64,000 nt of DNA from Hyphomicrobiales bacterium (lineage in GTDB: Bacteria; Pseudomonadota; Alphaproteobacteria; JAPOUT01). Below the pieces are notes generated by a model, which was given only the letters and a program-made list of their open reading frames with translations, had not been told where the DNA came from and searched no databases. The translations under genes and the position numbers were made by a program. Shown here one piece after another: positions 1 to 64,000 of the stretch (its first letter is position 1; each line of letters starts with the position of its first letter). Location: NCBI GenBank assembly GCA_026708505.1, contig JAPOUU010000102.1, forward strand, positions 1-64,000. The letters are read 5' to 3'.

Positions 1-75
1 TGCCGCGGGCGTTGAGCCGAACGGAATCGTCAAGGACATCGCTATCGCAACGGTTGCAAAACGGAACACACTCAT
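1..75 (-). CDS. N-terminus of a secreted protein (partial, runs off the window)
   Basis: Only the first 25 codons are in the window. The ATG at 75-73 is preceded by a good AGGAGG ribosome site. The peptide begins MSVFRFATVAIAMSL and continues to an Ala-Ala at the window edge, which looks like a Sec signal peptide (short basic n-region, hydrophobic core, small residues at the end). The family cannot be judged. A periplasmic binding protein or an outer-membrane protein would fit beside a sulfonate operon, but that is only context. Confidence 0.6.
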   Translation of the reverse strand, partial: MSVFRFATVAIAMSLTIPFGSTPAA

Positions 76-112
76 CTGGGGCCTCCTGGGGCTGAAAACT
101 ACGATTGGGGTG

Positions 113-141
113 ATTCTATTAATTCGCTCTGCAAGAGTCAA
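113..141 (-). promoter_or_regulatory. Sigma70-type promoter for the secreted-protein gene
   Basis: Read on the minus strand, TTGACT (141-136) is followed by a 17-base spacer and TAGAAT (118-113). Both hexamers are close to consensus. The site lies 38 bases upstream of the ATG at 75 and points towards it. Confidence 0.5.
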
Positions 142-308
142 GGTTTTCCGAAAAATTATCGAAATTGCGCAGATATTTTTTTCGCCTATTGATTGAATCG
201 CGTGAAAACATCCTTCAAAAGAAACAGCACCAAATCAAGTGAAACTCCCCTAAATTCAAGGAATTACCCCGCTTTTCGATGGAGAAACTTCGATTCATCC
301 GCGCTTCT

Positions 309-1199
309 CTAATTCGAAGCGCACAAAGCCAATGCAATCGCGCCTATCCGGGACGCCGGTGAATCCGATCGCGAGGTCAATGCCACGGGAACCTTCAATC
401 CCAAAATCACACCCGCCGCCGAAGCCCCTTGCCTCCAAACCATCCACTTATACAACGCATTCCCCGTTTCAATGTTGGGAACAATCAGGACGTTTGAACG
501 ACCGGCGACTTCTCCTTTGATTCCTTTGTGCATCGCCGCTTCGGGCGAAATCGCAATATCCAGAGCATAAGGCCCCGCAACGGCGGCATCGGGATTCTCG
601 CTCGCCAATTTCGTAAAGACATTCTTTGCACGCATGCTTGAGGGAAGTCCCTCGAAGGGAGTTTCGCTTGCCGACAACAACGCCACGCGCGCATCCATAT
701 CAAGAGAATTGGCTAGATTGAGAGCGTTGCGTGCGATATCGAGTAAATCCTCTTCTTTCGGTTCAACGTTGAGGGCGGCGTCACTGATGATGAGCCACGG
801 CTCGTTGGGTATTTCAATAAGAAACGCATGACTCGCACGGCGACCAATCCGCAACCCCGCTTCCTTCGATAACAACGAACGCATCAGCACATCCGTGTGA
901 ATCAATCCTTTCACAACGAGGGCGTTGTCGCTTCCCCCCGCGAGTTCTCCGGCCCGGCGCGCGATGTCGACCTCCTCCCCGATGTCTTCGATTTCGACGC
1001 CTTCAATATCGAGACGCATTTCACCTGCCAATTTCTCGATAAGTTCACGCTTGCCGACGAGAACCGGTTTAATCAGTCCCGCCTTTTGAGCTTCGATGGT
1101 GCCGGTCAGGGTGTTCGAGTCGTGCGCCCCGGCGATAATCGCGCGCACCGGCCCTTTGTTCCGCGCGCGCTCAAGCAACGGCGCGAATACAACACTCAC
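309..1199 (-). CDS. pta: Phosphate acetyl/butyryltransferase
   Basis: The 296-residue protein is a short single-domain member of the PTA/PTB family, which swaps CoA and phosphate on acyl groups. In this operon it most likely turns acetyl phosphate released by sulfoacetaldehyde acetyltransferase (Xsc) into acetyl-CoA. The family's C-terminal region with GRSNVLIVPNIETGN and a final small-residue helix is visible. The GTG start at 1199 overlaps the upstream stop by four bases (GTGA), so it is translationally coupled to the dehydrogenase gene. The family assignment is firm. A substrate other than acetyl (butyryl, propionyl) cannot be excluded from sequence. Confidence 0.88.
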   Translation of the reverse strand: MSVVFAPLLERARNKGPVRAIIAGAHDSNTLTGTIEAQKAGLIKPVLVGKRELIEKLAGEMRLDIEGVEIEDIGEEVDIARRAGELAGGSDNALVVKGLIHTDVLMRSLLSKEAGLRIGRRASHAFLIEIPNEPWLIISDAALNVEPKEEDLLDIARNALNLANSLDMDARVALLSASETPFEGLPSSMRAKNVFTKLASENPDAAVAGPYALDIAISPEAAMHKGIKGEVAGRSNVLIVPNIETGNALYKWMVWRQGASAAGVILGLKVPVALTSRSDSPASRIGAIALALCASN

Positions 1200-2074
1200 C
1201 GCTTGAGACTCGTAAGAATGTGGGAAAAGTCCTTGTCCGCAAAACCGTCGTCAAAATGCTTGCGGTAAATTTCAAACGCCTTGCTGCCCAGTGACATTTT
1301 CGCTTCAACACGATCCATTGAGCCCATCGCCAGTGACAAATCCTTCAGCATCAAACGAACACTGAATCCTCCCTCGTAATCACGCGACGCCGGCGCAGTA
1401 TCCATCAAACCGGGATAGGGGTTGTAAACCTGCAGCGTCCAATTGCTTCCGGAGCTCGCCGACATAATCTCGCTCAACACACGCGCATCCAGTCCGAGGG
1501 CGTCGCCCAGCGCAAACGCCTCGCACGTGCCAATCATCTGAACCGCGAGAAGCATATTGTTGCAAATTTTTACGCTCTGTCCCGCACCCGCGCCTCCGGC
1601 ATGAAAAATCTTCTTGCCCATCAGTTCCAGCAACGGCAAGACGGCATTGAAATCCTCCGCCTCTCCGCCGACCATAAAGGTAAGCGTCCCTCCGCTTGCG
1701 CCGACAACGCCGCCCGAAACCGGTGCGGACAAAAACCGAAGCCCTTGATCTTTTGCTTGTTCGTAAAGTTCCAGGGCGTCATGCGGATCCGCCGTCGAAC
1801 AATCAACGATCAAAGTATTCGGCTTAAGTTTCGAGAAGAGTTTTTGTTCGTCGACATAAAAACGCTTCATCTCGGGGCCGCCCGGAAGCATTGCGAAGAC
1901 AACATCCGCTTCGATGTTTTCGAAGTCGTCGAGCCATCTTCCTCCGGCTTTAACAAACGCATCCTTGGGCGCGTCAACGACATCGAAACCTTCGACATCA
2001 TGACCGGCTTCGAGCAGGCGCAGCGCCATTGGAAGCCCCATGTTTCCCAATCCTGCAAACACCAGCCTCTTCAT
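1196..2074 (-). CDS. Beta-hydroxyacid dehydrogenase, 3-hydroxyisobutyrate dehydrogenase-like
   Basis: This 292-residue cytoplasmic NAD(P)-dependent oxidoreductase has the Rossmann motif GLGNMG (residues 8-13), the substrate-site motif APVSGG (about 118-122) and the catalytic lysine in GQSVKICNN (Lys169). The C-terminal half, with the conserved YNPYPG and MLKDLSLA blocks, most resembles 3-hydroxyisobutyrate dehydrogenase (MmsB). No other valine-degradation gene is near. It sits 17 bases after xsc and overlaps pta, so it may instead act on a sulfonate hydroxyacid or semialdehyde. Sulfolactaldehyde reductase belongs to the same superfamily. That role is inference. Confidence 0.82.
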   Translation of the reverse strand: MKRLVFAGLGNMGLPMALRLLEAGHDVEGFDVVDAPKDAFVKAGGRWLDDFENIEADVVFAMLPGGPEMKRFYVDEQKLFSKLKPNTLIVDCSTADPHDALELYEQAKDQGLRFLSAPVSGGVVGASGGTLTFMVGGEAEDFNAVLPLLELMGKKIFHAGGAGAGQSVKICNNMLLAVQMIGTCEAFALGDALGLDARVLSEIMSASSGSNWTLQVYNPYPGLMDTAPASRDYEGGFSVRLMLKDLSLAMGSMDRVEAKMSLGSKAFEIYRKHFDDGFADKDFSHILTSLKR

Positions 2075-2091
2075 ATTCGAGACCTTCGCTC

Positions 2092-3804
2092 CTAGACGAA
2101 CTTTTTGTATTTATCCATTGTGCGTACCGGCTTGGAGAGAGCATCGCGACGGAAGGGATCTCCGAGTTCCTGCGTGACCATCACCTCAAGCACGGCAGGA
2201 CGGCCACTCGACAACGCTTCGCGCAACGCATCTCCGACGGCATCGGGACTGTCCACGCGAATCCCCAGCGCACCCATCGCTTCGCCGATGGCGGCAAAAC
2301 TCGGATTGTTAAGGTTCGTGCCGATATAGCGGTCGGAGTAGAAATCAACCTGGTTCTTCTTCTCCGCTCCCCACTGCCCGTTGTTGAACACGACCGCGAC
2401 AGCGGGAATGTTTTCACGCACGCAGGTCAGCGTCTCGCCGAAACTCATCCCCCAGGCGCCGTCGCCGACATAGGCAATCGCGGGACGATCGGGCGAGGCA
2501 ACCTTCGCGCCAATCGCAACGGGATAGGCGTAACCGCAGTTGCCGAAACTCATCGCCGCAAGAAAACTTCGCGGCTGCTTAAAACGCAAATAGCTGTTCG
2601 CAACAGAACAGATATTGCCGATGTCGGTCGATATCATTGCGTTTTCGGGAGCCGCACGCTCGAGCTCCCGAAGCGCGCGCCGCGGGGATATGGGAGAATC
2701 GTCACCCTGTCCCCACTGGTTAAGTTCCTGTTCCCACGCTTGTTTCTGCGATTGAATTTCATCGGCACGTTTTTCCCGATTCTCAAGACAGGCAATCTTG
2801 CGGTTCGATTCTTGCAGTGATTCTTGCAGCGCCGTTGCGGCCAGGCGGGCGTCTCCCAACACGGCAACCTCGGCGGGACGAACCAGCGAGAGCTTGCGAT
2901 GGTCGCTGTCGATTTGGATGAGTTTGGCATTCGTCGGCCAGTAGTCAATGCCGTGTTGCGGAAGCGTCCCGAAGGGCCCCAGCCGCGTCCCGACCGCAAG
3001 AACAACATCGGCCTGGCGAATCAAATTCATCGCCGCCTTCGAGCCTTGATAACCCAAAGGTCCGCACCAAAGTTCATGGTCGCAGGGAAAACTGTCGTTG
3101 TGAAGATAGCTGTTGACGACAGGCGCATGCAGATGCTCCGCCAGCGCCATCACTTCCTTCACGCCGTCCGAAAACACCACGCCGCCGCCGGCAATTACGA
3201 CCGGGAATTTCGCCTTGCTCAGAAGTTCCGCGGCTTGCTCGAGGGAGCGGGGACCTCCGGGCGAGCGTTCCACATGCACGGGCTTGGGAATGTCCGTGTC
3301 CACCATGCCGTAGAAAAGATCGCGCGGAATGTTTAATTGTGTAGGTCCGCGTTCAGCCAGCGCGAGATCAAAACAGCGTCCGGTGAACTCGGCGATTCGA
3401 TCCGAGCGATTCACATGCGCCTGATACTTCGTAATCTTCTCAAAAAACGGCAACTGTTCGGTTTCCTGGAAACCTCCGAGTCCCTGCGTTGCAGTTCCCG
3501 TCTCCGGCGTGATGCACACCACCGGCGTATGCGCCCAGTATGCCGCCGCAATCGAGGTTACAAAGTTGGTGATGCCCGGGCCGTTTTGCGCGATGCACAC
3601 GCCGACCTTGCCGCTCACACGGGCGTATCCGTCCGCCATGTGACCGCCCCCCTGTTCGTGGGCAACCGAGATAAATCGAATGCCCGCGGGCTCGAAGATA
3701 TCAAGAGCGTCCATATACGCCGAGCCGACGATGCCGAATACATCCGTCACACCACGCGAAACCAGCGTCTCAACAAACGCTTCTGAAGGGGTCATTTGCA
3801 CCAT
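2092..3804 (-). CDS. xsc: Sulfoacetaldehyde acetyltransferase
   Basis: The 570-residue thiamine-diphosphate enzyme should convert sulfoacetaldehyde and phosphate to acetyl phosphate and sulfite, the desulfonation step in taurine and isethionate use. It shows the three-domain ThDP layout: catalytic Glu in SVAHEQGG (about 50), the IAQNGPGITNFVT block, and the cofactor motif beginning GDGAWGMSF and ending in NNGQWG. The blocks GPLGYQGSKAAMNLI and GTLPQHGIDYWP are those of Xsc rather than acetolactate synthase. The ATG at 3804 has an AAGGAGG site six bases upstream. It is first in an operon with the dehydrogenase and pta, divergent from ccmA. No taurine transporter or sulfite exporter is in the window. 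Confidence 0.92.
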   Translation of the reverse strand: MVQMTPSEAFVETLVSRGVTDVFGIVGSAYMDALDIFEPAGIRFISVAHEQGGGHMADGYARVSGKVGVCIAQNGPGITNFVTSIAAAYWAHTPVVCITPETGTATQGLGGFQETEQLPFFEKITKYQAHVNRSDRIAEFTGRCFDLALAERGPTQLNIPRDLFYGMVDTDIPKPVHVERSPGGPRSLEQAAELLSKAKFPVVIAGGGVVFSDGVKEVMALAEHLHAPVVNSYLHNDSFPCDHELWCGPLGYQGSKAAMNLIRQADVVLAVGTRLGPFGTLPQHGIDYWPTNAKLIQIDSDHRKLSLVRPAEVAVLGDARLAATALQESLQESNRKIACLENREKRADEIQSQKQAWEQELNQWGQGDDSPISPRRALRELERAAPENAMISTDIGNICSVANSYLRFKQPRSFLAAMSFGNCGYAYPVAIGAKVASPDRPAIAYVGDGAWGMSFGETLTCVRENIPAVAVVFNNGQWGAEKKNQVDFYSDRYIGTNLNNPSFAAIGEAMGALGIRVDSPDAVGDALREALSSGRPAVLEVMVTQELGDPFRRDALSKPVRTMDKYKKFV

Positions 3805-3856
3805 GGGATTCCTCCTTGTAAATAAGTAACAGTCAAACGATTATGGGGGAGAAGAG

Positions 3857-4495
3857 GTGAGAGTCCAATTGTTTTCTTCGAGCGAGATAGAACTTCGGGA
3901 AGTTGCCTGCGCAAGGGGAGGGCGCGAAGTCTTCCGCAGCGTCCATGTGCGGCTATGCCCGGGCGGGGCGCTCGTGGTGCGGGGCTCCAACGGCTGCGGT
4001 AAAACCTCGCTGTTACGGCTGTTTGCCGGGATGCTGAAGCCCGTGCGCGGAGAGATTCGCCTGGACGCAACGGCGTGCTACCTCGGGCATGAAAACGCGC
4101 TTTCCAGGCAATCCAGCGCGCGGGCGAATCTGGAGTTTTGGACAAAATTTCTTGATGCGTCGAGAGAATCGCTGGAAGAAGGCATCGAATGCTTCCATTT
4201 AAGATCTCTGCTGTCGGCCCCGGTATCAAGCCTCTCGCTGGGGCAATGCCGCCGCCTCGCGCTTGCGCGGCTGTGTCTGACACCGGCAAATTTGTGGCTC
4301 TTGGACGAACCCGCCTCCGGGTTGGATGCACAAGCCCTCGAGAGTCTCGGCGCGTTGATGGCGTCGCACCGTGAAAGCGGCGGCATGGTGGTTGCCGCGA
4401 GCCATGTGCCCCTGCCTTTAAAGGACGCCGCAACGTTGCAACTCGACGAAAGCGGCTATCACTGCCGGCAAGATGAATTGGAACCATTGATATGA
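3857..4495 (+). CDS. ccmA: Heme exporter ATP-binding protein CcmA
   Basis: This 212-residue ABC ATPase energises release of holo-CcmE in the System I cytochrome c maturation pathway at the inner membrane. Walker A is GSNGCGKT (residues 43-50), the signature region is LSLGQCRR, and Walker B is LLDEPASGLD. It starts with GTG behind a purine-rich GGGGGAGAAGAG site and overlaps ccmB by four bases. Length and gene order are typical. The divergent xsc starts only 52 bases away, so their promoters must overlap or be very close. Confidence 0.93.
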   Translation: MRVQLFSSSEIELREVACARGGREVFRSVHVRLCPGGALVVRGSNGCGKTSLLRLFAGMLKPVRGEIRLDATACYLGHENALSRQSSARANLEFWTKFLDASRESLEEGIECFHLRSLLSAPVSSLSLGQCRRLALARLCLTPANLWLLDEPASGLDAQALESLGALMASHRESGGMVVAASHVPLPLKDAATLQLDESGYHCRQDELEPLI

Positions 4496-5142
4496 AAGCG
4501 TTCGTTGCATTGTTGTCGCGCGATCTTGGAGGCTCGCAACTGGGCGCGGGAGGATTGGGCGTATTGTTTTTCCTGGCGGTGGTCGTGTTGCTGCCGTTGG
4601 GAATAGGACCGCGCGGGGATGTCCTTGCGCAAATCGCACCCGGAATTTTGTGGATAGCAGCGCTGCTGGCTGCGCTGCTGGGTCTGGAATCAATGTTCCG
4701 CGAGGATTTCGAAACCGGCGCCTTGGAAGTGATGGCAATGTCCGCGCTTCCGCTGGAAGCCGTCGTGCTGGCAAAATGCCTGGCGCATTGGCTGGCGTGC
4801 CTGCTGCCGCTGGCGATATTAAGCGTTCCTTGCGGATTGTTGCTGCATTTGAGCGTGGGCGAATCGCTCGGCGTCGCAATTGCGATGCTGCTGGGAACGC
4901 CCGCATTCAGTTTGTTCGGAAGCATCGGCGCGGCACTGACATTGGATGCGCGGCGGGGAGGGCTGCTGGCATTGCTGCTGGTATTGCCCTTGTCGATGCC
5001 GCCGTTGATTTTCGGAAGCCTGGCAAGCGGCGGCGAAGGAAGCGTCTCGAGTCTGTTGCTGGGCACCGGACTCTCTCTGGGCGCGTTGGCGGTTGCGCCG
5101 TTTTTATCGAGCGCCGTTTTATGGACACGGCTTCGAGCGTAA
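4492..5142 (+). CDS. ccmB: Heme exporter permease CcmB
   Basis: This 216-residue integral membrane protein is the permease partner of CcmA. Six hydrophobic segments are visible, and the loop LESMFREDFETGALE after the second helix is the conserved CcmB cytoplasmic motif. The ATG overlaps the ccmA stop (ATGA), so the two subunits are probably made in equal amounts. Length is normal for the family. Confidence 0.92.
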   Translation: MKAFVALLSRDLGGSQLGAGGLGVLFFLAVVVLLPLGIGPRGDVLAQIAPGILWIAALLAALLGLESMFREDFETGALEVMAMSALPLEAVVLAKCLAHWLACLLPLAILSVPCGLLLHLSVGESLGVAIAMLLGTPAFSLFGSIGAALTLDARRGGLLALLLVLPLSMPPLIFGSLASGGEGSVSSLLLGTGLSLGALAVAPFLSSAVLWTRLRA

Positions 5143-5163
5143 AGATGCGCTATATTGAATGAC

Positions 5164-5895
5164 ATGACTCCTTTGATAAACCACTATGCGCACCCGACCC
5201 ACTTCATGCGCGTCTCCGGCATCGCGCTGCCGTGGCTTGCCGTTGCGAGCATCGTTGCGCTTGCCGTTGCACTCTATGTCTCCCTGTTCGTTGCTCCGGA
5301 GGATTATCTTCAGGGGCAAACCGTGCGCATAATGTTTCTCCATGTTCCCTCTGCATGGCTGGCATTGGGAGGTTATGTCGCCATCGCGATTGCTTCGGTG
5401 ACGGGCTGGATCTGGAAGCGTCCGCTCGCCGATGTCGCCGCGCGCGCCATCGCGCCGACCGGCGCCTGCTTCACCCTCATCGTCCTGCTTACCGGATCGC
5501 TCTGGGGAAAACCGATGTGGGGAACCTGGTGGGTCTGGGACGCGCGACTGACATCCGTCGCAATATTGCTGCTCTTGTATCTGGGATACATCGCCCTGTG
5601 GAACGCCATTGAGGAACCCACCCTCGCCGCACGAGCCGCCGGCGCGCTTGCGATCATCGGCGTCGTGAACGTTCCCATCATCCACTTCTCGGTCTCGTGG
5701 TGGAACACGCTGCACCAGCCCGCAAGCGTCTTGCGCCTGGACGGACCCACCATACACCCGACGCTGCTGATGCCCTTGTTGTTGATGTTTGCGGCGTTGT
5801 CCTTGTTGATGGTGACGATCACGCTCGCGCGCATGCGCCTTGAGATATTGCGGCGGCGCACTCGAATGCTGCGCCTTAGATCCGCACAAGCATAA
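5164..5895 (+). CDS. ccmC: Heme exporter / heme handling protein CcmC
   Basis: CcmC loads heme onto CcmE in the periplasm. The 243-residue protein has six transmembrane helices, the tryptophan-rich periplasmic heme-binding motif WGTWWVWDARLT, and conserved flanking histidines (MFLHVPSAW and IIHFSVSWWNTLHQP). An in-frame TTG lies at 5155, but ATG 5164 places the protein start at the family's usual position. It follows ccmB by 21 bases. Confidence 0.92.
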   Translation: MTPLINHYAHPTHFMRVSGIALPWLAVASIVALAVALYVSLFVAPEDYLQGQTVRIMFLHVPSAWLALGGYVAIAIASVTGWIWKRPLADVAARAIAPTGACFTLIVLLTGSLWGKPMWGTWWVWDARLTSVAILLLLYLGYIALWNAIEEPTLAARAAGALAIIGVVNVPIIHFSVSWWNTLHQPASVLRLDGPTIHPTLLMPLLLMFAALSLLMVTITLARMRLEILRRRTRMLRLRSAQA

Positions 5896-5900
5896 CCGCG

Positions 5901-6047
5901 ATGGGGAAATACGCCGTATTCATTTGGAGCAGTTATGGCGTTAGCTGCGTGGTGCTTGCAGGATTGGTAATAGCGACCCTTGCCCAATTGCATCGGCAAC
6001 GACGGTTGCTTCGCCGTCTCGAAACCGGAGACATCGAGCGTCCATGA
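5901..6047 (+). CDS. ccmD: Heme exporter small protein CcmD
   Basis: This 48-residue protein begins MGKYAVFIWSSYGVSC, then has one transmembrane helix and a basic tail LHRQRRLLRRLE. This is the usual CcmD pattern: an aromatic N-terminus, a single helix and a cytosolic Arg-rich end. CcmD stabilises CcmC and helps release heme-loaded CcmE. It starts five bases after ccmC and its TGA overlaps the ATG of ccmG. Confidence 0.85.
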   Translation: MGKYAVFIWSSYGVSCVVLAGLVIATLAQLHRQRRLLRRLETGDIERP

Positions 6048-6604
6048 ATCATTTGGCCCGTTTGTTTCCGATTGTGGTGTTCATGCTGCTGGCGGGAATG
6101 TTGCTGGCGGGGTTGTTGTTGCCGGGAGAGCGTTCGGATGTTCCCTCTCCGTTGTTAGGGGGAGAAGTTCCTGCATTTTCTCTGGAAGGCTTGGGGGAAG
6201 ACGGAGGTTTCTCGGATGCCGACTTGCGCGAGGATGTCGCGTTGGTAAACGTCTGGGCGTCGTGGTGCCTGCCATGTCGCGCCGAGCATCCCATATTGGA
6301 AGAACTTTCCTGTGTCGGAGGACTGGAGTTATACGGCTTGAATTACAAGGACACGCGGGAGAATGCGGAAGCGTTTTTGCAGGAATTGGGAAATCCGTTT
6401 ACCCGTGTCGGTTTAGACGAGAACGGTTTTGTCGGGCTGGATTGGGGGGTATACGGAGTTCCGGAGACATTTGTGGTCGGAAACGGCCGGGTGCTTTACA
6501 AGCACGTGGGCCCTTTGAGCAGAAAGCATGTCACGGACGAGTTGGCGCCCTTGTTTCGTTCGTTGAATTTGGACGCGGCCTGTTTGGGAGACGATGCCGG
6601 TTAA
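6044..6604 (+). CDS. ccmG: Thiol:disulfide interchange protein CcmG/DsbE
   Basis: This 186-residue membrane-anchored periplasmic thioredoxin reduces apocytochrome c cysteines. Residues 7-26 form the N-terminal anchor. The thioredoxin fold carries the active site WASWCLPCRAEHP (Cys75, Cys78) and the cis-proline loop YGVPETF. It ends the ccmABCDG run. ccmE, ccmF and ccmH are not in the window. Confidence 0.92.
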   Translation: MNHLARLFPIVVFMLLAGMLLAGLLLPGERSDVPSPLLGGEVPAFSLEGLGEDGGFSDADLREDVALVNVWASWCLPCRAEHPILEELSCVGGLELYGLNYKDTRENAEAFLQELGNPFTRVGLDENGFVGLDWGVYGVPETFVVGNGRVLYKHVGPLSRKHVTDELAPLFRSLNLDAACLGDDAG

Positions 6605-6623
6605 TTAAAACGCGGGGCGCAAT

Positions 6624-7553
6624 TCATCCCGCGCTTCCCACCAGAGCGCGTGCAAATGCATCGGCATCAAAAGGATGCAAATCCTCAATCCCTTCCCCCA
6701 ATCCGACATAATGAATCGGCAGGCCCCCTTCCTCGCACAAGGCCAGCAACACTCCTCCCTTCGCCGCGCCGTCCAGTTTCGTGACAATCAAACCGCTAAT
6801 CTCCGCAACCTCCCGAAACGCGCGAACCTGCGAGAGGGCGTTCTGCCCGACGGTTCCGTCTAAAACCAAAAGCGAATCATGCGGCGCGGATTCATCCAGC
6901 TTGCGCAGCACCCGCAACATCTTCTCCGTCTGCGCCATCAAGTCTCCCCGATTTTGCAGCCGTCCGGCCGTGTCTATCAACAACACGTCAAAAGATTCCT
7001 CCCGCGCACGCTGCAGCGCTCCATACGCCAAAGCGGCGGCATCCATCCCGGCCTCTCCCGCCTCGATCTCGACACCTGCACGCTCCGCCCACACGCGCAA
7101 CTGGTCTATCGCCGCCGCACGAAAAGTATCCCCCGCCGCCAGCAGCACCGAATGCCCGCCGGCCTTCAACAACGCCGCAAGTTTCCCGAGGCTTGTGGTC
7201 TTGCCTCCTCCGTTCACGCCGCTCGCCAAAATCACATGCGGACGATGCGCCGAATCAATCTGCAAAGGACGGGCATGCGCGCGCAGCTCCGAGGCAATGA
7301 CCTCCGCTAGAAGGTTTTGAATTTTTTCTTCCAGCACCGCGCCTTGAAGTTCCGCCTCGCTGCCGGAAAAGCGCGCCTCGCGTAATTTTTCGAGAATGCG
7401 CCGACTTGCCGCCGGTCCGACGTCCGCCTCTATCAGCGCGCGCTCAAGATTCCGCAGACGGGCATCGTCAAGGGCGGCGCCGAGTTTTTCCCCTGCGCCG
7501 AAGCCCAGCGACAGCGCCGTTCGCCGCAATCGCGCAAAGATATTTGCGCTCAT
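6624..7553 (-). CDS. ftsY: Signal recognition particle receptor FtsY
   Basis: This 309-residue SRP-GTPase receptor docks ribosome-SRP complexes at the inner membrane. The N-domain helices occupy about residues 1-95. The G-domain has G1 GVNGGGKTT (112-120), DTAGR, and the G4 motif TKLDGAAKGG. The usual acidic A-domain is almost absent. The reading frame is open further upstream, but ATG 7553 is preferred because it overlaps the mtaB stop (ATGA) and starts at the N-domain. It is third in the dapF-mtaB-ftsY operon. Confidence 0.93.
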   Translation of the reverse strand: MSANIFARLRRTALSLGFGAGEKLGAALDDARLRNLERALIEADVGPAASRRILEKLREARFSGSEAELQGAVLEEKIQNLLAEVIASELRAHARPLQIDSAHRPHVILASGVNGGGKTTSLGKLAALLKAGGHSVLLAAGDTFRAAAIDQLRVWAERAGVEIEAGEAGMDAAALAYGALQRAREESFDVLLIDTAGRLQNRGDLMAQTEKMLRVLRKLDESAPHDSLLVLDGTVGQNALSQVRAFREVAEISGLIVTKLDGAAKGGVLLALCEEGGLPIHYVGLGEGIEDLHPFDADAFARALVGSAG

Positions 7554-8812
7554 GACGCCATCACACCTATCGGCGTGTTTCCTCGCGCTTCCTTGATGTG
7601 CGCACGCATCACGCGTCCGGCAACCGCATCGCCTTCGGGGATTTCGATGAGCGCATATTGTCCGTTTCGGGCGCGGGCGGGACTCTCGACGAGAACTTCC
7701 TGGCTCGTGCCGACCAGCGATTGTGCATAACGACGGGCGGCGTTCCCGCCGAGTTCGCGCAAACGCCGGGCGCGTTCTTGTATCTGCGCCGAAGGCGTCG
7801 GAGGCATCCGTGCCGCCGGCGTTCCCGGGCGCGGTGAAAACGCAAATACATGCAACCAGGTGAGTCCGCATTCATCGACCAGGCGTTCGGTTTGACGGAA
7901 CATCTCCTCGGTCTCGGTCGGAAACCCGGCGATGAGATCGGCGCCGAAAACAATGTCGCCGCGTCGTCCCCGCAGCCGGTCGCACAAATCAATGGCGTCC
8001 TTGCGGGAGTGCCGTCTCTTCATTCGCTTGAGAATGATGTCGTCGCCCGATTGCAACGACAGATGCACATGCGGCATCAAACGCTTTTCGCTTCCAATCA
8101 GTTCGAGCGCAAGGGGGTCAAGCTCAATGGCATCAAGGGACGACAGGCGCAGCCGTTGCGCTTCGGGAACGGCATCAAGCAGATGCGCGAGCAAATCGCC
8201 CAGGCACATCGGAGGATCGAGATCCTGTCCGTAGGCGGTGAGATCGACGCCGGTAAGAGTTATCTCGGAAAATCCCTTGCGTGCGAGTTCCCGCGCGCGC
8301 GCGGCGACTTCCCGGGGAGGCATGGAGCGGGCGTTGCCGCGCCCGAAGGGAATGATGCAGAAAGTGCAACGATGGTTGCAGCCGTTTTGCACTTGCAGGA
8401 AAGCGCGGGCGCGTTCGTTGAATTCGGGGAGCGGCTGCCCGGCCTCGGATGCTTGCGTCGCCTCCATAATGTCGTCGACTTGTACGCGCGGCGAGTCTCC
8501 GGAAGCCAGCGCCCGAAAGCGCGAGGCTTGCATTTTTTCCCGGTTGCCAAAAACAAAGTCGACTTCTTTCATGTCGGCGAACTCGCCGGAATTGATTTGC
8601 GCGGCACATCCGGTAGCGATGAGGGTTGCATCGGGATTGTCGCGCCGAAGCCGCCTGAGCGCCTGGCGGGATTGTCGAACGGCCTCGGTGGTCACGGCGC
8701 AACTGTTGACGACGAACGCATCGTCCAGACCGGCGGCTTTTATATGCTTCTGGATAATGCCGGACTCGTAGCTATTGAGCCGACATCCCAGAGAGATGAC
8801 CTGCCTGCTCAC
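7550..8812 (-). CDS. mtaB: tRNA (t6A37) methylthiotransferase MtaB
   Basis: This 420-residue radical-SAM enzyme adds a methylthio group to t6A37 in tRNAs decoding ANN codons. The N-terminal domain has three cluster cysteines (Cys10, Cys38, Cys69), the SAM cluster motif is CNHRCTFC (145-152), and a C-terminal TRAM-like domain follows. The opening SLGCRLNSYES distinguishes it from MiaB. The GTG start at 8812 overlaps the dapF stop by four bases. The gene order dapF-mtaB-ftsY is a common alphaproteobacterial arrangement. Confidence 0.92.
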   Translation of the reverse strand: MSRQVISLGCRLNSYESGIIQKHIKAAGLDDAFVVNSCAVTTEAVRQSRQALRRLRRDNPDATLIATGCAAQINSGEFADMKEVDFVFGNREKMQASRFRALASGDSPRVQVDDIMEATQASEAGQPLPEFNERARAFLQVQNGCNHRCTFCIIPFGRGNARSMPPREVAARARELARKGFSEITLTGVDLTAYGQDLDPPMCLGDLLAHLLDAVPEAQRLRLSSLDAIELDPLALELIGSEKRLMPHVHLSLQSGDDIILKRMKRRHSRKDAIDLCDRLRGRRGDIVFGADLIAGFPTETEEMFRQTERLVDECGLTWLHVFAFSPRPGTPAARMPPTPSAQIQERARRLRELGGNAARRYAQSLVGTSQEVLVESPARARNGQYALIEIPEGDAVAGRVMRAHIKEARGNTPIGVMAS

Positions 8813-9696
8813 GCGACGCGCTGCCCGAGGGCATCGAACACGCCCTCATATTCGAGAACGGCCGCGCCGCCCATGAGGATGTGCCCGTCCTTCTCGCGTT
8901 GATGAAGTTCGAGGGTGCCGCCGGACAGATGCGCCCGGACCGTTCGGGCGCATAAATCATGCCGAATTGCCAGCGCGAGAGTCGCGCAGGCCGCCGTGCC
9001 GCAGCACAAAGTTGCACCGGCGCCGCGCTCCCAAACACGCAGGCGAAACGAATCTTCCGACTCAACATGAACAAAACTGATATTGGCGCGTTCGGGAAAA
9101 GCATCGTGATGTTCAAGCAAAGGCCCAACAGTCGCAAGATCAACATCATCAAGCGCGGCCGCCTCGTTGAAGAAAAAGACGCAATGCGGATTGCCCATGC
9201 TCACGGCTCCGGCAATATCGGCAGGCTGCAGCATCGGAGGAGAGAAAAATGCGGGCGAAAGACCGGCAGCGTCTTCAACGGACAGAGACAAGGGAACCGC
9301 GTCGGGCGAAAACACCGGCGCACCCATATCGACGCGCACTTGTTCGTTTCTGGTGATGCGACATTCAAGCCGGCGTTCTCCTGCTTGCAGAACGACCTCC
9401 CTGCCGACTTGTGATTCTCCCAACAACAGGGCGATACAGCGCGCGCCGTTGCCGCAGGCCAGCGAAGACGAGCCGTCGGCATTATAGACATCCATCACCG
9501 CGTCCACCCCCTCGGCCCCGTCCAGGACAACGAGCAATTGGTCGCAACCGATTCCCGTTTCCCTCGAGGCAATCGCGCGGCGCAATTCCGGTGTGAGCGC
9601 GGCGCTTAACGCACCGCCCCCGCGCCCGTCCAAAATGACGAAATCGTTACCGCAGCCGTTCATTTTAAAGAAGGGCATTTTAGAATCGTTAAACAT
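8809..9696 (-). CDS. dapF: Diaminopimelate epimerase
   Basis: DapF converts LL- to meso-diaminopimelate for lysine and peptidoglycan. Both catalytic cysteine motifs are present: ACGNGARC (Cys81) and CCGTAAC (Cys232). The substrate motif GCGNDFVILD is near the start. An in-frame ATG at 9714 exists, but ATG 9696 has an AGGA site about nine bases upstream and gives a 295-residue product, so it is preferred. It is the first gene of the operon with mtaB and ftsY. Confidence 0.92.
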   Translation of the reverse strand: MFNDSKMPFFKMNGCGNDFVILDGRGGGALSAALTPELRRAIASRETGIGCDQLLVVLDGAEGVDAVMDVYNADGSSSLACGNGARCIALLLGESQVGREVVLQAGERRLECRITRNEQVRVDMGAPVFSPDAVPLSLSVEDAAGLSPAFFSPPMLQPADIAGAVSMGNPHCVFFFNEAAALDDVDLATVGPLLEHHDAFPERANISFVHVESEDSFRLRVWERGAGATLCCGTAACATLALAIRHDLCARTVRAHLSGGTLELHQREKDGHILMGGAAVLEYEGVFDALGQRVA

Positions 9697-9830
9697 CGAT
9701 TGTTTTCCTACCATTGCGGCAAACTATCACATCTAGGAGACGGATTCGAATCACCATTGACACGGGCGCCTTGAGACCCTAGCCTTGAGACATCCTTTAC
9801 ATTCTCTGATAGCAACGCACACGGAGGCTT

Positions 9831-10154
9831 ATGCGCATTCAGGTTTCGGCAATTCACTTTTCTCTCGGCGACAGTTTTCGAACCCACGCCGAAGAACGCC
9901 TCGCAGGCGCCGTTTCCAAATACACCGAACGCGCCGTGGACGCCTCCATGACCTTCGTCAAGGATGGACAGGAGTACCAGGCGGATGCGTCGGCCCACTT
10001 GGGTTCGGGGCTGTTGGTGCAAGCGCAAGGACGCGGCGGGGATGTTCGCGCCAGCTTGGATCAGGCCCTTGAACGCCTCGAGAAGCAACTGCGCCGACAC
10101 AAACGCCGCGTCACCGACCACCACTCAAACGCCCGCTCGCATAAAAGCGCCTGA
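9831..10154 (+). CDS. hpf: Ribosome hibernation promoting factor, short form
   Basis: This 107-residue protein is the sigma-54 modulation / S30EA domain only: MRIQVSAIHFSLGDSF at the start, a basic helix near LEKQLRRHKRR at the end. It binds the ribosome decoding centre in stationary phase. Most alphaproteobacterial Hpf proteins are long, with a C-terminal dimerisation domain. Here the frame stops just after the linker, which suggests loss of that domain. ATG 9831 follows a CGGAGG site. ptsN lies 74 bases downstream, the usual pairing. Confidence 0.85.
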   Translation: MRIQVSAIHFSLGDSFRTHAEERLAGAVSKYTERAVDASMTFVKDGQEYQADASAHLGSGLLVQAQGRGGDVRASLDQALERLEKQLRRHKRRVTDHHSNARSHKSA

Positions 10155-10228
10155 AAACCCGCTCGAGCCGGACGCTTCGCACACCACATAAAAACGTCTA
10201 AAACCACATTTCAGGAGACACATTGCCG

Positions 10229-10693
10229 ATGGAGCTGATGGAGATATTGTCGCGCGAAAGCGTGATTGCGGGCTTGGGAGTAAATTCCAAGAAGCAACTG
10301 CTTCAATCAATGTCGGAACTGGCATCCGGAGTCACGGGGCTGCCGGCACACGACATTTTTGCGACTCTCAAAGAGCGCGAGCGCCTCGGTGCGACGGGAG
10401 TCGGGAGCGGCATCGCCATACCCCACGGCAAGCTCGTCGACATGGAGAGGCTGTATGGATTCTTTGCCTCCCTGGAAACGCCTGTCGCCTTCGATGCGGT
10501 GGATGAAAAGCCGGTGGATTTGGTCTTTCTGCTGCTGGGCCCGGAAAGTGCCGGGGCCGACTACCTCAAGGCATTGGCGAGGGTTTCCCGCATGCTCGGC
10601 GACGGGGATCTGACCCGCAAGCTTCGCGCCTGCGAGGAATCCGCCGCCCTTTTTGCCCTGCTGACCGAGCCCGCCGCCTCCCATGCGGCCTAA
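10229..10693 (+). CDS. ptsN: Nitrogen PTS EIIA protein
   Basis: This is an EIIA(fructose-type) domain of the nitrogen phosphotransferase system, a cytoplasmic regulator that receives phosphate from NPr. The phosphorylated histidine is in GIAIPHGKL (His66 from this start). About 154 residues is the usual length. An in-frame TTG at 10223 sits five bases from the AGGAG site and is a real alternative start. It follows hpf, as is common. rpoN, often upstream, is not here. Confidence 0.9.
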   Translation: MELMEILSRESVIAGLGVNSKKQLLQSMSELASGVTGLPAHDIFATLKERERLGATGVGSGIAIPHGKLVDMERLYGFFASLETPVAFDAVDEKPVDLVFLLLGPESAGADYLKALARVSRMLGDGDLTRKLRACEESAALFALLTEPAASHAA

Positions 10694-10730
10694 TTTTTTC
10701 GTGATTTTCGGCGGATTCATGCGGGATACC

Positions 10731-10759
10731 CTTGAAAAGCAACTCCGGATTCCCTATCT
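10731..10759 (+). promoter_or_regulatory. RpoH (sigma32) heat-shock promoter of groESL
   Basis: CTTGAAA (10731-10737), a 14-base spacer, then CCCTATCT (10752-10759) matches the sigma32 pattern CTTGAAA / CCCCATNT closely. It lies about 60 bases before the groES start. No CIRCE inverted repeat (TTAGCACTC type) was found in the intergenic region, so control is probably by RpoH alone. Confidence 0.72.
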
Positions 10760-10817
10760 ATTCGCTGTATTGCCCTCGTGGCAGATTTATAAATCTTGAA
10801 CCAAGGAGAAATGAGTT

Positions 10818-11132
10818 ATGAATTTTCGTCCACTACATGACCGGGTCGTTGTCCGGCAGTTTGATGAAGAAAGCAAATCGCCCGGAGGCATCATCATCCC
10901 TGATTCCGCCGCCGAGAAGCCCTGCCAAGGGGAAATCGTTGCGGTCGGCCCCGGCGCGCGCAACGAACAAGGAAAACTCACACCCCCCGACGTCAAACCC
11001 GGCGACCACGTGCTATTCGGCAAGTGGAGCGGTACCGAAGTGACCATCAACTCGGAAAAGCTGATGATCATGAAAGAAAGCGACATCATGGGCGTGTTGG
11101 TTTCAAAAGGTAAGGGCAGGAAAGCCGCATAA
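10818..11132 (+). CDS. groES: Co-chaperonin GroES
   Basis: This 104-residue lid of the GroEL chamber starts [14 protein letters not shown], contains the mobile-loop region ([14 protein letters not shown]) and ends with [12 protein letters not shown]. The ATG follows an AAGGAG site. It is the first gene of the heat-shock operon and is separated from groEL by 110 bases. Confidence 0.96.
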
Positions 11133-11209
11133 GACTCACAAAGCAAGCGGCGCAACCGTGTCGCCTGCACCCACACATAACAACCAAAACCTAATGTTGG
11201 CAGGATTGA

Positions 11210-12910
<1,701 letters not shown>

Positions 12911-12934
12911 ACGCCACTGCGGATATACGGAATT

Positions 12935-12963
12935 GAGGGCGGCTTATGCCGCCCTCTTTTTTT
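12935..12963 (+). terminator. Rho-independent terminator of groESL
   Basis: A perfect 9-base stem (GAGGGCGGC / GCCGCCCTC) with a TTAT loop is followed by seven T residues. It begins 24 bases after the groEL stop and marks the left edge of the AT-rich island. Confidence 0.9.
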
Positions 12964-13115
12964 GCGTGGTAAGGAAAAGAAAGGGGACATATAACGCTAT
13001 GTTCAACCTTCCTTATCGGGGAGTTCGTGAAGTAATTCACAACTTTGAACATCTGGATATTGCTTCTTGAAATAATCATTTTCAAGCGGTACCCAACAGC
13101 AGAGAATTAAAGCCC

Positions 13116-13229
13116 TTACCCGAAATGTTGCCAAAGATGCGTTTTGAAAAGCCTTTGTATTGTATCATCAAGAAGCATCTGTAAACGTTTGCTAAATGAC
13201 TTTCGAAATTCTGGATATTTGTTTCTCAT
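13116..13229 (-). CDS. Small hypothetical protein coupled to the 13226-13972 gene
   Basis: This 37-residue ORF starts with an ATG that overlaps the TGA of the upstream 248-residue gene (ATGA). The peptide is basic and helical-looking (MRNKYPEFRKSFSKRLQ at the start, LWQHFG at the end). It could be a coupled small protein, or the displaced C-terminal end of the upstream gene after a frameshift. No family recognised. Confidence 0.35.
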   Translation of the reverse strand: MRNKYPEFRKSFSKRLQMLLDDTIQRLFKTHLWQHFG

Positions 13230-13972
13230 GGAATTCGCTTTCCATCCTCATCATAATAATCGCATTTCTCAAGACCAAAGGACTGCCATAATATATCGAA
13301 AGCTGGGCGCTCAAAATCTTCAATATTTTTCACCTCTTGTAAATTTTCTATTTTTATCTCCGGCAAAGTAATTTGCTCTCTATCTGATGGGGGGTGCAGT
13401 TCGTAATCACCGGTAAAAAAGCGGATACGTGAGTTAATAGGAAATCTGTAATCTAAGACACGCAATAGGGAAACTCCTATTATTATGGGAGCGGTTATGT
13501 CAAAGTGTGACATGCATTTTTTAAATCCGTCCATTACCACCCACAAATCATTGATAAACTCTCCTGGGTATAGCCATCTCCTCCCTGGGGGATCATTACG
13601 AAAGGATAATGCAAATGCCATCTCCAATGCGCCTGAATGAAATATCTGCGCATTCCAAAAGTATCGCCCTTTATCTCCTTCAATAAATGGATGAGTTATT
13701 TCCTTTTCATTCGAATAAAATCTGACACCATCCAAATTTAACCTTTTTGACTCGCTGTATGTTCTCATTCGAATGAATTTAGAAATTTCCAAGGACTTAA
13801 TATCATCAGGTTTAAATAATGCTTTCTCTGATATGGGAAGCCAGTGCACAACACAATAGGGTCCATCGCTCAAAGGACCCCATACCTCTCCATTATTGAC
13901 TTTGTTTAGGCGGTCTTTACGAAATTCCTTCGCCTTTTCAATACTCTCTAATCCAGCCAATAATAGTGTCAT
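13226..13972 (-). CDS. Hypothetical protein, paralogue of the 14109-14942 product
   Basis: This 248-residue soluble protein is clearly related to the divergent neighbour. Shared blocks in the same order are FRKDRL / FRRNRL, PYCVVHWLP / AHCILHWMA, AQIFHSGALE / TQIFRSGAVE, APIIIGVSLL / AVIIGISILG and KIENLQEVKNIEDF / RIENIQDIENIDEQ. The QIFxSGAxE block and the 'vvHwlP' strand recall the region C-terminal to the AlbA_2 (Schlafen-like) domain in bacterial AlbA_2 proteins, here without that domain. This link is from memory and is weak. ATG 13972 has a GAGGAAG site. Function unknown. Confidence 0.65.
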   Translation of the reverse strand: MTLLLAGLESIEKAKEFRKDRLNKVNNGEVWGPLSDGPYCVVHWLPISEKALFKPDDIKSLEISKFIRMRTYSESKRLNLDGVRFYSNEKEITHPFIEGDKGRYFWNAQIFHSGALEMAFALSFRNDPPGRRWLYPGEFINDLWVVMDGFKKCMSHFDITAPIIIGVSLLRVLDYRFPINSRIRFFTGDYELHPPSDREQITLPEIKIENLQEVKNIEDFERPAFDILWQSFGLEKCDYYDEDGKRIP

Positions 13973-13984
13973 GATATTTCTTCC

Positions 13985-14110
13985 TCAATTTGCGTTTTTG
14001 GGAGCATCTAATTTCTCGCTGACATTTCTAATTATAGAAGTATAATCTCTACAATCAACCAACGCAAAACCAATATACCGATATATTTCAGGCGAAAATG
14101 GCAGGAGCAT
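13985..14110 (-). CDS. Doubtful small ORF with a hydrophobic start
   Basis: This 41-residue frame (MLLPFSPEIYRYIGFALVDC at the start) ends 12 bases before the 13972 start codon. The frame stays open to a TTG at 14176, which would add a longer hydrophobic segment and overlap the divergent gene by 68 bases. No ribosome site is seen for either start. It may be a membrane peptide of the minus-strand operon, or only an open frame in AT-rich DNA. Confidence 0.2.
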   Translation of the reverse strand: MLLPFSPEIYRYIGFALVDCRDYTSIIRNVSEKLDAPKNAN

Positions 14111-14942
14111 GAGCAAAATAAGTGACAGTCCAAAAAACAAATATCCTGAACGAGAAGAATGGTTGCTCTTTCTCAAATGGGCACGTGACTTTCGAAGAAA
14201 TCGCTTGAAAGAAATTGAAAAAGGGGGCGTATGGGATAGCAGGTTCCCTGGAGCTCACTGTATCCTACACTGGATGGCTATGCCTTCTGAGGGACAAAAG
14301 CCCGTAGATATTGAATTCGTTAGTAAAAGCGCATACAAAGACTTCATAGCCTTTGGAAAAAAACATCATGCGAAGTGCTACAAGAATTCAGATGGATTGC
14401 TTATAAAAACAGATTTTTTAGAAGGTAGCGAAGAATGGTTGGAGAGGTTTGATGGAGAGCGTCAATATCTACAGGGTTTCCAGTATACGCAAATATTCCG
14501 CTCCGGTGCGGTAGAGGCTGTATATGTGCCGCCAACTCAAAGACGGAAAGGGAAAGAGACAAATTACATATCTCTCTATGCTTTCGAGTTTTTCCGTAGA
14601 CAAATCAAGAATTGCATGAAACGAATATTTGACTTGAGATTTTCAAGCGCCGTGATAATAGGCATAAGCATATTGGGAGTGAAAGACTATTCGATATACA
14701 CCCCAATAATATCTGCGCGTTATTTGGTGCAACTTCCTCAAAAAATTCCTGATGATGCTGATGAAGTTCTCAATTCGGCAGAAAGTGATATAAAGTTAGT
14801 GATGAGGATTGAGAATATTCAAGACATAGAGAACATTGATGAACAAATTCTGCAACCTATCTTCGACCTTTTATGGCGCGATTTTGGATTTTTTGAGTGC
14901 GACCGAAATTTCCAGAATGGATCATGGGAGCTTCAACAATGA
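14109..14942 (+). CDS. Hypothetical protein, paralogue of the 13226-13972 product
   Basis: This 277-residue soluble, charged protein shares at least five ordered blocks with the divergent gene to its left, including TQIFRSGAVE and the C-terminal IFDLLWRDFGFFECD (IFDILWQSFGLEKCD-like in the partner). The two are far diverged, so the duplication is old or each was acquired separately. Its stop overlaps the start of the pentapeptide-repeat gene (ATGA), so the two are translated together. A relation to the C-terminal part of AlbA_2-domain proteins is possible but unproven. No catalytic motif is evident. Confidence 0.65.
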   Translation: MSKISDSPKNKYPEREEWLLFLKWARDFRRNRLKEIEKGGVWDSRFPGAHCILHWMAMPSEGQKPVDIEFVSKSAYKDFIAFGKKHHAKCYKNSDGLLIKTDFLEGSEEWLERFDGERQYLQGFQYTQIFRSGAVEAVYVPPTQRRKGKETNYISLYAFEFFRRQIKNCMKRIFDLRFSSAVIIGISILGVKDYSIYTPIISARYLVQLPQKIPDDADEVLNSAESDIKLVMRIENIQDIENIDEQILQPIFDLLWRDFGFFECDRNFQNGSWELQQ

Positions 14943-15937
14943 AGCAGCCTTCTAAACTGGATGAGAGAACGGAACAGATATTACTGAAAGCGCAAAATTA
15001 TTGGGTATGGTTTCGAGGATTGAGCTGCTTCGGACAAGTACTGCCTGTAGTATTATCTTTAATATTATTTGTCGCTTTAAGTTTCCACATATATTTTGAA
15101 CTATCGGGAACAACATGCGAGCCGGTATGTATAAAAGGTGAGGATTGTACATCTACCACGCAATGTAAGCGCAATTCATTTTCTTGGGAAAAAATGATTG
15201 AGGCGTTAGCTTCAAGTAGCGCACATAACTTAAACTTATTACTGATTGCAAGCATTGGTTGGTTTTTCTTCTATTGGCGTGCGAGAAGTGCTGACCATGA
15301 TGCAAAAACCGCCAAACAAAACGCCGTAACCGCAGAGAAGGGATTAACCACTGAGAGACTTACCCGCGCAATCAATCAACTTGCCAGTGACAAACAATCC
15401 ATATGCATAGGCGGAATTCGTAGTTTGGAGCAAATTGCCTTATCTCATGAAGAAGAGTGCATGAAAATCATACAAACTTTGGTTGCTCGTATAATTGAGA
15501 TTTCGTCACAACAGCATCTCTCAAAAAGATTGAGAGGACGACATAATCACCTAGATGCCGAAATTGCTATCATAACATTATCTAACATTACGAAACCTCT
15601 TGGAAATCAAAAAAAATCTTTATGTATATTGGCTAATATTGATTTAGAAAGCTTGCATTTTGAACAAATAGATCTATCTCATTTCTCGTTAGTGAACACA
15701 AATCTTACTGCAGTAAATTTTAAAGGGGTTAATTTTACTGATACGAAGTTATCTGAATCCATTATTGATGATGCTACTTTTGAAGATTGTAGAGACCTGA
15801 CTCGAAAACAAATTATGAGCGCTAAATGGAAAAAAGGGCGCTCGCCTCGTGGGTTACCTAAAAGATGGAATTTGCCACAAGAAAACCCCACTAAAGGCAA
15901 TGTTCCACAAGATTTGCTAAAACTGTCGAAGGGGTAG
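14939..15937 (+). CDS. Membrane-anchored pentapeptide-repeat protein
   Basis: This 332-residue protein has two transmembrane helices (about 33-55 and 98-113). The loop between them carries four cysteines (60, 64, 70, 76). A charged coil follows with the motif LTRAINQLASDKQSICIGGIRSLEQIA, trimmed here to note the typical 'AxxQL..G-I-x-LE' helix found in membrane pentapeptide proteins. Residues about 230-285 form pentapeptide repeats of the A(N/D)Lxx type (IDLSHFSL, TNLTAVNF, KGVNF). ATG 14939 has a GGGAG site and overlaps the upstream stop. The frame is open upstream but that start lacks support. Role unknown; such proteins often accompany signalling or defence genes. Confidence 0.7.
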   Translation: MKQPSKLDERTEQILLKAQNYWVWFRGLSCFGQVLPVVLSLILFVALSFHIYFELSGTTCEPVCIKGEDCTSTTQCKRNSFSWEKMIEALASSSAHNLNLLLIASIGWFFFYWRARSADHDAKTAKQNAVTAEKGLTTERLTRAINQLASDKQSICIGGIRSLEQIALSHEEECMKIIQTLVARIIEISSQQHLSKRLRGRHNHLDAEIAIITLSNITKPLGNQKKSLCILANIDLESLHFEQIDLSHFSLVNTNLTAVNFKGVNFTDTKLSESIIDDATFEDCRDLTRKQIMSAKWKKGRSPRGLPKRWNLPQENPTKGNVPQDLLKLSKG

Positions 15938-16071
15938 GTAGATTGGGGGTTTATCATCGACAGACGAGAGGATTCATTGAAAAACTTCGCGAAAACCGCG
16001 GAAAAATTATAGTTACCGCAACAAATGAGGTGCTCTTGTCGAAATTCGTTTTTCACAACATCTCTCTTCAT

Positions 16072-17103
16072 TTATTCCACTATCCAAAGTCTAGAGTCTT
16101 TTTGTGGATACCTTTTATTCTCTGAGATTATCGCAGACGAATAGTAGTGAATCTGTTCCTGGCCAAGTTTTTTCCAGTCCTGCCTCCTATCTTTTAGGCT
16201 AGAGATGTTTTCATACCCGATTGTAAAATCCTCCCCATCACTAGCTTTGGAAGTTAATTTAATTATTCTGATTGCTCGTAGAGTTTTCGATTCTGATAAA
16301 TTTTCTCTCCCAATTGTGCGCAGATCGGTTAAAATATCATCAAGCAAGGATTCCGTTTTCTTGCGGAACATATCATGAATTTTTGCCACTTCCTCGATAT
16401 ACCCACGCAACATAAATTTTATATCAAAGCGATCACATCCAGTTTGTTTCATTAGCATAAAGTCATCTTCGCAATCCTTTTTAAATTTTCGATCTCTAAT
16501 TGCGGTATCTATGATAATTGCTGGATTGCTAGTATTTCGAGTACGTCTGGGGGAACCATTTACGTTAATATCTTCACGTTCAAACTTGATTTGTAAAATG
16601 CCCTGAACATCAGCATAAGGAGCATGAGTTATAAAATTTCGAAGGGCTTGCATAATGCGGTATTCAAGCCGGGTATCGCAAGAGCAAGCAAACTGATTTT
16701 CTATGTCGTTTATATCTTTTTGTGTAATTTTCTCTGAACTTTTTGTTAATTCTTTCAAATCTTTTACATATGAGTTGCGTAAACTGTTGATATAGGTGTG
16801 TATGGTGTTTAACAATGCCATCAGGCTTACATGGATTTTTTGTTGTCCCAACCATCCAATTCTACGATCGTCTTGTAAGGCGCAATGATTATAATCAAAC
16901 GAAATCTCAAAAAGAGACATTTCAAAATTCTTGTAGGCTTGTCCTATGGAGGCATAATGGTTTTCCGCAAGCCATAATATCTTCAAAACTTCGTCTTTTG
17001 CTTTTAGTTCTATAAAGGCCTCTTCATTTATCTCTTTTTCTTTGCTTGTATCCGGATAAACAATCATCACATATCTTGGCTGCTCTTGGATTGTCTGGTT
17101 CAT
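16072..17103 (-). CDS. Hypothetical protein with an RNxxxH (HEPN-like) motif
   Basis: This 343-residue, mostly helical, soluble protein carries RNFITH at residues 155-160 inside the helix-like stretch YRIMQALRNFITHAPYA. R-N-x-x-x-H is the catalytic signature of HEPN ribonucleases, and the position at the end of a long helix fits. The rest (charged, with a C-terminal helix around FRKKTESLLDDILTDLR) matches nothing I recognise. ATG 17103 has a strong AAGGAGA site six bases upstream. It is transcribed alone. A HEPN toxin or a HEPN-fold structural protein are both possible. Confidence 0.55.
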   Translation of the reverse strand: MNQTIQEQPRYVMIVYPDTSKEKEINEEAFIELKAKDEVLKILWLAENHYASIGQAYKNFEMSLFEISFDYNHCALQDDRRIGWLGQQKIHVSLMALLNTIHTYINSLRNSYVKDLKELTKSSEKITQKDINDIENQFACSCDTRLEYRIMQALRNFITHAPYADVQGILQIKFEREDINVNGSPRRTRNTSNPAIIIDTAIRDRKFKKDCEDDFMLMKQTGCDRFDIKFMLRGYIEEVAKIHDMFRKKTESLLDDILTDLRTIGRENLSESKTLRAIRIIKLTSKASDGEDFTIGYENISSLKDRRQDWKKLGQEQIHYYSSAIISENKRYPQKDSRLWIVE

Positions 17104-17167
17104 GGCATATCTCCTTATTCAAGTGCTTGCGGATTTTCTGCAATTTTCCGAAGCAACCCCACTGGTT

Positions 17168-17296
17168 TTATTGTCGTTCAATCCTTCCCCACATCCACAT
17201 CAATCCCGGACGAGAAGTTTCTAAATCTTTGGGACCGTGCTTTACCTGCCATTCCATCAACTCTTTCAAGATCGCTCCCGCCACATCTAATATCAT
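17168..17296 (-). CDS. Possible small protein of 42 residues
   Basis: This open frame lies between two same-strand genes in a 249-base gap. It encodes a protein-like sequence (MILDVAGAILKELMEWQVKH at the start, three tryptophans, end GRIERQ). No ribosome-binding site is visible, so it may be a remnant. No family recognised. Confidence 0.25.
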   Translation of the reverse strand: MILDVAGAILKELMEWQVKHGPKDLETSRPGLMWMWGRIERQ

Positions 17297-17352
17297 AATC
17301 GTCTGCTTGTTAGGAGCTGTTACTAACTTTGGTTGTCAAGATCGGGTTAATT

Positions 17353-17727
17353 TTAATTGGAGATAAACCATTTTTTAAAAAAAGAAGAAGCATCGGATAT
17401 AACTCGTTTATCTAAATCCATTTTTTTAGCAATCATATAAAAAACAAAACCTTGTATAGGTACACCTAGTTTGGATATAAATCCATTACAATGCAGTTGA
17501 GGATAAAAAATATAATTTAACATAATCGCTGTAAATACAAGATAAAGATACAATAGATAATTATACTTGTAACCAGCCTCTTGTTTATCTATTTCATTAT
17601 CAAGGGCACGTATGACACTTCTACTCCGTCCTTCAGGATTAGCATTAAGCCAATCCTCATCAACTTCGTATTCATATACTCGTAGTAACTTTTTATTTTG
17701 GGATTGTTTTTCTGGCACGGAACTCAT
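17353..17727 (-). CDS. Small two-helix membrane protein, candidate toxin of a Panacea module
   Basis: This 124-residue protein has a charged N-terminal half (about 1-55) and two hydrophobic segments (about 57-74 and 84-98, YLLYLYLVFTAIML and GVPIQGFVFYMIA). It starts 35 bases inside the end of the Panacea-domain gene, an antitoxin-then-toxin order. Panacea antitoxins are known to pair with many unrelated toxins, including membrane-acting ones. That this is the toxin is inferred from position and the hydrophobic helices only. Confidence 0.5.
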   Translation of the reverse strand: MSSVPEKQSQNKKLLRVYEYEVDEDWLNANPEGRSRSVIRALDNEIDKQEAGYKYNYLLYLYLVFTAIMLNYIFYPQLHCNGFISKLGVPIQGFVFYMIAKKMDLDKRVISDASSFFKKWFISN

Positions 17728-18151
17728 CTAATATCATTTTATTCGGTATTTTAATATGGCGAGTTCCTTCTACATACACAGCAGCCCATGCCCCTTGATC
17801 CCAATGAGTTATCCTAACTAATTCCAGAGCAGATTTATCTTTCACTTTTTTGTATGTATCTTCTAGCATGTGATACTCCGTTTCCTCACGGTCTATATCT
17901 TTTTTAAACAAAAATGCAGTTTTAGGAATGTTGTTATATCCAAATGATTTAACGTGATGATACAAAGTCGGTGATACTGGTCCGAATTCCCAAGCTTCAA
18001 ATTCTTCGTCAATTAATGGAACGTTTTCATCTTCATTCAATCCAAGATAAAACATATGAGCGAGATACAAAATCTTTTGCATCTCTATATTACTCAAACT
18101 ACCGCTTGATATAGCACAAAGAGCCCTACCAGCTTCAAGTGGTGTAATCAT
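17693..18151 (-). CDS. Panacea-domain (DUF4065, SocA-like) antitoxin
   Basis: This 152-residue cytosolic protein has the full Panacea pattern: MQKILYLAHMFYLGLN near the start, then the block FEAWEFGPVSPTLYHHVKSFG, and a C-terminal helix with HWDQGAWA. Family members neutralise a partner toxin, in some cases by acting as a proteolysis adaptor. The downstream overlapping gene encodes a small membrane protein, a plausible partner. ATG 18151 opens a two-gene operon. Confidence 0.75.
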   Translation of the reverse strand: MITPLEAGRALCAISSGSLSNIEMQKILYLAHMFYLGLNEDENVPLIDEEFEAWEFGPVSPTLYHHVKSFGYNNIPKTAFLFKKDIDREETEYHMLEDTYKKVKDKSALELVRITHWDQGAWAAVYVEGTRHIKIPNKMILDEFRARKTIPK

Positions 18152-18239
18152 GGCAGACAGACAGAAAGGTTTTGTTGATATTCATTATTTAGGATTGTAG
18201 CATTGATATTTCAAGAAATAAACAGGGCAATCATCATTC

Positions 18240-18662
18240 TCAAAGCATCCGGATTTCCGCCGTTTTCTTCCCATCCAATAAACACTCCACCGCATGCACC
18301 TTGCAGATTTTATAATCCTCTCTTTTTGAGACAATTATATCATTGCGGTCTTTTTTTAAATCAAAAGGAAGAGATCTTATGGTTAAGCACTTCTCGTTAA
18401 TATAAAGAATAAAGACGAGTTTGTAATCCTGATATGGTTGAGGTGCGGCTATCTCAAACCAATCATCTCCGATATTTTCAAGAACATCCCTGCTTTTCCA
18501 CATAGCCCGTAACGGTATATGCAATAGCAAATTATATTCCATATTTCCACCTCTATGGGTTGCTGATACTTGGATATCATAAACAGCTTCCCATCCTTTC
18601 CTATCAGGCGGAAAAATTGTGATTTCTGGATTGTCTCCTATTGCAAAATTTAACATTGCCAT
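18240..18662 (-). CDS. Hypothetical protein of 140 residues
   Basis: The protein is soluble and beta-rich looking, with blocks WEAVYDIQVSATHRGGNMEY and KLVFILYINEKCLTI. The ATG at 18662 is preferred over the in-frame ATG two codons later because an AAGGAGA site lies eight bases upstream. It is the first same-strand gene of the right half of the island, 88 bases before the Panacea gene. No family or function recognised. Confidence 0.5.
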   Translation of the reverse strand: MAMLNFAIGDNPEITIFPPDRKGWEAVYDIQVSATHRGGNMEYNLLLHIPLRAMWKSRDVLENIGDDWFEIAAPQPYQDYKLVFILYINEKCLTIRSLPFDLKKDRNDIIVSKREDYKICKVHAVECLLDGKKTAEIRML

Positions 18663-19193
18663 TATCGTGTCTCCTTCTATCTTGCTGCTCCAAAATCTCC
18701 AACGACGTCGTTCCTCTCAAAGACATCGCCAACTTCGTTATCAAAAGTTAATAGATTCAGATAAATTCTGTCAATACTATGGTCAATGTATGAATCGGCT
18801 TATGAGTTGAAAGGCTTATCCCCCAAATCATACAGGGGCATAATGCGCCTAGAATAACGAGCGAATTGAACCTTGTAGACGACTCACCTTACCCAATCCT
18901 TATCAAAATGGGCGCATATTTTCTTGGCAATACAGGTAATCGTTATGGAAGGGGATCTGCTGAAATTCGCCCCATATCCCCATCATTATTAGCAGTATTA
19001 TCCAAAGGTATCCCAATATAGAACACCTAAACGGGTTTGATTAAAAGATATGCGGTTGTTTTTGTAGAACGTTCATCTACCCCGAGCCTTCCTAAAATGA
19101 TTGAGAAGGAACGAACCTTGCTCTTGCCAGTGCAGAGACCGAAAAAACCAAAATGGGATTTGGCGGGAGTACTGGCCGCAACCTCAACCGGCC
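18663..19193. other. Non-coding, probably eroded DNA at the island's right end
   Basis: No credible gene was found in these 531 bases. On the minus strand, from about 19020 down to 18800, one frame reads as protein-like for long stretches (for example IGIPLDNTANNDGDMGRISA) but is broken by several stops. This suggests a decayed coding region. The last 150 bases before frmA regain the GC-rich style. No repeat, att site or RNA gene recognised. Confidence 0.4.
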
Positions 19194-20303
19194 CTAATAA
19201 ACCACAACCGAGCGAATAGACTCGCCCGCATGCATCAAATCGAACGCGTCATTAATCCGTTCCAAAGGCAGCTCATGCGTAATCAGCGAATCTATATCAA
19301 GTCGGCCATCCATGTACCAATCCACAATCTTCGGCACATCCGTGCGGCCCCGTGCGCCCCCGAAAGCCGTCCCGCGCCAAACTCTTCCCGTCACCAATTG
19401 AAACGGCCGCGTTGAGATCTCCGCTCCCGCGCCCGCGACCCCGATAATCACACTCTCCCCCCAGCCCTTGTGGCAGCACTCCAAAGCCTGACGCATCGTC
19501 TCAACATTCCCGATACATTCGAAAGAATAGTCCGCACCGCCACCCGTCAACTCGACCAGATGCCCGACGATGTCGCCCTTTACCTTCGAAGGATTGACAA
19601 AGTCCGTCATTCCGAACTTTCGACCCAAAGCTTCGCGAGCCGGATTGAGATCCACTCCGACAATACGAGCCGCCCCTACAAGCCGGCATCCTTGTATGAC
19701 ATTCAAACCTATTCCTCCGAGTCCGAACACCACGACCGTTGAACCTGTCTCGACTTTCGCAGTGTTCATTACCGCGCCGACACCCGTTGTTACTCCGCAA
19801 CCGATGTAACAGATCTTCTCGAAGGGAGCGTCTTTTCGAACTTTTGCCAAAGCTATCTCCGGCAAAACCGTGTGGTTGGCGAAAGTGGAGCATCCCATGT
19901 AATGCAGAACCTTTTCTCCGTTGTATGAAAATCGTGAAGTTCCATCCGGCATAACGCCTTGCCCCTGCGTTGTTCGAATTGCCTGGCAGAGATTTGTTTT
20001 CGGGTTGAGGCAAAAATCGCATTCGCGGCATTCCGGTGTATAAAGGGGAATAACGTGGTCGCCGGGCCGGAGCGAAGTAACGCCTTCGCCGATTTCGACG
20101 ACAACACCGGCGCCTTCGTGCCCGAGAATGGCCGGGAACTGTCCCTCGGGATCCTCGCCGGAGAGAGTGAAAGCATCGGTATGGCAGATGCCGGTTGCCT
20201 TGATTTCAACGAGCACCTCACCGGCTTTGGGGGGCTCAATGGTTACTTCGACGATTTCGAGGGGTTTGCCGGATTCAAAGGCAAGGGCAGCACGGGTTTT
20301 CAT
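19194..20303 (-). CDS. frmA: S-(hydroxymethyl)glutathione dehydrogenase / class III alcohol dehydrogenase
   Basis: This 369-residue zinc enzyme oxidises the glutathione adduct of formaldehyde. Catalytic zinc ligands Cys40 and His62 (GHEGAG) and structural zinc cysteines 92, 95, 98 and 106 are present, and the NAD motif [12 protein letters not shown] follows. The class III marker [15 protein letters not shown] is clear. The ATG has an AGAAGGAGG site. The esterase FrmB/FghA is not adjacent. The gene is monocistronic and lies at the right edge of the AT-rich island. Confidence 0.94.
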
Positions 20304-20381
20304 TTCGACCTCCTTCTGGTTGGGGTTTACTTCCTGGATTATAGCATTTTTTAAACGAAGTTCGGATGCGCGAAGTTCACC

Positions 20382-22307
20382 CTAAACCTCCTTAACACTG
20401 AATTGCTCGCGACCGCAATCATCCAACTCCAACAATCCGACCGCCGCACGATAAATTGAATCGCTGTCCAATCCCGCCAAACGATACATCTCGCCGGCAT
20501 CGTCTTGATCGAGAAAAACATCCGGCAGCCGCAAACACCTCACCCGCAAACCTCCGCTTAAACATCCCTCCCCGCTCAGCAAATCCAACACCTGTGAACC
20601 GACCCCGCCTATCGAGCCCGGCTCCACGACCAATACGGCCTCGTGACCCATCGCCAAACCCAGCAACAAATCCCTGTCCAGCGGCTTAACAAAACGAACA
20701 TCCACAATCGTCGGTTTTACCCCCAAGGCTTCCAACTGCTCCGCCGCCTTCTCGACCTCGCCCAGCCTGTCCCCGACGCTCACCAACGCCAATCCCTCGC
20801 CGCGCCGAATGATTCGGCCGCGGCCAACCTCCAAGACCTCTCCCTTCTCCGGCAGGGCAACGCCGCGACCAACGCCGCGGGGAAATCGAAACGAACAAGG
20901 GCAGCCGTCCAACGAAGCGGCGGTGGCAACCATGTGGCGCAACTCGCTCTCATCGGCGGGAGCCATCACCACGAAGTTCGGAACAATTCCCAAATACGCC
21001 ATGTCAAACGAACCCGCATGAGTCGCCCCGTCCGCTCCGACCAATCCGGCCCTGTCGATTGCAAACCTCACCGGTAAATTCTGAATCGCCACATCGTGAA
21101 TCACCTGGTCGTATGCACGCTGTAAAAATGTCGAATACAACGCCGCAAACGGACGAAATCCCTCACTCGCCAGCCCCGCCGCAAAGGTCACCGCATGCTG
21201 CTCGGCGATCCCGACATCAAAACAACGCTCCGGAAACCTCTCGGCAAAACGATCAAGTCCCGTGCCCGAAGGCATCGCGGCCGTGATCGCGACAATGCGC
21301 TCGTCTTCCTCGGCCAATTGCATCAGCGTGTCCGAAAACACCTTCGTATAACTCGGAGCGTTTGCCTTCGATTTCTGTTGCGCGCCCGTCGCAATGTCAA
21401 ACTTTGCAACGCCGTGGAATTTATCCGCGGATGTCTCGGCGGGAGGATAGCCCTTGCCTTTGTGGGTGACCACATGCATCAGGATGGGCCCGTTGGGGCT
21501 TTCTCGAACGTTTTTCATCACCGGAAGCAGATGATCAAGATTGTGTCCATCAATGGGACCGACATAGTAGAAGCCTAACTCGTCGAATATCGTGCCGCCC
21601 AAAGCCATTCCACGGGCATATTCCTCGGCGCGGCGAGCCCGCTCGCTCAGGGCCCGGGGAAGCTTTTTGGTAAGCTGTTTGGCGAAGTTTCGCAGGCCCT
21701 GATAGGACGCACTCGACAACAGCCGGGCCAGGTAGGCGCTGATGGCTCCGACCGGAGGCGCGATGGACATGTCATTGTCGTTGAGGATGACAATCAAGCG
21801 CGAATCCATTGCGCCGGCATTGTTCATGGCCTCGTACGCCATGCCTGCGCTCATGGACCCGTCGCCGATGACGCATACAATGTGGTTATCCTCGCCGCGC
21901 AGGTCTCGTGCGACCGCCATGCCGAGCCCCGCGGATATTGATGTCGCCGCATGCGCCGCGCCGAAGGGGTCGTATTCGCTCTCGGCGCGTTTGGTAAACC
22001 CGGAGAGTCCTCCGCCCTGGCGCAGGCTTGTCATGCGCTCGCGCCTGCCTGTGAGAATCTTGTGCGGATACGATTGGTGTCCGACATCCCAGATGAGTCG
22101 GTCGCGCGGCGTATCAAAGATGTAATGAAGCGCGACCGTGAGCTCAACCACGCCCAATCCCGCACCGAGATGCCCTCCCGTGCGCGAGACCACCCGTATC
22201 AATTCTGCACGCAACTCGTCCGCCAGGGTCTTAAGATCGGACTCGTCCAACCGGCGCAAATCTTCCGGCTCGGCGATTCTGTCAAGTAAGGTTTCTTTTG
22301 CGTCCAT
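20382..22307 (-). CDS. dxs: 1-deoxy-D-xylulose-5-phosphate synthase
   Basis: This 641-residue ThDP enzyme condenses pyruvate and glyceraldehyde 3-phosphate, the first step of the MEP isoprenoid pathway. Markers are [16 protein letters not shown], the cofactor motif [17 protein letters not shown], and the transketolase-like block [15 protein letters not shown]. Length is standard. It follows ispA by eight bases, so xseB-ispA-dxs form one operon, the common alphaproteobacterial order. Confidence 0.96.
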
Positions 22308-22315
22308 AGCTTTCC

Positions 22316-23293
22316 CTAAAACTGCCTGCTTATGACAAAACGTGCAACATGCCGCAACATTTCCGCTTCTTTGCCGAAGCCGTCCAGATGGCGGATGGCC
22401 TGGTCGATAAGAATACGCGCCTGGGTCTCGGCCTTTTCCACCCCCAAGATGGACACGAAAGATAATTTATCGGACGCCTCGTCTTTACCGGTTTCCTTGC
22501 CGAGGCTTTCAACATCGCCGCGACGGTCAAGAAGATCATCGGTGATTTGAAACGCCAAACCGACATCATGGGCGTAAGCGTGAAGCAGGTTTCTCGATTC
22601 GCTGCCGGCTTGTCCCAAAATCGCACCGGCCTCGCAGGCAAAAGCAATCAACTCCCCGGTTTTAAGACGCTGCAGGCGCGCAACCGTCGCAAGATCGCGC
22701 GAAGTCGGCGAGGGCGGGGACTGCATGTCGTTGGAAACATCCGTACGGATAAATTTATGCGCGGCGTGGGCGGTGAGATCGATCATCTGCCCGCCCAACA
22801 TTCCCTGTGCGCCGCACGCTTTTGATAAACGCTCTATCAACTCGCAGCGAATGGAAGCATCCGGATGGGTTTGGGGAGCCGCAAGAATCTCGAACGCCAA
22901 GCTCACCAGCGCGCCTCCCGTCAACACCGCAACCGCCTCGCCAAACTTCACATGGGTCGAGGGTTTGCCGTGGCGCAACGCTCCATCATCCATGCACGGC
23001 AAATCATCATGCACCAAGGAATAGATATGAACGCATTCCAGCGCCGTTGCCGCTCGAAGCGCATAATTCTCCGGAACATCAAACAAGCGCGCCGATTCCA
23101 ACAACAAGAAGGGCCGGAGACGTTTGCCGCCGCTCGTGGCCGCATAACGCAGCGCTTCCAATAAGCGGGCCTCGGCATTGGCAGGGCGCGGCAAGAGTTC
23201 ATCGAACATCCGGCGAATGTCAATCGCCGTGCGCTCAAGAGAACGATGGAAGCTGCCCTCTTGGGCCCGGGAGCTCTCGCCGTCCTTATCCAT
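22316..23293 (-). CDS. ispA: Farnesyl/geranyl diphosphate synthase
   Basis: This 325-residue trans-prenyltransferase builds C15 (or longer) isoprenyl diphosphates. The first aspartate-rich motif is DDLPCMDD (96-103) and the second is DDLLD near residue 247. GGKRLRP is the diphosphate-binding block. The start overlaps xseB by eight bases. Chain length (FPP or GGPP) cannot be fixed from sequence alone. Confidence 0.93.
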
Positions 23294-23546
23294 TGTCTCC
23301 GTTTTTGACGGGAGTTGTGCCGACGGCCTTGCCGGCGCGCGCTTCGATTTTCTCGACCTTCATCTGCGCCTCGCGCAATTGGGTTTCACAATGAGTCTTG
23401 AGCGCCACGCCGCGCTCATAAAGTTCGACGCCGCGTTTAAGCGACTCGTTTCCCTGCTCGAGTTGCTCAACGATATTCTCGAGTTCGTTCAAGGCTTGTT
23501 CGAAACTCATTGCCTCGATTTTTGTGTTTGATTTTTTCTCTGCCAT
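23286..23546 (-). CDS. xseB: Exodeoxyribonuclease VII small subunit
   Basis: This 86-residue helical protein has the XseB core: MSFEQALNELENIVEQLEQG, then SLKRGVELYERGVAL. It supports the XseA nuclease in degrading single-stranded DNA. The C-terminal tail is variable, as usual. It is located between the deacetylase gene (12 bases) and ispA (8-base overlap). Confidence 0.93.
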   Translation of the reverse strand: MAEKKSNTKIEAMSFEQALNELENIVEQLEQGNESLKRGVELYERGVALKTHCETQLREAQMKVEKIEARAGKAVGTTPVKNGDNG

Positions 23547-23558
23547 CTTATTACCTCT

Positions 23559-24482
23559 TTACATTATTGCTTTGACATATGCCGCGACGCTCTCGCGCAG
23601 CGCGAATAAATCGTAACCGCCCTCAAGCACCGAGACCATTGCTCCGGCTTCCGACTCCCGTGCACGCTCGGCAAGACGCTCGCCCACCCAGGCAAAATCC
23701 GACTCTTCCAGTTGCAGATGCGCCAAAGGATCACGCGCATGGGCATCGAAGCCGCTCGAGACCAACAGCAACTGCGGACGAAAGCGATCGAGTTCGGGCA
23801 AAATCCGCTCCTCAAAAGCTTTTCGAAAATCTTTGCCGTCGGCGCCTGATTCAAGCGGCTCATTAACAATGTTACCATAGACGCCGCACTCATGGCGCGC
23901 GCCGGTTCCGGGATAGAGAGGGGACTCATGGGTGGAGGCGTAGAACAGGTTCGCGTCCTGCTCAAAAGCCGCTTGCGTGCCGTTGCCGTGGTGGACGTCA
24001 AAATCGACCGCGGCAATGCGCTCGATTCCATGCTTGTCACGGGCGTGGAGAGCGGCGACAGCGATGCTGTTGAACAGGCAGAACCCCATGGAGCGACCGG
24101 GCTCGGCGTGATGACCGGGAGGTCGAACGACGCAGAAGGCATGCTCGCCGTCACCTTTGATTATTGCGTCCACAGCGGCCATTGCCGCACCGGCCGCATG
24201 CAAGGCCGCCTCTCCCGATTGCGCCGAGACGCAGGTATCGGCATCAAGTGATTCGATGCCCTCTGAGGGTATGCTTTTCATGACATCGGCAACCATCTCC
24301 TTTGAGTGGACGCGCTCGATATCCCCAAGTTCAGCCCGGGGGGCGGACCGATGCGGTATGTCTTTGAGAGCATCGTCTTCGAAAGCTTTCAACGCCGCCT
24401 GCAGGCGAGCTTGCCGCTCGGGGTGTCCCCGGGGCACTATATGTTCGGCGCATGAATCATGGGTAAGCACAATCGTCTTCAT
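23559..24482 (-). CDS. Class II histone deacetylase-like amidohydrolase
   Basis: This 307-residue zinc amidohydrolase has the tandem catalytic histidines in RPPGHHAEPG (124-125), zinc ligands in AVDFDVHHGNGTQ (Asp160, Asp162, His164) and the downstream SSGFDAHARDPLA motif. Substrates of bacterial members include acetylpolyamines and acetyl-lysine. The frame is open 35 codons upstream, but ATG 24482 (MKTIVLTHD) is the family's normal start. It precedes xseB, a frequent order in this class. Confidence 0.88.
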   Translation of the reverse strand: MKTIVLTHDSCAEHIVPRGHPERQARLQAALKAFEDDALKDIPHRSAPRAELGDIERVHSKEMVADVMKSIPSEGIESLDADTCVSAQSGEAALHAAGAAMAAVDAIIKGDGEHAFCVVRPPGHHAEPGRSMGFCLFNSIAVAALHARDKHGIERIAAVDFDVHHGNGTQAAFEQDANLFYASTHESPLYPGTGARHECGVYGNIVNEPLESGADGKDFRKAFEERILPELDRFRPQLLLVSSGFDAHARDPLAHLQLEESDFAWVGERLAERARESEAGAMVSVLEGGYDLFALRESVAAYVKAIM

Positions 24483-24504
24483 AATGGGATAGTATAGCGT
24501 CACC

Positions 24505-25497
24505 ATGAAGGACTGTAATAAAAGAATCACCGCGGATGCCGACGGCATTGAGCGAGCCGTTCGCGCGCTGGCCGCGGACAAACTCATCGCCTTTCCGACG
24601 GAAACGGTCTACGGGCTCGGCGCGAATGCCGCCAGCGACAGCGCCGTTGCGTCCATCTTTGCCGTAAAGCGCCGCCCGTCCTTTAATCCGTTGATTGTTC
24701 ACACGGCCTCGGCGGAAGATGCTTTCGCGCTGGGGGAGTCGAGCGAGACGGCAAAAAAATTGGCGCAACATTTTTGGCCCGGAGGATTGACGCTGGTGAT
24801 GGAGAAAAAGCGTGAAGCGAATGTTTCGGCATTGGCAAGCGCGGGACTTGAAACAATTGCGCTACGGATTCCGGCGCATCCTGTCGCACAAGAGTTGTTA
24901 CGCGGATTCGGCGGGGCGATAGCGGCACCCTCGGCAAACCCTTCGGGATCCCTTTCGCCGACGCTTGCAAGCCATGTGGTTGAGGCTTTGGGCGAGGAAG
25001 AGACAATCGATTGCATTCTTGATGCCGGTGCATCGGGATTGGGACTTGAGTCGACGGTCGTGGCCTGTTTAAACAACGGCAACGGAGCGATATTGCTGCG
25101 CTCGGGGAGCATTCCGCGCGAGGATATCGAAGCCGTTCTTGGCGCGCCCTTGAAAGAAGTCGGCGATGAAGACGCCGACCTGGCAAAGAGTTCACCGGGG
25201 CGTCTGGCGCGTCACTATGCGCCGAAATCGGAGCTTCGCTTATGCGCGCAAGAAGTGCGCAGGGAAGAATTGCTGTTGGCGTTCGGAAAACCGCTTGAAG
25301 GCGCACGCATGTGTCTCAATTTGAGCGAGCGCGGATGCCTGCGCGAGGCCGCCGCCAACCTGTTCGCGCATCTGGCGCGCCTGGACAAGGAAGCCGCAAA
25401 CATCAATGGCGACGCCACCATTGCGGTGATGGAAATTCCCGAACACGGCCTGGGGGTTGCCATCAACGACCGGCTTCGCCGAGGTGCGACAAGATGA
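24505..25497 (+). CDS. tsaC: L-threonylcarbamoyladenylate synthase (Sua5/YwlC/TsaC)
   Basis: This 330-residue enzyme makes threonylcarbamoyl-AMP for t6A37 of tRNA. The YrdC domain has FPTETVYGLGANA, VKRRPSFNPLIVH and SANPSGSLSPT. The C-terminal Sua5 domain (after about residue 225, with RLARHYAPKSEL) is present, so this is the long form. Its stop overlaps the next start (ATGA). MtaB, encoded at 7.5-8.8 kb, acts on the same nucleotide. Confidence 0.92.
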   Translation: MKDCNKRITADADGIERAVRALAADKLIAFPTETVYGLGANAASDSAVASIFAVKRRPSFNPLIVHTASAEDAFALGESSETAKKLAQHFWPGGLTLVMEKKREANVSALASAGLETIALRIPAHPVAQELLRGFGGAIAAPSANPSGSLSPTLASHVVEALGEEETIDCILDAGASGLGLESTVVACLNNGNGAILLRSGSIPREDIEAVLGAPLKEVGDEDADLAKSSPGRLARHYAPKSELRLCAQEVRREELLLAFGKPLEGARMCLNLSERGCLREAAANLFAHLARLDKEAANINGDATIAVMEIPEHGLGVAINDRLRRGATR

Positions 25498-26921
25498 GCG
25501 CCGCAGAACTGCGCGCCACTCTCGAGCGTCTCTGCAAAGAGAGACCCGACTTGCGCTTCTTGAGCGACAGCGAAGAAATGACCCCTTACTTGCGCGAATG
25601 GCGCGATGCATACCGGGGCGAAGCGGCTGCGGTGGCGCTTCCCTCAAGCGTGGAGGACGTCGTGGCGCTGGTGAAGCTGGCGCGCGAGTGTGACGGCGTG
25701 CATTTGGTTCCCCAAGGCGGCAACACCGGACTGGTCGGCGGGCAAATTGCTTTTGACAGCGAGCACGCGATTACCGTCTCGATGGCGCGAATGAACCGCA
25801 TCCTCGAAATTGATCCCGCCAACAACACACTTACCTGCGAAGCGGGTGCTTTACTCGCCGATGTTCAGGCGGCGGCGGATGATGCAAACAAATTGTTTCC
25901 GTTATCGCTGGCGTCCCAAGGGTCGTGCCGCATTGGCGGAGTGCTCTCGACGAACGCGGGCGGTTGCGAGGTGCTGCGTTATGGTTGCGCGGGAGACTTG
26001 CTGCTCGGCATCGAGGTCGTCTTGTCGGATGGAAGCGTCTGGGACGGCATGCGTCCGCTTCGCAAAGATAACACCGGTTATGATTTAAAGCGCCTATTCA
26101 TAGGAGCCGAAGGGACGCTCGGAATTATCACGCGTGCGGTGCTGCGTTTGTTTCCAAAGCCCCGCTCGCTGATGTGCGCGTTTGTGGGAATAGACTCGCC
26201 CTCGGCGGGATTGTCGCTGCTTCGTGAAGCGGAGGAAATGAGCGGCGGCGAAGTCACCGCTTTCGAACTCATGCCGCGCATTGCCATTGAGATGGTCGAG
26301 CGTCATACGCCTTCGATTCGGATTCCTTTGGAATCGGATGCACCCTGGTATGTGCTGTTGGAGATCTCCTCGTCCCGCGAAGAGAAGGACGCCATTGACA
26401 GGACGGAAAAGATTTTGGCGAACGCATTTGATAAAAATTTGATTTTGGACGGCACCATTGCGAACAGCAAGGCGCAAGAGGAAAATTTTTGGTCCATACG
26501 CGAATCGATATCGGAATCGCAAAAACGGGAAGGCGGGAGCATCAAGCATGATGTCTCCGTGTCGGTTTCTCGGATGCCGGAATTTCTTGAACGTGCGACC
26601 AGAGCCGTCGAAGAAGCGCTTGCGGGCATTCGGGTGGTCGCGTTCGGGCATATGGGGGACGGCAACATCCATTTTAATCTCTCGCAGCCGACCGATATGG
26701 AGCGCGATGCGTTTATGCTGGAATCCGAGCGATTCCATCGGATTGTCTATGACATTATTGCGGATATGGGGGGTTCAATAAGCGCCGAGCACGGAATTGG
26801 CATTGCCAAACTGGAGGAAAACGCACGCCACAAATCCGGTGTAGAGCAAAACCTCATGCGCGCCCTCAAGCGCGCCCTCGATCCGGGAGGCATTTTCAAT
26901 CCCGGCAAACTCATAGACTAG
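25494..26921 (+). CDS. FAD-binding oxidoreductase, D-2-hydroxyacid dehydrogenase type
   Basis: This 475-residue flavoprotein has an N-terminal PCMH FAD domain (VPQGGNTGLVGGQ, GGVLSTNAGGCEVLRYG, FIGAEGTLGIITRA) and a C-terminal FAD-oxidase domain with the metal/substrate histidines GHMGDGNIHFNLS and SAEHGIG. It most resembles D-2-hydroxyglutarate or D-lactate dehydrogenases. ATG 25494 overlaps the tsaC stop. An open frame further upstream lies inside tsaC and is ignored. The exact substrate is uncertain. Confidence 0.88.
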   Translation: MSAAELRATLERLCKERPDLRFLSDSEEMTPYLREWRDAYRGEAAAVALPSSVEDVVALVKLARECDGVHLVPQGGNTGLVGGQIAFDSEHAITVSMARMNRILEIDPANNTLTCEAGALLADVQAAADDANKLFPLSLASQGSCRIGGVLSTNAGGCEVLRYGCAGDLLLGIEVVLSDGSVWDGMRPLRKDNTGYDLKRLFIGAEGTLGIITRAVLRLFPKPRSLMCAFVGIDSPSAGLSLLREAEEMSGGEVTAFELMPRIAIEMVERHTPSIRIPLESDAPWYVLLEISSSREEKDAIDRTEKILANAFDKNLILDGTIANSKAQEENFWSIRESISESQKREGGSIKHDVSVSVSRMPEFLERATRAVEEALAGIRVVAFGHMGDGNIHFNLSQPTDMERDAFMLESERFHRIVYDIIADMGGSISAEHGIGIAKLEENARHKSGVEQNLMRALKRALDPGGIFNPGKLID

Positions 26922-26948
26922 CGTGCGGTTAATGCTATCGTAAGCCCC

Positions 26949-27860
26949 ATGTCCGTAGAAAGCCCTGCCAGCCCCACCATTTTAATGCGCCGCGCGGCGA
27001 TGTTTGCGGTTGCAACCGCCACGACTCTCATCTTAACGAAGGGAATAATTTGGTGGTGGTCGGATTCGGTTGCGCTGCTGGGCTCGTTGCTGGACTCGAT
27101 TCTTGATGCGCTTGCCTCGCTGATTAATCTCGTTGCCGTGCGCCAAGCGACAACGCCCGCCGACAAAGAACATCGTTTCGGGCACGGCAAAGCCGAGGCG
27201 CTCGCCGGACTCGGGCAAGCGATTTTGATTTTCTGTTCGGCGATATTTGTGACGTTTGAAGCCGTGCGGCACCTGCTTGATCCCCGCGTTATCGGACACT
27301 CCTTGCTTGTGATGGCTGTAATGATATTGGCGACGGCATTGACGGTTGCACTGGTTGCATACCAGCGTTATGTAGTGCGGCAGAGCGGTTCGCTTGCCAT
27401 TCGCGCGGACTCGCTTCATTACATCGGCGACACCGCAATCAACCTTGGCGTGCTTCTGGCGGTCGTATTGTCGGCCGGACTGGGGTGGCTGCTCGCGGAT
27501 CCTTTAATTGCGCTGGCGATTGCGGGCATGATTTTTTGGAGTGCATGGAGCATTGCGCGCCAATCTTTTGATCAATTGATGGACCGCGAACTCGAAGATT
27601 CCGAAAGACAGAAAATTAAGGATATCGCGCTCGCGCACAAAGAGGTGCTTGGTATCCACGACTTGCGAACACGGCGCTCCGGATTGCATCGCTTTGTGCA
27701 GTTCCACATCGAACTTCCGCCGGACATGCCTTTGCACGAGGCGCACCGCATATCGGACGAGGTCGAGGCAAACGTCAAGGAGGAGTTTGCCGATACACAG
27801 GTTCTCATCCACCAAGACCCCGCCGGCGTTGAAGAAGCACACGGATTCGAGCATGCCTGA
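26949..27860 (+). CDS. Cation diffusion facilitator family transporter
   Basis: This 303-residue inner-membrane divalent-metal/proton antiporter has six helices. The metal-site motifs are DSILDALASLINL (TM2) and HYIGDTAINLGV (TM5), and HRFGHGKAEALAGL is the loop after TM2. A cytosolic C-terminal domain follows with MPLHEAHRISDEVE. It resembles FieF-type zinc/iron exporters. The substrate is not predicted with certainty. Its end overlaps the SDR gene by eight bases. Confidence 0.9.
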   Translation: MSVESPASPTILMRRAAMFAVATATTLILTKGIIWWWSDSVALLGSLLDSILDALASLINLVAVRQATTPADKEHRFGHGKAEALAGLGQAILIFCSAIFVTFEAVRHLLDPRVIGHSLLVMAVMILATALTVALVAYQRYVVRQSGSLAIRADSLHYIGDTAINLGVLLAVVLSAGLGWLLADPLIALAIAGMIFWSAWSIARQSFDQLMDRELEDSERQKIKDIALAHKEVLGIHDLRTRRSGLHRFVQFHIELPPDMPLHEAHRISDEVEANVKEEFADTQVLIHQDPAGVEEAHGFEHA

Positions 27861-28590
27861 GCCGCGCAAAACCTTGATACTCACGGGAGCGAGTCGCGGG
27901 ATTGGCCATGCAACGGTAAAACGTTTTGCGGAAGAGGGATGGCGGGTGATTACCTGTTCGCGCCATGCCTTTCCGGAGAATTGCCCGTGGGAAGCGGGTC
28001 CCGAAGACCACATCCAGGTCGATCTGCGCGATCCGGACGACCTGGAGCGTGCCATCAAAGAGATGCGCGAACGCCTCGAGGGAAGCAAGCTAAACGCGCT
28101 TGTCAACAATGCGGCGATTTCGCCCAAGGACGAGAAGGGCAACCGCATTGATACGATTCACACTTCCCTGCAAGACTGGCGCGATGTGTTCCAGGTGAAC
28201 TTTTTTGCGCCGGTAATATTGGCGCGCGGATTGATTCAGGAATTGCGCAATGCGGGCGGGTGCGTCGTGAACATCTCCTCAATAGCCGGCGAGCGCGTTC
28301 ATCCGTTTGCAGGAACGGCATACGCGACCTCGAAGGCCGCGTTAGACGCGCTCACGCGCGAGATGGCCGCGGATTTCGGGCCCCACGGGATTCGGGTGAA
28401 TGCGGTCTCACCCGGCGAGATAGACACTTCGATGCTGTCGAAGGGAACCGAACGCATCGTTGAGACGCTGCCGTTGCGGCGACTGGGACGCTCGGAAGAA
28501 GTTGCCGATACGATTTATTTTTTATGCTCGGATGCGTCGACTTATGTGACCGGTGCGCAATTGCACATCAACGGCGGTCAACATGTTTGA
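27853..28590 (+). CDS. Short-chain dehydrogenase/reductase
   Basis: This 245-residue NAD(P)-dependent oxidoreductase has the cofactor motif GASRGIG, NNAA, the catalytic Ser (NISSIAG) and YATSK tetrad, and the C-terminal TGAQLHINGG. The ATG at 27853 overlaps the CDF stop. The upstream open frame lies in the CDF gene and is not used. It closes the tsaC / FAD oxidoreductase / CDF / SDR operon. Its 3' end overlaps the convergent coxM end by 13 bases. Substrate unknown. Confidence 0.88.
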   Translation: MPEPRKTLILTGASRGIGHATVKRFAEEGWRVITCSRHAFPENCPWEAGPEDHIQVDLRDPDDLERAIKEMRERLEGSKLNALVNNAAISPKDEKGNRIDTIHTSLQDWRDVFQVNFFAPVILARGLIQELRNAGGCVVNISSIAGERVHPFAGTAYATSKAALDALTREMAADFGPHGIRVNAVSPGEIDTSMLSKGTERIVETLPLRRLGRSEEVADTIYFLCSDASTYVTGAQLHINGGQHV

Positions 28591-29375
28591 GCGACTGCAC
28601 GCTTTGCCATCACATTAACCAAATGCGCGCGATAATCCGCCGCGCCATGCAGATCCGACAAAAGCGAATCCGCCGACGGTGAAATCCCCTCGAGCGCATC
28701 CGCGCTCCAATTATTCGCAAGGGCGGATTCCATTTCCGTCATTCGGAACACGCCGTTCACACCCGCGCCCGTGACCGCAACGCGAACACCCGCTTCGGTT
28801 TGCGCGACAAAAACGCCGGCAAGCGCGTAGCGTGATGCGGGATTTGGAAATTTCTCGTAAGCGGCGAGCTTGGGAACGGGAAAGCTAATCTCGGTGATGA
28901 TCTCATGCTCTTCCAAAGCGGTTTCAAACAAGCCTGTGAAGAAATCATCGGCGGAAATATTGCGCTTGTCGGTCTGGATGGTTGCACCGAGTGCGAGACA
29001 AGCGGCGGGATAATCCGCGGCCGGATCATTATTGGCGATGGAGCCGCCGAGCGTTCCGACGTTTCGAACGTGCGGATCGCCGATTTTGCCGGCAAGGTGC
29101 GCGAGTGCGGGAATTTTTTGTGCGAGTTTTCCGTCACCGGCGACTTGTGCATGCGGCGTTGCGGCACCGACAACAACGCTTGCTTTTTCGACCCGAACAA
29201 ATCGAAGCGCTTCGATTTTTCCAATATCCACCAACGCGCCCGGAGAGGCGAGGTGCTGTTTGAGAGTCGGGATGAGAGTTTGTCCTCCGGCAAGAAGTTT
29301 GGAATCATCGGATACGTCAAGCAGGGCTTGCGCTTGTTCAATGGATGAGGCTCTGTGGTATGTGAAAGGGTACAT
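28578..29375 (-). CDS. coxM: CO dehydrogenase-type flavoprotein subunit (medium)
   Basis: This 265-residue FAD subunit of a molybdenum hydroxylase has the FAD loops AGGQTLIP (about 30-36) and TLGGSIANNDPAADYPA. It passes electrons from the 2Fe-2S subunit to the respiratory chain. It is last in the coxG-coxS-coxL-coxM operon and starts 12 bases after coxL. Confidence 0.86.
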   Translation of the reverse strand: MYPFTYHRASSIEQAQALLDVSDDSKLLAGGQTLIPTLKQHLASPGALVDIGKIEALRFVRVEKASVVVGAATPHAQVAGDGKLAQKIPALAHLAGKIGDPHVRNVGTLGGSIANNDPAADYPAACLALGATIQTDKRNISADDFFTGLFETALEEHEIITEISFPVPKLAAYEKFPNPASRYALAGVFVAQTEAGVRVAVTGAGVNGVFRMTEMESALANNWSADALEGISPSADSLLSDLHGAADYRAHLVNVMAKRAVAQTC

Positions 29376-29387
29376 GGTATCGCGGGG

Positions 29388-31733
29388 TTATGTTTGGATT
29401 GCGCGCCAGACTTTTGCGGGAGTCGCAGGCATGGAGATGTTCTCGTGGCCGATGGCGCTGGTAAGGGCGTTAAGGACGGCTGCCGGGGCGGCGATGGCGC
29501 CGGCTTCGCCGCAACCTTTGACGCCCAGCGGGTTGGAGGGTGCAGGGGTGTTGGTGAAATCAAGGCGCAGGGGCGGAGCGTCGTGCGCCCGCGGCATCGT
29601 GTAATCCATGTAGGAACCGGTGACCAACTGTCCGGTCTCGACATCGTAGACGCCGTTCTCAAGGAGAGCCTGTCCAATGCCCTGGAGAACGCCGCCGTGC
29701 ACCTGCCCTTCGACTATCATGGGATTGATGATGGTGCCGAAGTCATCCACGGCAACATAATCAACTATCTCGACACATCCGGTCTGCGGGTCGACTTCGA
29801 GCTCGCAGATGTGGCATCCGGCGGGGAATGTAAAATTGGTCGGGTCATAGAAAGCCGTCTCTTTCAATCCGGGTTCGATTTCGCTTGTAGAAAACTTGTG
29901 CGCCGTATAGGCGTTGAGGGCGAGTTCCCCCCACGGAATGAATTTATTTGTGCCCTTGATTCGGAAGGCGGCATCGGCGAGTTCAATGTCGTCGGGCTGG
30001 ACTTCCAAAATGTGCGCGGCAATGCGTTTCGCCTTGGTAATGACCTTGTCGAGCGCGCCGTCAATAGCGGACATGCCCACAGCCGCCGACCGCGAGCCAT
30101 AAGTTCCCATGCCGAACTGCACGCTTGCAGTGTCACCGTGAACGATGGTGATGTCTTCGATGGGAATGGTGAGACGGTCGCTTACCAATTGCGCGAAACT
30201 CGTCTCGTGCCCCTGTCCGTGGGAATGGGCGCCGGTCAGCACTTCAACATTTCCGGTGGGATTGACGCGCACTTCCGCGGACTCCCACAAACCTACGCCC
30301 GCGCCGAGTGAGCCGACGGCATTGGACGGAGCAAGCCCGCAGGCTTCAATATAAGTGGAGAATCCGATGCCTCGGAGTTTGCCTTTGGCTTGCGCTTCCT
30401 TTCGACGCTTGTCAAAACTTTTGTAGTCGATCATTTCAGAGGCGCGGTCAATGCAGGCGTTATAATCACCGGTGTCATAATTAAGAATGACAGGGGTTTG
30501 GTGTGGAAACTTCGTTACGAAATTCTTCTTGCGCAGCTCGGCGGGATCTTTGTTTGTCTCCCGAGCGGCGCGTTCAACGAGTCTCTCGACCACGAAGGTT
30601 GCCTCGGGCCTGCCTGCTCCGCGGTAGGCGTCCACGGGAGCGGTATGCGTGTATACGCCTTCAACCTCAACATGGATGGCGGCAATATCGTACTGCCCCG
30701 AGAGCAATGTTCCGTAGAGGTAGGTCGGAACGGAAGAGGAAAAAGTTGAGAGATAAGCCCCGAGGTTTGCAACGGTATGGGCGCGCAGGGCGAGAAAGCG
30801 ACCGTCCCCATCAAGCGCGAGTTCGGCGCGGGTGACATGGTCGCGTCCGTGCGCATCGGACAGGAAGGATTCGGAGCGCTCGGCGGTCCATTTGACCGGA
30901 CGCTGGATCTTCCCCGCAGCCCAGAGGCAGACGGTTTCTTCCGCATAGACGAAAATCTTGGAACCAAATCCGCCGCCGACATCCGGGGAAATGACACGGA
31001 GTTTGTGTTCGGGAGCAACGCCGACAAAGGCGGACAGCACCAGCCGTTCAACGTGGGGATTTTGGCTCGTGGTGTAGAGGGTGTAATCGCCGGAACCGGG
31101 ATTGTAATCACCCAGCGCCGCGCGCGGCTCAATGGCATTGGGAATGAGACGGTTGTTAACAATGTCCAAGTGCGTGACGTGCGCGGCTTTGTCGAAGGCG
31201 GCATCGGTTGCCTCTTTGTCTCCAAGTTCCCAATGGAAGCAAAGATTTTTATCGATGTCCTCGTGAACTTTTGGAGCGTTCTGGTTTTGCGCTTGCGCGG
31301 GTTCAACGACGGCATCAAGTTCCTCGTAAGAAACAGCGACGGCCTCCGCTCCCAAACGAGCGGCCTCCCGGGATTCTCCAATCACAACGGCAACACAATC
31401 ACCAACATATCGGACGCGCTCGGGAGCAAGCGATGGATGCCCTCCCACTTTCATGGGCTCGCCGTCTTTAGAAGTAACCGTCCAGCCGCAGATGAGTCCG
31501 CCCAGCCCGTCGGCTTCCATGTCCTTGCCGGTGAAGACTTTGACAACGCCCTTGAGGGCAAGCGCATCCTTCGCATCAATGCCGGTGACTTTGGCATGAG
31601 CGTGGGGCGAGCGCACGAAGCTGGCATACACTTGCCCGGGGAGGTTGATGTCATCCGTATAGCGGCCGTTTCCGGTAATAAAGCGCTTGTCTTCGGTGCG
31701 CTCAATACGAGCGCCAATGCCCGTGTTGCTCAT
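29388..31733 (-). CDS. coxL: Form II CO dehydrogenase-type molybdopterin subunit (large)
   Basis: This 781-residue molybdenum-cofactor subunit has DVGGGFGSK (252-260), the active-site loop AYRGAGR at 369-375, and [11 protein letters not shown] near the C-terminus, which holds the catalytic Glu. True CO-oxidising form I enzymes carry AYxCSFR, so this is form II, whose physiological substrate is often unclear. ATG 31733 overlaps the coxS end by four bases. The frame remains open 22 codons upstream without support. Confidence 0.87.
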
Positions 31734-32197
31734 CCGCGCATCTCCTTTGCCGCCGAGAGAATTGCGGCGATGATGTTCTGATATCCTGTGCAACGGCAAA
31801 TGTTTCCTTCGAGTTGCTCGCGCACGCTGTGTTCGTCCAGGTCATTGGTGTTTTCGATGATATCAACAGCGGCCATGATCATTCCCGGCGTGCAAAACCC
31901 GCACTGCAATGCATGATGTTGCTGGAAGGCTCTTTGCACCGGGTGCAATTCGCCGTTTTTCTGGATGCCTTCGATGGTTGTGATGTCGGCACCATCGGCC
32001 TGGGCCGCGAGCATAGTGCAGGACTTCACCGCACGACCGTTGAGATGGACAACACACGCGCCGCATTGGGAAGTATCACATCCGATGTGCGTTCCGGTAA
32101 GATTAAGTTTGTCGCGCAGGAAATATGCGAGCAACTGGGCTCCATCAACATCGGCGTTAACCTGTTCGCCGTTGATGCGCATTGAAACTTTTGTCAT
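31730..32197 (-). CDS. coxS: CO dehydrogenase-type 2Fe-2S subunit (small)
   Basis: This 155-residue electron-transfer subunit has a plant-type [2Fe-2S] site ([12 protein letters not shown], then SC) and a second helical site (CGFCTPGM and CRCTGY). ATG 32197 ([11 protein letters not shown]) is the usual start. The longer open frame is not supported. It is located 43 bases after coxG and coupled to coxL. Confidence 0.9.
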
Positions 32198-32240
32198 GAT
32201 TCTCAGCCTCCCGGAAAAAGAATCACCTCCCTGCCCCCGA

Positions 32241-32819
32241 TTATACCGCAACGAGATAAACAAACAAGGCAAAAATTACCACCACTGTTGCGGCGATGAT
32301 GAGTTTGGATGTCCGTGTCGTGGAATATTTTGTTTTTACGGGGGTTTGCGTGACGACCGGGACGCTGTCAGGCGAATCGGGGGATGTGAGAATCTGTGCA
32401 AGATTCGCGAAAAACTCCTCGGTCATGCGCGTTGCCGTAGCATCAATGAGTCGTTGTCCTATCTGTGCGAGTTTTCCGCCGACAGTTGAGCGCGCCTCGT
32501 AAGTCAGAAGCGTTTTATTGTCCTCGGCGTCTTGCAGGACAACTTCGCCGGTTCCTTTTGCAAAACCTGCAACACCCTTGCCTTCGGCGTGGATGGTATA
32601 GCGTTCGTTTGGAACAACATCAGAGAGTTGAATGTGTCCCTTGAAGTTTGCAGCAACGGGCCCGACTTTCATTTGCGTTTCGATATTGTATTGAGTGTCA
32701 CCGACTCGTTCGATGCTTTTGGCGCCGGGAAGGATACGCTCGAGAGTTTCGGGATCGTTGAGTGCTCGCCACACCTCCGAACGCGAGGCGGGGATGATAC
32801 GGCTACCGGAAAGTTTCAT
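32241..32819 (-). CDS. coxG: CoxG family protein (SRPBCC domain) with a C-terminal membrane anchor
   Basis: This 192-residue protein has a START-like hydrophobic-pocket domain over residues 1-145 ([20 protein letters not shown] at the start). A Ser/Thr/Pro linker and a single C-terminal helix ([19 protein letters not shown]) follow. CoxG proteins help dock CO dehydrogenase to the membrane. It leads the coxGSLM operon. The tail anchor agrees with a membrane-recruiting role. Confidence 0.85.
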
Positions 32820-32920
32820 ACTTCATATTGTAAAGATTCCATCGCGTGAGCGCAAATATGTTCCTTGGAAAGGATGCCGAATCGGGCGACAATAAGGATT
32901 GAAATATTGGAGGCATTCTC

Positions 32921-33187
32921 ATGAATCAGCAAAAACAATCCCAGCCCGCTACTTTAGAAGAGAACATCCGAGCTTACGAAGCACAACAGGAAGAACTGGA
33001 AAAATATTACAAGGGCAAATATGTGGTTTTCTACAATTGCGAGAGAATCGACAGTTTCGATAACTTCGATAGCGCCGCCCGGGAAGCCGTCCGCAGGTTT
33101 AACCGTGGACCCTATCTGATCCGTAAGGTCGGGGAGAAAGAAATAATACGTCTGCCTTCTTCGGTGATACTCCCCCATATTTCATAG
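32921..33187 (+). CDS. Small hypothetical protein (DUF5678-like)
   Basis: This 88-residue protein has an N-terminal charged helix (about 1-28) followed by YYKGKYVVFYNCERIDSF and a region ending KEIIRLPSSVILPHIS. The 'Y-x-G-K-[YW]-V' strand with a following helix recalls DUF5678, but the match is loose. ATG 32921 follows a TTGGAGG site and the gene stands alone, divergent from coxG. Function unknown. Confidence 0.55.
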   Translation: MNQQKQSQPATLEENIRAYEAQQEELEKYYKGKYVVFYNCERIDSFDNFDSAAREAVRRFNRGPYLIRKVGEKEIIRLPSSVILPHIS

Positions 33188-33298
33188 GCACGCTCCTGCA
33201 TGCCTAAAATTGAATCGAGCCCACGTTAGTTTTGATTTAACATTCGGCCCGTCGAAGTAGCGGAGATTATATCCGGGCTTCCCAAACAAATGCGCGGG

Positions 33299-34252
33299 TT
33301 ACTCGCGGAGTAGATCATGGGCGTGAACGATGCCGCAGGCGCGACCTTCTTCCACAACGAAGAGACAGGTGATTCGCACCCGGTTCACGAGCGCGATCGC
33401 TTCGGCAACAAGGATATCGGGCTCAACGGTAACGGGGTCGAGAGTCATAACTTCACGGGTACGGCGCTGCAAGAGCCCGTCTTCCATGTGCCGCCTTAAA
33501 TCTCCATCGGTGATAACGCCGACGAGTTTGTCATCTTCGGTGATTCCCAAACACCCGAAACCTTTGCGGGACATCACAACCAACGCCTCCGACATCAACG
33601 TATCCGGCGCCACCAACGGGAGATGCTCGCCGGTATGCATGACATCGCGCACGCGCATGAGTCGGGATCCAAGCGCTCCGCCGGGATGGAACTCGCGCAT
33701 TTGCGCGGGCGAAAACCCACGCCGCTCCATCAACGCAACCGCAAGCGCATCGCCCAACGCCAATTGCATGGTGGTCGAAGTCGTCGGCGCAAGTCCGTTA
33801 GGGCAAGCTTCTTCGGATTTGGGAAGTTCAAGGACAACATCGCCTGCACGCGCCAGTGCGCTTGAGGCTTCCGAAGTGACGGCGAGAAGGGGAATGGAGA
33901 ATCGTTTTGCGTAGGTGACGAGATTGTGAAGTTCGGCTGTTTCCCCCGAGCGCGAGAACATAACGAGCGCATCGTCTTTTCGAATCATGCCCAGGTCCCC
34001 GTGGCTGGCTTCTGCCGGATGGACAAAGTAGGCGGGTGTTCCGGTGGATGCGAATGTTGCGGCAATTTTTGCGCTGATATGCCCGCTTTTCCCCATACCC
34101 GAGACAATCACGCGTCCGCCGACCTTGTGCAGCAAGTCCACGGCTTGTTCGAAGGACTCGCCAAGCGATTGTTGGAGCTGCTCGAGTCCGCGCGTTTCGA
34201 GAGTAAGGGTTTGACGGGCGGATTCGAGAGCGGAGTGTTTTTTCTTTGCCAT
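33299..34252 (-). CDS. kdsD: Arabinose-5-phosphate isomerase (KdsD/KpsF/GutQ)
   Basis: This 317-residue enzyme interconverts ribulose 5-phosphate and arabinose 5-phosphate, feeding Kdo synthesis for lipopolysaccharide. A SIS domain (VIVSGMGKSGHISAKIA, MFSRSGETAEL, and a catalytic His in HPAEASHGDLG) is followed by two CBS domains. It lies two bases after ugd, so galU-ugd-kdsD is an envelope-sugar operon. Confidence 0.93.
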   Translation of the reverse strand: MAKKKHSALESARQTLTLETRGLEQLQQSLGESFEQAVDLLHKVGGRVIVSGMGKSGHISAKIAATFASTGTPAYFVHPAEASHGDLGMIRKDDALVMFSRSGETAELHNLVTYAKRFSIPLLAVTSEASSALARAGDVVLELPKSEEACPNGLAPTTSTTMQLALGDALAVALMERRGFSPAQMREFHPGGALGSRLMRVRDVMHTGEHLPLVAPDTLMSEALVVMSRKGFGCLGITEDDKLVGVITDGDLRRHMEDGLLQRRTREVMTLDPVTVEPDILVAEAIALVNRVRITCLFVVEEGRACGIVHAHDLLRE

Positions 34253-34254
34253 GG

Positions 34255-35601
34255 TTAGACTGCCTTTAAGTTTGCACCGGATTTACGCTCAGACATTGGC
34301 GCTCGCCCGATAGAGTGATATTGAAATCCGGCGGCAACGACATCTTCGGCGCGGTAGATGTTGCGCAAATCGATGAGAGTGTTTCCGTTCATGCGTTTCC
34401 GCAAGAGTGAAAAATCCAACGAGCGAAATTCCTTCCATTCCGTGAGTATGACAGCAATGTCCGCGCCGTCCAACGCCGCATAGCAGTCCTCTTTCCAGTC
34501 AATGCCGTCGATGAGTTGAGCGGCGGCTTTCATTCCATGAGGGTCGAAGGCTTGAATCTTTGCACCGGCATCGCACAGAGCCGGAAGAATGACGAGACTC
34601 GGAGCTTCACGCATATCATCGGTTTCAGGTTTGAAGGTGACACCGAGAACACCAATGGTTTTGCCGCGAACGTCACCGCCGACAGCGTTGATAATTTTTG
34701 CCGCCATGTTCTTTTTGCGCTCCGTGTTGGCTTCGATGGTTGCTTCGATGGTGCGAATTCGCACACCGAGGGTTTTCGCCATTGATAACAATGCCTTTGT
34801 ATCTTTCGGGAAGCAAGAACCACCAAAACCGGGGCCGGGACGCAAACATCCGTGGGCAATGCGTGTATCGGATCCAATGATATGCGCAACGGTTTCAACA
34901 TCTGCGCCGGCAATTTCGCAGATGTCGGCAATTTCATCAATCATTGCAATCTTGGCGGCGAGGAATCCGTTCGCGGCATATTTGCTGATTTCCGCGGTTC
35001 GCCTGTCGGTGAAGAGAACGGGAGTTTCATTGAGCGCGAAGGGATGATAAAGCGACTCCATGACGGCTTGCGCGCGCTCGGAGTTAACGCCAACAACGAC
35101 ACGTTCGGGATGGATGAAATCTTCGATGGCCTCACCTTGTCGAAGAAACTCCGGATTGGCGACAACATCAAAATCAAGATCGGGACGCGTTTGCGCGATG
35201 AGAGATTCGATTTCATCGGAGGTTCCCACCGGCACGGTTGATTTCATCACCACGGTGCATTGTTGCTGCAATGCGGGAATGATTTCCTTGAGAGCGTCGC
35301 GCACGTCGGAAATGTCGGCGCCAAAGTCGGCGCGCCGTGACGGCGTGCCGACGGCGATAAAGACAATGGCGCAATCGCGCACGGCGCCGGGAGCATCGGC
35401 AGAGAAGCGAAGCCGTTGCGCATCAAGAACTTCTTCGAGCAGACGCTCGAGTCCCGGCTCAAAGAAGGGTATGCGGCGTTGTTCAAGGAGATCCAGCCGT
35501 TCGCGGTTTCGCTCAACGCATACGACCTCGTAACCGAAACTCGCCAAACACGCCGCCGAGACCAGCCCGACATATCCACCGCCTATCATTGCGATTTTCA
35601 T
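34255..35601 (-). CDS. ugd: UDP-glucose 6-dehydrogenase
   Basis: This 448-residue NAD enzyme oxidises UDP-glucose to UDP-glucuronate for polysaccharides. It has an N-terminal Rossmann motif GGGYVGLVSAACLA, the catalytic cysteine in GFGGSCFPKDT (about 260) and a C-terminal UDP-binding domain with GVTFKPETDDMREAPS. Its start overlaps galU by four bases. Confidence 0.94.
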   Translation of the reverse strand: MKIAMIGGGYVGLVSAACLASFGYEVVCVERNRERLDLLEQRRIPFFEPGLERLLEEVLDAQRLRFSADAPGAVRDCAIVFIAVGTPSRRADFGADISDVRDALKEIIPALQQQCTVVMKSTVPVGTSDEIESLIAQTRPDLDFDVVANPEFLRQGEAIEDFIHPERVVVGVNSERAQAVMESLYHPFALNETPVLFTDRRTAEISKYAANGFLAAKIAMIDEIADICEIAGADVETVAHIIGSDTRIAHGCLRPGPGFGGSCFPKDTKALLSMAKTLGVRIRTIEATIEANTERKKNMAAKIINAVGGDVRGKTIGVLGVTFKPETDDMREAPSLVILPALCDAGAKIQAFDPHGMKAAAQLIDGIDWKEDCYAALDGADIAVILTEWKEFRSLDFSLLRKRMNGNTLIDLRNIYRAEDVVAAGFQYHSIGRAPMSERKSGANLKAV

Positions 35602-36461
35602 GACATCACCTTCGAGCGCGCGAGAGTTGCGGCAAGAAATCCTTCTTTACTGCCGCAATCATAACGCTCGCCGTTGAAGAGCAGCGCGCACGTAGAAGCG
35701 TTGCTTTTGATCAGGGTCTCGAGGGCATCGGTGAGAGGCGTGTCCTCCTTGCCTTCCTCGACTTTCTCGGATGGTTGCAACAATTCGAACACATCGGCGG
35801 GAAGAATATAGCGCCCGATGATTGCAAGGTTTGAAGGTGCGTTTTCGGGCGCAGGTTTTTCAATGACGCCGTGAAGCTCAACCGGTTCGCTGCCAACCTT
35901 TCCGCCACCGATATCAAGAATCCCGTAGCGGTGGCACTCTTTTTGATCGACTTGCTGCATTGCCAATAGAAATCCGTCTTTTTGTTTTTGGTATGCCGAA
36001 ACGAGGGAAGAAAGGCACCCGGGCTTTGCAAAGAGAAGTTCATCGGGAAGCAGCACGGCAAAACTCTCATCGCCTATAATCTCGCGTGACAGCCATATTG
36101 CGTTTCCCAGTCCCAAGGGATGTTTTTGTTCAACGAAATGCACGGCGCCGGGCGTCGGCAGTTGCGCGCGCCACTTCTCCGCCTGCTCGCTCTTACCCGC
36201 AGCGCGCAAGCGCCGCTCCAGGACTCCGTTATTGGAGAAATAATTTTCGATGATGGTTTGTTGATTATATTCGTTTGAGATAACGAAGATGCACTCCTCG
36301 CAACCGGCTTCGATGGCCTCGAGGACGCAAAAATGAAGAAGGGGCGTATCAACGACGGGAATCATTTCTTTTGGCGTAGCGAGGGTGAGGGGAAGGAATC
36401 GTGTCCCTGTTCCGCCGATGGGGAAGATGGCTTTGCGGATGCGAGAAGGGTTCGTGGTCAT
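35598..36461 (-). CDS. galU: UTP-glucose-1-phosphate uridylyltransferase
   Basis: This 287-residue nucleotidyltransferase makes UDP-glucose. It begins with the pyrophosphorylase signature FPIGGTGTRFLPLTLATPKEM and includes FVEQKHPLGLGNAI. It is first in the galU-ugd-kdsD operon and divergent from the transglycosylase gene at 36543. Length is normal. Confidence 0.94.
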   Translation of the reverse strand: MTTNPSRIRKAIFPIGGTGTRFLPLTLATPKEMIPVVDTPLLHFCVLEAIEAGCEECIFVISNEYNQQTIIENYFSNNGVLERRLRAAGKSEQAEKWRAQLPTPGAVHFVEQKHPLGLGNAIWLSREIIGDESFAVLLPDELLFAKPGCLSSLVSAYQKQKDGFLLAMQQVDQKECHRYGILDIGGGKVGSEPVELHGVIEKPAPENAPSNLAIIGRYILPADVFELLQPSEKVEEGKEDTPLTDALETLIKSNASTCALLFNGERYDCGSKEGFLAATLARSKVMS

Positions 36462-36542
36462 GGTTAGGTAGGTAGAACTGGACGCAGGAATTTTATAGGT
36501 TAGGATACTATAACGGAAGCGATGTAGAAAGGGAGAAAGCGG

Positions 36543-37724
36543 ATGCGATTGCTTTTCTTATTTGGCTGTTTTCTAGCGATGACGTCGTGTGTGGCGGCGC
36601 AGGAGGATGACTCTCGACAATGGAGCGTCTGGCTGGAGGATTTGCGCGAATCTTTTATCAGCGAAGGCATTTCGGGGCGGACGTTTGACCGCGCGCTGGG
36701 AGATACCACGCCGGACGAGCGCGTGCTGCGTTTGGACAGTGAGCAGCCCGAGTTTGTTCGCCCCATATGGGAGTATCTTGAAGGTGCGGTTTCTTCGCAA
36801 CGCATCTCAAAAGGACAAGAGATGATCGCGCGTCATGGCGATTTGCTCGAGCGCATCTCCGAAGAGCACGGCGTCGCGACCGAGGTGCTGGTTTCGATTT
36901 GGGGAATAGAGACAAACTACGGGAGTAACAAGGGACGTCTCCATGTTCCCCGCTCGCTGGCGACGCTTGCTTACGGGAGCGACCGTCATGCGTTTGGACG
37001 CGAGCAACTGCTTTCGGCGATGCAATTGCTGGAAGAGGGGGTGATGTCGTCGGAGTCCATGGTCGGCTCTTGGGCCGGAGCGTTGGGGCATATGCAGTTT
37101 CTTCCATCGAACTATCAAACCTATGGTGTTGATTATGACGGGGACGGCGTTCGAGATTTATCGGGAAGCGTCCCGGATGCGATTGCCTCGGCTGCGGGAT
37201 TCTTGCGGGCAAAAGGATGGCGTCGCGGAGAAGATTGGGGAATGGAGGTGGTTGTTCCCGACGGGTTTGATTATGGCCTGGCAAAATCGTCCGTTCGAAA
37301 GACGGGGGAGGACTGGGAACGATTGGGAGTAAGAGGTGTTGGCGGCAGCTTGCCGGCAGAGGAGGGATATTTGTTGTTGCTCGCGGGTCATCGCGGGCCG
37401 GTATTTTTTGTTGGGAAAAACTTCGAAGTACTGAAACGATACAATCCTTCGACGGCGTATGCGATGGCAGTGTCCAGATTATCGGACTGTTTGAATGATT
37501 GCGTCGGGCTGTTAGGGAGTTGGCCTGTTGAGGACGGAGTGCTAAGTCGCGGAGAGAAAATTTCGCTGCAGCGCGGTTTGGTGGCGGCGGGTTATGACAT
37601 TGGCGTGGACGGGATTGTCGGCCCAAATACAAGGGCTGCGTTGCGTTCTTGGCAGCGTGCGAACGGCGAGGTTGTCGATGGTTATCCAACGCGTTCGCTG
37701 CTGCAACGCTTGAATGGCGAGTGA
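36543..37724 (+). CDS. Lytic murein transglycosylase (MltB family) with peptidoglycan-binding domain
   Basis: This 393-residue exported protein cleaves glycan strands. Residues 1-20 are a signal peptide. Cys16 follows Met-Thr-Ser, a poor lipobox, so it is more likely soluble periplasmic. The catalytic glutamate is in SIWGIETNYG (Glu123), followed by WAGALGHMQFLPSNY. A C-terminal PG_binding_1 domain (about 330-390, with GVDGIVGPNTRAALRSWQ) completes it. Confidence 0.9.
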   Translation: MRLLFLFGCFLAMTSCVAAQEDDSRQWSVWLEDLRESFISEGISGRTFDRALGDTTPDERVLRLDSEQPEFVRPIWEYLEGAVSSQRISKGQEMIARHGDLLERISEEHGVATEVLVSIWGIETNYGSNKGRLHVPRSLATLAYGSDRHAFGREQLLSAMQLLEEGVMSSESMVGSWAGALGHMQFLPSNYQTYGVDYDGDGVRDLSGSVPDAIASAAGFLRAKGWRRGEDWGMEVVVPDGFDYGLAKSSVRKTGEDWERLGVRGVGGSLPAEEGYLLLLAGHRGPVFFVGKNFEVLKRYNPSTAYAMAVSRLSDCLNDCVGLLGSWPVEDGVLSRGEKISLQRGLVAAGYDIGVDGIVGPNTRAALRSWQRANGEVVDGYPTRSLLQRLNGE

Positions 37725-37754
37725 ATTTAAACGTTTCAATTTTTGGAAACGCAG

Positions 37755-38124
37755 CTAGACGGGCTTTGTCACATCGCCGGTCGAATCGCTTTCCTTGACC
37801 GGTTCACGATTAACCGCCTCTTGCGTTTTACTTGAGTCGTTTTTGTTTTTCTTTGCTGCCGCTTTCTTTTGTTTTTTAGCCGATCGGGCAACCAGTTTTC
37901 TTGCTTCCTACCCGGCCTCGCCGAGCAATTCATGTCTGATGACCTGCTTTTCTATCATGTCTTTAATTTGCTCAAGCGGTATCGGTTTCATGCCGTTTTT
38001 TAATTTTCGCAATTCACTGCGGAAGACACGCAAAATTGGGTCGGTTGATAGTAGCGCTCCCACTGCATACGGACTGAAGACTTGACTATGTTCATAAAAT
38101 TTATCTATGAAGTTTTTCTGAACG
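37755..38124 (-). pseudogene. Decayed coding fragment with an in-frame amber codon
   Basis: Directly after the ybbA stop, a minus-strand frame reads VQKNFIDKFYEHSQVFSPYA and later LRVFRSELRKLKNG. It meets TAG at 37910-37908 and then continues in the same frame for 50 codons (EARKLVARSAKKQKKAAAKK) to TAG at 37757. It has no start codon or ribosome site of its own outside ybbA. It looks like the tail of a larger protein of unrecognised family left after a deletion. The permease gene that normally follows ybbA is missing here. Confidence 0.55.
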
Positions 38125-38130
38125 CCGCGC

Positions 38131-38805
38131 TTACACAACACGACCATCCGCCATCCGCACGACCCTTCCGCATCGCCTCGCCAGCCCTTCATCATGTGTA
38201 ATCAGCAACAAACTCGAACCCTTCCGATCACACGCCCCAAACAGCAAATCCATCACAATGCCGCCCGAAGCGCCGTCCAAATTCCCCGTCGGCTCGTCCG
38301 CCAATAAAATATCCGGCTCCCCGACCAACGCCCTCGCCAAAGCAACACGCTGTTGTTCCCCTCCGGACAACTCGCCCGGGTAATGATTCAAACGATGCTC
38401 CAGCCCTACCAGCCCCAGCTCCTCTCGGGCACGGGCATCCGCATCCGCAACACCGGCGAACTCCAGCGGTAACATCACATTCTCCAATGCCGTCATCGTC
38501 GAAACCAAATGAAACGATTGAAACACAATCCCGACATGATCCCGACGAAACCTGGCCAGTCCGTCTTCATCCAACCGGCATAAATCTTCGCCGGCGACGA
38601 TAACCCCTCCTTCGTCAACACCCTCCAACCCTGCGACCACCATCAACAAGGTGCTTTTGCCCGCGCCGCTGGGACCGACCAGCCCCACCGATTCGCCCTT
38701 AAATAATTCCAAGTTAATCCCTCGCAAAATGTTGACCTCGCCGGCGTTCCCCTCCAAACTCAATCGAACATTCTGCAAATGCACCGCCACGTCCCGTTTT
38801 TCCAT
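38131..38805 (-). CDS. ybbA: ABC transporter ATPase, YbbA/LolD type
   Basis: This 224-residue MacB/LolD-family ATPase has Walker A GPSGAGKST (44-52), the signature LSGGEQQRVALARAL and Walker B LLADEPTGNLD. It is divergent from the tesA esterase, 49 bases away, the same neighbourhood as ybbA-ybbP/tesA in many proteobacteria. The expected large permease (YbbP) is absent and a decayed fragment follows. The ATPase may be an orphan. Confidence 0.85.
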   Translation of the reverse strand: MEKRDVAVHLQNVRLSLEGNAGEVNILRGINLELFKGESVGLVGPSGAGKSTLLMVVAGLEGVDEGGVIVAGEDLCRLDEDGLARFRRDHVGIVFQSFHLVSTMTALENVMLPLEFAGVADADARAREELGLVGLEHRLNHYPGELSGGEQQRVALARALVGEPDILLADEPTGNLDGASGGIVMDLLFGACDRKGSSLLLITHDEGLARRCGRVVRMADGRVV

Positions 38806-38854
38806 TTTATCCTTCCTGTGTTTTCAATCGTCCCTCAACCCCTATGGATATAGA

Positions 38855-39481
38855 ATGCATCGATATAAGACAATCATCCTGTTAGCATACGCGATAATGA
38901 GCGCCCCAAACGCACACGCTGACGACAATGTCGTCGATATCCTCGTCTTCGGCGATTCGCTTGTCGCCGGCTACGATATACCCTTGGAAGAGGCTTTTCC
39001 GAATCGACTCGAAATTGCCTTGCGAGAGCGAGGGCACCAGGTTCGGCTGGTGAATGCGGGAGTCTCGGGGGATACCACCGGCGGCGGCGTGGCGCGGCTG
39101 GGATGGTCGCTGGGCGAAGACATTGACGCGGTGATACTGGAGCTTGGCGCAAACGATGCGCTGCGGGGGCTTTCGCCGCAACAGGCCAAGAAAAATCTCG
39201 CGACAATGATAGAAGAGATTCAATCGAGAGGACTGCCCGTGCTGCTCGCGGGAATGCGTGCGCCTCCGAATTTGGGACGCGCGTATGTCGAAGCGTTTGA
39301 TTCCATTTACCCGGCTTTGTCCGAGGAGTACGGGGTTGCGTTGTATCCCTTCTTTCTCGAGGGCGTGGTGTTGGTGCCGTCGTTGAACCTTCCCGATGGA
39401 CTGCACCCCAACCCCGACGGGGTCGAGGTAATAGTGCGGAAGATATTGCCTTATGTGGAGAAGTGGTTGTTCGAAAAATAA
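38855..39481 (+). CDS. tesA: Arylesterase / lysophospholipase, GDSL family
   Basis: This 208-residue periplasmic SGNH hydrolase has a signal peptide (about 1-22, ending AHA-DD), block I VFGDSLVAGY (nucleophile Ser35), block III GANDALRG, and the Asp/His pair in LPDGLHPNPDG. The ATG at 38855 gives the expected signal sequence. The longer open frame lies in ybbA. Confidence 0.9.
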   Translation: MHRYKTIILLAYAIMSAPNAHADDNVVDILVFGDSLVAGYDIPLEEAFPNRLEIALRERGHQVRLVNAGVSGDTTGGGVARLGWSLGEDIDAVILELGANDALRGLSPQQAKKNLATMIEEIQSRGLPVLLAGMRAPPNLGRAYVEAFDSIYPALSEEYGVALYPFFLEGVVLVPSLNLPDGLHPNPDGVEVIVRKILPYVEKWLFEK

Positions 39482-39709
39482 CCGGAAGGGTTTTCGAAAT
39501 TGTTCGGGGAGCACAAGGAGGCGGGGAAAGAAGCGACGAGGGCTAAAAGGAGAGTATTCCAGATGAAATCTTGCCCTCGCCGCCGTGAAACCACTCTATC
39601 ACACTCCCCATGAAATAGCCACTTAACGAGCATCTCGTTTAAATCTATGTTCGCGGTGCGCCTTTCGGCTTTCCCGTCTTGGGAAGTTATCCACTGCCGG
39701 TAAAATTTC

Positions 39710-40996
39710 CTAACCGGCTTTCTTGAATTGATCAGCCTCCGTCGAATCTCCCAACGCGGCCGTTGACGCCTCTCCGCCCGACACCGTCAGCGCGACCAAA
39801 TCGAAATACCCCGTTCCGACTTCCCGCTGGTGCCGTGTAGCCGTGTAGCCGTCGCCTTCGGCGGCAAACTCCGCCTGCTGCAGGTCGGAATACGCGGACA
39901 TTCCGCGTTGTCGATACCCTGACGCCAATTGGAACATTCCGTAATTCAACTGGTGGAATCCTGCCAAAGTTATGAATTGAAACTTGTATCCCAATGCGCC
40001 CAACTCATCGCGATAGCGCGCGATTTGGTCACGCTCCAAATTTCCTTCCCAGTTGAAGGACGGCGAGCAATTGTATGCCAGCAGTTTTCCGGGATATTGC
40101 GCGTGAATCGCCTCGGCAAACCTCCGCGCCTCATCGAGATTGGGCTTCGAGGTCTCCCACCACAGCAGGTCCGCGTATTTTGCAAACGCCAAACCCCTCT
40201 TGATGCAGTGGTCCACTCCGCTTCCCTCGCGCAAGCGATAGAAGCCTTCGGCCGTGCGCTCGCTGGATGCGATAAATTCATGGTCGCGTTCATCCACATC
40301 GGAAGTAAGCATCCGCGCGCTCTCCGCATCCGTGCGCGCAACTATCAACGAGGGGACCCCGCTAACATCGGCGGCAAGCCTGGCCGCTATTAAATTGCGC
40401 TCGTGGGCTTTCGTGGGAATCAAAACTTTCCCGCCCAGATGTCCGCACTTCTTCTCCGATGCGAGCTGGTCCTCGTAATGAACCGCCGCGGCGCCGGCCT
40501 CGATGTATGCCTTCATTATCTCGAAGCAATTCAGCGCGCCTCCAAAGCCGGCTTCTGCATCGGCAACTATCGGCACAAACCAGTCGCGTTCGCTGCCGCC
40601 TTCGGAATGCTCGATTTGGTCGGCACGTTGCAGCGCCCGATTAATTCGACGAGCCAGCGCCGGTCCCGAATCCGCAGGATACAAACTCTGGTCCGGATAC
40701 ATTGCACCGGCGCTGTTGGCATCCGCCGCGACCTGCCAGCCTGAAAGGTATATCGCCTCAAGTCCGGCACGAACCATCTGCATCGCCTGGTTGCCGGACA
40801 ACGCTCCCAGCGCTCCGACGAAATCACGTTCATGCAGGAGTTTCCACAAGCGGTTCGCACCGCGCGTCGCGAGCGTGTGCTCAACGGCAACAGAGCCGCG
40901 TAGCCGCTCGACTTGATCGGGCGTGTAGGGGCGCTCGATGCCATCGAAACGCCCGGCCGGCGCACCGGGAACGAGATCTTGAAAACTTTTAACCAT
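39710..40996 (-). CDS. aceA: Isocitrate lyase
   Basis: This 428-residue glyoxylate-shunt enzyme splits isocitrate to glyoxylate and succinate, allowing growth on C2 units. The catalytic block is [14 protein letters not shown] and the substrate motif VARTDAESA follows. The ATG has a GGAGGAATACTAAG site. Malate synthase is not in the window. It agrees with the acetyl-CoA-yielding xsc-pta module. Confidence 0.95.
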
Positions 40997-41029
40997 CTTA
41001 GTATTCCTCCACCAAAATTATGCAGCCCC

Positions 41030-41090
41030 CCTCGCGAGCATCTTGCGAGGATTCCCTCTTCGGTCTATGGTTAACCCGTCTTGACGGGTT
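41030..41090. promoter_or_regulatory. Two inverted repeats in the divergent aceA/tig region, candidate operators
   Basis: CCTCGC (41030-41035) and GCGAGG (41045-41050) form a 6-base inverted repeat with a 9-base gap. AACCCGTC (41073-41080) and GACGGGTT (41083-41090) form a perfect 8-base inverted repeat with a 2-base gap, the shape of a dimeric repressor site. Both lie upstream of aceA, and the second overlaps a TTGACG hexamer facing tig. The regulator is unknown. Confidence 0.45.
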
Positions 41091-41149
41091 TGTCGAGAGA
41101 TTATGACACCGAGAGCGATAATAAGAGTGATTCCAATAAGGGTGATTCC

Positions 41150-42499
41150 ATGGAAATAACCGTAAGCCGAAACGAAGGACTGGAGAGAGAATGGAAGGTT
41201 CGCATCCCCGCCGAGGAACTCTCCAAGCGGCTGGATGCCCGCCTGCAGGAGTTGCGGTCGCAAGCAAAGATCAAAGGATTCCGCCCGGGCAAGGTTCCCG
41301 TATCACACCTGCGCCGACTGTACGGCAAGAGTCTCATGGGAGAAATTATCGACGGAGTTATGGCGGAAACCGGCAAGCGCATCCTGGAAGAGGCGGGCTT
41401 GCGCCCCGCTATGCGCCCCCGCATTGAGCTCGAAACCGACGAGATGGAAGGCGGACTCGAGGCCGTACAAGACGGCAAGGGCCCGCTCGCATACAAAATG
41501 TCGCTCGAAGTCGTCCCCGAAATCAAACTGCAAGACTTCACCGCGCTGAAACTGACTCGCAAAGTCGCAAAAGTCGAGAAAAAAGATATCGAATCCGCAT
41601 TGGAGAAACTTGCACAGCGGCGTCGAACTTTCGAAACATGCGAAGACAAGAATGCGACGGCAAGAGAGGGCGACAGGGTTCGGCTGGACTTTGTCGGAAA
41701 AATTGACGGCAAGCCCTTCGAAAACGGCGAAGGGAAGGATGTGTTTGTCGAAATCCCCGCGGAAGGAGAAGGCGGAGGGTTCGAAAAAGAATTGCGGGGC
41801 AAGAAAGTCGGTGAATCAAAAATGGATGTGACTTTCCCCGAGGACTATCCCGAAGAGGTGCTCGCCGGACAAAAAGCGAGCTTCGATATCAACATTAAAG
41901 AAATCGCACAACCTCAGGAAGTTGCCATTGACGAAAATTTCGCAACCGGCCTGGGCGCGGAAAACCTCGAAGCGCTGCGACAGCAAATATCGAACATGCT
42001 TGCCGCGGAAGACACGCAAATGACCCGGGCAAAACTCAAGCGCCAATTGCTCGATAGACTCGCCGAGCAATATTCTTTCGAGCTGCCGAGCGGGATGGTG
42101 AAACAGGAGTTGGAATCCATCAGTGCGCAGATTTCACCTCCGGCGCAAGAAGGTGAAAACAACCCTCCCGACGAAGAAAAACTCAAGAGCGAATACGGCG
42201 ACATCGCCGAAAGGAGAGTCCGCCTTGCGCTCGTCCTGAACGAGATCGGGCAGCGTAACAATATTGAGGTTACTTCGCAGGAGTTAAACCACGCCATTGC
42301 GCTGCAGGCGCGAAGGTTTGCCGGAGAGGAACAGAAACTTTATGCTTATTATAAAGAGCATCCCGAAATGCTTGAAAGGCTGCGTGCACCGATATTCGAA
42401 GACAAGGTTACCGACTTTCTCTTTGAACTGGCGGAGATCGAGGAGCAGGAGGTTTCGAGGGAGGAACTCTATCGTGACGAAGATGAGAACGAAGATTGA
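41150..42499 (+). CDS. tig: Trigger factor
   Basis: This 449-residue ribosome-bound chaperone and prolyl isomerase has the N-terminal ribosome-binding domain with GFRPGKVPVSHLRRLYG. A FKBP-type PPIase domain (about 160-245, GDRVRLDFVGKIDGKPF) and a helical C-terminal chaperone domain follow. ATG 41150 is the canonical MEITVSRNEG start; the upstream open frame is not supported. It heads the tig-clpP-clpX-lon block. Confidence 0.95.
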   Translation: MEITVSRNEGLEREWKVRIPAEELSKRLDARLQELRSQAKIKGFRPGKVPVSHLRRLYGKSLMGEIIDGVMAETGKRILEEAGLRPAMRPRIELETDEMEGGLEAVQDGKGPLAYKMSLEVVPEIKLQDFTALKLTRKVAKVEKKDIESALEKLAQRRRTFETCEDKNATAREGDRVRLDFVGKIDGKPFENGEGKDVFVEIPAEGEGGGFEKELRGKKVGESKMDVTFPEDYPEEVLAGQKASFDINIKEIAQPQEVAIDENFATGLGAENLEALRQQISNMLAAEDTQMTRAKLKRQLLDRLAEQYSFELPSGMVKQELESISAQISPPAQEGENNPPDEEKLKSEYGDIAERRVRLALVLNEIGQRNNIEVTSQELNHAIALQARRFAGEEQKLYAYYKEHPEMLERLRAPIFEDKVTDFLFELAEIEEQEVSREELYRDEDENED

Positions 42500-42628
42500 G
42501 GACTCAGGCGGCGGGAGTTTGGGCGCGTAAGGCGCCACAATTCGCTCCAATCCCTTTAAAGTGCAACATTAAGCATACATAATTCCATAATTGCCTTTTT
42601 TCAAAATCCCGTGCTAATATCCCCCAGC

Positions 42629-43258
42629 ATGACACAGCCTAACGAGCAATTCGAACGCTTTCAAAACACCCTCGTTCCGATGGTCGTCGAGCAGACCAAT
42701 CGCGGCGAACGGGCGTACGACATATATTCGTGCCTTCTCAAGGAGCGCATCATCTTCCTGACGGGAACCATCGAAGACAACCTCGCGAGCCTCGTTGCCG
42801 CGCAGCTCCTGTATCTCGAGGCCGAGTCTCCCTCCAAGGACATTGCCATGTACATCAACTCGCCGGGCGGAATCATCACCGCGGGAATGGCCATCTACGA
42901 CACGATGCAATACATTAAACCCGAAGTCTCAACGCTTTGCATCGGACAAGCCGCTTCCATGGGATCCCTCCTGCTTGCCGGCGGCGCCAAAGGAAAACGC
43001 TCCGCGCTCAAAAACGCACGCATCATGGTTCACCAGCCTTCCGGAGGATTCCAGGGACAGGCCGCCGACATCGAGCGACACGCACAAGAAATTATTGATC
43101 TGAGGCATCGCCTCAACGAAATCTATGCCCAGCACACGGGCCAAGACATTAAAACCATCGAAACGGCCGTTGACCGTGACACTTTCCTCACGGCCGAAAA
43201 CGCCAAGGACTTCGGACTCATTGACGAGGTCTACACGCAACGTCCCGACACCGCATGA
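42629..43258 (+). CDS. clpP: ATP-dependent Clp protease proteolytic subunit
   Basis: This 209-residue serine peptidase forms the 14-mer barrel. Catalytic residues are visible: Ser110 in GQAASMGSL and His135 in [11 protein letters not shown] 42629 is preferred over an in-frame GTG at 42611. A TTGCCT-18-TAATAT promoter-like pair just before the ATG would give a nearly leaderless transcript, so a promoter nearer tig is more likely. Confidence 0.96.
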
Positions 43259-43316
43259 CTTTCATTTCGAATTTTGTTATAGTCACCCCGAGTATTCACC
43301 AAAACGGAACACACCC

Positions 43317-44594
43317 ATGGCAAATAAGGTAAGTGGAAACGGATCTGGCGGCGGGAGCATGCTCTATTGCTCCTTCTGCGGAAAATCACAGCACGAGGCC
43401 CGCAAGCTCATCGCAGGGCCGACCGTCTTCATCTGCGACGAATGCGTTGAACTCTGCACGGATATCATTCGCGAGGAAAACAAGACCGCCTTGGTAAAAT
43501 CACGCGGCGGCGTGCCCACTCCCTCGGAGATAAACGCAATCCTGGACGATTACGTCATTGGACAAACCCACGCCAAACGCGTTTTATCCGTGGCGGTTCA
43601 CAACCACTACAAGCGACTCGACCACGCCACCAAAAACAACGAAGTCGAACTCGCAAAATCGAACGTGCTGCTCATCGGTCCGACCGGTTGCGGTAAAACC
43701 CTTCTCGCCCAAACGCTCGCGCGCGTGCTTGATGTCCCCTTCACCATGGCGGACGCAACCACGCTCACGGAGGCGGGTTATGTCGGCGAGGATGTCGAAA
43801 ACATCATCCTCAAGCTTCTCCAGGCCGCCGACTACAATGTCGAGCGGGCGCAACGCGGCATCGTCTACATTGACGAGGTCGATAAAATCTCGCGCAAGTC
43901 CGACAACCCCTCGATCACAAGGGATGTCTCCGGCGAAGGCGTGCAACAAGCACTGTTGAAAATCATGGAAGGAACCATCGCGTCGGTTCCGCCGCAGGGC
44001 GGCCGCAAGCATCCGCAGCAGGAGTTTCTGCAAGTCGATACGACGAACATCCTCTTCATCTGCAGCGGCGCTTTTTCCGGTCTTGAGCGCGTCATCTCCA
44101 AACGCACGGAGTCGACCTCCATCGGGTTCGGCGCGGACGTCCGGGACAAAGACCAGCAAGGCATGGCAGGAAAGTGGCTGCCGTTGCTGGAGCCGGAGGA
44201 CTTGCTGCGCTTCGGGCTCATCCCCGAATTCGTCGGCAGGGTTCCGGTGCTGGCAACCCTCGAGGATTTGGATGAAGACATGCTTATCCGCATTCTCGTT
44301 GAGCCGAAAAACTCATTGGTTAAGCAATATAAATCCCTTTTTGAGATGGAGAACGTCGAGGTCACCTTCGCCGAGGAAGCCCTGCGCAAAATCGCGCGCA
44401 AAGCCATCAAACGCAAAACCGGCGCCCGGGGGCTGCGTTCCATCATGGAGAACATCCTCCTTGAGACCATGTTCAAGCTGCCGGACCTCTCCGGTGTGGA
44501 GCAAATTGCCATCTCAAGCGAGGTTGTAGACGGCGATGCACAGCCCTTCTACCTCTACGCAAAGCAGGATATTGAAACGCCGACTCCCGCATAA
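43317..44594 (+). CDS. clpX: ATP-dependent Clp protease ATP-binding subunit ClpX
   Basis: This 425-residue AAA+ unfoldase for ClpP has an N-terminal zinc-binding domain with CSFC and CDECVELC, Walker A GPTGCGKT, pore loop GYVGED, Walker [10 protein letters not shown] and the loop RKHPQQ. ATG 43317 gives the normal N-terminus; the longer frame overlaps clpP. It lies 58 bases after clpP. Confidence 0.96.
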
Positions 44595-44613
44595 TTGATT
44601 TTTTTCTACAGGC

Positions 44614-44642
44614 TCTTGAAAATATTGCTTCCAGTCGCCATT
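44614..44642 (+). promoter_or_regulatory. RpoH (sigma32) heat-shock promoter of lon
   Basis: CTTGAAA (44614-44620), 14 bases, then CGCCATTT (44635-44642). The hexamers and the spacing are the same as in the groESL promoter at 10731-10759. It sits 35 bases before the lon start codon. Confidence 0.65.
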
Positions 44643-44676
44643 TAATAATAATCCCAAGTGTATACAAGGAAGGGTA

Positions 44677-47109
44677 ATGTTTGATATTGAAAAATTTCTC
44701 GCAGGCGAGATCGAGGCTCCAACGCTTCCAGTCTTAACGCTTCGGGACATTGTTGTGTTCCCCAAAATGGTCGTGCCGCTGTTCGTCGGAAGAACCAAAT
44801 CCGTCCGTGCACTCGAAAACGCCATGAAGCACGACAAGCAAATCTTCCTTCTCGCCCAGCGCGACGGCAGCCAGGACGACCCGAAACCCAAAGACATTTA
44901 CACCATCGGCTCCATCGCCTCGATATTGCAACTGCTGAAACTCCCCGACGGAACGGCAAAGGTTATGGTCGAGGGACTGGAGCGCGCGCAACTGGACGCT
45001 TTCACGCAAACCGAAGATTTCTTCGAGGCGACCATCAAGCCCATGGAGCGCGAAAACGAACCTTCGGAAAACGACCACGTCGAGGCGCTCACGCGTTCCC
45101 TCGTTGCGCAATTCCGCGAGTATGCCGAACTCAGCAAAAAACTCCCGCCCGAAGTGCTGGCATCCCTCGAACAAATCACGGATGCGGAAAAACTTACCGA
45201 CAGCATCTCCGGACATTTGCATGCGCCCGTTGTTGAGAAACAAAAGATTCTGGAACAACCCTCCGTGCGCGGACGACTCGAGCACATCCTTTCGCTTATC
45301 GAGAGCGAGATCGGAGTCCTCCAGATGCAAAAACGAATTCGCAAACGGGTCAAAGGACAACTCGAAAAAACACAACGCGAGTACTACCTAAACGAACAAC
45401 TCAGGGCCATACAAAAAGAGCTCGGTGAAGACGAAAGCGGACGCGACGAACTTGCCGACATCGAAGACCGCATTGAAAAAATAAAGCTTTCAAAAGAAGC
45501 GAAAACAAAAGCGCGAAGCGAACTCAAGAAACTGCGGCAAATGTCTCCCGTCTCGGCAGAGGCAACGGTCGTGCGTAATTACCTTGACTGGATGCTGTCC
45601 CTGCCGTGGAACAAACAAAAACGCGTGCGCCTTGACCTGGACGCCGCCGAGCGCATTCTTGATGAAGACCATTACGGGCTGGAAAAAATCAAAGAACGGG
45701 TTATGGAATATCTTGCCGTCCAGCAACGATCGAAAAAATTGCGCGGACCAATCTTGTGCCTGGTGGGACCGCCGGGCGTCGGGAAAACATCGCTGGGCAA
45801 ATCCGTCGCACGCGCGACCGGGCGCGAGTTCGTCCGCATGTCGCTGGGAGGCGTGCGCGACGAAGCCGAAATCCGGGGGCACCGGCGCACCTACATCGGC
45901 TCCATGCCCGGAAAGGTCATACAGTCCCTGAAGAAAGCGGCGTATAACAATCCGTTGTTTTTGCTGGATGAAATCGACAAAATGGGCGTTGATTTCCGCG
46001 GCGACCCTGCCGCCGCGCTGCTGGAAGTGCTTGATCCCGAACAAAACAGTTCCTTCGCGGACCATTACTTGGAGGTCGAGTATGACCTCTCAAACGTGAT
46101 GTTCCTCACCACCGCGAACAGTTTGAACATTCCGCCTGCATTGGCGGACCGCATGGAGGTCATCCGTATCTCGGGTTATACCGAAGAGGAAAAAGTCGAG
46201 ATCGCACGCAGGCATCTCATCCCCAAAGCCGTCAAAGGCCACGGCTTGCGTAAAAACGAATACGCCATCGAGGACGAGGCGTTGCGCGCGCTCATTCGAA
46301 CCTATACCCGGGAAGCGGGCGTGAGAAACCTCGAGCGCGAACTTAATTCACTGGCAAGGAAATCCGTGCGGCGTTTGCTCTCCGGCAAAGCCAAGGGCGG
46401 CACCGTGAAAATCACCGCCGACAACCTCGGCGATTTTGCCGGAGTTCCAAAATACCGGCGCTCCATGCTCGAAGAGCAAAACCGCATCGGAGTCGTCACC
46501 GGACTCGCCTGGACCGAATTCGGCGGCGAACTTCTTACCATTGAAGGCGTGATGCTGCCGGGCAAGGGCAACATGGTCGTCACCGGAAACCTGCGCGAGG
46601 TTATGAAGGAATCCATATCCGCGGCAAACTCTTATGTGAAATCGCGGGCGGCAAGTTTCGGCATTGAGCCGCCGGCGTTTGATAAACGGGACATCCATGT
46701 TCACGTTCCCGAAGGCGCGACTCCAAAGGACGGACCTTCAGCGGGGGTTGCCATGGCAACCGCAATCGTCTCGGTGATGACGGGGATACCCGTGAAGCGT
46801 GAAGTTGCGATGACCGGAGAGATTACCTTGCGCGGACGCATCCTTCCCGTCGGCGGACTGAAGGAGAAATTGCTGGCGGCTTTGCGCAACGGAGTCGAGA
46901 CGGTTTTAATTCCCGAGGAGAATGCCAGGGAGCTCGCCGAGATTCCGGACTCGGTTAAGGATCACTTGGACATTCGGCCGGTTTCGATGATGGACGAGGT
47001 TATCGAGGTTGCATTGGAGCAGGTGCCAGAGGCCATTGAATGGAACGAAGCGGCCTACACCAAGGAAGTTCTTGAAGATAAGGGAGGCGTGGCACCCAGG
47101 GCGCATTAG
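44677..47109 (+). CDS. lon: ATP-dependent protease Lon
   Basis: This 810-residue LonA protease has an N-terminal substrate domain from LPVLTLRDIVVFPKMVVPLF, Walker A GPPGVGKTS, and Walker B with LLDEIDKMG. The Ser-Lys dyad is in KDGPSAGVAMATA (Ser) and GGLKEKLLAALRNG (Lys). It has full length and a GGAAGGG ribosome site. It is last of the proteostasis block and has its own heat-shock promoter. Confidence 0.96.
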   Translation: MFDIEKFLAGEIEAPTLPVLTLRDIVVFPKMVVPLFVGRTKSVRALENAMKHDKQIFLLAQRDGSQDDPKPKDIYTIGSIASILQLLKLPDGTAKVMVEGLERAQLDAFTQTEDFFEATIKPMERENEPSENDHVEALTRSLVAQFREYAELSKKLPPEVLASLEQITDAEKLTDSISGHLHAPVVEKQKILEQPSVRGRLEHILSLIESEIGVLQMQKRIRKRVKGQLEKTQREYYLNEQLRAIQKELGEDESGRDELADIEDRIEKIKLSKEAKTKARSELKKLRQMSPVSAEATVVRNYLDWMLSLPWNKQKRVRLDLDAAERILDEDHYGLEKIKERVMEYLAVQQRSKKLRGPILCLVGPPGVGKTSLGKSVARATGREFVRMSLGGVRDEAEIRGHRRTYIGSMPGKVIQSLKKAAYNNPLFLLDEIDKMGVDFRGDPAAALLEVLDPEQNSSFADHYLEVEYDLSNVMFLTTANSLNIPPALADRMEVIRISGYTEEEKVEIARRHLIPKAVKGHGLRKNEYAIEDEALRALIRTYTREAGVRNLERELNSLARKSVRRLLSGKAKGGTVKITADNLGDFAGVPKYRRSMLEEQNRIGVVTGLAWTEFGGELLTIEGVMLPGKGNMVVTGNLREVMKESISAANSYVKSRAASFGIEPPAFDKRDIHVHVPEGATPKDGPSAGVAMATAIVSVMTGIPVKREVAMTGEITLRGRILPVGGLKEKLLAALRNGVETVLIPEENARELAEIPDSVKDHLDIRPVSMMDEVIEVALEQVPEAIEWNEAAYTKEVLEDKGGVAPRAH

Positions 47110-47143
47110 TTGCGCCTTAACAGGAGTCTTTAGGGATCTATCA

Positions 47144-47242
47144 ACCGATTCGGTTTATCTATTGGCAACCGAATCGCTTTACACTTAACTCGAAGTGATT
47201 CGGTAAAAAAAATTATAAAAAATCATCAAGGAACGAATCGGT
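47144..47242. repeat. Cluster of four ACCGAATCG-type repeats in alternating orientation
   Basis: ACCGATTCGGT (47144-47154), ACCGAATCG (47168-47176), GATTCGGT (47197-47204) and ACGAATCGGT (47233-47242) lie within 100 bases downstream of lon. The middle two form an 8-base stem followed by AAAAAAA, with a further ACTT/AAGT pairing inside. They could be part of lon termination or protein-binding sites. Confidence 0.5.
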
Positions 47243-47319
47243 CTCTGTCTAAAAAAATGGTCGCTATGCCGCAGGTTTTCAAAAATATTATCTACATCTC
47301 TCCATAGAGAGAGAATTTT

Positions 47320-47349
47320 TTGAAATTCTTAATGGAATTCTGTTATGCT
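47320..47349 (+). promoter_or_regulatory. Sigma70-type promoter upstream of the tRNA-like element
   Basis: TTGAAA (47320-47325), an 18-base spacer and TATGCT (47344-47349). It points at the tRNA-like element, whose 5' stem begins 33 bases downstream of the -10 hexamer. Confidence 0.5.
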
Positions 47350-47381
47350 TTTACTGCCTTACACAAGTAGGCGGGGAGTCT

Positions 47382-47498
47382 GGAGCCTCAGTTTAATGGA
47401 TAAACGTCTTGCGAACTGAATAAGGTGTTAGGCATCTTTTTTAGAGGTTTCTCTACAAGAAGATTGCAGGTTCGAATCCTGCAGGTTATCCAGGCTCC
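47382..47498 (+). tRNA. tRNA-like RNA gene with an enlarged anticodon loop (intron-like or degenerate)
   Basis: A cloverleaf can be drawn. The acceptor stem GGAGCCT / AGGCTCC (47382-47388 with 47492-47498) has 7 perfect pairs. The D arm GTTT-AATGGAT-AAAC (47391-47405) contains the GG of the D loop. The anticodon stem is TCTTG / CAAGA (47407-47411 with 47456-47460). A five-base variable region follows, then the T arm GCAGG-TTCGAAT-CCTGC (47466-47482) with a consensus T loop. Two features are abnormal. The anticodon loop is 44 bases and contains its own hairpin TAGAG-GTTT-CTCTA (47442-47455). Nine extra bases separate the T arm from the acceptor strand; part of these (TTATCC) can pair with GGATAA of the D arm. 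No anticodon can be assigned and CCA is not encoded. It may be an unusual intron-bearing tRNA, a decayed tRNA or a tRNA-derived ncRNA. Confidence 0.45.
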
Positions 47499-47683
47499 TC
47501 GCTATTATTTCATACTTGTTTGATTTTGAATCTCTTTTTTTCTCCGAGCGTCACCATAAACCAGATGGCAGGAAACGTCAAACTTTTTTGCGGGATTCGA
47601 ATCAGCAGAAGCCTCCATATACCTCAAATTCGGCGATTATGGACAATTTGCCCAGATCGGTTTGGGAGTAAAAGTCCCGTTTT

Positions 47684-48694
47684 TTAGCCCGGCTTGCGAG
47701 CCGCCCCGTCCCCCAAACCGTCGCGCCAAGCCGGAGCAATTCTGTCCAAAAACTTCCGCATTCCGGCAAACTCCCCGTATTGCAAGGTCGCATCCAGCAT
47801 CCCCAGCACCCGCGGCATATAATCCAGATACCACGCTTTGCCGTCCCGCTTCCACAATCGACAAAACACTCCGGCGACCCGCATGTGCCTTTGCGCCGAC
47901 AACAATAAAAATTCCCTCTCAAACACATCACGCTCCAAACCGCTGCGCGAAGCAAAATACCGCCCCAACAATTCCGTTCGCAACTCCGCCGAAACATCGC
48001 GTCGGGCATCCTCGAGCAGCGACATCATGTCGTAGGCATTCGACCCGAAACTCGAATCCTGAAAATCCAAAACACCGCAGCGCGACAGCCTTTCTCCGTT
48101 CAATAACATCAGATTGTCGACATGATAGTCGCGCAGCACCAAGACATCACAACGCGGCGGCACCGAGAGCAATTCTCTCCACAAACCGGAAAACTCTTCG
48201 CACACGCCTTCCCCGGGCGCACGCCCTAGAACCAGCGGCAAATACCACTCCACGAACAACTCCGCCGCGTCAATCAACGCTTCCGTATCATAAGGGGGCA
48301 GCGAAATTGCGCACGCATCCGGATGCTCGTGCAGATGCACGAGAACATCAACGGCGCTTGCATATAATTCGTGCGCATCATGTCCGCCGTCCAGCAAGAC
48401 GGAGAAACGCGTGTCGCCAAAATCCTCGATCACCGCCAAACCGAGAGCGTCCTTGAGTTCGTAAATCTTCGGGGCGGAAATACCCAAGCCGCGAAGATGC
48501 TCGCCAACTTTCACGAACGAGACAAGATCCTCACGCGGCGAGAGCATCAAGAGTTCGCCAACATTGCCGCCGTTGCGCGCGAGGCGAAAATATCTCCGGG
48601 CGGAAGCATCGCCATCAAGCGGAACGGTCTCCATGTCTCCGCGACCGCTGCGTTCGAGAAACTCGACAATCTCGTGTTTTGATACTTCCGACAA
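47684..48694 (-). CDS. amgK: Aminoglycoside phosphotransferase-family sugar kinase, AmgK-like
   Basis: This 336-residue kinase-fold protein has GDASARRYFRL near the start, the catalytic loop LRDYHVDNLMLL and the metal motif GVLDFQDSSFGSNAYDMMSLL. These match the anomeric MurNAc/GlcNAc kinase AmgK of the cell-wall recycling route. MurU and TsaE, frequent neighbours, are absent. The start is uncertain: TTG 48694, three bases after the ybgE stop, fits the domain, whereas the open frame runs to 48823. It may be cotranscribed with the cyd operon. Confidence 0.78.
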   Translation of the reverse strand: MSEVSKHEIVEFLERSGRGDMETVPLDGDASARRYFRLARNGGNVGELLMLSPREDLVSFVKVGEHLRGLGISAPKIYELKDALGLAVIEDFGDTRFSVLLDGGHDAHELYASAVDVLVHLHEHPDACAISLPPYDTEALIDAAELFVEWYLPLVLGRAPGEGVCEEFSGLWRELLSVPPRCDVLVLRDYHVDNLMLLNGERLSRCGVLDFQDSSFGSNAYDMMSLLEDARRDVSAELRTELLGRYFASRSGLERDVFEREFLLLSAQRHMRVAGVFCRLWKRDGKAWYLDYMPRVLGMLDATLQYGEFAGMRKFLDRIAPAWRDGLGDGAARKPG

Positions 48695-48696
48695 AG

Positions 48697-48966
48697 TTAC
48701 ATCCAGAACAACCCTGCTAGCAGCAGGGCCATTGCAGTCCAGATTGTTACGCCGTTCAGGAGCAGGTTTGCGGGAAAACGCCGCGCACGGATGCCAAAGC
48801 CATGCACGAAGCCCGCCGAGCAAGTCATCAGCAACAAGGCAAGAAGACCGTGTTGCGTTCCCGAGAGTTCGCGTCCAAACAGATAGGGATAGATGAAGAG
48901 GCTGAGCGCGATTGTTCCGCTTGCCAGCAGAGAAATCCAGCTTGCGGTTTTAGTCGTCGTCATCAT
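48697..48966 (-). CDS. ybgE: Cyd operon protein YbgE
   Basis: This 89-residue protein has three hydrophobic helices (SLLASGTIALSLFIYPYLFG, GLLALLLMTCSAGFVHGFG, and the C-terminal helix ending LLAGLFWM). FVHGFGIRARRFPANLL matches the conserved YbgE core. It overlaps the cydX end by 17 bases. Two consecutive ATGs (48966, 48963) could each start it. It is an accessory protein of bd oxidase with unclear role. Confidence 0.78.
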   Translation of the reverse strand: MMTTTKTASWISLLASGTIALSLFIYPYLFGRELSGTQHGLLALLLMTCSAGFVHGFGIRARRFPANLLLNGVTIWTAMALLLAGLFWM

Positions 48967-49048
48967 AGTAGAACTCAAGCCACATGGCGTTGAGAACCGC
49001 AAAGCAGCAGATGAATGCAACGCCGATGACCCAGGCAAAATACCACAT
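48950..49048 (-). CDS. cydX: Cytochrome bd-I oxidase small subunit CydX
   Basis: This 32-residue protein begins MWYFAWVIGVAF, the hallmark of CydX, with one transmembrane helix and an acidic end (EFYYDDDD). An AGGAGG site lies five bases before the ATG. CydX stabilises the CydAB heme centres. It starts nine bases after cydB. Confidence 0.9.
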   Translation of the reverse strand: MWYFAWVIGVAFICCFAVLNAMWLEFYYDDDD

Positions 49049-49057
49049 TTGCGCCTC

Positions 49058-50182
49058 CTAGTAATTTCCGCCGCGAGAGTTTCGCAACACCCGGAACACC
49101 CATGATGTATATGCAACGATAACGGGCAGAAACACAAGGGTGACGAGCAGCATGATGAAGAGAGTGAGATGACTGGACGAAGAATCCCAGATGGTTAAGC
49201 TTGAGCGCGGATGCGAACTTGAGGGAAGCAGAAACGGGAATAATGCCAACCCTCCGGTTGCAACGATGCCGAAGAGCGAAGCGCAACTGGTGATGAATGC
49301 GGCGCGTGCGCTGCCATCGCCGTGTAAGAGGAACGCCGTTGCAAGCGCGCCGCCCACGGCAAGGACGGGAGCAATCCACATCCACGGATGGGCGTGATAG
49401 TTGGCAAGCAGCGCGCCGGATTCCCGCAACACTTCGTTACGCAAGGGATTGGAAGGGCCTGCGGGATCGAAACCTGCAGCGAGTCGATAGCCTTCGATGC
49501 CAAAAGCGGCATAAAAACCTGCGACAATTACCAGCAGGGCGGTTATCAGAGCGGCGCCCGTGCCGATGCCGCGGGCGCGCCGGAGCAACGGAGCTTCAAT
49601 CTTGTTGGCAAGGTAGGCCGAGCCGTGCATCACAAGCATTGCGAACGAGACCAATGCTATCAACAGCGGAAAGGGCGTCAGCAATCCGAAGAAGGTGCCT
49701 TCATAGACGGGCAGCAGCGTGCCTTCGAGGTGGAAGGGAACGCCCTGGAGCGCGTTTCCGAAGGCGGCGCCGAACAGCAGCGCGGGGATTGCGCCGCCGA
49801 CGAAAAGGGCGCCGTCCCAGAGTTTCCGCCAGCCCGGGTGTTCGAATCGGGCGCGAAACGCAAACCCGACGGGACGCAGGATAAGAGCGACGAGCAGCAG
49901 GAACATTGCGATATAGAAGCCGGAAAACGCGGTTGCGTAGAGCGGCGGCCATGCGGCAAACATGACGCCGCCGCCCAGAATGAACCAGACTTGGTTTCCC
50001 TCCCAGAAGGGCTCAATGCTGTGAATGAGTTCGCCGCGCTCGGCATCGCTTCTCGCAACAAACGGCAAGAGCGTCGCGACACCGAGATCAAAACCATCGG
50101 TGACGGCAAAGGCGATGAGCAGCACGCCGAGCAGCAGCCACCAAATCAGTCGCAGGGTTTCATAATCGAGAGGAAGACTCAT
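49058..50182 (-). CDS. cydB: Cytochrome bd ubiquinol oxidase subunit II
   Basis: This 374-residue integral membrane subunit has about eight to nine helices. It has the N-terminal WWLLLGVLLIAFAVTDGFDLG block, with the proton-path and quinol-oxidase family motifs GNQVWFILGGGVMFAAWP. It overlaps cydA by four bases. Length is normal. Confidence 0.95.
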   Translation of the reverse strand: MSLPLDYETLRLIWWLLLGVLLIAFAVTDGFDLGVATLLPFVARSDAERGELIHSIEPFWEGNQVWFILGGGVMFAAWPPLYATAFSGFYIAMFLLLVALILRPVGFAFRARFEHPGWRKLWDGALFVGGAIPALLFGAAFGNALQGVPFHLEGTLLPVYEGTFFGLLTPFPLLIALVSFAMLVMHGSAYLANKIEAPLLRRARGIGTGAALITALLVIVAGFYAAFGIEGYRLAAGFDPAGPSNPLRNEVLRESGALLANYHAHPWMWIAPVLAVGGALATAFLLHGDGSARAAFITSCASLFGIVATGGLALFPFLLPSSSHPRSSLTIWDSSSSHLTLFIMLLVTLVFLPVIVAYTSWVFRVLRNSRGGNY

Positions 50183-51756
50183 GACGCTTTCTCCATGCCC
50201 GATTGTGATTGTGCGCGATGCCGGCGCGCAAAGAATTCATCAGGCCCCATGCGGATATATTTCACCATCAAATAGACATCGGCTACGGCAAGCGCGCTGT
50301 AAAACAACACGAAGCCCGCCAGCGAAAACATCACCATGCTTGCGGAAACGCTGGACACTCCCAACGCTGTCGGCAGGATGCCCTCGATGGCCCAAGGCTG
50401 CCTGCCGTATTCGGCGACAATCCAGCCAAGCTCGCTGGCGATCCACGGCAGCGGCAGCGAATAAAGCGCAATGCGCAAGAACCATTTGTTATTGTCGTAA
50501 CGTCTGCGGCAGACGTTCCAGAACGCCCACGCGAACAGAACGATAAAGAAGATCCCCAGCCCGACCATCACCCGAAACGACCAGAACAGCACCGGCACGT
50601 TGGGAACCGTTGACCATGCCGCTTGCTCGATTTCGTCAGGCGTTGCGTTATCGACATCATCACGGATGCGTTTGAGCAACAGCGCGTAGCCGAGATGATC
50701 GACATGATCTTCGAGCAGCGTGCGCGCGACGGAATTATCGGGATCAACGCGCAGGGTTTCCAACGCGCTATACGCAATCATTCCTTCTTCGATGCGACTC
50801 CTTGCAAGGTCTACCAATTCATTGATGCCCTTGACTTCGGTATCCAGCGACCGCGTTGCTATCAGTCCGAGCAGCCACGGGATTTTCACCTCGCCGTAAT
50901 TTTGACGCGCCTCGACATCGGGGAAGGCGATGACATTGAAGGAAGCGGGAGGAGGCTGCGTCTCCCATTCGGCTTCGATGGCCGCGACTTTCATTTTTTG
51001 ATTTTGCGTGTCGACATAGCCGCTTTCATCACCGAGAACAACAACGCATAGAGCGGATGCCAGCCCGAAGCTTGCGGCAACCGTCATGGAGCGCCGTGCG
51101 AAATCAATGTGCCGGCGCCGCAACAGGTACCACGCGCTTATCGAAAGCATGAAGATTGCGCCGGTGACATAGCACGCGCCGATGGTATGGACGAATTTGG
51201 TTTGCGCAACAGGATTGAGGAGCACCTCCGAAAGAGATACCAGTTCCATTCGCATGGTCTCGAAGTTGAATTTTGCCCCTGTGGGCTTTTGCATCCATCC
51301 GTTTGCTATGAGGATCCACAACGCCGAAAGATTCGACCCAATCGCCACCAGCCATGTCACCACCAGATGTCCGACTTTGGAGAGATGGTTCCAGCCGAAA
51401 AAGAACAGCCCGATGAAAGTCGCTTCCAGGAAGAAGGCCATCATTCCCTCAATGGCAAGCGGCACACCGAAAACATCGCCGACATAGTGGGAGTAATATG
51501 CCCAGTTGGTTCCAAATTGGAATTCCATGGTGATGCCCGTGGCAACCCCCATAGCAAAGTTGATGCCGAAGAGAAGTCCCCAGAATTGGGTCATGCGTTT
51601 CCAGATTTCGCGCCCGGTCATGACGTAGACGGTCTCCATGATGCCGAGAAGCACGGCGAGCCCGATCGTCAGCGGCACAAAGAGGAAATGATACATTGCC
51701 GTCAGGGCGAACTGCAGGCGCGAGAGATCGACAACGGTTTCGGTTGCGATGGTCAT
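50179..51756 (-). CDS. cydA: Cytochrome bd ubiquinol oxidase subunit I
   Basis: This 525-residue heme-bearing subunit reduces O2 with high affinity. A heme-ligand histidine is near the start (LTAMYHFLFVPLTIG, His23). The Q-loop region and the conserved VAEYGRQPWAIEG block are present. The Q-loop segment is of the long E. coli-like type. It is coupled to cydP upstream (four-base overlap) and cydB downstream. Confidence 0.95.
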   Translation of the reverse strand: MTIATETVVDLSRLQFALTAMYHFLFVPLTIGLAVLLGIMETVYVMTGREIWKRMTQFWGLLFGINFAMGVATGITMEFQFGTNWAYYSHYVGDVFGVPLAIEGMMAFFLEATFIGLFFFGWNHLSKVGHLVVTWLVAIGSNLSALWILIANGWMQKPTGAKFNFETMRMELVSLSEVLLNPVAQTKFVHTIGACYVTGAIFMLSISAWYLLRRRHIDFARRSMTVAASFGLASALCVVVLGDESGYVDTQNQKMKVAAIEAEWETQPPPASFNVIAFPDVEARQNYGEVKIPWLLGLIATRSLDTEVKGINELVDLARSRIEEGMIAYSALETLRVDPDNSVARTLLEDHVDHLGYALLLKRIRDDVDNATPDEIEQAAWSTVPNVPVLFWSFRVMVGLGIFFIVLFAWAFWNVCRRRYDNNKWFLRIALYSLPLPWIASELGWIVAEYGRQPWAIEGILPTALGVSSVSASMVMFSLAGFVLFYSALAVADVYLMVKYIRMGPDEFFARRHRAQSQSGMEKAS

Positions 51757-51956
51757 GGCGTGACCTCCGTCTGCGAGAGAAGCGCGTCTTTGATGCTTTC
51801 GGCATTAACATCAGGGCGCTCGGATGGTCCGAAGAAAATGAAGAACATCACTGCTAGCGCAAGTAATTTGATAGTCAGCAAGGAGAAAATTTCCCGACGA
51901 AGAGTCTTTAATACGGACTCTTGAGATGATACAGTCCTAGAGAACAAAGCAACCAT
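51753..51956 (-). CDS. cydP: Cytochrome bd small subunit, CydP-like
   Basis: This 67-residue protein has a single membrane helix in the block LRREIFSLLTIKLLALAVMF, which continues with an aromatic FIFFG end. This matches the short CydP family found upstream of cydA. An AAGGAG site precedes the ATG, and its stop overlaps the cydA start. The C-terminal 25 residues are longer than in typical CydP. Confidence 0.7.
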   Translation of the reverse strand: MVALFSRTVSSQESVLKTLRREIFSLLTIKLLALAVMFFIFFGPSERPDVNAESIKDALLSQTEVTP

Positions 51957-51989
51957 CGAAAAATCTCCTTGAATTTCCTCCGTGCCTCT

Positions 51990-52021
51990 GTGTGTTTATC
52001 ACACTTCGGCATGTTTGTCAA
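51990..52021 (-). promoter_or_regulatory. Promoter of the cyd operon with an overlapping inverted repeat
   Basis: On the minus strand TTGACA (52021-52016), 17 bases, then TAAACA (51998-51993). GTGTG-ATAAA-CACAC (51990-52004) is a 5-base inverted repeat that covers the -10 hexamer, a good position for a repressor. No FNR or ArcA site was clear. The start of cydP is about 35 bases downstream. Confidence 0.5.
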
Positions 52022-52077
52022 GATGAAGAAGATTGTTTGCCCCAAATATTCCCTTTATGGTTTTCAATTGCTTTCAT
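52018..52077 (-). CDS. Possible 19-residue peptide ORF
   Basis: MKAIENHKGNIWGKQSSSS. The ATG overlaps the stop of the 51-residue ORF (ATGA) and has a GGAGAG site five bases upstream. Its stop overlaps the cyd -35 hexamer. It may be a translated leader or chance. Confidence 0.3.
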   Translation of the reverse strand: MKAIENHKGNIWGKQSSSS

Positions 52078-52229
52078 GACACTCTCCTTTGTCCCCATTG
52101 CATGCATGCAACAGCGATGAAGTCAGACAGTTGATTGAGATATTTTCCGCGGACAAAATCAGCAGGCGAGGGATGTCCTTTTTCTTGTACCTCTGATATC
52201 TCCTTCAGCACCCCTTGCTGATTAGGCAT
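52074..52229 (-). CDS. Hypothetical 51-residue protein
   Basis: The protein starts MPNQQGVLKEISEVQEKGHP and ends ACMQWGQRRVS. Its ATG lies inside the last codons of the 68-residue gene (eight-base overlap) and its stop overlaps the next ATG, so the three small ORFs form a coupled chain. A 14-base palindrome, TTGCATGCATGCAA (52098-52111), lies inside. No family recognised. Confidence 0.45.
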   Translation of the reverse strand: MPNQQGVLKEISEVQEKGHPSPADFVRGKYLNQLSDFIAVACMQWGQRRVS

Positions 52230-52428
52230 CCTCGGAGGTATCCTCCTCGGACGTATCCTCGGCTTCCGATGAAGGCAACGATAACGGCGGCGGCTCCGGC
52301 ATCTTGTAGAAAGTCACCGTTGGAGCGTATGTGTAATTATCCGGATCAGGACCGGGAGAGGCATTTTCTCGCGGCCTTTCCATCAATCCGGCCGCAACCA
52401 AATCATCCATCATCTCTTGCATTGTCAT
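52222..52428 (-). CDS. Hypothetical 68-residue acidic protein
   Basis: An AAGGAG site eight bases before ATG 52428 makes this a credible gene. The N-terminal helix MTMQEMMDDLVAAGLMERP is followed by a Pro-rich middle (YKMPEPPPLSLP) and a Ser/Glu/Asp-rich tail that repeats EDTSEEDTSED. The frame is open eight codons upstream without a ribosome site. Family and role unknown. It is first of the small-ORF chain upstream of cyd. Confidence 0.5.
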   Translation of the reverse strand: MTMQEMMDDLVAAGLMERPRENASPGPDPDNYTYAPTVTFYKMPEPPPLSLPSSEAEDTSEEDTSEDA

Positions 52429-52540
52429 GGTACGCACTCCTTTTCGAATCAAATACCCCGCCTCCGGATGTTACAACAAAAGAATTTGAAACAACACCAA
52501 AGAATTGCACGACTCTTTTTCCTCGATTTTCCGCCCGTTT

Positions 52541-53638
<1,098 letters not shown>

Positions 53639-53650
53639 TTATTTTGTGAT

Positions 53651-53845
53651 ATGGAATTTATACAGGTGATTCGACCAAAACACAACAGATTTAAAGGCGG
53701 GGAAAATATCTTTTGCGTCCTGGCCGATTCGACCGCACCGGAAAATCAACCGGACATAATCCTTGGCGGCGACATGGCCCGGGAATTCACGGAACCGGCT
53801 TCATCCTTCAAAGACCCCCTGCGGGGTGAGATAGGTATCCGTTAG
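53651..53845 (+). CDS. Possible small protein overlapping the sulfatase 3' end
   Basis: This 64-codon frame starts MEFIQVIRPKHNRF and reads as protein (NIFCVLADSTAPENQPDIIL) with codon use like its neighbours. It overlaps the convergent sulfatase gene by 45 bases. No ribosome site is seen. It may be a remnant. Confidence 0.25.
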   Translation: MEFIQVIRPKHNRFKGGENIFCVLADSTAPENQPDIILGGDMAREFTEPASSFKDPLRGEIGIR

Positions 53846-55342
53846 CTCGTGTTCCACATGGGCCTGCCGCCACGACAAAAGCCTTCCGGCATATTCCAGC
53901 ATCAAAGATTGGCACGCGGGCTCGCCCGAAAGATCCGTGAACTCGTCCTTTACATTGAAGAGCATTGAGGGCAATCCGGAGAAATGGACATACTTGTAGC
54001 GCGCATCCCGTATTACATTGAAAACGCACTGGCGCCTCTCGATACCGAGAGTTTCTTCCGCAAGCGCACTATCGGGAAGACGAAAGTCCTGCTCCCAATG
54101 AACCGCCTTTCTCCAACGTGCAGGCGCAGCACCGTGTTCAACAAACGAACGCAACGAGGCGCCGTCGCACTGGCGCAACCGTTCAAGCCCGAGATAATCG
54201 AGCAGCGTGGGAAATATGTCGACATGCTCGGAGAAATCCTCAACCACAAATCCGCGCGTTGCGTCCGCTTGTGAGCGAGGATCCCGTAAAATCATCGGCA
54301 CATGGTAGGACGCATCGAAGTATCCGCCTTTTCCGCGAAGCCAGTGGTCGCCGAGTTGCTCGCCATGGTCGGAAGTAAATATAATTAGCGTCGAGTCGTA
54401 CAGACCTTTTTGTTTGAGAAATTCAAACAACCTGCCGAGGTTATCATCAACCTCGCGTATAAGAGCGTAGTAAATTGCCTTCCAGCGTTGCAGTTGTTTG
54501 GAGTTGTTGCCGGCGACACCCAGACCTATGGCTTGGGGGAAACGGATTTGATCAATGACACTACTTTCCTGTCCGCTTAGTTTCCATGCAAGCCATGGAT
54601 GCTGCGCGGCTTCGGCTTCGATGCTTTCGGCGCGTAAGGGCGGAGGCATGTCGGCGGGGTCGTAAAGTTGGTTGTAGGGCTCCGGTGCAACCCACGGCGG
54701 GTGCGGCCGCAACAACGAGAGATGCGCGGCCCAAGGCGTGCCGCTCCTGCCGTTGTTTTCGAGCCAGTCCATAAGCAAATCAACGAAGAAGCAGGTGTCG
54801 CTGTCCTCTTTTGGATAAGCGGACGGCAACGGATATTTGCCGCCGTCTTCATACTCGATGCCGTCCGCGCGTGCGCTCAGCGGATCGGCGTCTTCGGCGA
54901 TGTCATAACCCCGCTCCAAAAGATGTTTTCGCCACGGGTCGGGATTATCGAGGGTGGGTGCAACGGCCTCGATGCCGGGAAGGATTCCCTCAAGGGTTCG
55001 CAGCCGCGGATCATCCGGATTAACACCTCTGGGATCAACGGACGTGTCCGTGTATCCGAATAGAACCGGACGATATCCCGCCCGCTTCGACTCTATCGCC
55101 CAGTTGGAGTGCCGTCGATCGAGGGGAGTGCCGTTTTGGATGACGCGGTGGTTGTGGAGATACATCCCCGTATGCATGGTTGCGCGGGACGGGGCGCACG
55201 GGGCGGTGTTCGCATAATGATTTCGGAAAAGGACCCCTTCGCCGGCAAACCCGTCCAAGTTCGGGGTTTTTGCAAAGGGATGCCGGAGACCCGAGAGGCA
55301 CTCCCCACGCCATTGATCCGCGGTGATAAAGAGAATGTTCAT
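53801..55342 (-). CDS. Sulfatase-family hydrolase (sulfatase or phosphonate monoester hydrolase)
   Basis: This 513-residue alkaline-phosphatase-superfamily enzyme has N-terminal metal ligands in ITADQWRG, the formylglycine signature CAPSR (49-53) and a second metal site TSDHGEQLGDH. No signal peptide is seen, so it is cytoplasmic, as for phosphonate monoester hydrolases. The substrate (sulfate, phosphonate or phosphate ester) is undetermined. Cysteine conversion needs a formylglycine-generating enzyme, not found here. Confidence 0.85.
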   Translation of the reverse strand: MNILFITADQWRGECLSGLRHPFAKTPNLDGFAGEGVLFRNHYANTAPCAPSRATMHTGMYLHNHRVIQNGTPLDRRHSNWAIESKRAGYRPVLFGYTDTSVDPRGVNPDDPRLRTLEGILPGIEAVAPTLDNPDPWRKHLLERGYDIAEDADPLSARADGIEYEDGGKYPLPSAYPKEDSDTCFFVDLLMDWLENNGRSGTPWAAHLSLLRPHPPWVAPEPYNQLYDPADMPPPLRAESIEAEAAQHPWLAWKLSGQESSVIDQIRFPQAIGLGVAGNNSKQLQRWKAIYYALIREVDDNLGRLFEFLKQKGLYDSTLIIFTSDHGEQLGDHWLRGKGGYFDASYHVPMILRDPRSQADATRGFVVEDFSEHVDIFPTLLDYLGLERLRQCDGASLRSFVEHGAAPARWRKAVHWEQDFRLPDSALAEETLGIERRQCVFNVIRDARYKYVHFSGLPSMLFNVKDEFTDLSGEPACQSLMLEYAGRLLSWRQAHVEHELTDTYLTPQGVFEG

Positions 55343-55468
55343 TTTGTGAGAAACTCGTCTCTCCTGTCTGGGACTCGCCGTCAGGGTAGACGAGGAGATT
55401 TCATCTTGTCAACGCTTTCATCTCTCGTGTAATCTACCCGGAAGTTTCCAATATTACGGAGTTTAACT

Positions 55469-55789
55469 GTGGCAAAGATTACTTACATTCAACCCGATGG
55501 CGCCGAGATGGTCGTGGATGTCGAGAACGGCATGAGCGTGATGGAAGGAGCCATTCGAAACATGGTTCGCGGCATTGAAGCGGAGTGCGGGGGCGCGTGC
55601 GCATGCGCAACGTGCCATGTTTATGTTGAGGGGGAATGGTTCGGGGTCGTCGGGGGCCCGGGGGAGATGGAAGAAGACATGCTGGATTTTGCCTTTGAGT
55701 TAAAGGAAAACAGCCGCCTGAGTTGCCAGATCGAGGTCAGCGACAAATTAGACGGCTTGGTCGTGAGGGTGCCGGCAAAGCAAGCTTGA
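55469..55789 (+). CDS. [2Fe-2S] ferredoxin, adrenodoxin/putidaredoxin type
   Basis: This 106-residue protein has cluster cysteines in [14 protein letters not shown] (Cys40, Cys46, Cys49) and a fourth in SRLSCQIEV. Cys44 is an extra one. It begins [11 protein letters not shown] with a GTG start behind ACGGAG. Electron donor to a P450 or other oxygenase is the usual role of this type. No partner is adjacent, but a FNR-like gene lies 2 kb away. Confidence 0.9.
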
Positions 55790-55877
55790 TAACAGAAAGG
55801 ACTGCCGCGGCGTTGCGCCGAAAGCGCCAAAATGGCACTGCTTTGGACGATGCCGGTGACGCCGCCGGATATTTGAA

Positions 55878-56759
55878 ATGAAACCGCTGCACATATTCTA
55901 CGCCGTTCTCATCTCCGCAATCTGGGGAACGAATTTCCTAATCACAAAAGTCGGACTGCAGGAGCTTCCGCCGATATTCTTTACCTGTCTGCGTTATAGC
56001 GCAATTGTCTTTCCGTTGATTTTCTTTATCAAACGAGATGGTTTGCCGTGGGATCTCATCTTGAAAATAGGAATCTCGCTGGGAACCCTTACCTTCACGC
56101 TGGCATTCATCGGAATCAAACTTGGCGTTCCGGCGGGGCTGACCTCTTTGCTCATGCAGACGCAGGTTATCTTCACTTTGATTCTCTCGGCGTTCATCTT
56201 ACGGGATGTTCCCGGTGTTGCACAGCAAATCGGCGTTACCATATCCGCCGCAGGCGTCGGACTGCTGGTGTGGAGCTATTCACAAAGCCCGACCTTCACG
56301 GGCTTGATGTTTGTGCTCGCCGGAGCCCTGTGCAGCGGCGTCACCAAGATCCTGATGAAGCAGGGAGGCCAATACGACACTTTTCGCTTGATGATATGGA
56401 TGAGTCTTGTGCCGCCTGTTCCCTTGTTTTTGCTCTCGATGATTTTTGAGTCGGGACAATTCGAAGCGTTGCAGCATGTAACCTATCGAGGCGTGGGAGC
56501 GATCTTGTTTAACTCCTTTGTCTCAACCGTGCTTGGATTCGGCCTGATGGGATATCTCGTCAAGATCTATTCTCCAAACATGGTTGCACCTTATGCATTT
56601 TTGGTGCCGGTGTTTGGACTGGCAGGCGGGTTTTTATTTCTCGATGAGACTCTTGATATTGCATCAAGCGCCGCGGTTGTCATTATCATGGGGGGACTTC
56701 TCTATCCAAAGTATATGGCGCCTTTGCTCGCGAAGCTTTCGAAGTCTTCGCGCGTTTAG
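55878..56759 (+). CDS. EamA/DMT family transporter
   Basis: This 293-residue inner-membrane protein has ten helices in two EamA repeats. It has the N-terminal AVLISAIWGTNFLITKVGL block and a second half with GVTKILMKQGGQYDT. Members export amino acids or metabolites, and the substrate cannot be predicted. It lies 88 bases after the ferredoxin gene. Confidence 0.85.
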   Translation: MKPLHIFYAVLISAIWGTNFLITKVGLQELPPIFFTCLRYSAIVFPLIFFIKRDGLPWDLILKIGISLGTLTFTLAFIGIKLGVPAGLTSLLMQTQVIFTLILSAFILRDVPGVAQQIGVTISAAGVGLLVWSYSQSPTFTGLMFVLAGALCSGVTKILMKQGGQYDTFRLMIWMSLVPPVPLFLLSMIFESGQFEALQHVTYRGVGAILFNSFVSTVLGFGLMGYLVKIYSPNMVAPYAFLVPVFGLAGGFLFLDETLDIASSAAVVIIMGGLLYPKYMAPLLAKLSKSSRV

Positions 56760-56834
56760 CCGCGGGTGAAAAGGGATATGGAGCTCCCGGCGGGGATATT
56801 GTTCGGAAACATCCTGAAAGAAAAGAAAGAAAAG

Positions 56835-56863
56835 TTGACTCGGGGCCCGTAATAGGTTATCAT
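56835..56863 (+). promoter_or_regulatory. Sigma70-type promoter of the structured RNA
   Basis: TTGACT (56835-56840), a 17-base spacer and TATCAT (56858-56863), near consensus. It lies 290 bases before the MFS gene, so it would make either a long leader or a separate small RNA. Confidence 0.6.
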
Positions 56864-56869
56864 GCGCTT

Positions 56870-57011
56870 TCGAGTTCCCTGAAAATCCATATCATTGTCG
56901 GTTTGTCGTGTCCGTTTGTGAACGCAAACGAGGGAATATCCCGTGGACAGAGGCGACAGAATCACCCTTGGCGAACGGTTGCACAAAACCACGTGTGAAA
57001 TCGTGGCTTTT
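56870..57011 (+). ncRNA. Candidate structured RNA (sRNA or cis-regulatory leader) with terminator
   Basis: A three-way junction is visible. TGTCG (56904-56908) pairs with CGACA (56954-56958). TGTCC (56909-56913) pairs with GGACA (56945-56949). Inside are GTTTG/CAAAC (56914-56918 with 56925-56929) and GGG/CCC (56932-56934 with 56940-56942). A hairpin CCACG/CGTGG followed by CTTTT (56989-57011) could terminate. The promoter, junction and terminator are in order before the MFS gene. It fits no riboswitch, 6S, SRP or tmRNA consensus I know. The ends are approximate. Confidence 0.4.
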
Positions 57012-57152
57012 GCCCCATTCTCCGCCCAAACGAATTCGGCAAGCGCCGCCATAGCGGCAGATTTGCAAGGCGATTCGCCGCAATTCCCCCGTATTAGTCC
57101 CGCACTCCAAATCCGCTTTTAACCCGCCCAGCCACAGGATCTTTCGATAGCC

Positions 57153-58316
57153 ATGATTTACCCAAAATACGCCGACTTTGCGAGTATAAACTTGGGGAAA
57201 TTCCTCCCCGCCGCGCTACTGGCCGCAACGCTTTTTACCGTGACTTTTGCCGCAAATGTCCAGGCTCCTCTGTATGGCGTCTATGCCGCGGGCAGCGGCG
57301 TCGGTGTGACCGCCGTCACTCTCGCCTTTGCCGCCTATGTCGCCGGCCTGATGCCGACGCTCTTATTGCTGGGCGGTCTTTCCGATCGGATAGGTCGACG
57401 CGTCCCGTTGGCGGCGGCTCTTTTGTTCGGCTTCGTGGCAACAATCCTTTTGGTTGCCTTTCCGACTTGGGAAGCGTTGGCGATCGCACGTTTCATGCTT
57501 GGCATGGGAATTGGCTTCGCCTTTACCGCGGGAACAGCCTATATGACGGAGATTCTCGGAGAAGCAAACGCCAAACAAGCAGCGCTCCTTGTAACATCGG
57601 TGACTTCGCTTGGATTCGGCGGCGGCGCACTTGCCACGGGCATCTCCCTGAACTTCCAGGGCGCTACAATCATGCCGGCCAGTTTCATTGCCTTATTCAT
57701 TCTTGCATTGGCGCTGTCCATCTCCGTCTTCTTTCTTCCCCGGGTTGACATCCCCAAACGGCAAGCATCCCTGTTGCGCCTTCCGGTTTTTCCGCCGCGC
57801 ACCTGGCCCTACGGCATGGGATTGGCAATGGCATGGTCGGCCACCGGCATGACCATCGCGGTCGTGCCGCTTCAGTTGGAGGCGCAAGGATTTGGCGCCT
57901 ACACCGGCCTCATCATCTTTCTTTCATTCTTCGTCGGCTTCCTATGCCAGCCGATTGCGCGCCAAATGACCGAAAGAAAATCTCTTTTGGTCGGCTATAC
58001 GCTGGTCCCCCTCGGCTTCCTCACACTTGTCAGCGGGCTCTGGATGCAATCAATTCTCCTCATAATTACGGGAACCTGCATCACAAGTTCGGCGAGCTAC
58101 GGCTTCACCTACCTCTGCGGGGTATCGGTGTTTTCGATGCGCGCGCCCGAAGAGCGCGCACGCGCAACGGCGGGTCTTTTTGTCTATGCCTATCTTGGTT
58201 TTTCTTTTCCCGTCATTACAAGCGGCGCGCTTGCAGACATGTTCGGACTGATGCCCGCATTGGGTTCGTTCCTTGGTTTTTTGTTTACCGTCTCCCTTTT
58301 CGCCATCGGCATTTAG
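57153..58316 (+). CDS. MFS transporter, DHA1-like
   Basis: This 387-residue inner-membrane protein has twelve helices with the MFS motif GGLSDRIGRRVPL in the loop between TM2 and TM3, and the C-terminal half begins after a short central loop near residue 205. The family covers drug and sugar efflux. The substrate is unknown. ATG 57153 has an AGGA site. A candidate structured RNA lies in its leader region. Confidence 0.85.
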   Translation: MIYPKYADFASINLGKFLPAALLAATLFTVTFAANVQAPLYGVYAAGSGVGVTAVTLAFAAYVAGLMPTLLLLGGLSDRIGRRVPLAAALLFGFVATILLVAFPTWEALAIARFMLGMGIGFAFTAGTAYMTEILGEANAKQAALLVTSVTSLGFGGGALATGISLNFQGATIMPASFIALFILALALSISVFFLPRVDIPKRQASLLRLPVFPPRTWPYGMGLAMAWSATGMTIAVVPLQLEAQGFGAYTGLIIFLSFFVGFLCQPIARQMTERKSLLVGYTLVPLGFLTLVSGLWMQSILLIITGTCITSSASYGFTYLCGVSVFSMRAPEERARATAGLFVYAYLGFSFPVITSGALADMFGLMPALGSFLGFLFTVSLFAIGI

Positions 58317-58363
58317 CGTCCCGTGCACGATAAAGAAACTTTATCGACTTAACCAAACGGCTC

Positions 58364-59866
58364 CTAGGGTTCGGGATCGTAAAGCAAGCGGGCAATGGCT
58401 TGTTTCCATCCGCTGTAGAGCTTGTCCGCATCCACGGAATCGACCGCGGGCTCAAATCGTTTTTCAAGCACCCAATCCGCCGCAAACGCGTCCGGCGCCG
58501 GACATATGCCGGCGGCAAGGCCGGCCAGATAAGCCGCCCCGAGCGCCGTTGTTTCGGTCACAACCGGACGATCCACGGGCGCGCCAAGCTGATCCGACAG
58601 CCTTTGCACCAACCAGTCATTGGCAACCATTCCGCCGTCAATGCGCAGAACGGTATCGCCGTCACTATCCCAATCCGCGTTCATTGCCTCAATTAAATCG
58701 CGCGTCTGAAAGGCGACGCTTTCCAATGCGGCCTTGGCAATTTCAGCCGGTCCCGTATTCCGTGTCAGGCCAAATATCGCGCCCCGGCAATCGGTATTCC
58801 AGTATGGAGCGCCAAGCCCGGTAAAGGCCGGCACAAAATAAACCTGTTCGGTATCACTGGCAGCCTCGGCGAGCGTTTGCGTCTCCGGTGCCGAAGATAT
58901 GATTTTCAAACCGTCACGCAACCATTGCACAACAGCGCCAACAACGAAAATCGACCCTTCAATCGCGTAAGTCGGCTTGCTGTCGATTTGATAGGCAATT
59001 GTTGTCAGCAGACGGTTGGAAGACGACACGATTTTATCGCCCGTGTTCATCAAGGCAAAACAACCCGTGCCATAGGTCGACTTAATCATGCCGGGCCGGA
59101 AGCAAGCCTGGCCCACGGTTGCCGCCTGCTGGTCTCCGGCAACGCCAAGGATGGGAATGCCGACCGAGTCAAAAATATCCGCCTTGGTGGTGCCGAAGTA
59201 CCCGGAACTGTCCTTGACTTCGGGCAGCATGTTTTCCGGAATTTCGAATAATGCCAGCAGATCTTTATCCCAGCACCCTTCCGAAATATTGTAGAGCATG
59301 GTGCGCGCCGCATTCGTTGCATCGGTGACATGCGCCTCGCCGCCGGTTAGGCGCCATATGATGTAACTATCGACGGTGCCGAACATCAAATCCCCTGCTT
59401 CGGCGCGCGCCCTGGCACCGTCAACATGGGTCAAAATCCAGTTCAGTTTTGTTGCCGAAAAATAAGGATCGAGAAGCAGTCCGGTTTTTTTCGACACCGT
59501 CTCTTCATGTCCGGCGGCTTTGAGGCCGCGGCAATAGTCGGCGCTGCGCCGATCCTGCCAGACGATTGCGGGATACACCGCTTCGCCCGTGTTTTTATCC
59601 CAGACAATCGTGGTTTCGCGCTGATTCGTTATGCCGATAGCGGCGATGTCGGAAGCCGTAATCTGCCGGTCCTTGATCGCCTTCCGGCACATGTCGATTG
59701 TTGTTGACCACAAGTCTTCGGGATCGTGTTCAACCCATCCCGACTGCGGAAAATGCTGGGGAAATTCGGTTTGCGCAACGGTCTTCGGTCTGAGTTTGCC
59801 GTCAAAAACAATGGCACGGCTGGATGTTGTGCCCTGGTCAATTGCCAAAATGAAACGCTCTTTCAT
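58364..59866 (-). CDS. glpK: Glycerol kinase
   Basis: This 500-residue FGGY-family kinase phosphorylates glycerol to sn-glycerol 3-phosphate. It has the N-terminal ATP motif [13 protein letters not shown], the substrate block [13 protein letters not shown] and the C-terminal FGGY signature region ending [15 protein letters not shown]. It is last in the glycerol transport operon, 24 bases after the DUF2160 gene. Confidence 0.95.
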
Positions 59867-59890
59867 AAAACCTGCCTCAACAAGTACGGC

Positions 59891-60172
59891 CTACACTTTC
59901 CAGAAACAAAAAGCGCTGGCGGCGACTGATATTCCGAGCGGCCACCATAAAGGCGTGCCGACAAGTCCCAACCATATCAAAAAAATATAAGAACTTCCCA
60001 ACAAGGATATGAACAGCCTGTCGCCGCGCGTTGTCGTCAGGCCGAGAATGCCTCTGCGCTCCTGGCCGCCCGGGTATTTGAGTTCCAAAACAACGAGCAC
60101 GCCCATAGCCGAAAAAATTCCAATGAAGACCAATGCGGTCGGCAAAGTCCACGCCATCCAGCTAAGCATCAC
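59891..60172 (-). CDS. DUF2160 family membrane protein of the glycerol transporter
   Basis: This 93-residue protein has three hydrophobic segments, beginning MMLSWMAWTLPTALVFIGIF, with the loop LELKYPGGQERRGILGL. DUF2160 proteins are found in Rhizobium-type glp operons (GlpU position). Its start overlaps the permease end by four bases. Function unknown, presumably structural. Confidence 0.85.
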   Translation of the reverse strand: MMLSWMAWTLPTALVFIGIFSAMGVLVVLELKYPGGQERRGILGLTTTRGDRLFISLLGSSYIFLIWLGLVGTPLWWPLGISVAASAFCFWKV

Positions 60173-60972
60173 ACCCTCCCCATCGCAAAACCGCGGGCGA
60201 TATAATTGCGCACAAAATAAATCACGATGGCGCCGGGGATGATTGTCAGCGTGCCGGCGGCGGCCAACAGCCCAAGTTCATATCCCGCGCTGGACGCCGT
60301 CTTGGTCATCGTCGCCGCAATCGGTTTGGCCGCCACCGCAGTCAGCGTTTTGGCCAAAAGCAATTCAACCCACGAAAACATGAAGCAAAAGAACGCCGCA
60401 ACGCCGACGCCCGCCTTGATTGTGGGCACAAAAATCGTGATGAAGAAACGGGGAAAGGAATAGCCGTCCACATAGGCCGTTTCATCAAGTTCCTTGGGAA
60501 TCGATTGCATGAAGCCTTCAAGAATCCAAACCGCAAGGGGGATGTTGAACAGGCAGTGCGCCAACGCCACCGCAATATGCGTATCGAACAGGCCGACAGC
60601 GGAATAAAGCTGGAAAAAAGGCAGGGCAAACACTGCCGCCGGCGCCATCCGGTTGGTCAGCAGCCAGAAAAACAAATGCTTGTCGCCGAGAAAATTATAA
60701 CGTGAAAACGCATAAGCCGCGGGCAGCGCGACAACCATTGAAATCACCGTGTTGATGGACACATAGAGAATCGAATTTATGTAGCCCCAGTACCAGGTGG
60801 GATCGGTGAAGATGGTGCGATAATTATCCAGCGTCCATGTCTGGGGAAAAAGCGAAAAGCCGGACAAAATTTCACCCGTTGTCTTGAAGCTCATCGCCAC
60901 GAGCCAATAGATCGGCAGCATCAAAAACAAAATATACAGCACGGGCACAATGTGACGTTTTTGCATTTTCAC
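60169..60972 (-). CDS. Glycerol ABC transporter permease GlpQ-like
   Basis: This 267-residue MalG-type permease has six helices and the EAA loop EGFMQSIPKELDETAYVDG that contacts the ATPases. Gene order after GlpP and before DUF2160 matches the glycerol transporter of rhizobia. It starts three bases after GlpP ends. Confidence 0.87.
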   Translation of the reverse strand: MKMQKRHIVPVLYILFLMLPIYWLVAMSFKTTGEILSGFSLFPQTWTLDNYRTIFTDPTWYWGYINSILYVSINTVISMVVALPAAYAFSRYNFLGDKHLFFWLLTNRMAPAAVFALPFFQLYSAVGLFDTHIAVALAHCLFNIPLAVWILEGFMQSIPKELDETAYVDGYSFPRFFITIFVPTIKAGVGVAAFFCFMFSWVELLLAKTLTAVAAKPIAATMTKTASSAGYELGLLAAAGTLTIIPGAIVIYFVRNYIARGFAMGRV

Positions 60973-60975
60973 ACC

Positions 60976-61839
60976 CTAGTTTAGATTGTCCTTGTTCATC
61001 AGCGTGTAGAACAGCCAACTGACAAGCAAAGTTATTGCGAAATAGATGAGGGACATGGCCGCGGCCGGACCCAGATCAAACTGGCCCAGTGCTATCTTGA
61101 CCAAATCAATGGACAGCAAGGTCGTCGAATTGCCGGGGCCTCCGCCCGTCAACACAAAAGGCTCGGTGTAAATGTTAAAACTGTCCATAAAGCGCAACAA
61201 GATTGCAATCGTCAGGACGGTTTTCATCTTGGGCAGCTGGATGTAACGGAAAATGGACCAGTTGGACGCGCCATCCGTCTTGGCGGCCTGGTAATAGGCC
61301 TCGGGTATGGAAACCAGGCCGGCATAGCTGAGCAAAACGACAAGCGAGGTCCAGTGCCACGCATCCATGACGATAATCGTAACCCATGCGGCGACAGGAT
61401 CCTGCGTCATGTTGTAATTAACGCCGAGAACATCATTCAGAAAATAACCGGCCAGACCAATCTTCGGCAGGGTGAAGATGTTCCACATTGCGCCAACGAC
61501 ATTCCAGGGGATGAGCATCGGCAAAGCCATCGCAACAAGGCAGACCGACACCCAGACGCCTTTGCGCGGCATCGAAAGAGCGATGGCGATGCCGAGCGGC
61601 ACCTCAATGAGCAGAATCAGTCCGGTAAACAGAAATTGCCGCCCGAGCGCCGCATGAAAACGATCCGAGCGGAGAATGTTTTCAAACCAATCGAGCCCCT
61701 GCCAGAAAAACAGATTGTTTCCAAACGTTTCCTGCACCGAATAATTGACCACCGTCATCATCGGAACGAGTGCATTGAAAGCCACAAGAAACAGCACCGG
61801 CAGAACAAAGAACCATGCTTTCTGATTATGTGTTTTCAT
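60976..61839 (-). CDS. Glycerol ABC transporter permease GlpP-like
   Basis: This 287-residue MalF-type permease has six helices, a long first periplasmic loop, and the EAA loop SIPEAYYQAAKTDGASNWSIF. It is nine bases after the GlpT-like ATPase. The motif FVLTGGGPGNSTTLL is typical of sugar/polyol permeases. Confidence 0.87.
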   Translation of the reverse strand: MKTHNQKAWFFVLPVLFLVAFNALVPMMTVVNYSVQETFGNNLFFWQGLDWFENILRSDRFHAALGRQFLFTGLILLIEVPLGIAIALSMPRKGVWVSVCLVAMALPMLIPWNVVGAMWNIFTLPKIGLAGYFLNDVLGVNYNMTQDPVAAWVTIIVMDAWHWTSLVVLLSYAGLVSIPEAYYQAAKTDGASNWSIFRYIQLPKMKTVLTIAILLRFMDSFNIYTEPFVLTGGGPGNSTTLLSIDLVKIALGQFDLGPAAAMSLIYFAITLLVSWLFYTLMNKDNLN

Positions 61840-61848
61840 CGTCCGGCC

Positions 61849-62919
61849 CTATATCTCGGTTGCCAGCCAGCCGTCGCAATAAAGGCGGGTTTGATCCTGT
61901 CGAAACGACAATTTGACGGATTCGCCCTTATGGGGAACATCGCCTTCTATAATCGCCGCCAGTTTGGTGTCGCCGACCATTGCCTGCACGACGTTATGCC
62001 GGCCCACGTCGGATACTTTCACAACGACGGCATCAAGCCCGGCGTCGCTGATCGTGACAAATTCCGGCCGGATGCCGATTTCGGCGCGCCCGCTTGCATC
62101 GGCGCGGACAGGCCCTTCCAGCGGCACGGGACTGCCTTGGAAAAACGCGCCTCTGTTCCGCAATTCGCACGGCAGAACGTTCATGCCCGGCGAACCGATG
62201 AAATGCCCGACAAAAGTGTGCGCCGGACGGGCAAACAGATCGACCGGCGTGCCAATCTGCACAATTTCGCCTTCATCCATCACAACGACCTGGTCGGCAA
62301 AGGTAAGCGCTTCGGTCTGGTCGTGCGTTACATAGATCATCGTGTGTTTGACGCGCTGATGCAGTTCTTTGAGCTTGGAGCGCAATTTCCATTTCAGGTG
62401 CGGGTCAATGACGGTCAGAGGCTCGTCAAACATCACAACGTTCACATCGTCGCGGACAAGCCCGCGTCCCATCGACAGTTTCTGCTTGTTGTCCGGCGAC
62501 AGACCGGATGCACGACGATCAAGCATGTTCTCAACCTCGAGCAGGCGGGCAATTTCCTGCACGCGCCGGTCGATATGCGCCGGATCAACACCGCGGTTAC
62601 GCAACGGAAAAGCTAAATTGTCATAAACCGTCATGGTGTCGTAAATCACCGGAAACTGGAATACCTGGGCTATATTGCGTCGGCCCGGCGTCCAATCGGT
62701 GACGTCCTTCCCGTCAAAAAGAATGCGCCCTTCGGACGGCGTCAAAAGCCCCGAGATGATGTTGAGCAGCGTTGTTTTGCCGCAGCCGGAAGGTCCAAGA
62801 AGCGCATAAGCCCCGCCGTCCTCCCAATCGAGGTCAATGTTCTTGAGCGCGTAATCATCGCGCTTTTCCGGAGCGGGATAATAGCTGTGCCGGAGATTTG
62901 AAAGCGTTATCTTTGCCAT
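61849..62919 (-). CDS. Glycerol ABC transporter ATPase GlpT-like
   Basis: This 356-residue ATPase has Walker A GPSGCGKTT and Walker B VVMFDEPLTVID, with a C-terminal TOBE-type domain. The ABC signature is degenerate (LSPDNKQKLSMGR in place of LSGGQ), as is characteristic of this subunit in GlpST pairs. It likely works as a heterodimer with the adjacent GlpS-like subunit. Confidence 0.88.
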   Translation of the reverse strand: MAKITLSNLRHSYYPAPEKRDDYALKNIDLDWEDGGAYALLGPSGCGKTTLLNIISGLLTPSEGRILFDGKDVTDWTPGRRNIAQVFQFPVIYDTMTVYDNLAFPLRNRGVDPAHIDRRVQEIARLLEVENMLDRRASGLSPDNKQKLSMGRGLVRDDVNVVMFDEPLTVIDPHLKWKLRSKLKELHQRVKHTMIYVTHDQTEALTFADQVVVMDEGEIVQIGTPVDLFARPAHTFVGHFIGSPGMNVLPCELRNRGAFFQGSPVPLEGPVRADASGRAEIGIRPEFVTISDAGLDAVVVKVSDVGRHNVVQAMVGDTKLAAIIEGDVPHKGESVKLSFRQDQTRLYCDGWLATEI

Positions 62920-62922
62920 CGT

Positions 62923-63993
62923 CTAGCGTGCCGCCATCTCGCCGTCCGGCAAAAAGAAAAAGCATTTTTCCGGGTTTATGTAGAAGGTTCTGTCCGTGCC
63001 GGTTTTGTAAGGATGAATGCCATGGGCAAGCGAGACCCAATTCCGTCCGGCAAAAGTGAAATGGGCGCTGCTTTCCGAGCCGCTGAGTTCCGTAACCGTT
63101 ATGGTGCCGCTAACGGCGACATTGGCGGCATCCGACCTTATCGGCAATACATCGTTCGGGCGAATCGCCATGATGTAAGAACCGTCGGCAAGCGCGTTCG
63201 CGGCACCGCCGGCGGTCCATTCAACCGTTGTTTGGTCGAGGCCGATCCTGCCGTCTTTTTTCGTGACGTTTATTTGGTTGATTGGCGGATTGGAAAATAC
63301 ACTGGCCGAGACAAGATTGGCCGGGCGGCGATAAATATCGGCGGTTGGTCCGAACTGCGTTATGCGGCCATCCTGCATCAGGCCGGTTTTACCGCCGAGC
63401 AGCAACGCCTCCTCGGGCTCGGACGTTGCGTAAACAACCACGGTGCCGCGCCCTGCGAATAATTCGGGCAGCTGTTCGCGCAACTCTTCGCGCAATTTGT
63501 AATCCAGGTTGGCCAGCGGCTCATCGAGAAAAACAGCGTTGCTTTCTTTTGCGATCGCGCGCGCCAGCGCCGTGCGCTGCTGCTGTCCGCCGGAAAGCTC
63601 GTGCGGATAACGTTGAAGCATCGGGCGCAATTGCAACAAGCCGGCGACGTCGTCCACACGCCCTTCGATTTCCGATTTTGCCATGCCGGCCACCCGCAGC
63701 GGCGATGCAATATTTTCAAAAACCGTCATATGCGGGTAATTGACGAAAAACTGGTGCACCAAGCTTATATTGCGTTTTTGCGTACTGAGACGTGTTACGT
63801 CCCGGCCGTCCATCATGATTGAACCGGAGGAACAGCGGTCCAGGCCGGCCATAAGTTTGATGAGCGATGTTTTGCCAGCACCGGTTTCACCAAGGAGCAC
63901 GTTAAAATGGCCTGCCTCAAGAGTCAGGCTGGTATCCTTGATATGGGTCCGCCCTTTTACCTTCTTGGTGATATTTTTCAACTCGAGGGCCAT
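62923..63993 (-). CDS. Glycerol ABC transporter ATPase GlpS-like
   Basis: This 356-residue ATPase has Walker A GETGAGKTS, the intact signature LSGGQQQRTALARA and Walker B VFLDEPLANLDYKL. A C-terminal regulatory domain follows. The ATG at 63993 is seven bases from the window edge. The glycerol-3-phosphate dehydrogenase glpD is the usual upstream gene and would lie outside. Confidence 0.88.
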   Translation of the reverse strand: MALELKNITKKVKGRTHIKDTSLTLEAGHFNVLLGETGAGKTSLIKLMAGLDRCSSGSIMMDGRDVTRLSTQKRNISLVHQFFVNYPHMTVFENIASPLRVAGMAKSEIEGRVDDVAGLLQLRPMLQRYPHELSGGQQQRTALARAIAKESNAVFLDEPLANLDYKLREELREQLPELFAGRGTVVVYATSEPEEALLLGGKTGLMQDGRITQFGPTADIYRRPANLVSASVFSNPPINQINVTKKDGRIGLDQTTVEWTAGGAANALADGSYIMAIRPNDVLPIRSDAANVAVSGTITVTELSGSESSAHFTFAGRNWVSLAHGIHPYKTGTDRTFYINPEKCFFFLPDGEMAAR

Positions 63994-64000
63994 AACCCAC

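Follow-up and report, generated by a model that had tools for sequence, protein, structure and literature searches.

Stand-alone copies of the C-terminal domain of Schlafen/AlbA_2 proteins, one of them overlapping a gene for a membrane pentapeptide-repeat protein, in an acquired island of a Hyphomicrobiales bacterium

The locus described here lies in a 64,000-nucleotide stretch of DNA from a Hyphomicrobiales bacterium, which as a whole is referred to as the window. We use the name SC domain for the ~225-aa C-terminal domain of Schlafen/AlbA_2 proteins. With positions counted along the window, the locus comprises the following features:

12963-19192, no strand assigned: AT-rich acquired island of 6.2 kb in the groEL-frmA interval, delimited by flank alignment to a same-genus genome (G399) and by GC content
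13116-13229, minus strand: 37-codon ORF, probably no gene, with an ATGA overlap with the stop of P0003
13226-13972, minus strand: P0003, 248 aa, a stand-alone SC domain, assigned by profile, BLAST and identity to the L032 protein (see below)
13973-14108, no strand assigned: divergent regulatory region of 136 bp with back-to-back, overlapping promoter-like sites
14109-14942, plus strand: P0002, 277 aa, a second, more diverged stand-alone SC-domain protein, assigned by BLASTP and tree
14939-15937, plus strand: P0001, 332 aa, a two-helix membrane pentapeptide-repeat protein, assigned by PF00805, hydropathy and an AlphaFold2 (AF2) model

The four ORFs had been described in a first-pass annotation of this DNA and were found again at these positions, as was the 136-base region from which P0003 and P0002 are read divergently. 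This region carries promoter-like matches on both strands, with 11/12 positions agreeing at 14019-14046 on the plus strand and 10/12 at 14058-14031 on the minus strand; of the 23 sites in a scan of the island, both belong to the top three, and they are matches to the consensus only. An AGGAG stands directly ahead of the P0002 ATG. The ATG of P0001 at 14939 overlaps the TGA stop of P0002 (ATGA) and is preceded by an RBS-like GGAG inside P0002, so that co-transcription and translational coupling of the two genes are probable. On the left side, the proposed coupling of P0003 to a 37-residue ORF holds as far as the ATGA overlap is concerned. As a gene, this ORF is not supported: when an ATG is given at its position, about 9% of shuffles contain an ORF of at least 37 codons, and no match to Pfam was found for it.

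The AT-rich character of the island noted in the first-pass annotation was likewise borne out, with a GC content of 36-40% (13-19 kb) as compared to about 55% outside. A contig of the same-genus genome G399 (C54, locus L081) aligns at 89% over window positions 274-12962 and resumes at 19193-20090, with only about 40 bp and a clean junction where the window has the 6.2-kb island. Since the flanks are thus contiguous in G399, the island is an insertion that is present here and missing there, and it is horizontally acquired. One of the flanking genes, frmA, encodes S-(hydroxymethyl)glutathione dehydrogenase. Neither a shared direct repeat of 9 bp or longer nor a tRNA was found at the two island ends.

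The island also carries other genes. On the minus strand, a protein with a SocA/Panacea antitoxin domain (Pfam E 1e-15; 83 bits with the NCBIfam SocA model, under its cutoff of 190) overlaps a 124-aa putative membrane ORF with a hydrophobic stretch (17353-17727 and 17693-18151), and the two likely form a Panacea-type toxin-antitoxin pair. A 343-aa protein (16072-17103, minus strand) contains a single R-x4-H motif (RNFITH at residue 155) and is HEPN-like in this respect, with no family match, and a 140-aa ORF (18240-18662, minus strand) likewise has no family match.

P0002 and P0003 are 29% identical over 261 columns (BLASTP, E 2e-23), far above background, in agreement with their earlier description as diverged paralogues. 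A whole-genome search (E 1.5e-20 between the two) showed them to be the sole two copies in the 2.25-Mb, 93%-complete assembly. P0003 is furthermore 46% identical (45-46% across comparisons) to residues ~165-402 of a 402-aa AlbA_2-fused protein from Hyphomicrobiales bacterium CLI1_bin_3, the same-genus genome that lacks the island (L032/L004; hereafter the L032 protein). When P0003 was compared with plasmids by tblastn, it matched the C-terminal ~225 aa of AlbA_2 proteins annotated as 'ATP-binding proteins' and of a TIR protein, down to E 6e-8. An SC-domain profile built from 12 members recognises P0003 with E 2e-82 and P0002 with E 1e-67, both also being among the 12 rows of the profile. In Pfam, P0003 had no match and P0002 only a chance-level one, and AlbA_2 (PF04326) was absent from both. 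The suggestion that the C-terminal regions of AlbA_2/Schlafen proteins be compared thus proved fruitful: judged from sequence, P0002 and P0003 are firmly identified as this domain minus the AlbA_2 part. Conserved motifs are kept in both proteins at 29% identity and both ORFs are intact, so that decay is not obvious.

None of Pfam, NCBIfam, PHROGs and PADLOC contains a model of the domain, and the paralogues found no meaningful match in them; a sequence search of the PDB with the paralogues or the domain profile was similarly without meaningful result. An AF2 model of the SC domain reached moderate confidence (pLDDT 64, pTM 0.70), and Foldseek found no significant fold for it in either the PDB or BFVD, where the best E was 5e-3 and TM-scores were low. 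The weak matches to generic two-layer alpha/beta folds and to TBP-like viral proteins were not used.

Outside the window, 25 copies of the SC domain were found with the profile in the loci collected. Their N-termini are AlbA_2 in 22 cases, TIR in one and REase-like in one, and in the remaining one, a 297-aa ORF, no N-terminal partner was recognised. The TIR case is the plasmid protein P0005 of Planococcus lenghuensis (L008 2494-3657), in which TIR_2 (E 2e-32) and the SC domain form a single chain, and which is a candidate single-gene TIR immune protein. The REase-like case comes from an archaeon, where the N-terminus of a protein encoded on plasmid pHMA133 of Haloarcula marismortui (L033 3542-4657) matches Mrr_cat below the cutoff (E 0.0055) and the PADLOC profile Aga_REase with E 9e-9 over residues 12-138. 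In one of the 22 AlbA_2 cases, on a Rhizobium tropici plasmid (L005 2451-3681), the AlbA_2 and SC parts lie in different frames in overlapping ORFs, possibly a split gene or a frameshift. Overall, the domain is uncommon: counting the genome of the window, 8 of the 399 genomes from the phylum have it, and 8 of the 337 from the class. A scan of genome contigs yielded the same-genus fused protein as the sole relative. Scans of viral contigs with single sequences or close pairs, using P0002, P0003 and two other queries, gave no relatives, and those with more distant SC members gave two AlbA_2-fused loci.

Thus, a family without a model in the four databases named above occurs in bacteria and archaea C-terminal to conflict-type effector domains of no fewer than three kinds, and is for this reason a good candidate for a sensor that they share. 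The earlier idea of a soluble 'sensor/binder' gains support from the additional fusions to TIR and REase-like effectors.

P0001 matches PF00805 with E 8e-9 and 35.3 bits as compared to the Pfam gathering score of 20.2, and contains tandem A(D/N)LXX repeats. Its hydropathy profile shows a clear transmembrane helix around residues 28-55 and a second hydrophobic helix around 95-115, followed by a juxtamembrane helical region and a short pentapeptide-repeat tail. C60, C64, C70 and C76 all lie between the two helices, and the previous account of an ATGA-coupled, two-helix pentapeptide-repeat protein with four cysteines is therefore confirmed. In an AF2 model of P0001 alone, the helices at 9-56 and 95-135 are usable and the remaining model is of low confidence. 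A paralogue of 429 aa is encoded by a solitary gene on another contig of the same genome (L067 8509-9795; G000 contig C45); it is 40% identical over residues 95-270 and is missing the Cys-loop N-terminus. Similar membrane pentapeptide proteins elsewhere are mostly encoded by solitary genes, on plasmids and chromosomes.

The first-pass annotation had compared the soluble protein and its membrane-anchored neighbour to a two-component module, which as a conserved system would be expected to recur. A P0001-like neighbour was found at none of the 25 outside SC loci, including that of the closest relative, the same-genus L032 protein, and an SC domain at none of nine other P0001-like loci. In this sample of 34 fetched loci, some of them short, the pair was thus absent throughout, and a conserved system is not supported. 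The pair with P0001 varies a known modular theme in a lineage-specific manner and is no conserved new system.

The absence of the pair at these 34 loci, together with the mostly solitary state of P0001-like genes including the paralogue in the same genome, counts against a reading in which P0002 and P0001 are partners in trans. The same observations would be expected if the two were chance neighbours, P0001 being an independent membrane pentapeptide protein of a widespread type that was captured beside P0002, with the ATGA overlap reflecting compact packing only. However, the overlap of the P0001 start with the P0002 stop and the GGAG inside P0002 make co-transcription and coupling probable, and the Cys-loop N-terminus of P0001 is not common to its paralogue. 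We regard mere proximity as only slightly less likely than a partnership in trans, and neither as more likely than not.

The origin of the stand-alone state was addressed by a maximum-likelihood tree of 27 SC-domain copies. It places P0003 and the AlbA_2-fused L032 protein as sisters (support 100/97), with P0002 as sister to these two (98/93); the next outgroup is AlbA_2-fused as well (96/93). As the stand-alone copies are nested among fused proteins, the stand-alone state is derived, and it would have been reached either by two losses of AlbA_2 or by one loss and one regain. The exact position of P0002 is less sure owing to its long branch. A direct, recent tandem duplication giving rise to P0002 and P0003 was rejected because P0003 is nearer to the L032 protein than to P0002. 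The nesting within fused proteins, the possibly split gene of Rhizobium tropici and the lack of any AlbA_2-fused copy in this genome to work with are all consistent with P0002 and P0003 being leftovers of AlbA_2-fused defence proteins that bind phage triggers, dampen full-length relatives or decay. Arguing against such remnants or decoys are the two intact ORFs with an RBS, the good divergent promoter-like sites and the conserved motifs in both proteins; moreover, a full-length partner to be dampened is absent from the 93%-complete genome. Taken together, an origin as remnants appears unlikely.

The reading that we tentatively prefer is a role in biological conflict, with P0002 working in trans with P0001 after the loss of its own fused effector, and with P0003 as a second sensor or regulator. 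With N-termini that can be swapped between AlbA_2, TIR and REase-like domains, the SC domain is most simply understood as a sensor or adaptor. In the single-chain fused proteins, the N-terminal part would most likely be the effector, and the SC part would hold this effector off or switch it on. The AlbA_2 part has been lost from both island copies, and in the case of P0002 the effector role might have been handed to the translationally coupled P0001. P0002 would then sense a signal of an intruder or of stress in the cytoplasm and bind the cytoplasmic helical/pentapeptide part of P0001, which in turn would act at the inner membrane. P0003, expressed from the divergent promoter, could regulate this module or serve as a further sensor with another specificity.

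A conflict role is favoured by the defence-type neighbours of the L032 gene and by the SocA/Panacea and R-x4-H (HEPN-type) genes of the island. The island around the L032 gene (L032 7491-14124) contains, in addition to the AlbA_2-SC gene, a type II methylase with a DUF6996/6997 protein, a DpdB-like gene, a type IV REase, and ThsB-TIR with an 8xMP membrane protein. Anti-phage defence through RNase activation is reported for bacterial Schlafen-linked proteins in PMC12839542, which cites Taboada et al. 2025. The lack of any phage, PHROG or PADLOC link of the SC domain itself counts against a defence function. That the domain merely regulates AlbA_2 proteins of plasmids and integrative elements, as a housekeeping or mobile-element function with no part in phage defence, is suggested by several AlbA_2-fused relatives that adjoin integrases or recombinases on plasmids, but is quite improbable in view of the TIR and REase-like N-termini and the defence-island setting of the closest relative, which point to conflict functions.

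In its boldest form, the conflict reading would make the SC domain an undescribed sensor domain of AlbA_2, TIR and REase immune proteins that was split off and re-coupled in trans to the Cys-loop protein P0001, so as to form a defence module of two genes whose effector sits in the membrane, with the second, divergent sensor as partner or antagonist; in this full extent we consider it unlikely to hold. The stand-alone copies offer a natural experiment on whether the SC domain works once its effector is gone or a membrane partner has taken the effector's place. If the domain is indeed a sensor, the single-chain proteins annotated as 'ATP-binding protein' in many genomes would gain a function.

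Among known systems, none of the anti-phage systems catalogued in PADLOC 2.0 is represented in the island, with 0 component families matched by the 7 island proteins scanned. The effector HalA of the Hailong system is a membrane pentapeptide protein. P0001 resembles it weakly and in the pentapeptide repeats only (14.6 bits vs. the HalA cutoff of 250), and P0002 and P0003 match no nucleotidyltransferase family, to which the partner HalB belongs, so that Hailong was rejected. HglK-like proteins carry membrane helices at the N-terminus and a pentapeptide tail behind them (PMC8145042), a layout common to HglK and P0001; HglK, however, has four predicted transmembrane regions and 36 repeats, as compared to two helices and a short repeat region in P0001. 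An APAZ partner of short Argonautes (SPARTA, SPARDA or SPARSA) was also rejected: the SC domain has no match to an APAZ or PNTD profile or to a solved APAZ chain, the Argonaute models of Pfam and PADLOC found no match among the scanned island genes, and the PADLOC Aga_ profiles match only the N-terminal TIR or REase parts of SC relatives. The closest comparison is with the Schlafen/AlbA_2 proteins themselves (PF04326; annotated as 'ATP-binding protein', ~380-420 aa), whose C-terminal ~225 aa are homologous to full-length P0002 and P0003, whereas their defining N-terminal SLFN_AlbA_2 domain, present in 22 of the 25 relatives, is absent from both. P0005 of Planococcus lenghuensis shares the same C-terminal domain, with TIR_2 in place of AlbA_2, and differs from P0002 and P0003 in having this TIR domain. 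The logic of the family is analogous to that of the short-pAgo partners TIR-APAZ, SIR2-APAZ and REase-APAZ, in which one C-terminal module is combined with swappable TIR or nuclease effectors, the APAZ proteins of short Argonautes being known with swappable SIR2, TIR and other domains (PMC6299218).
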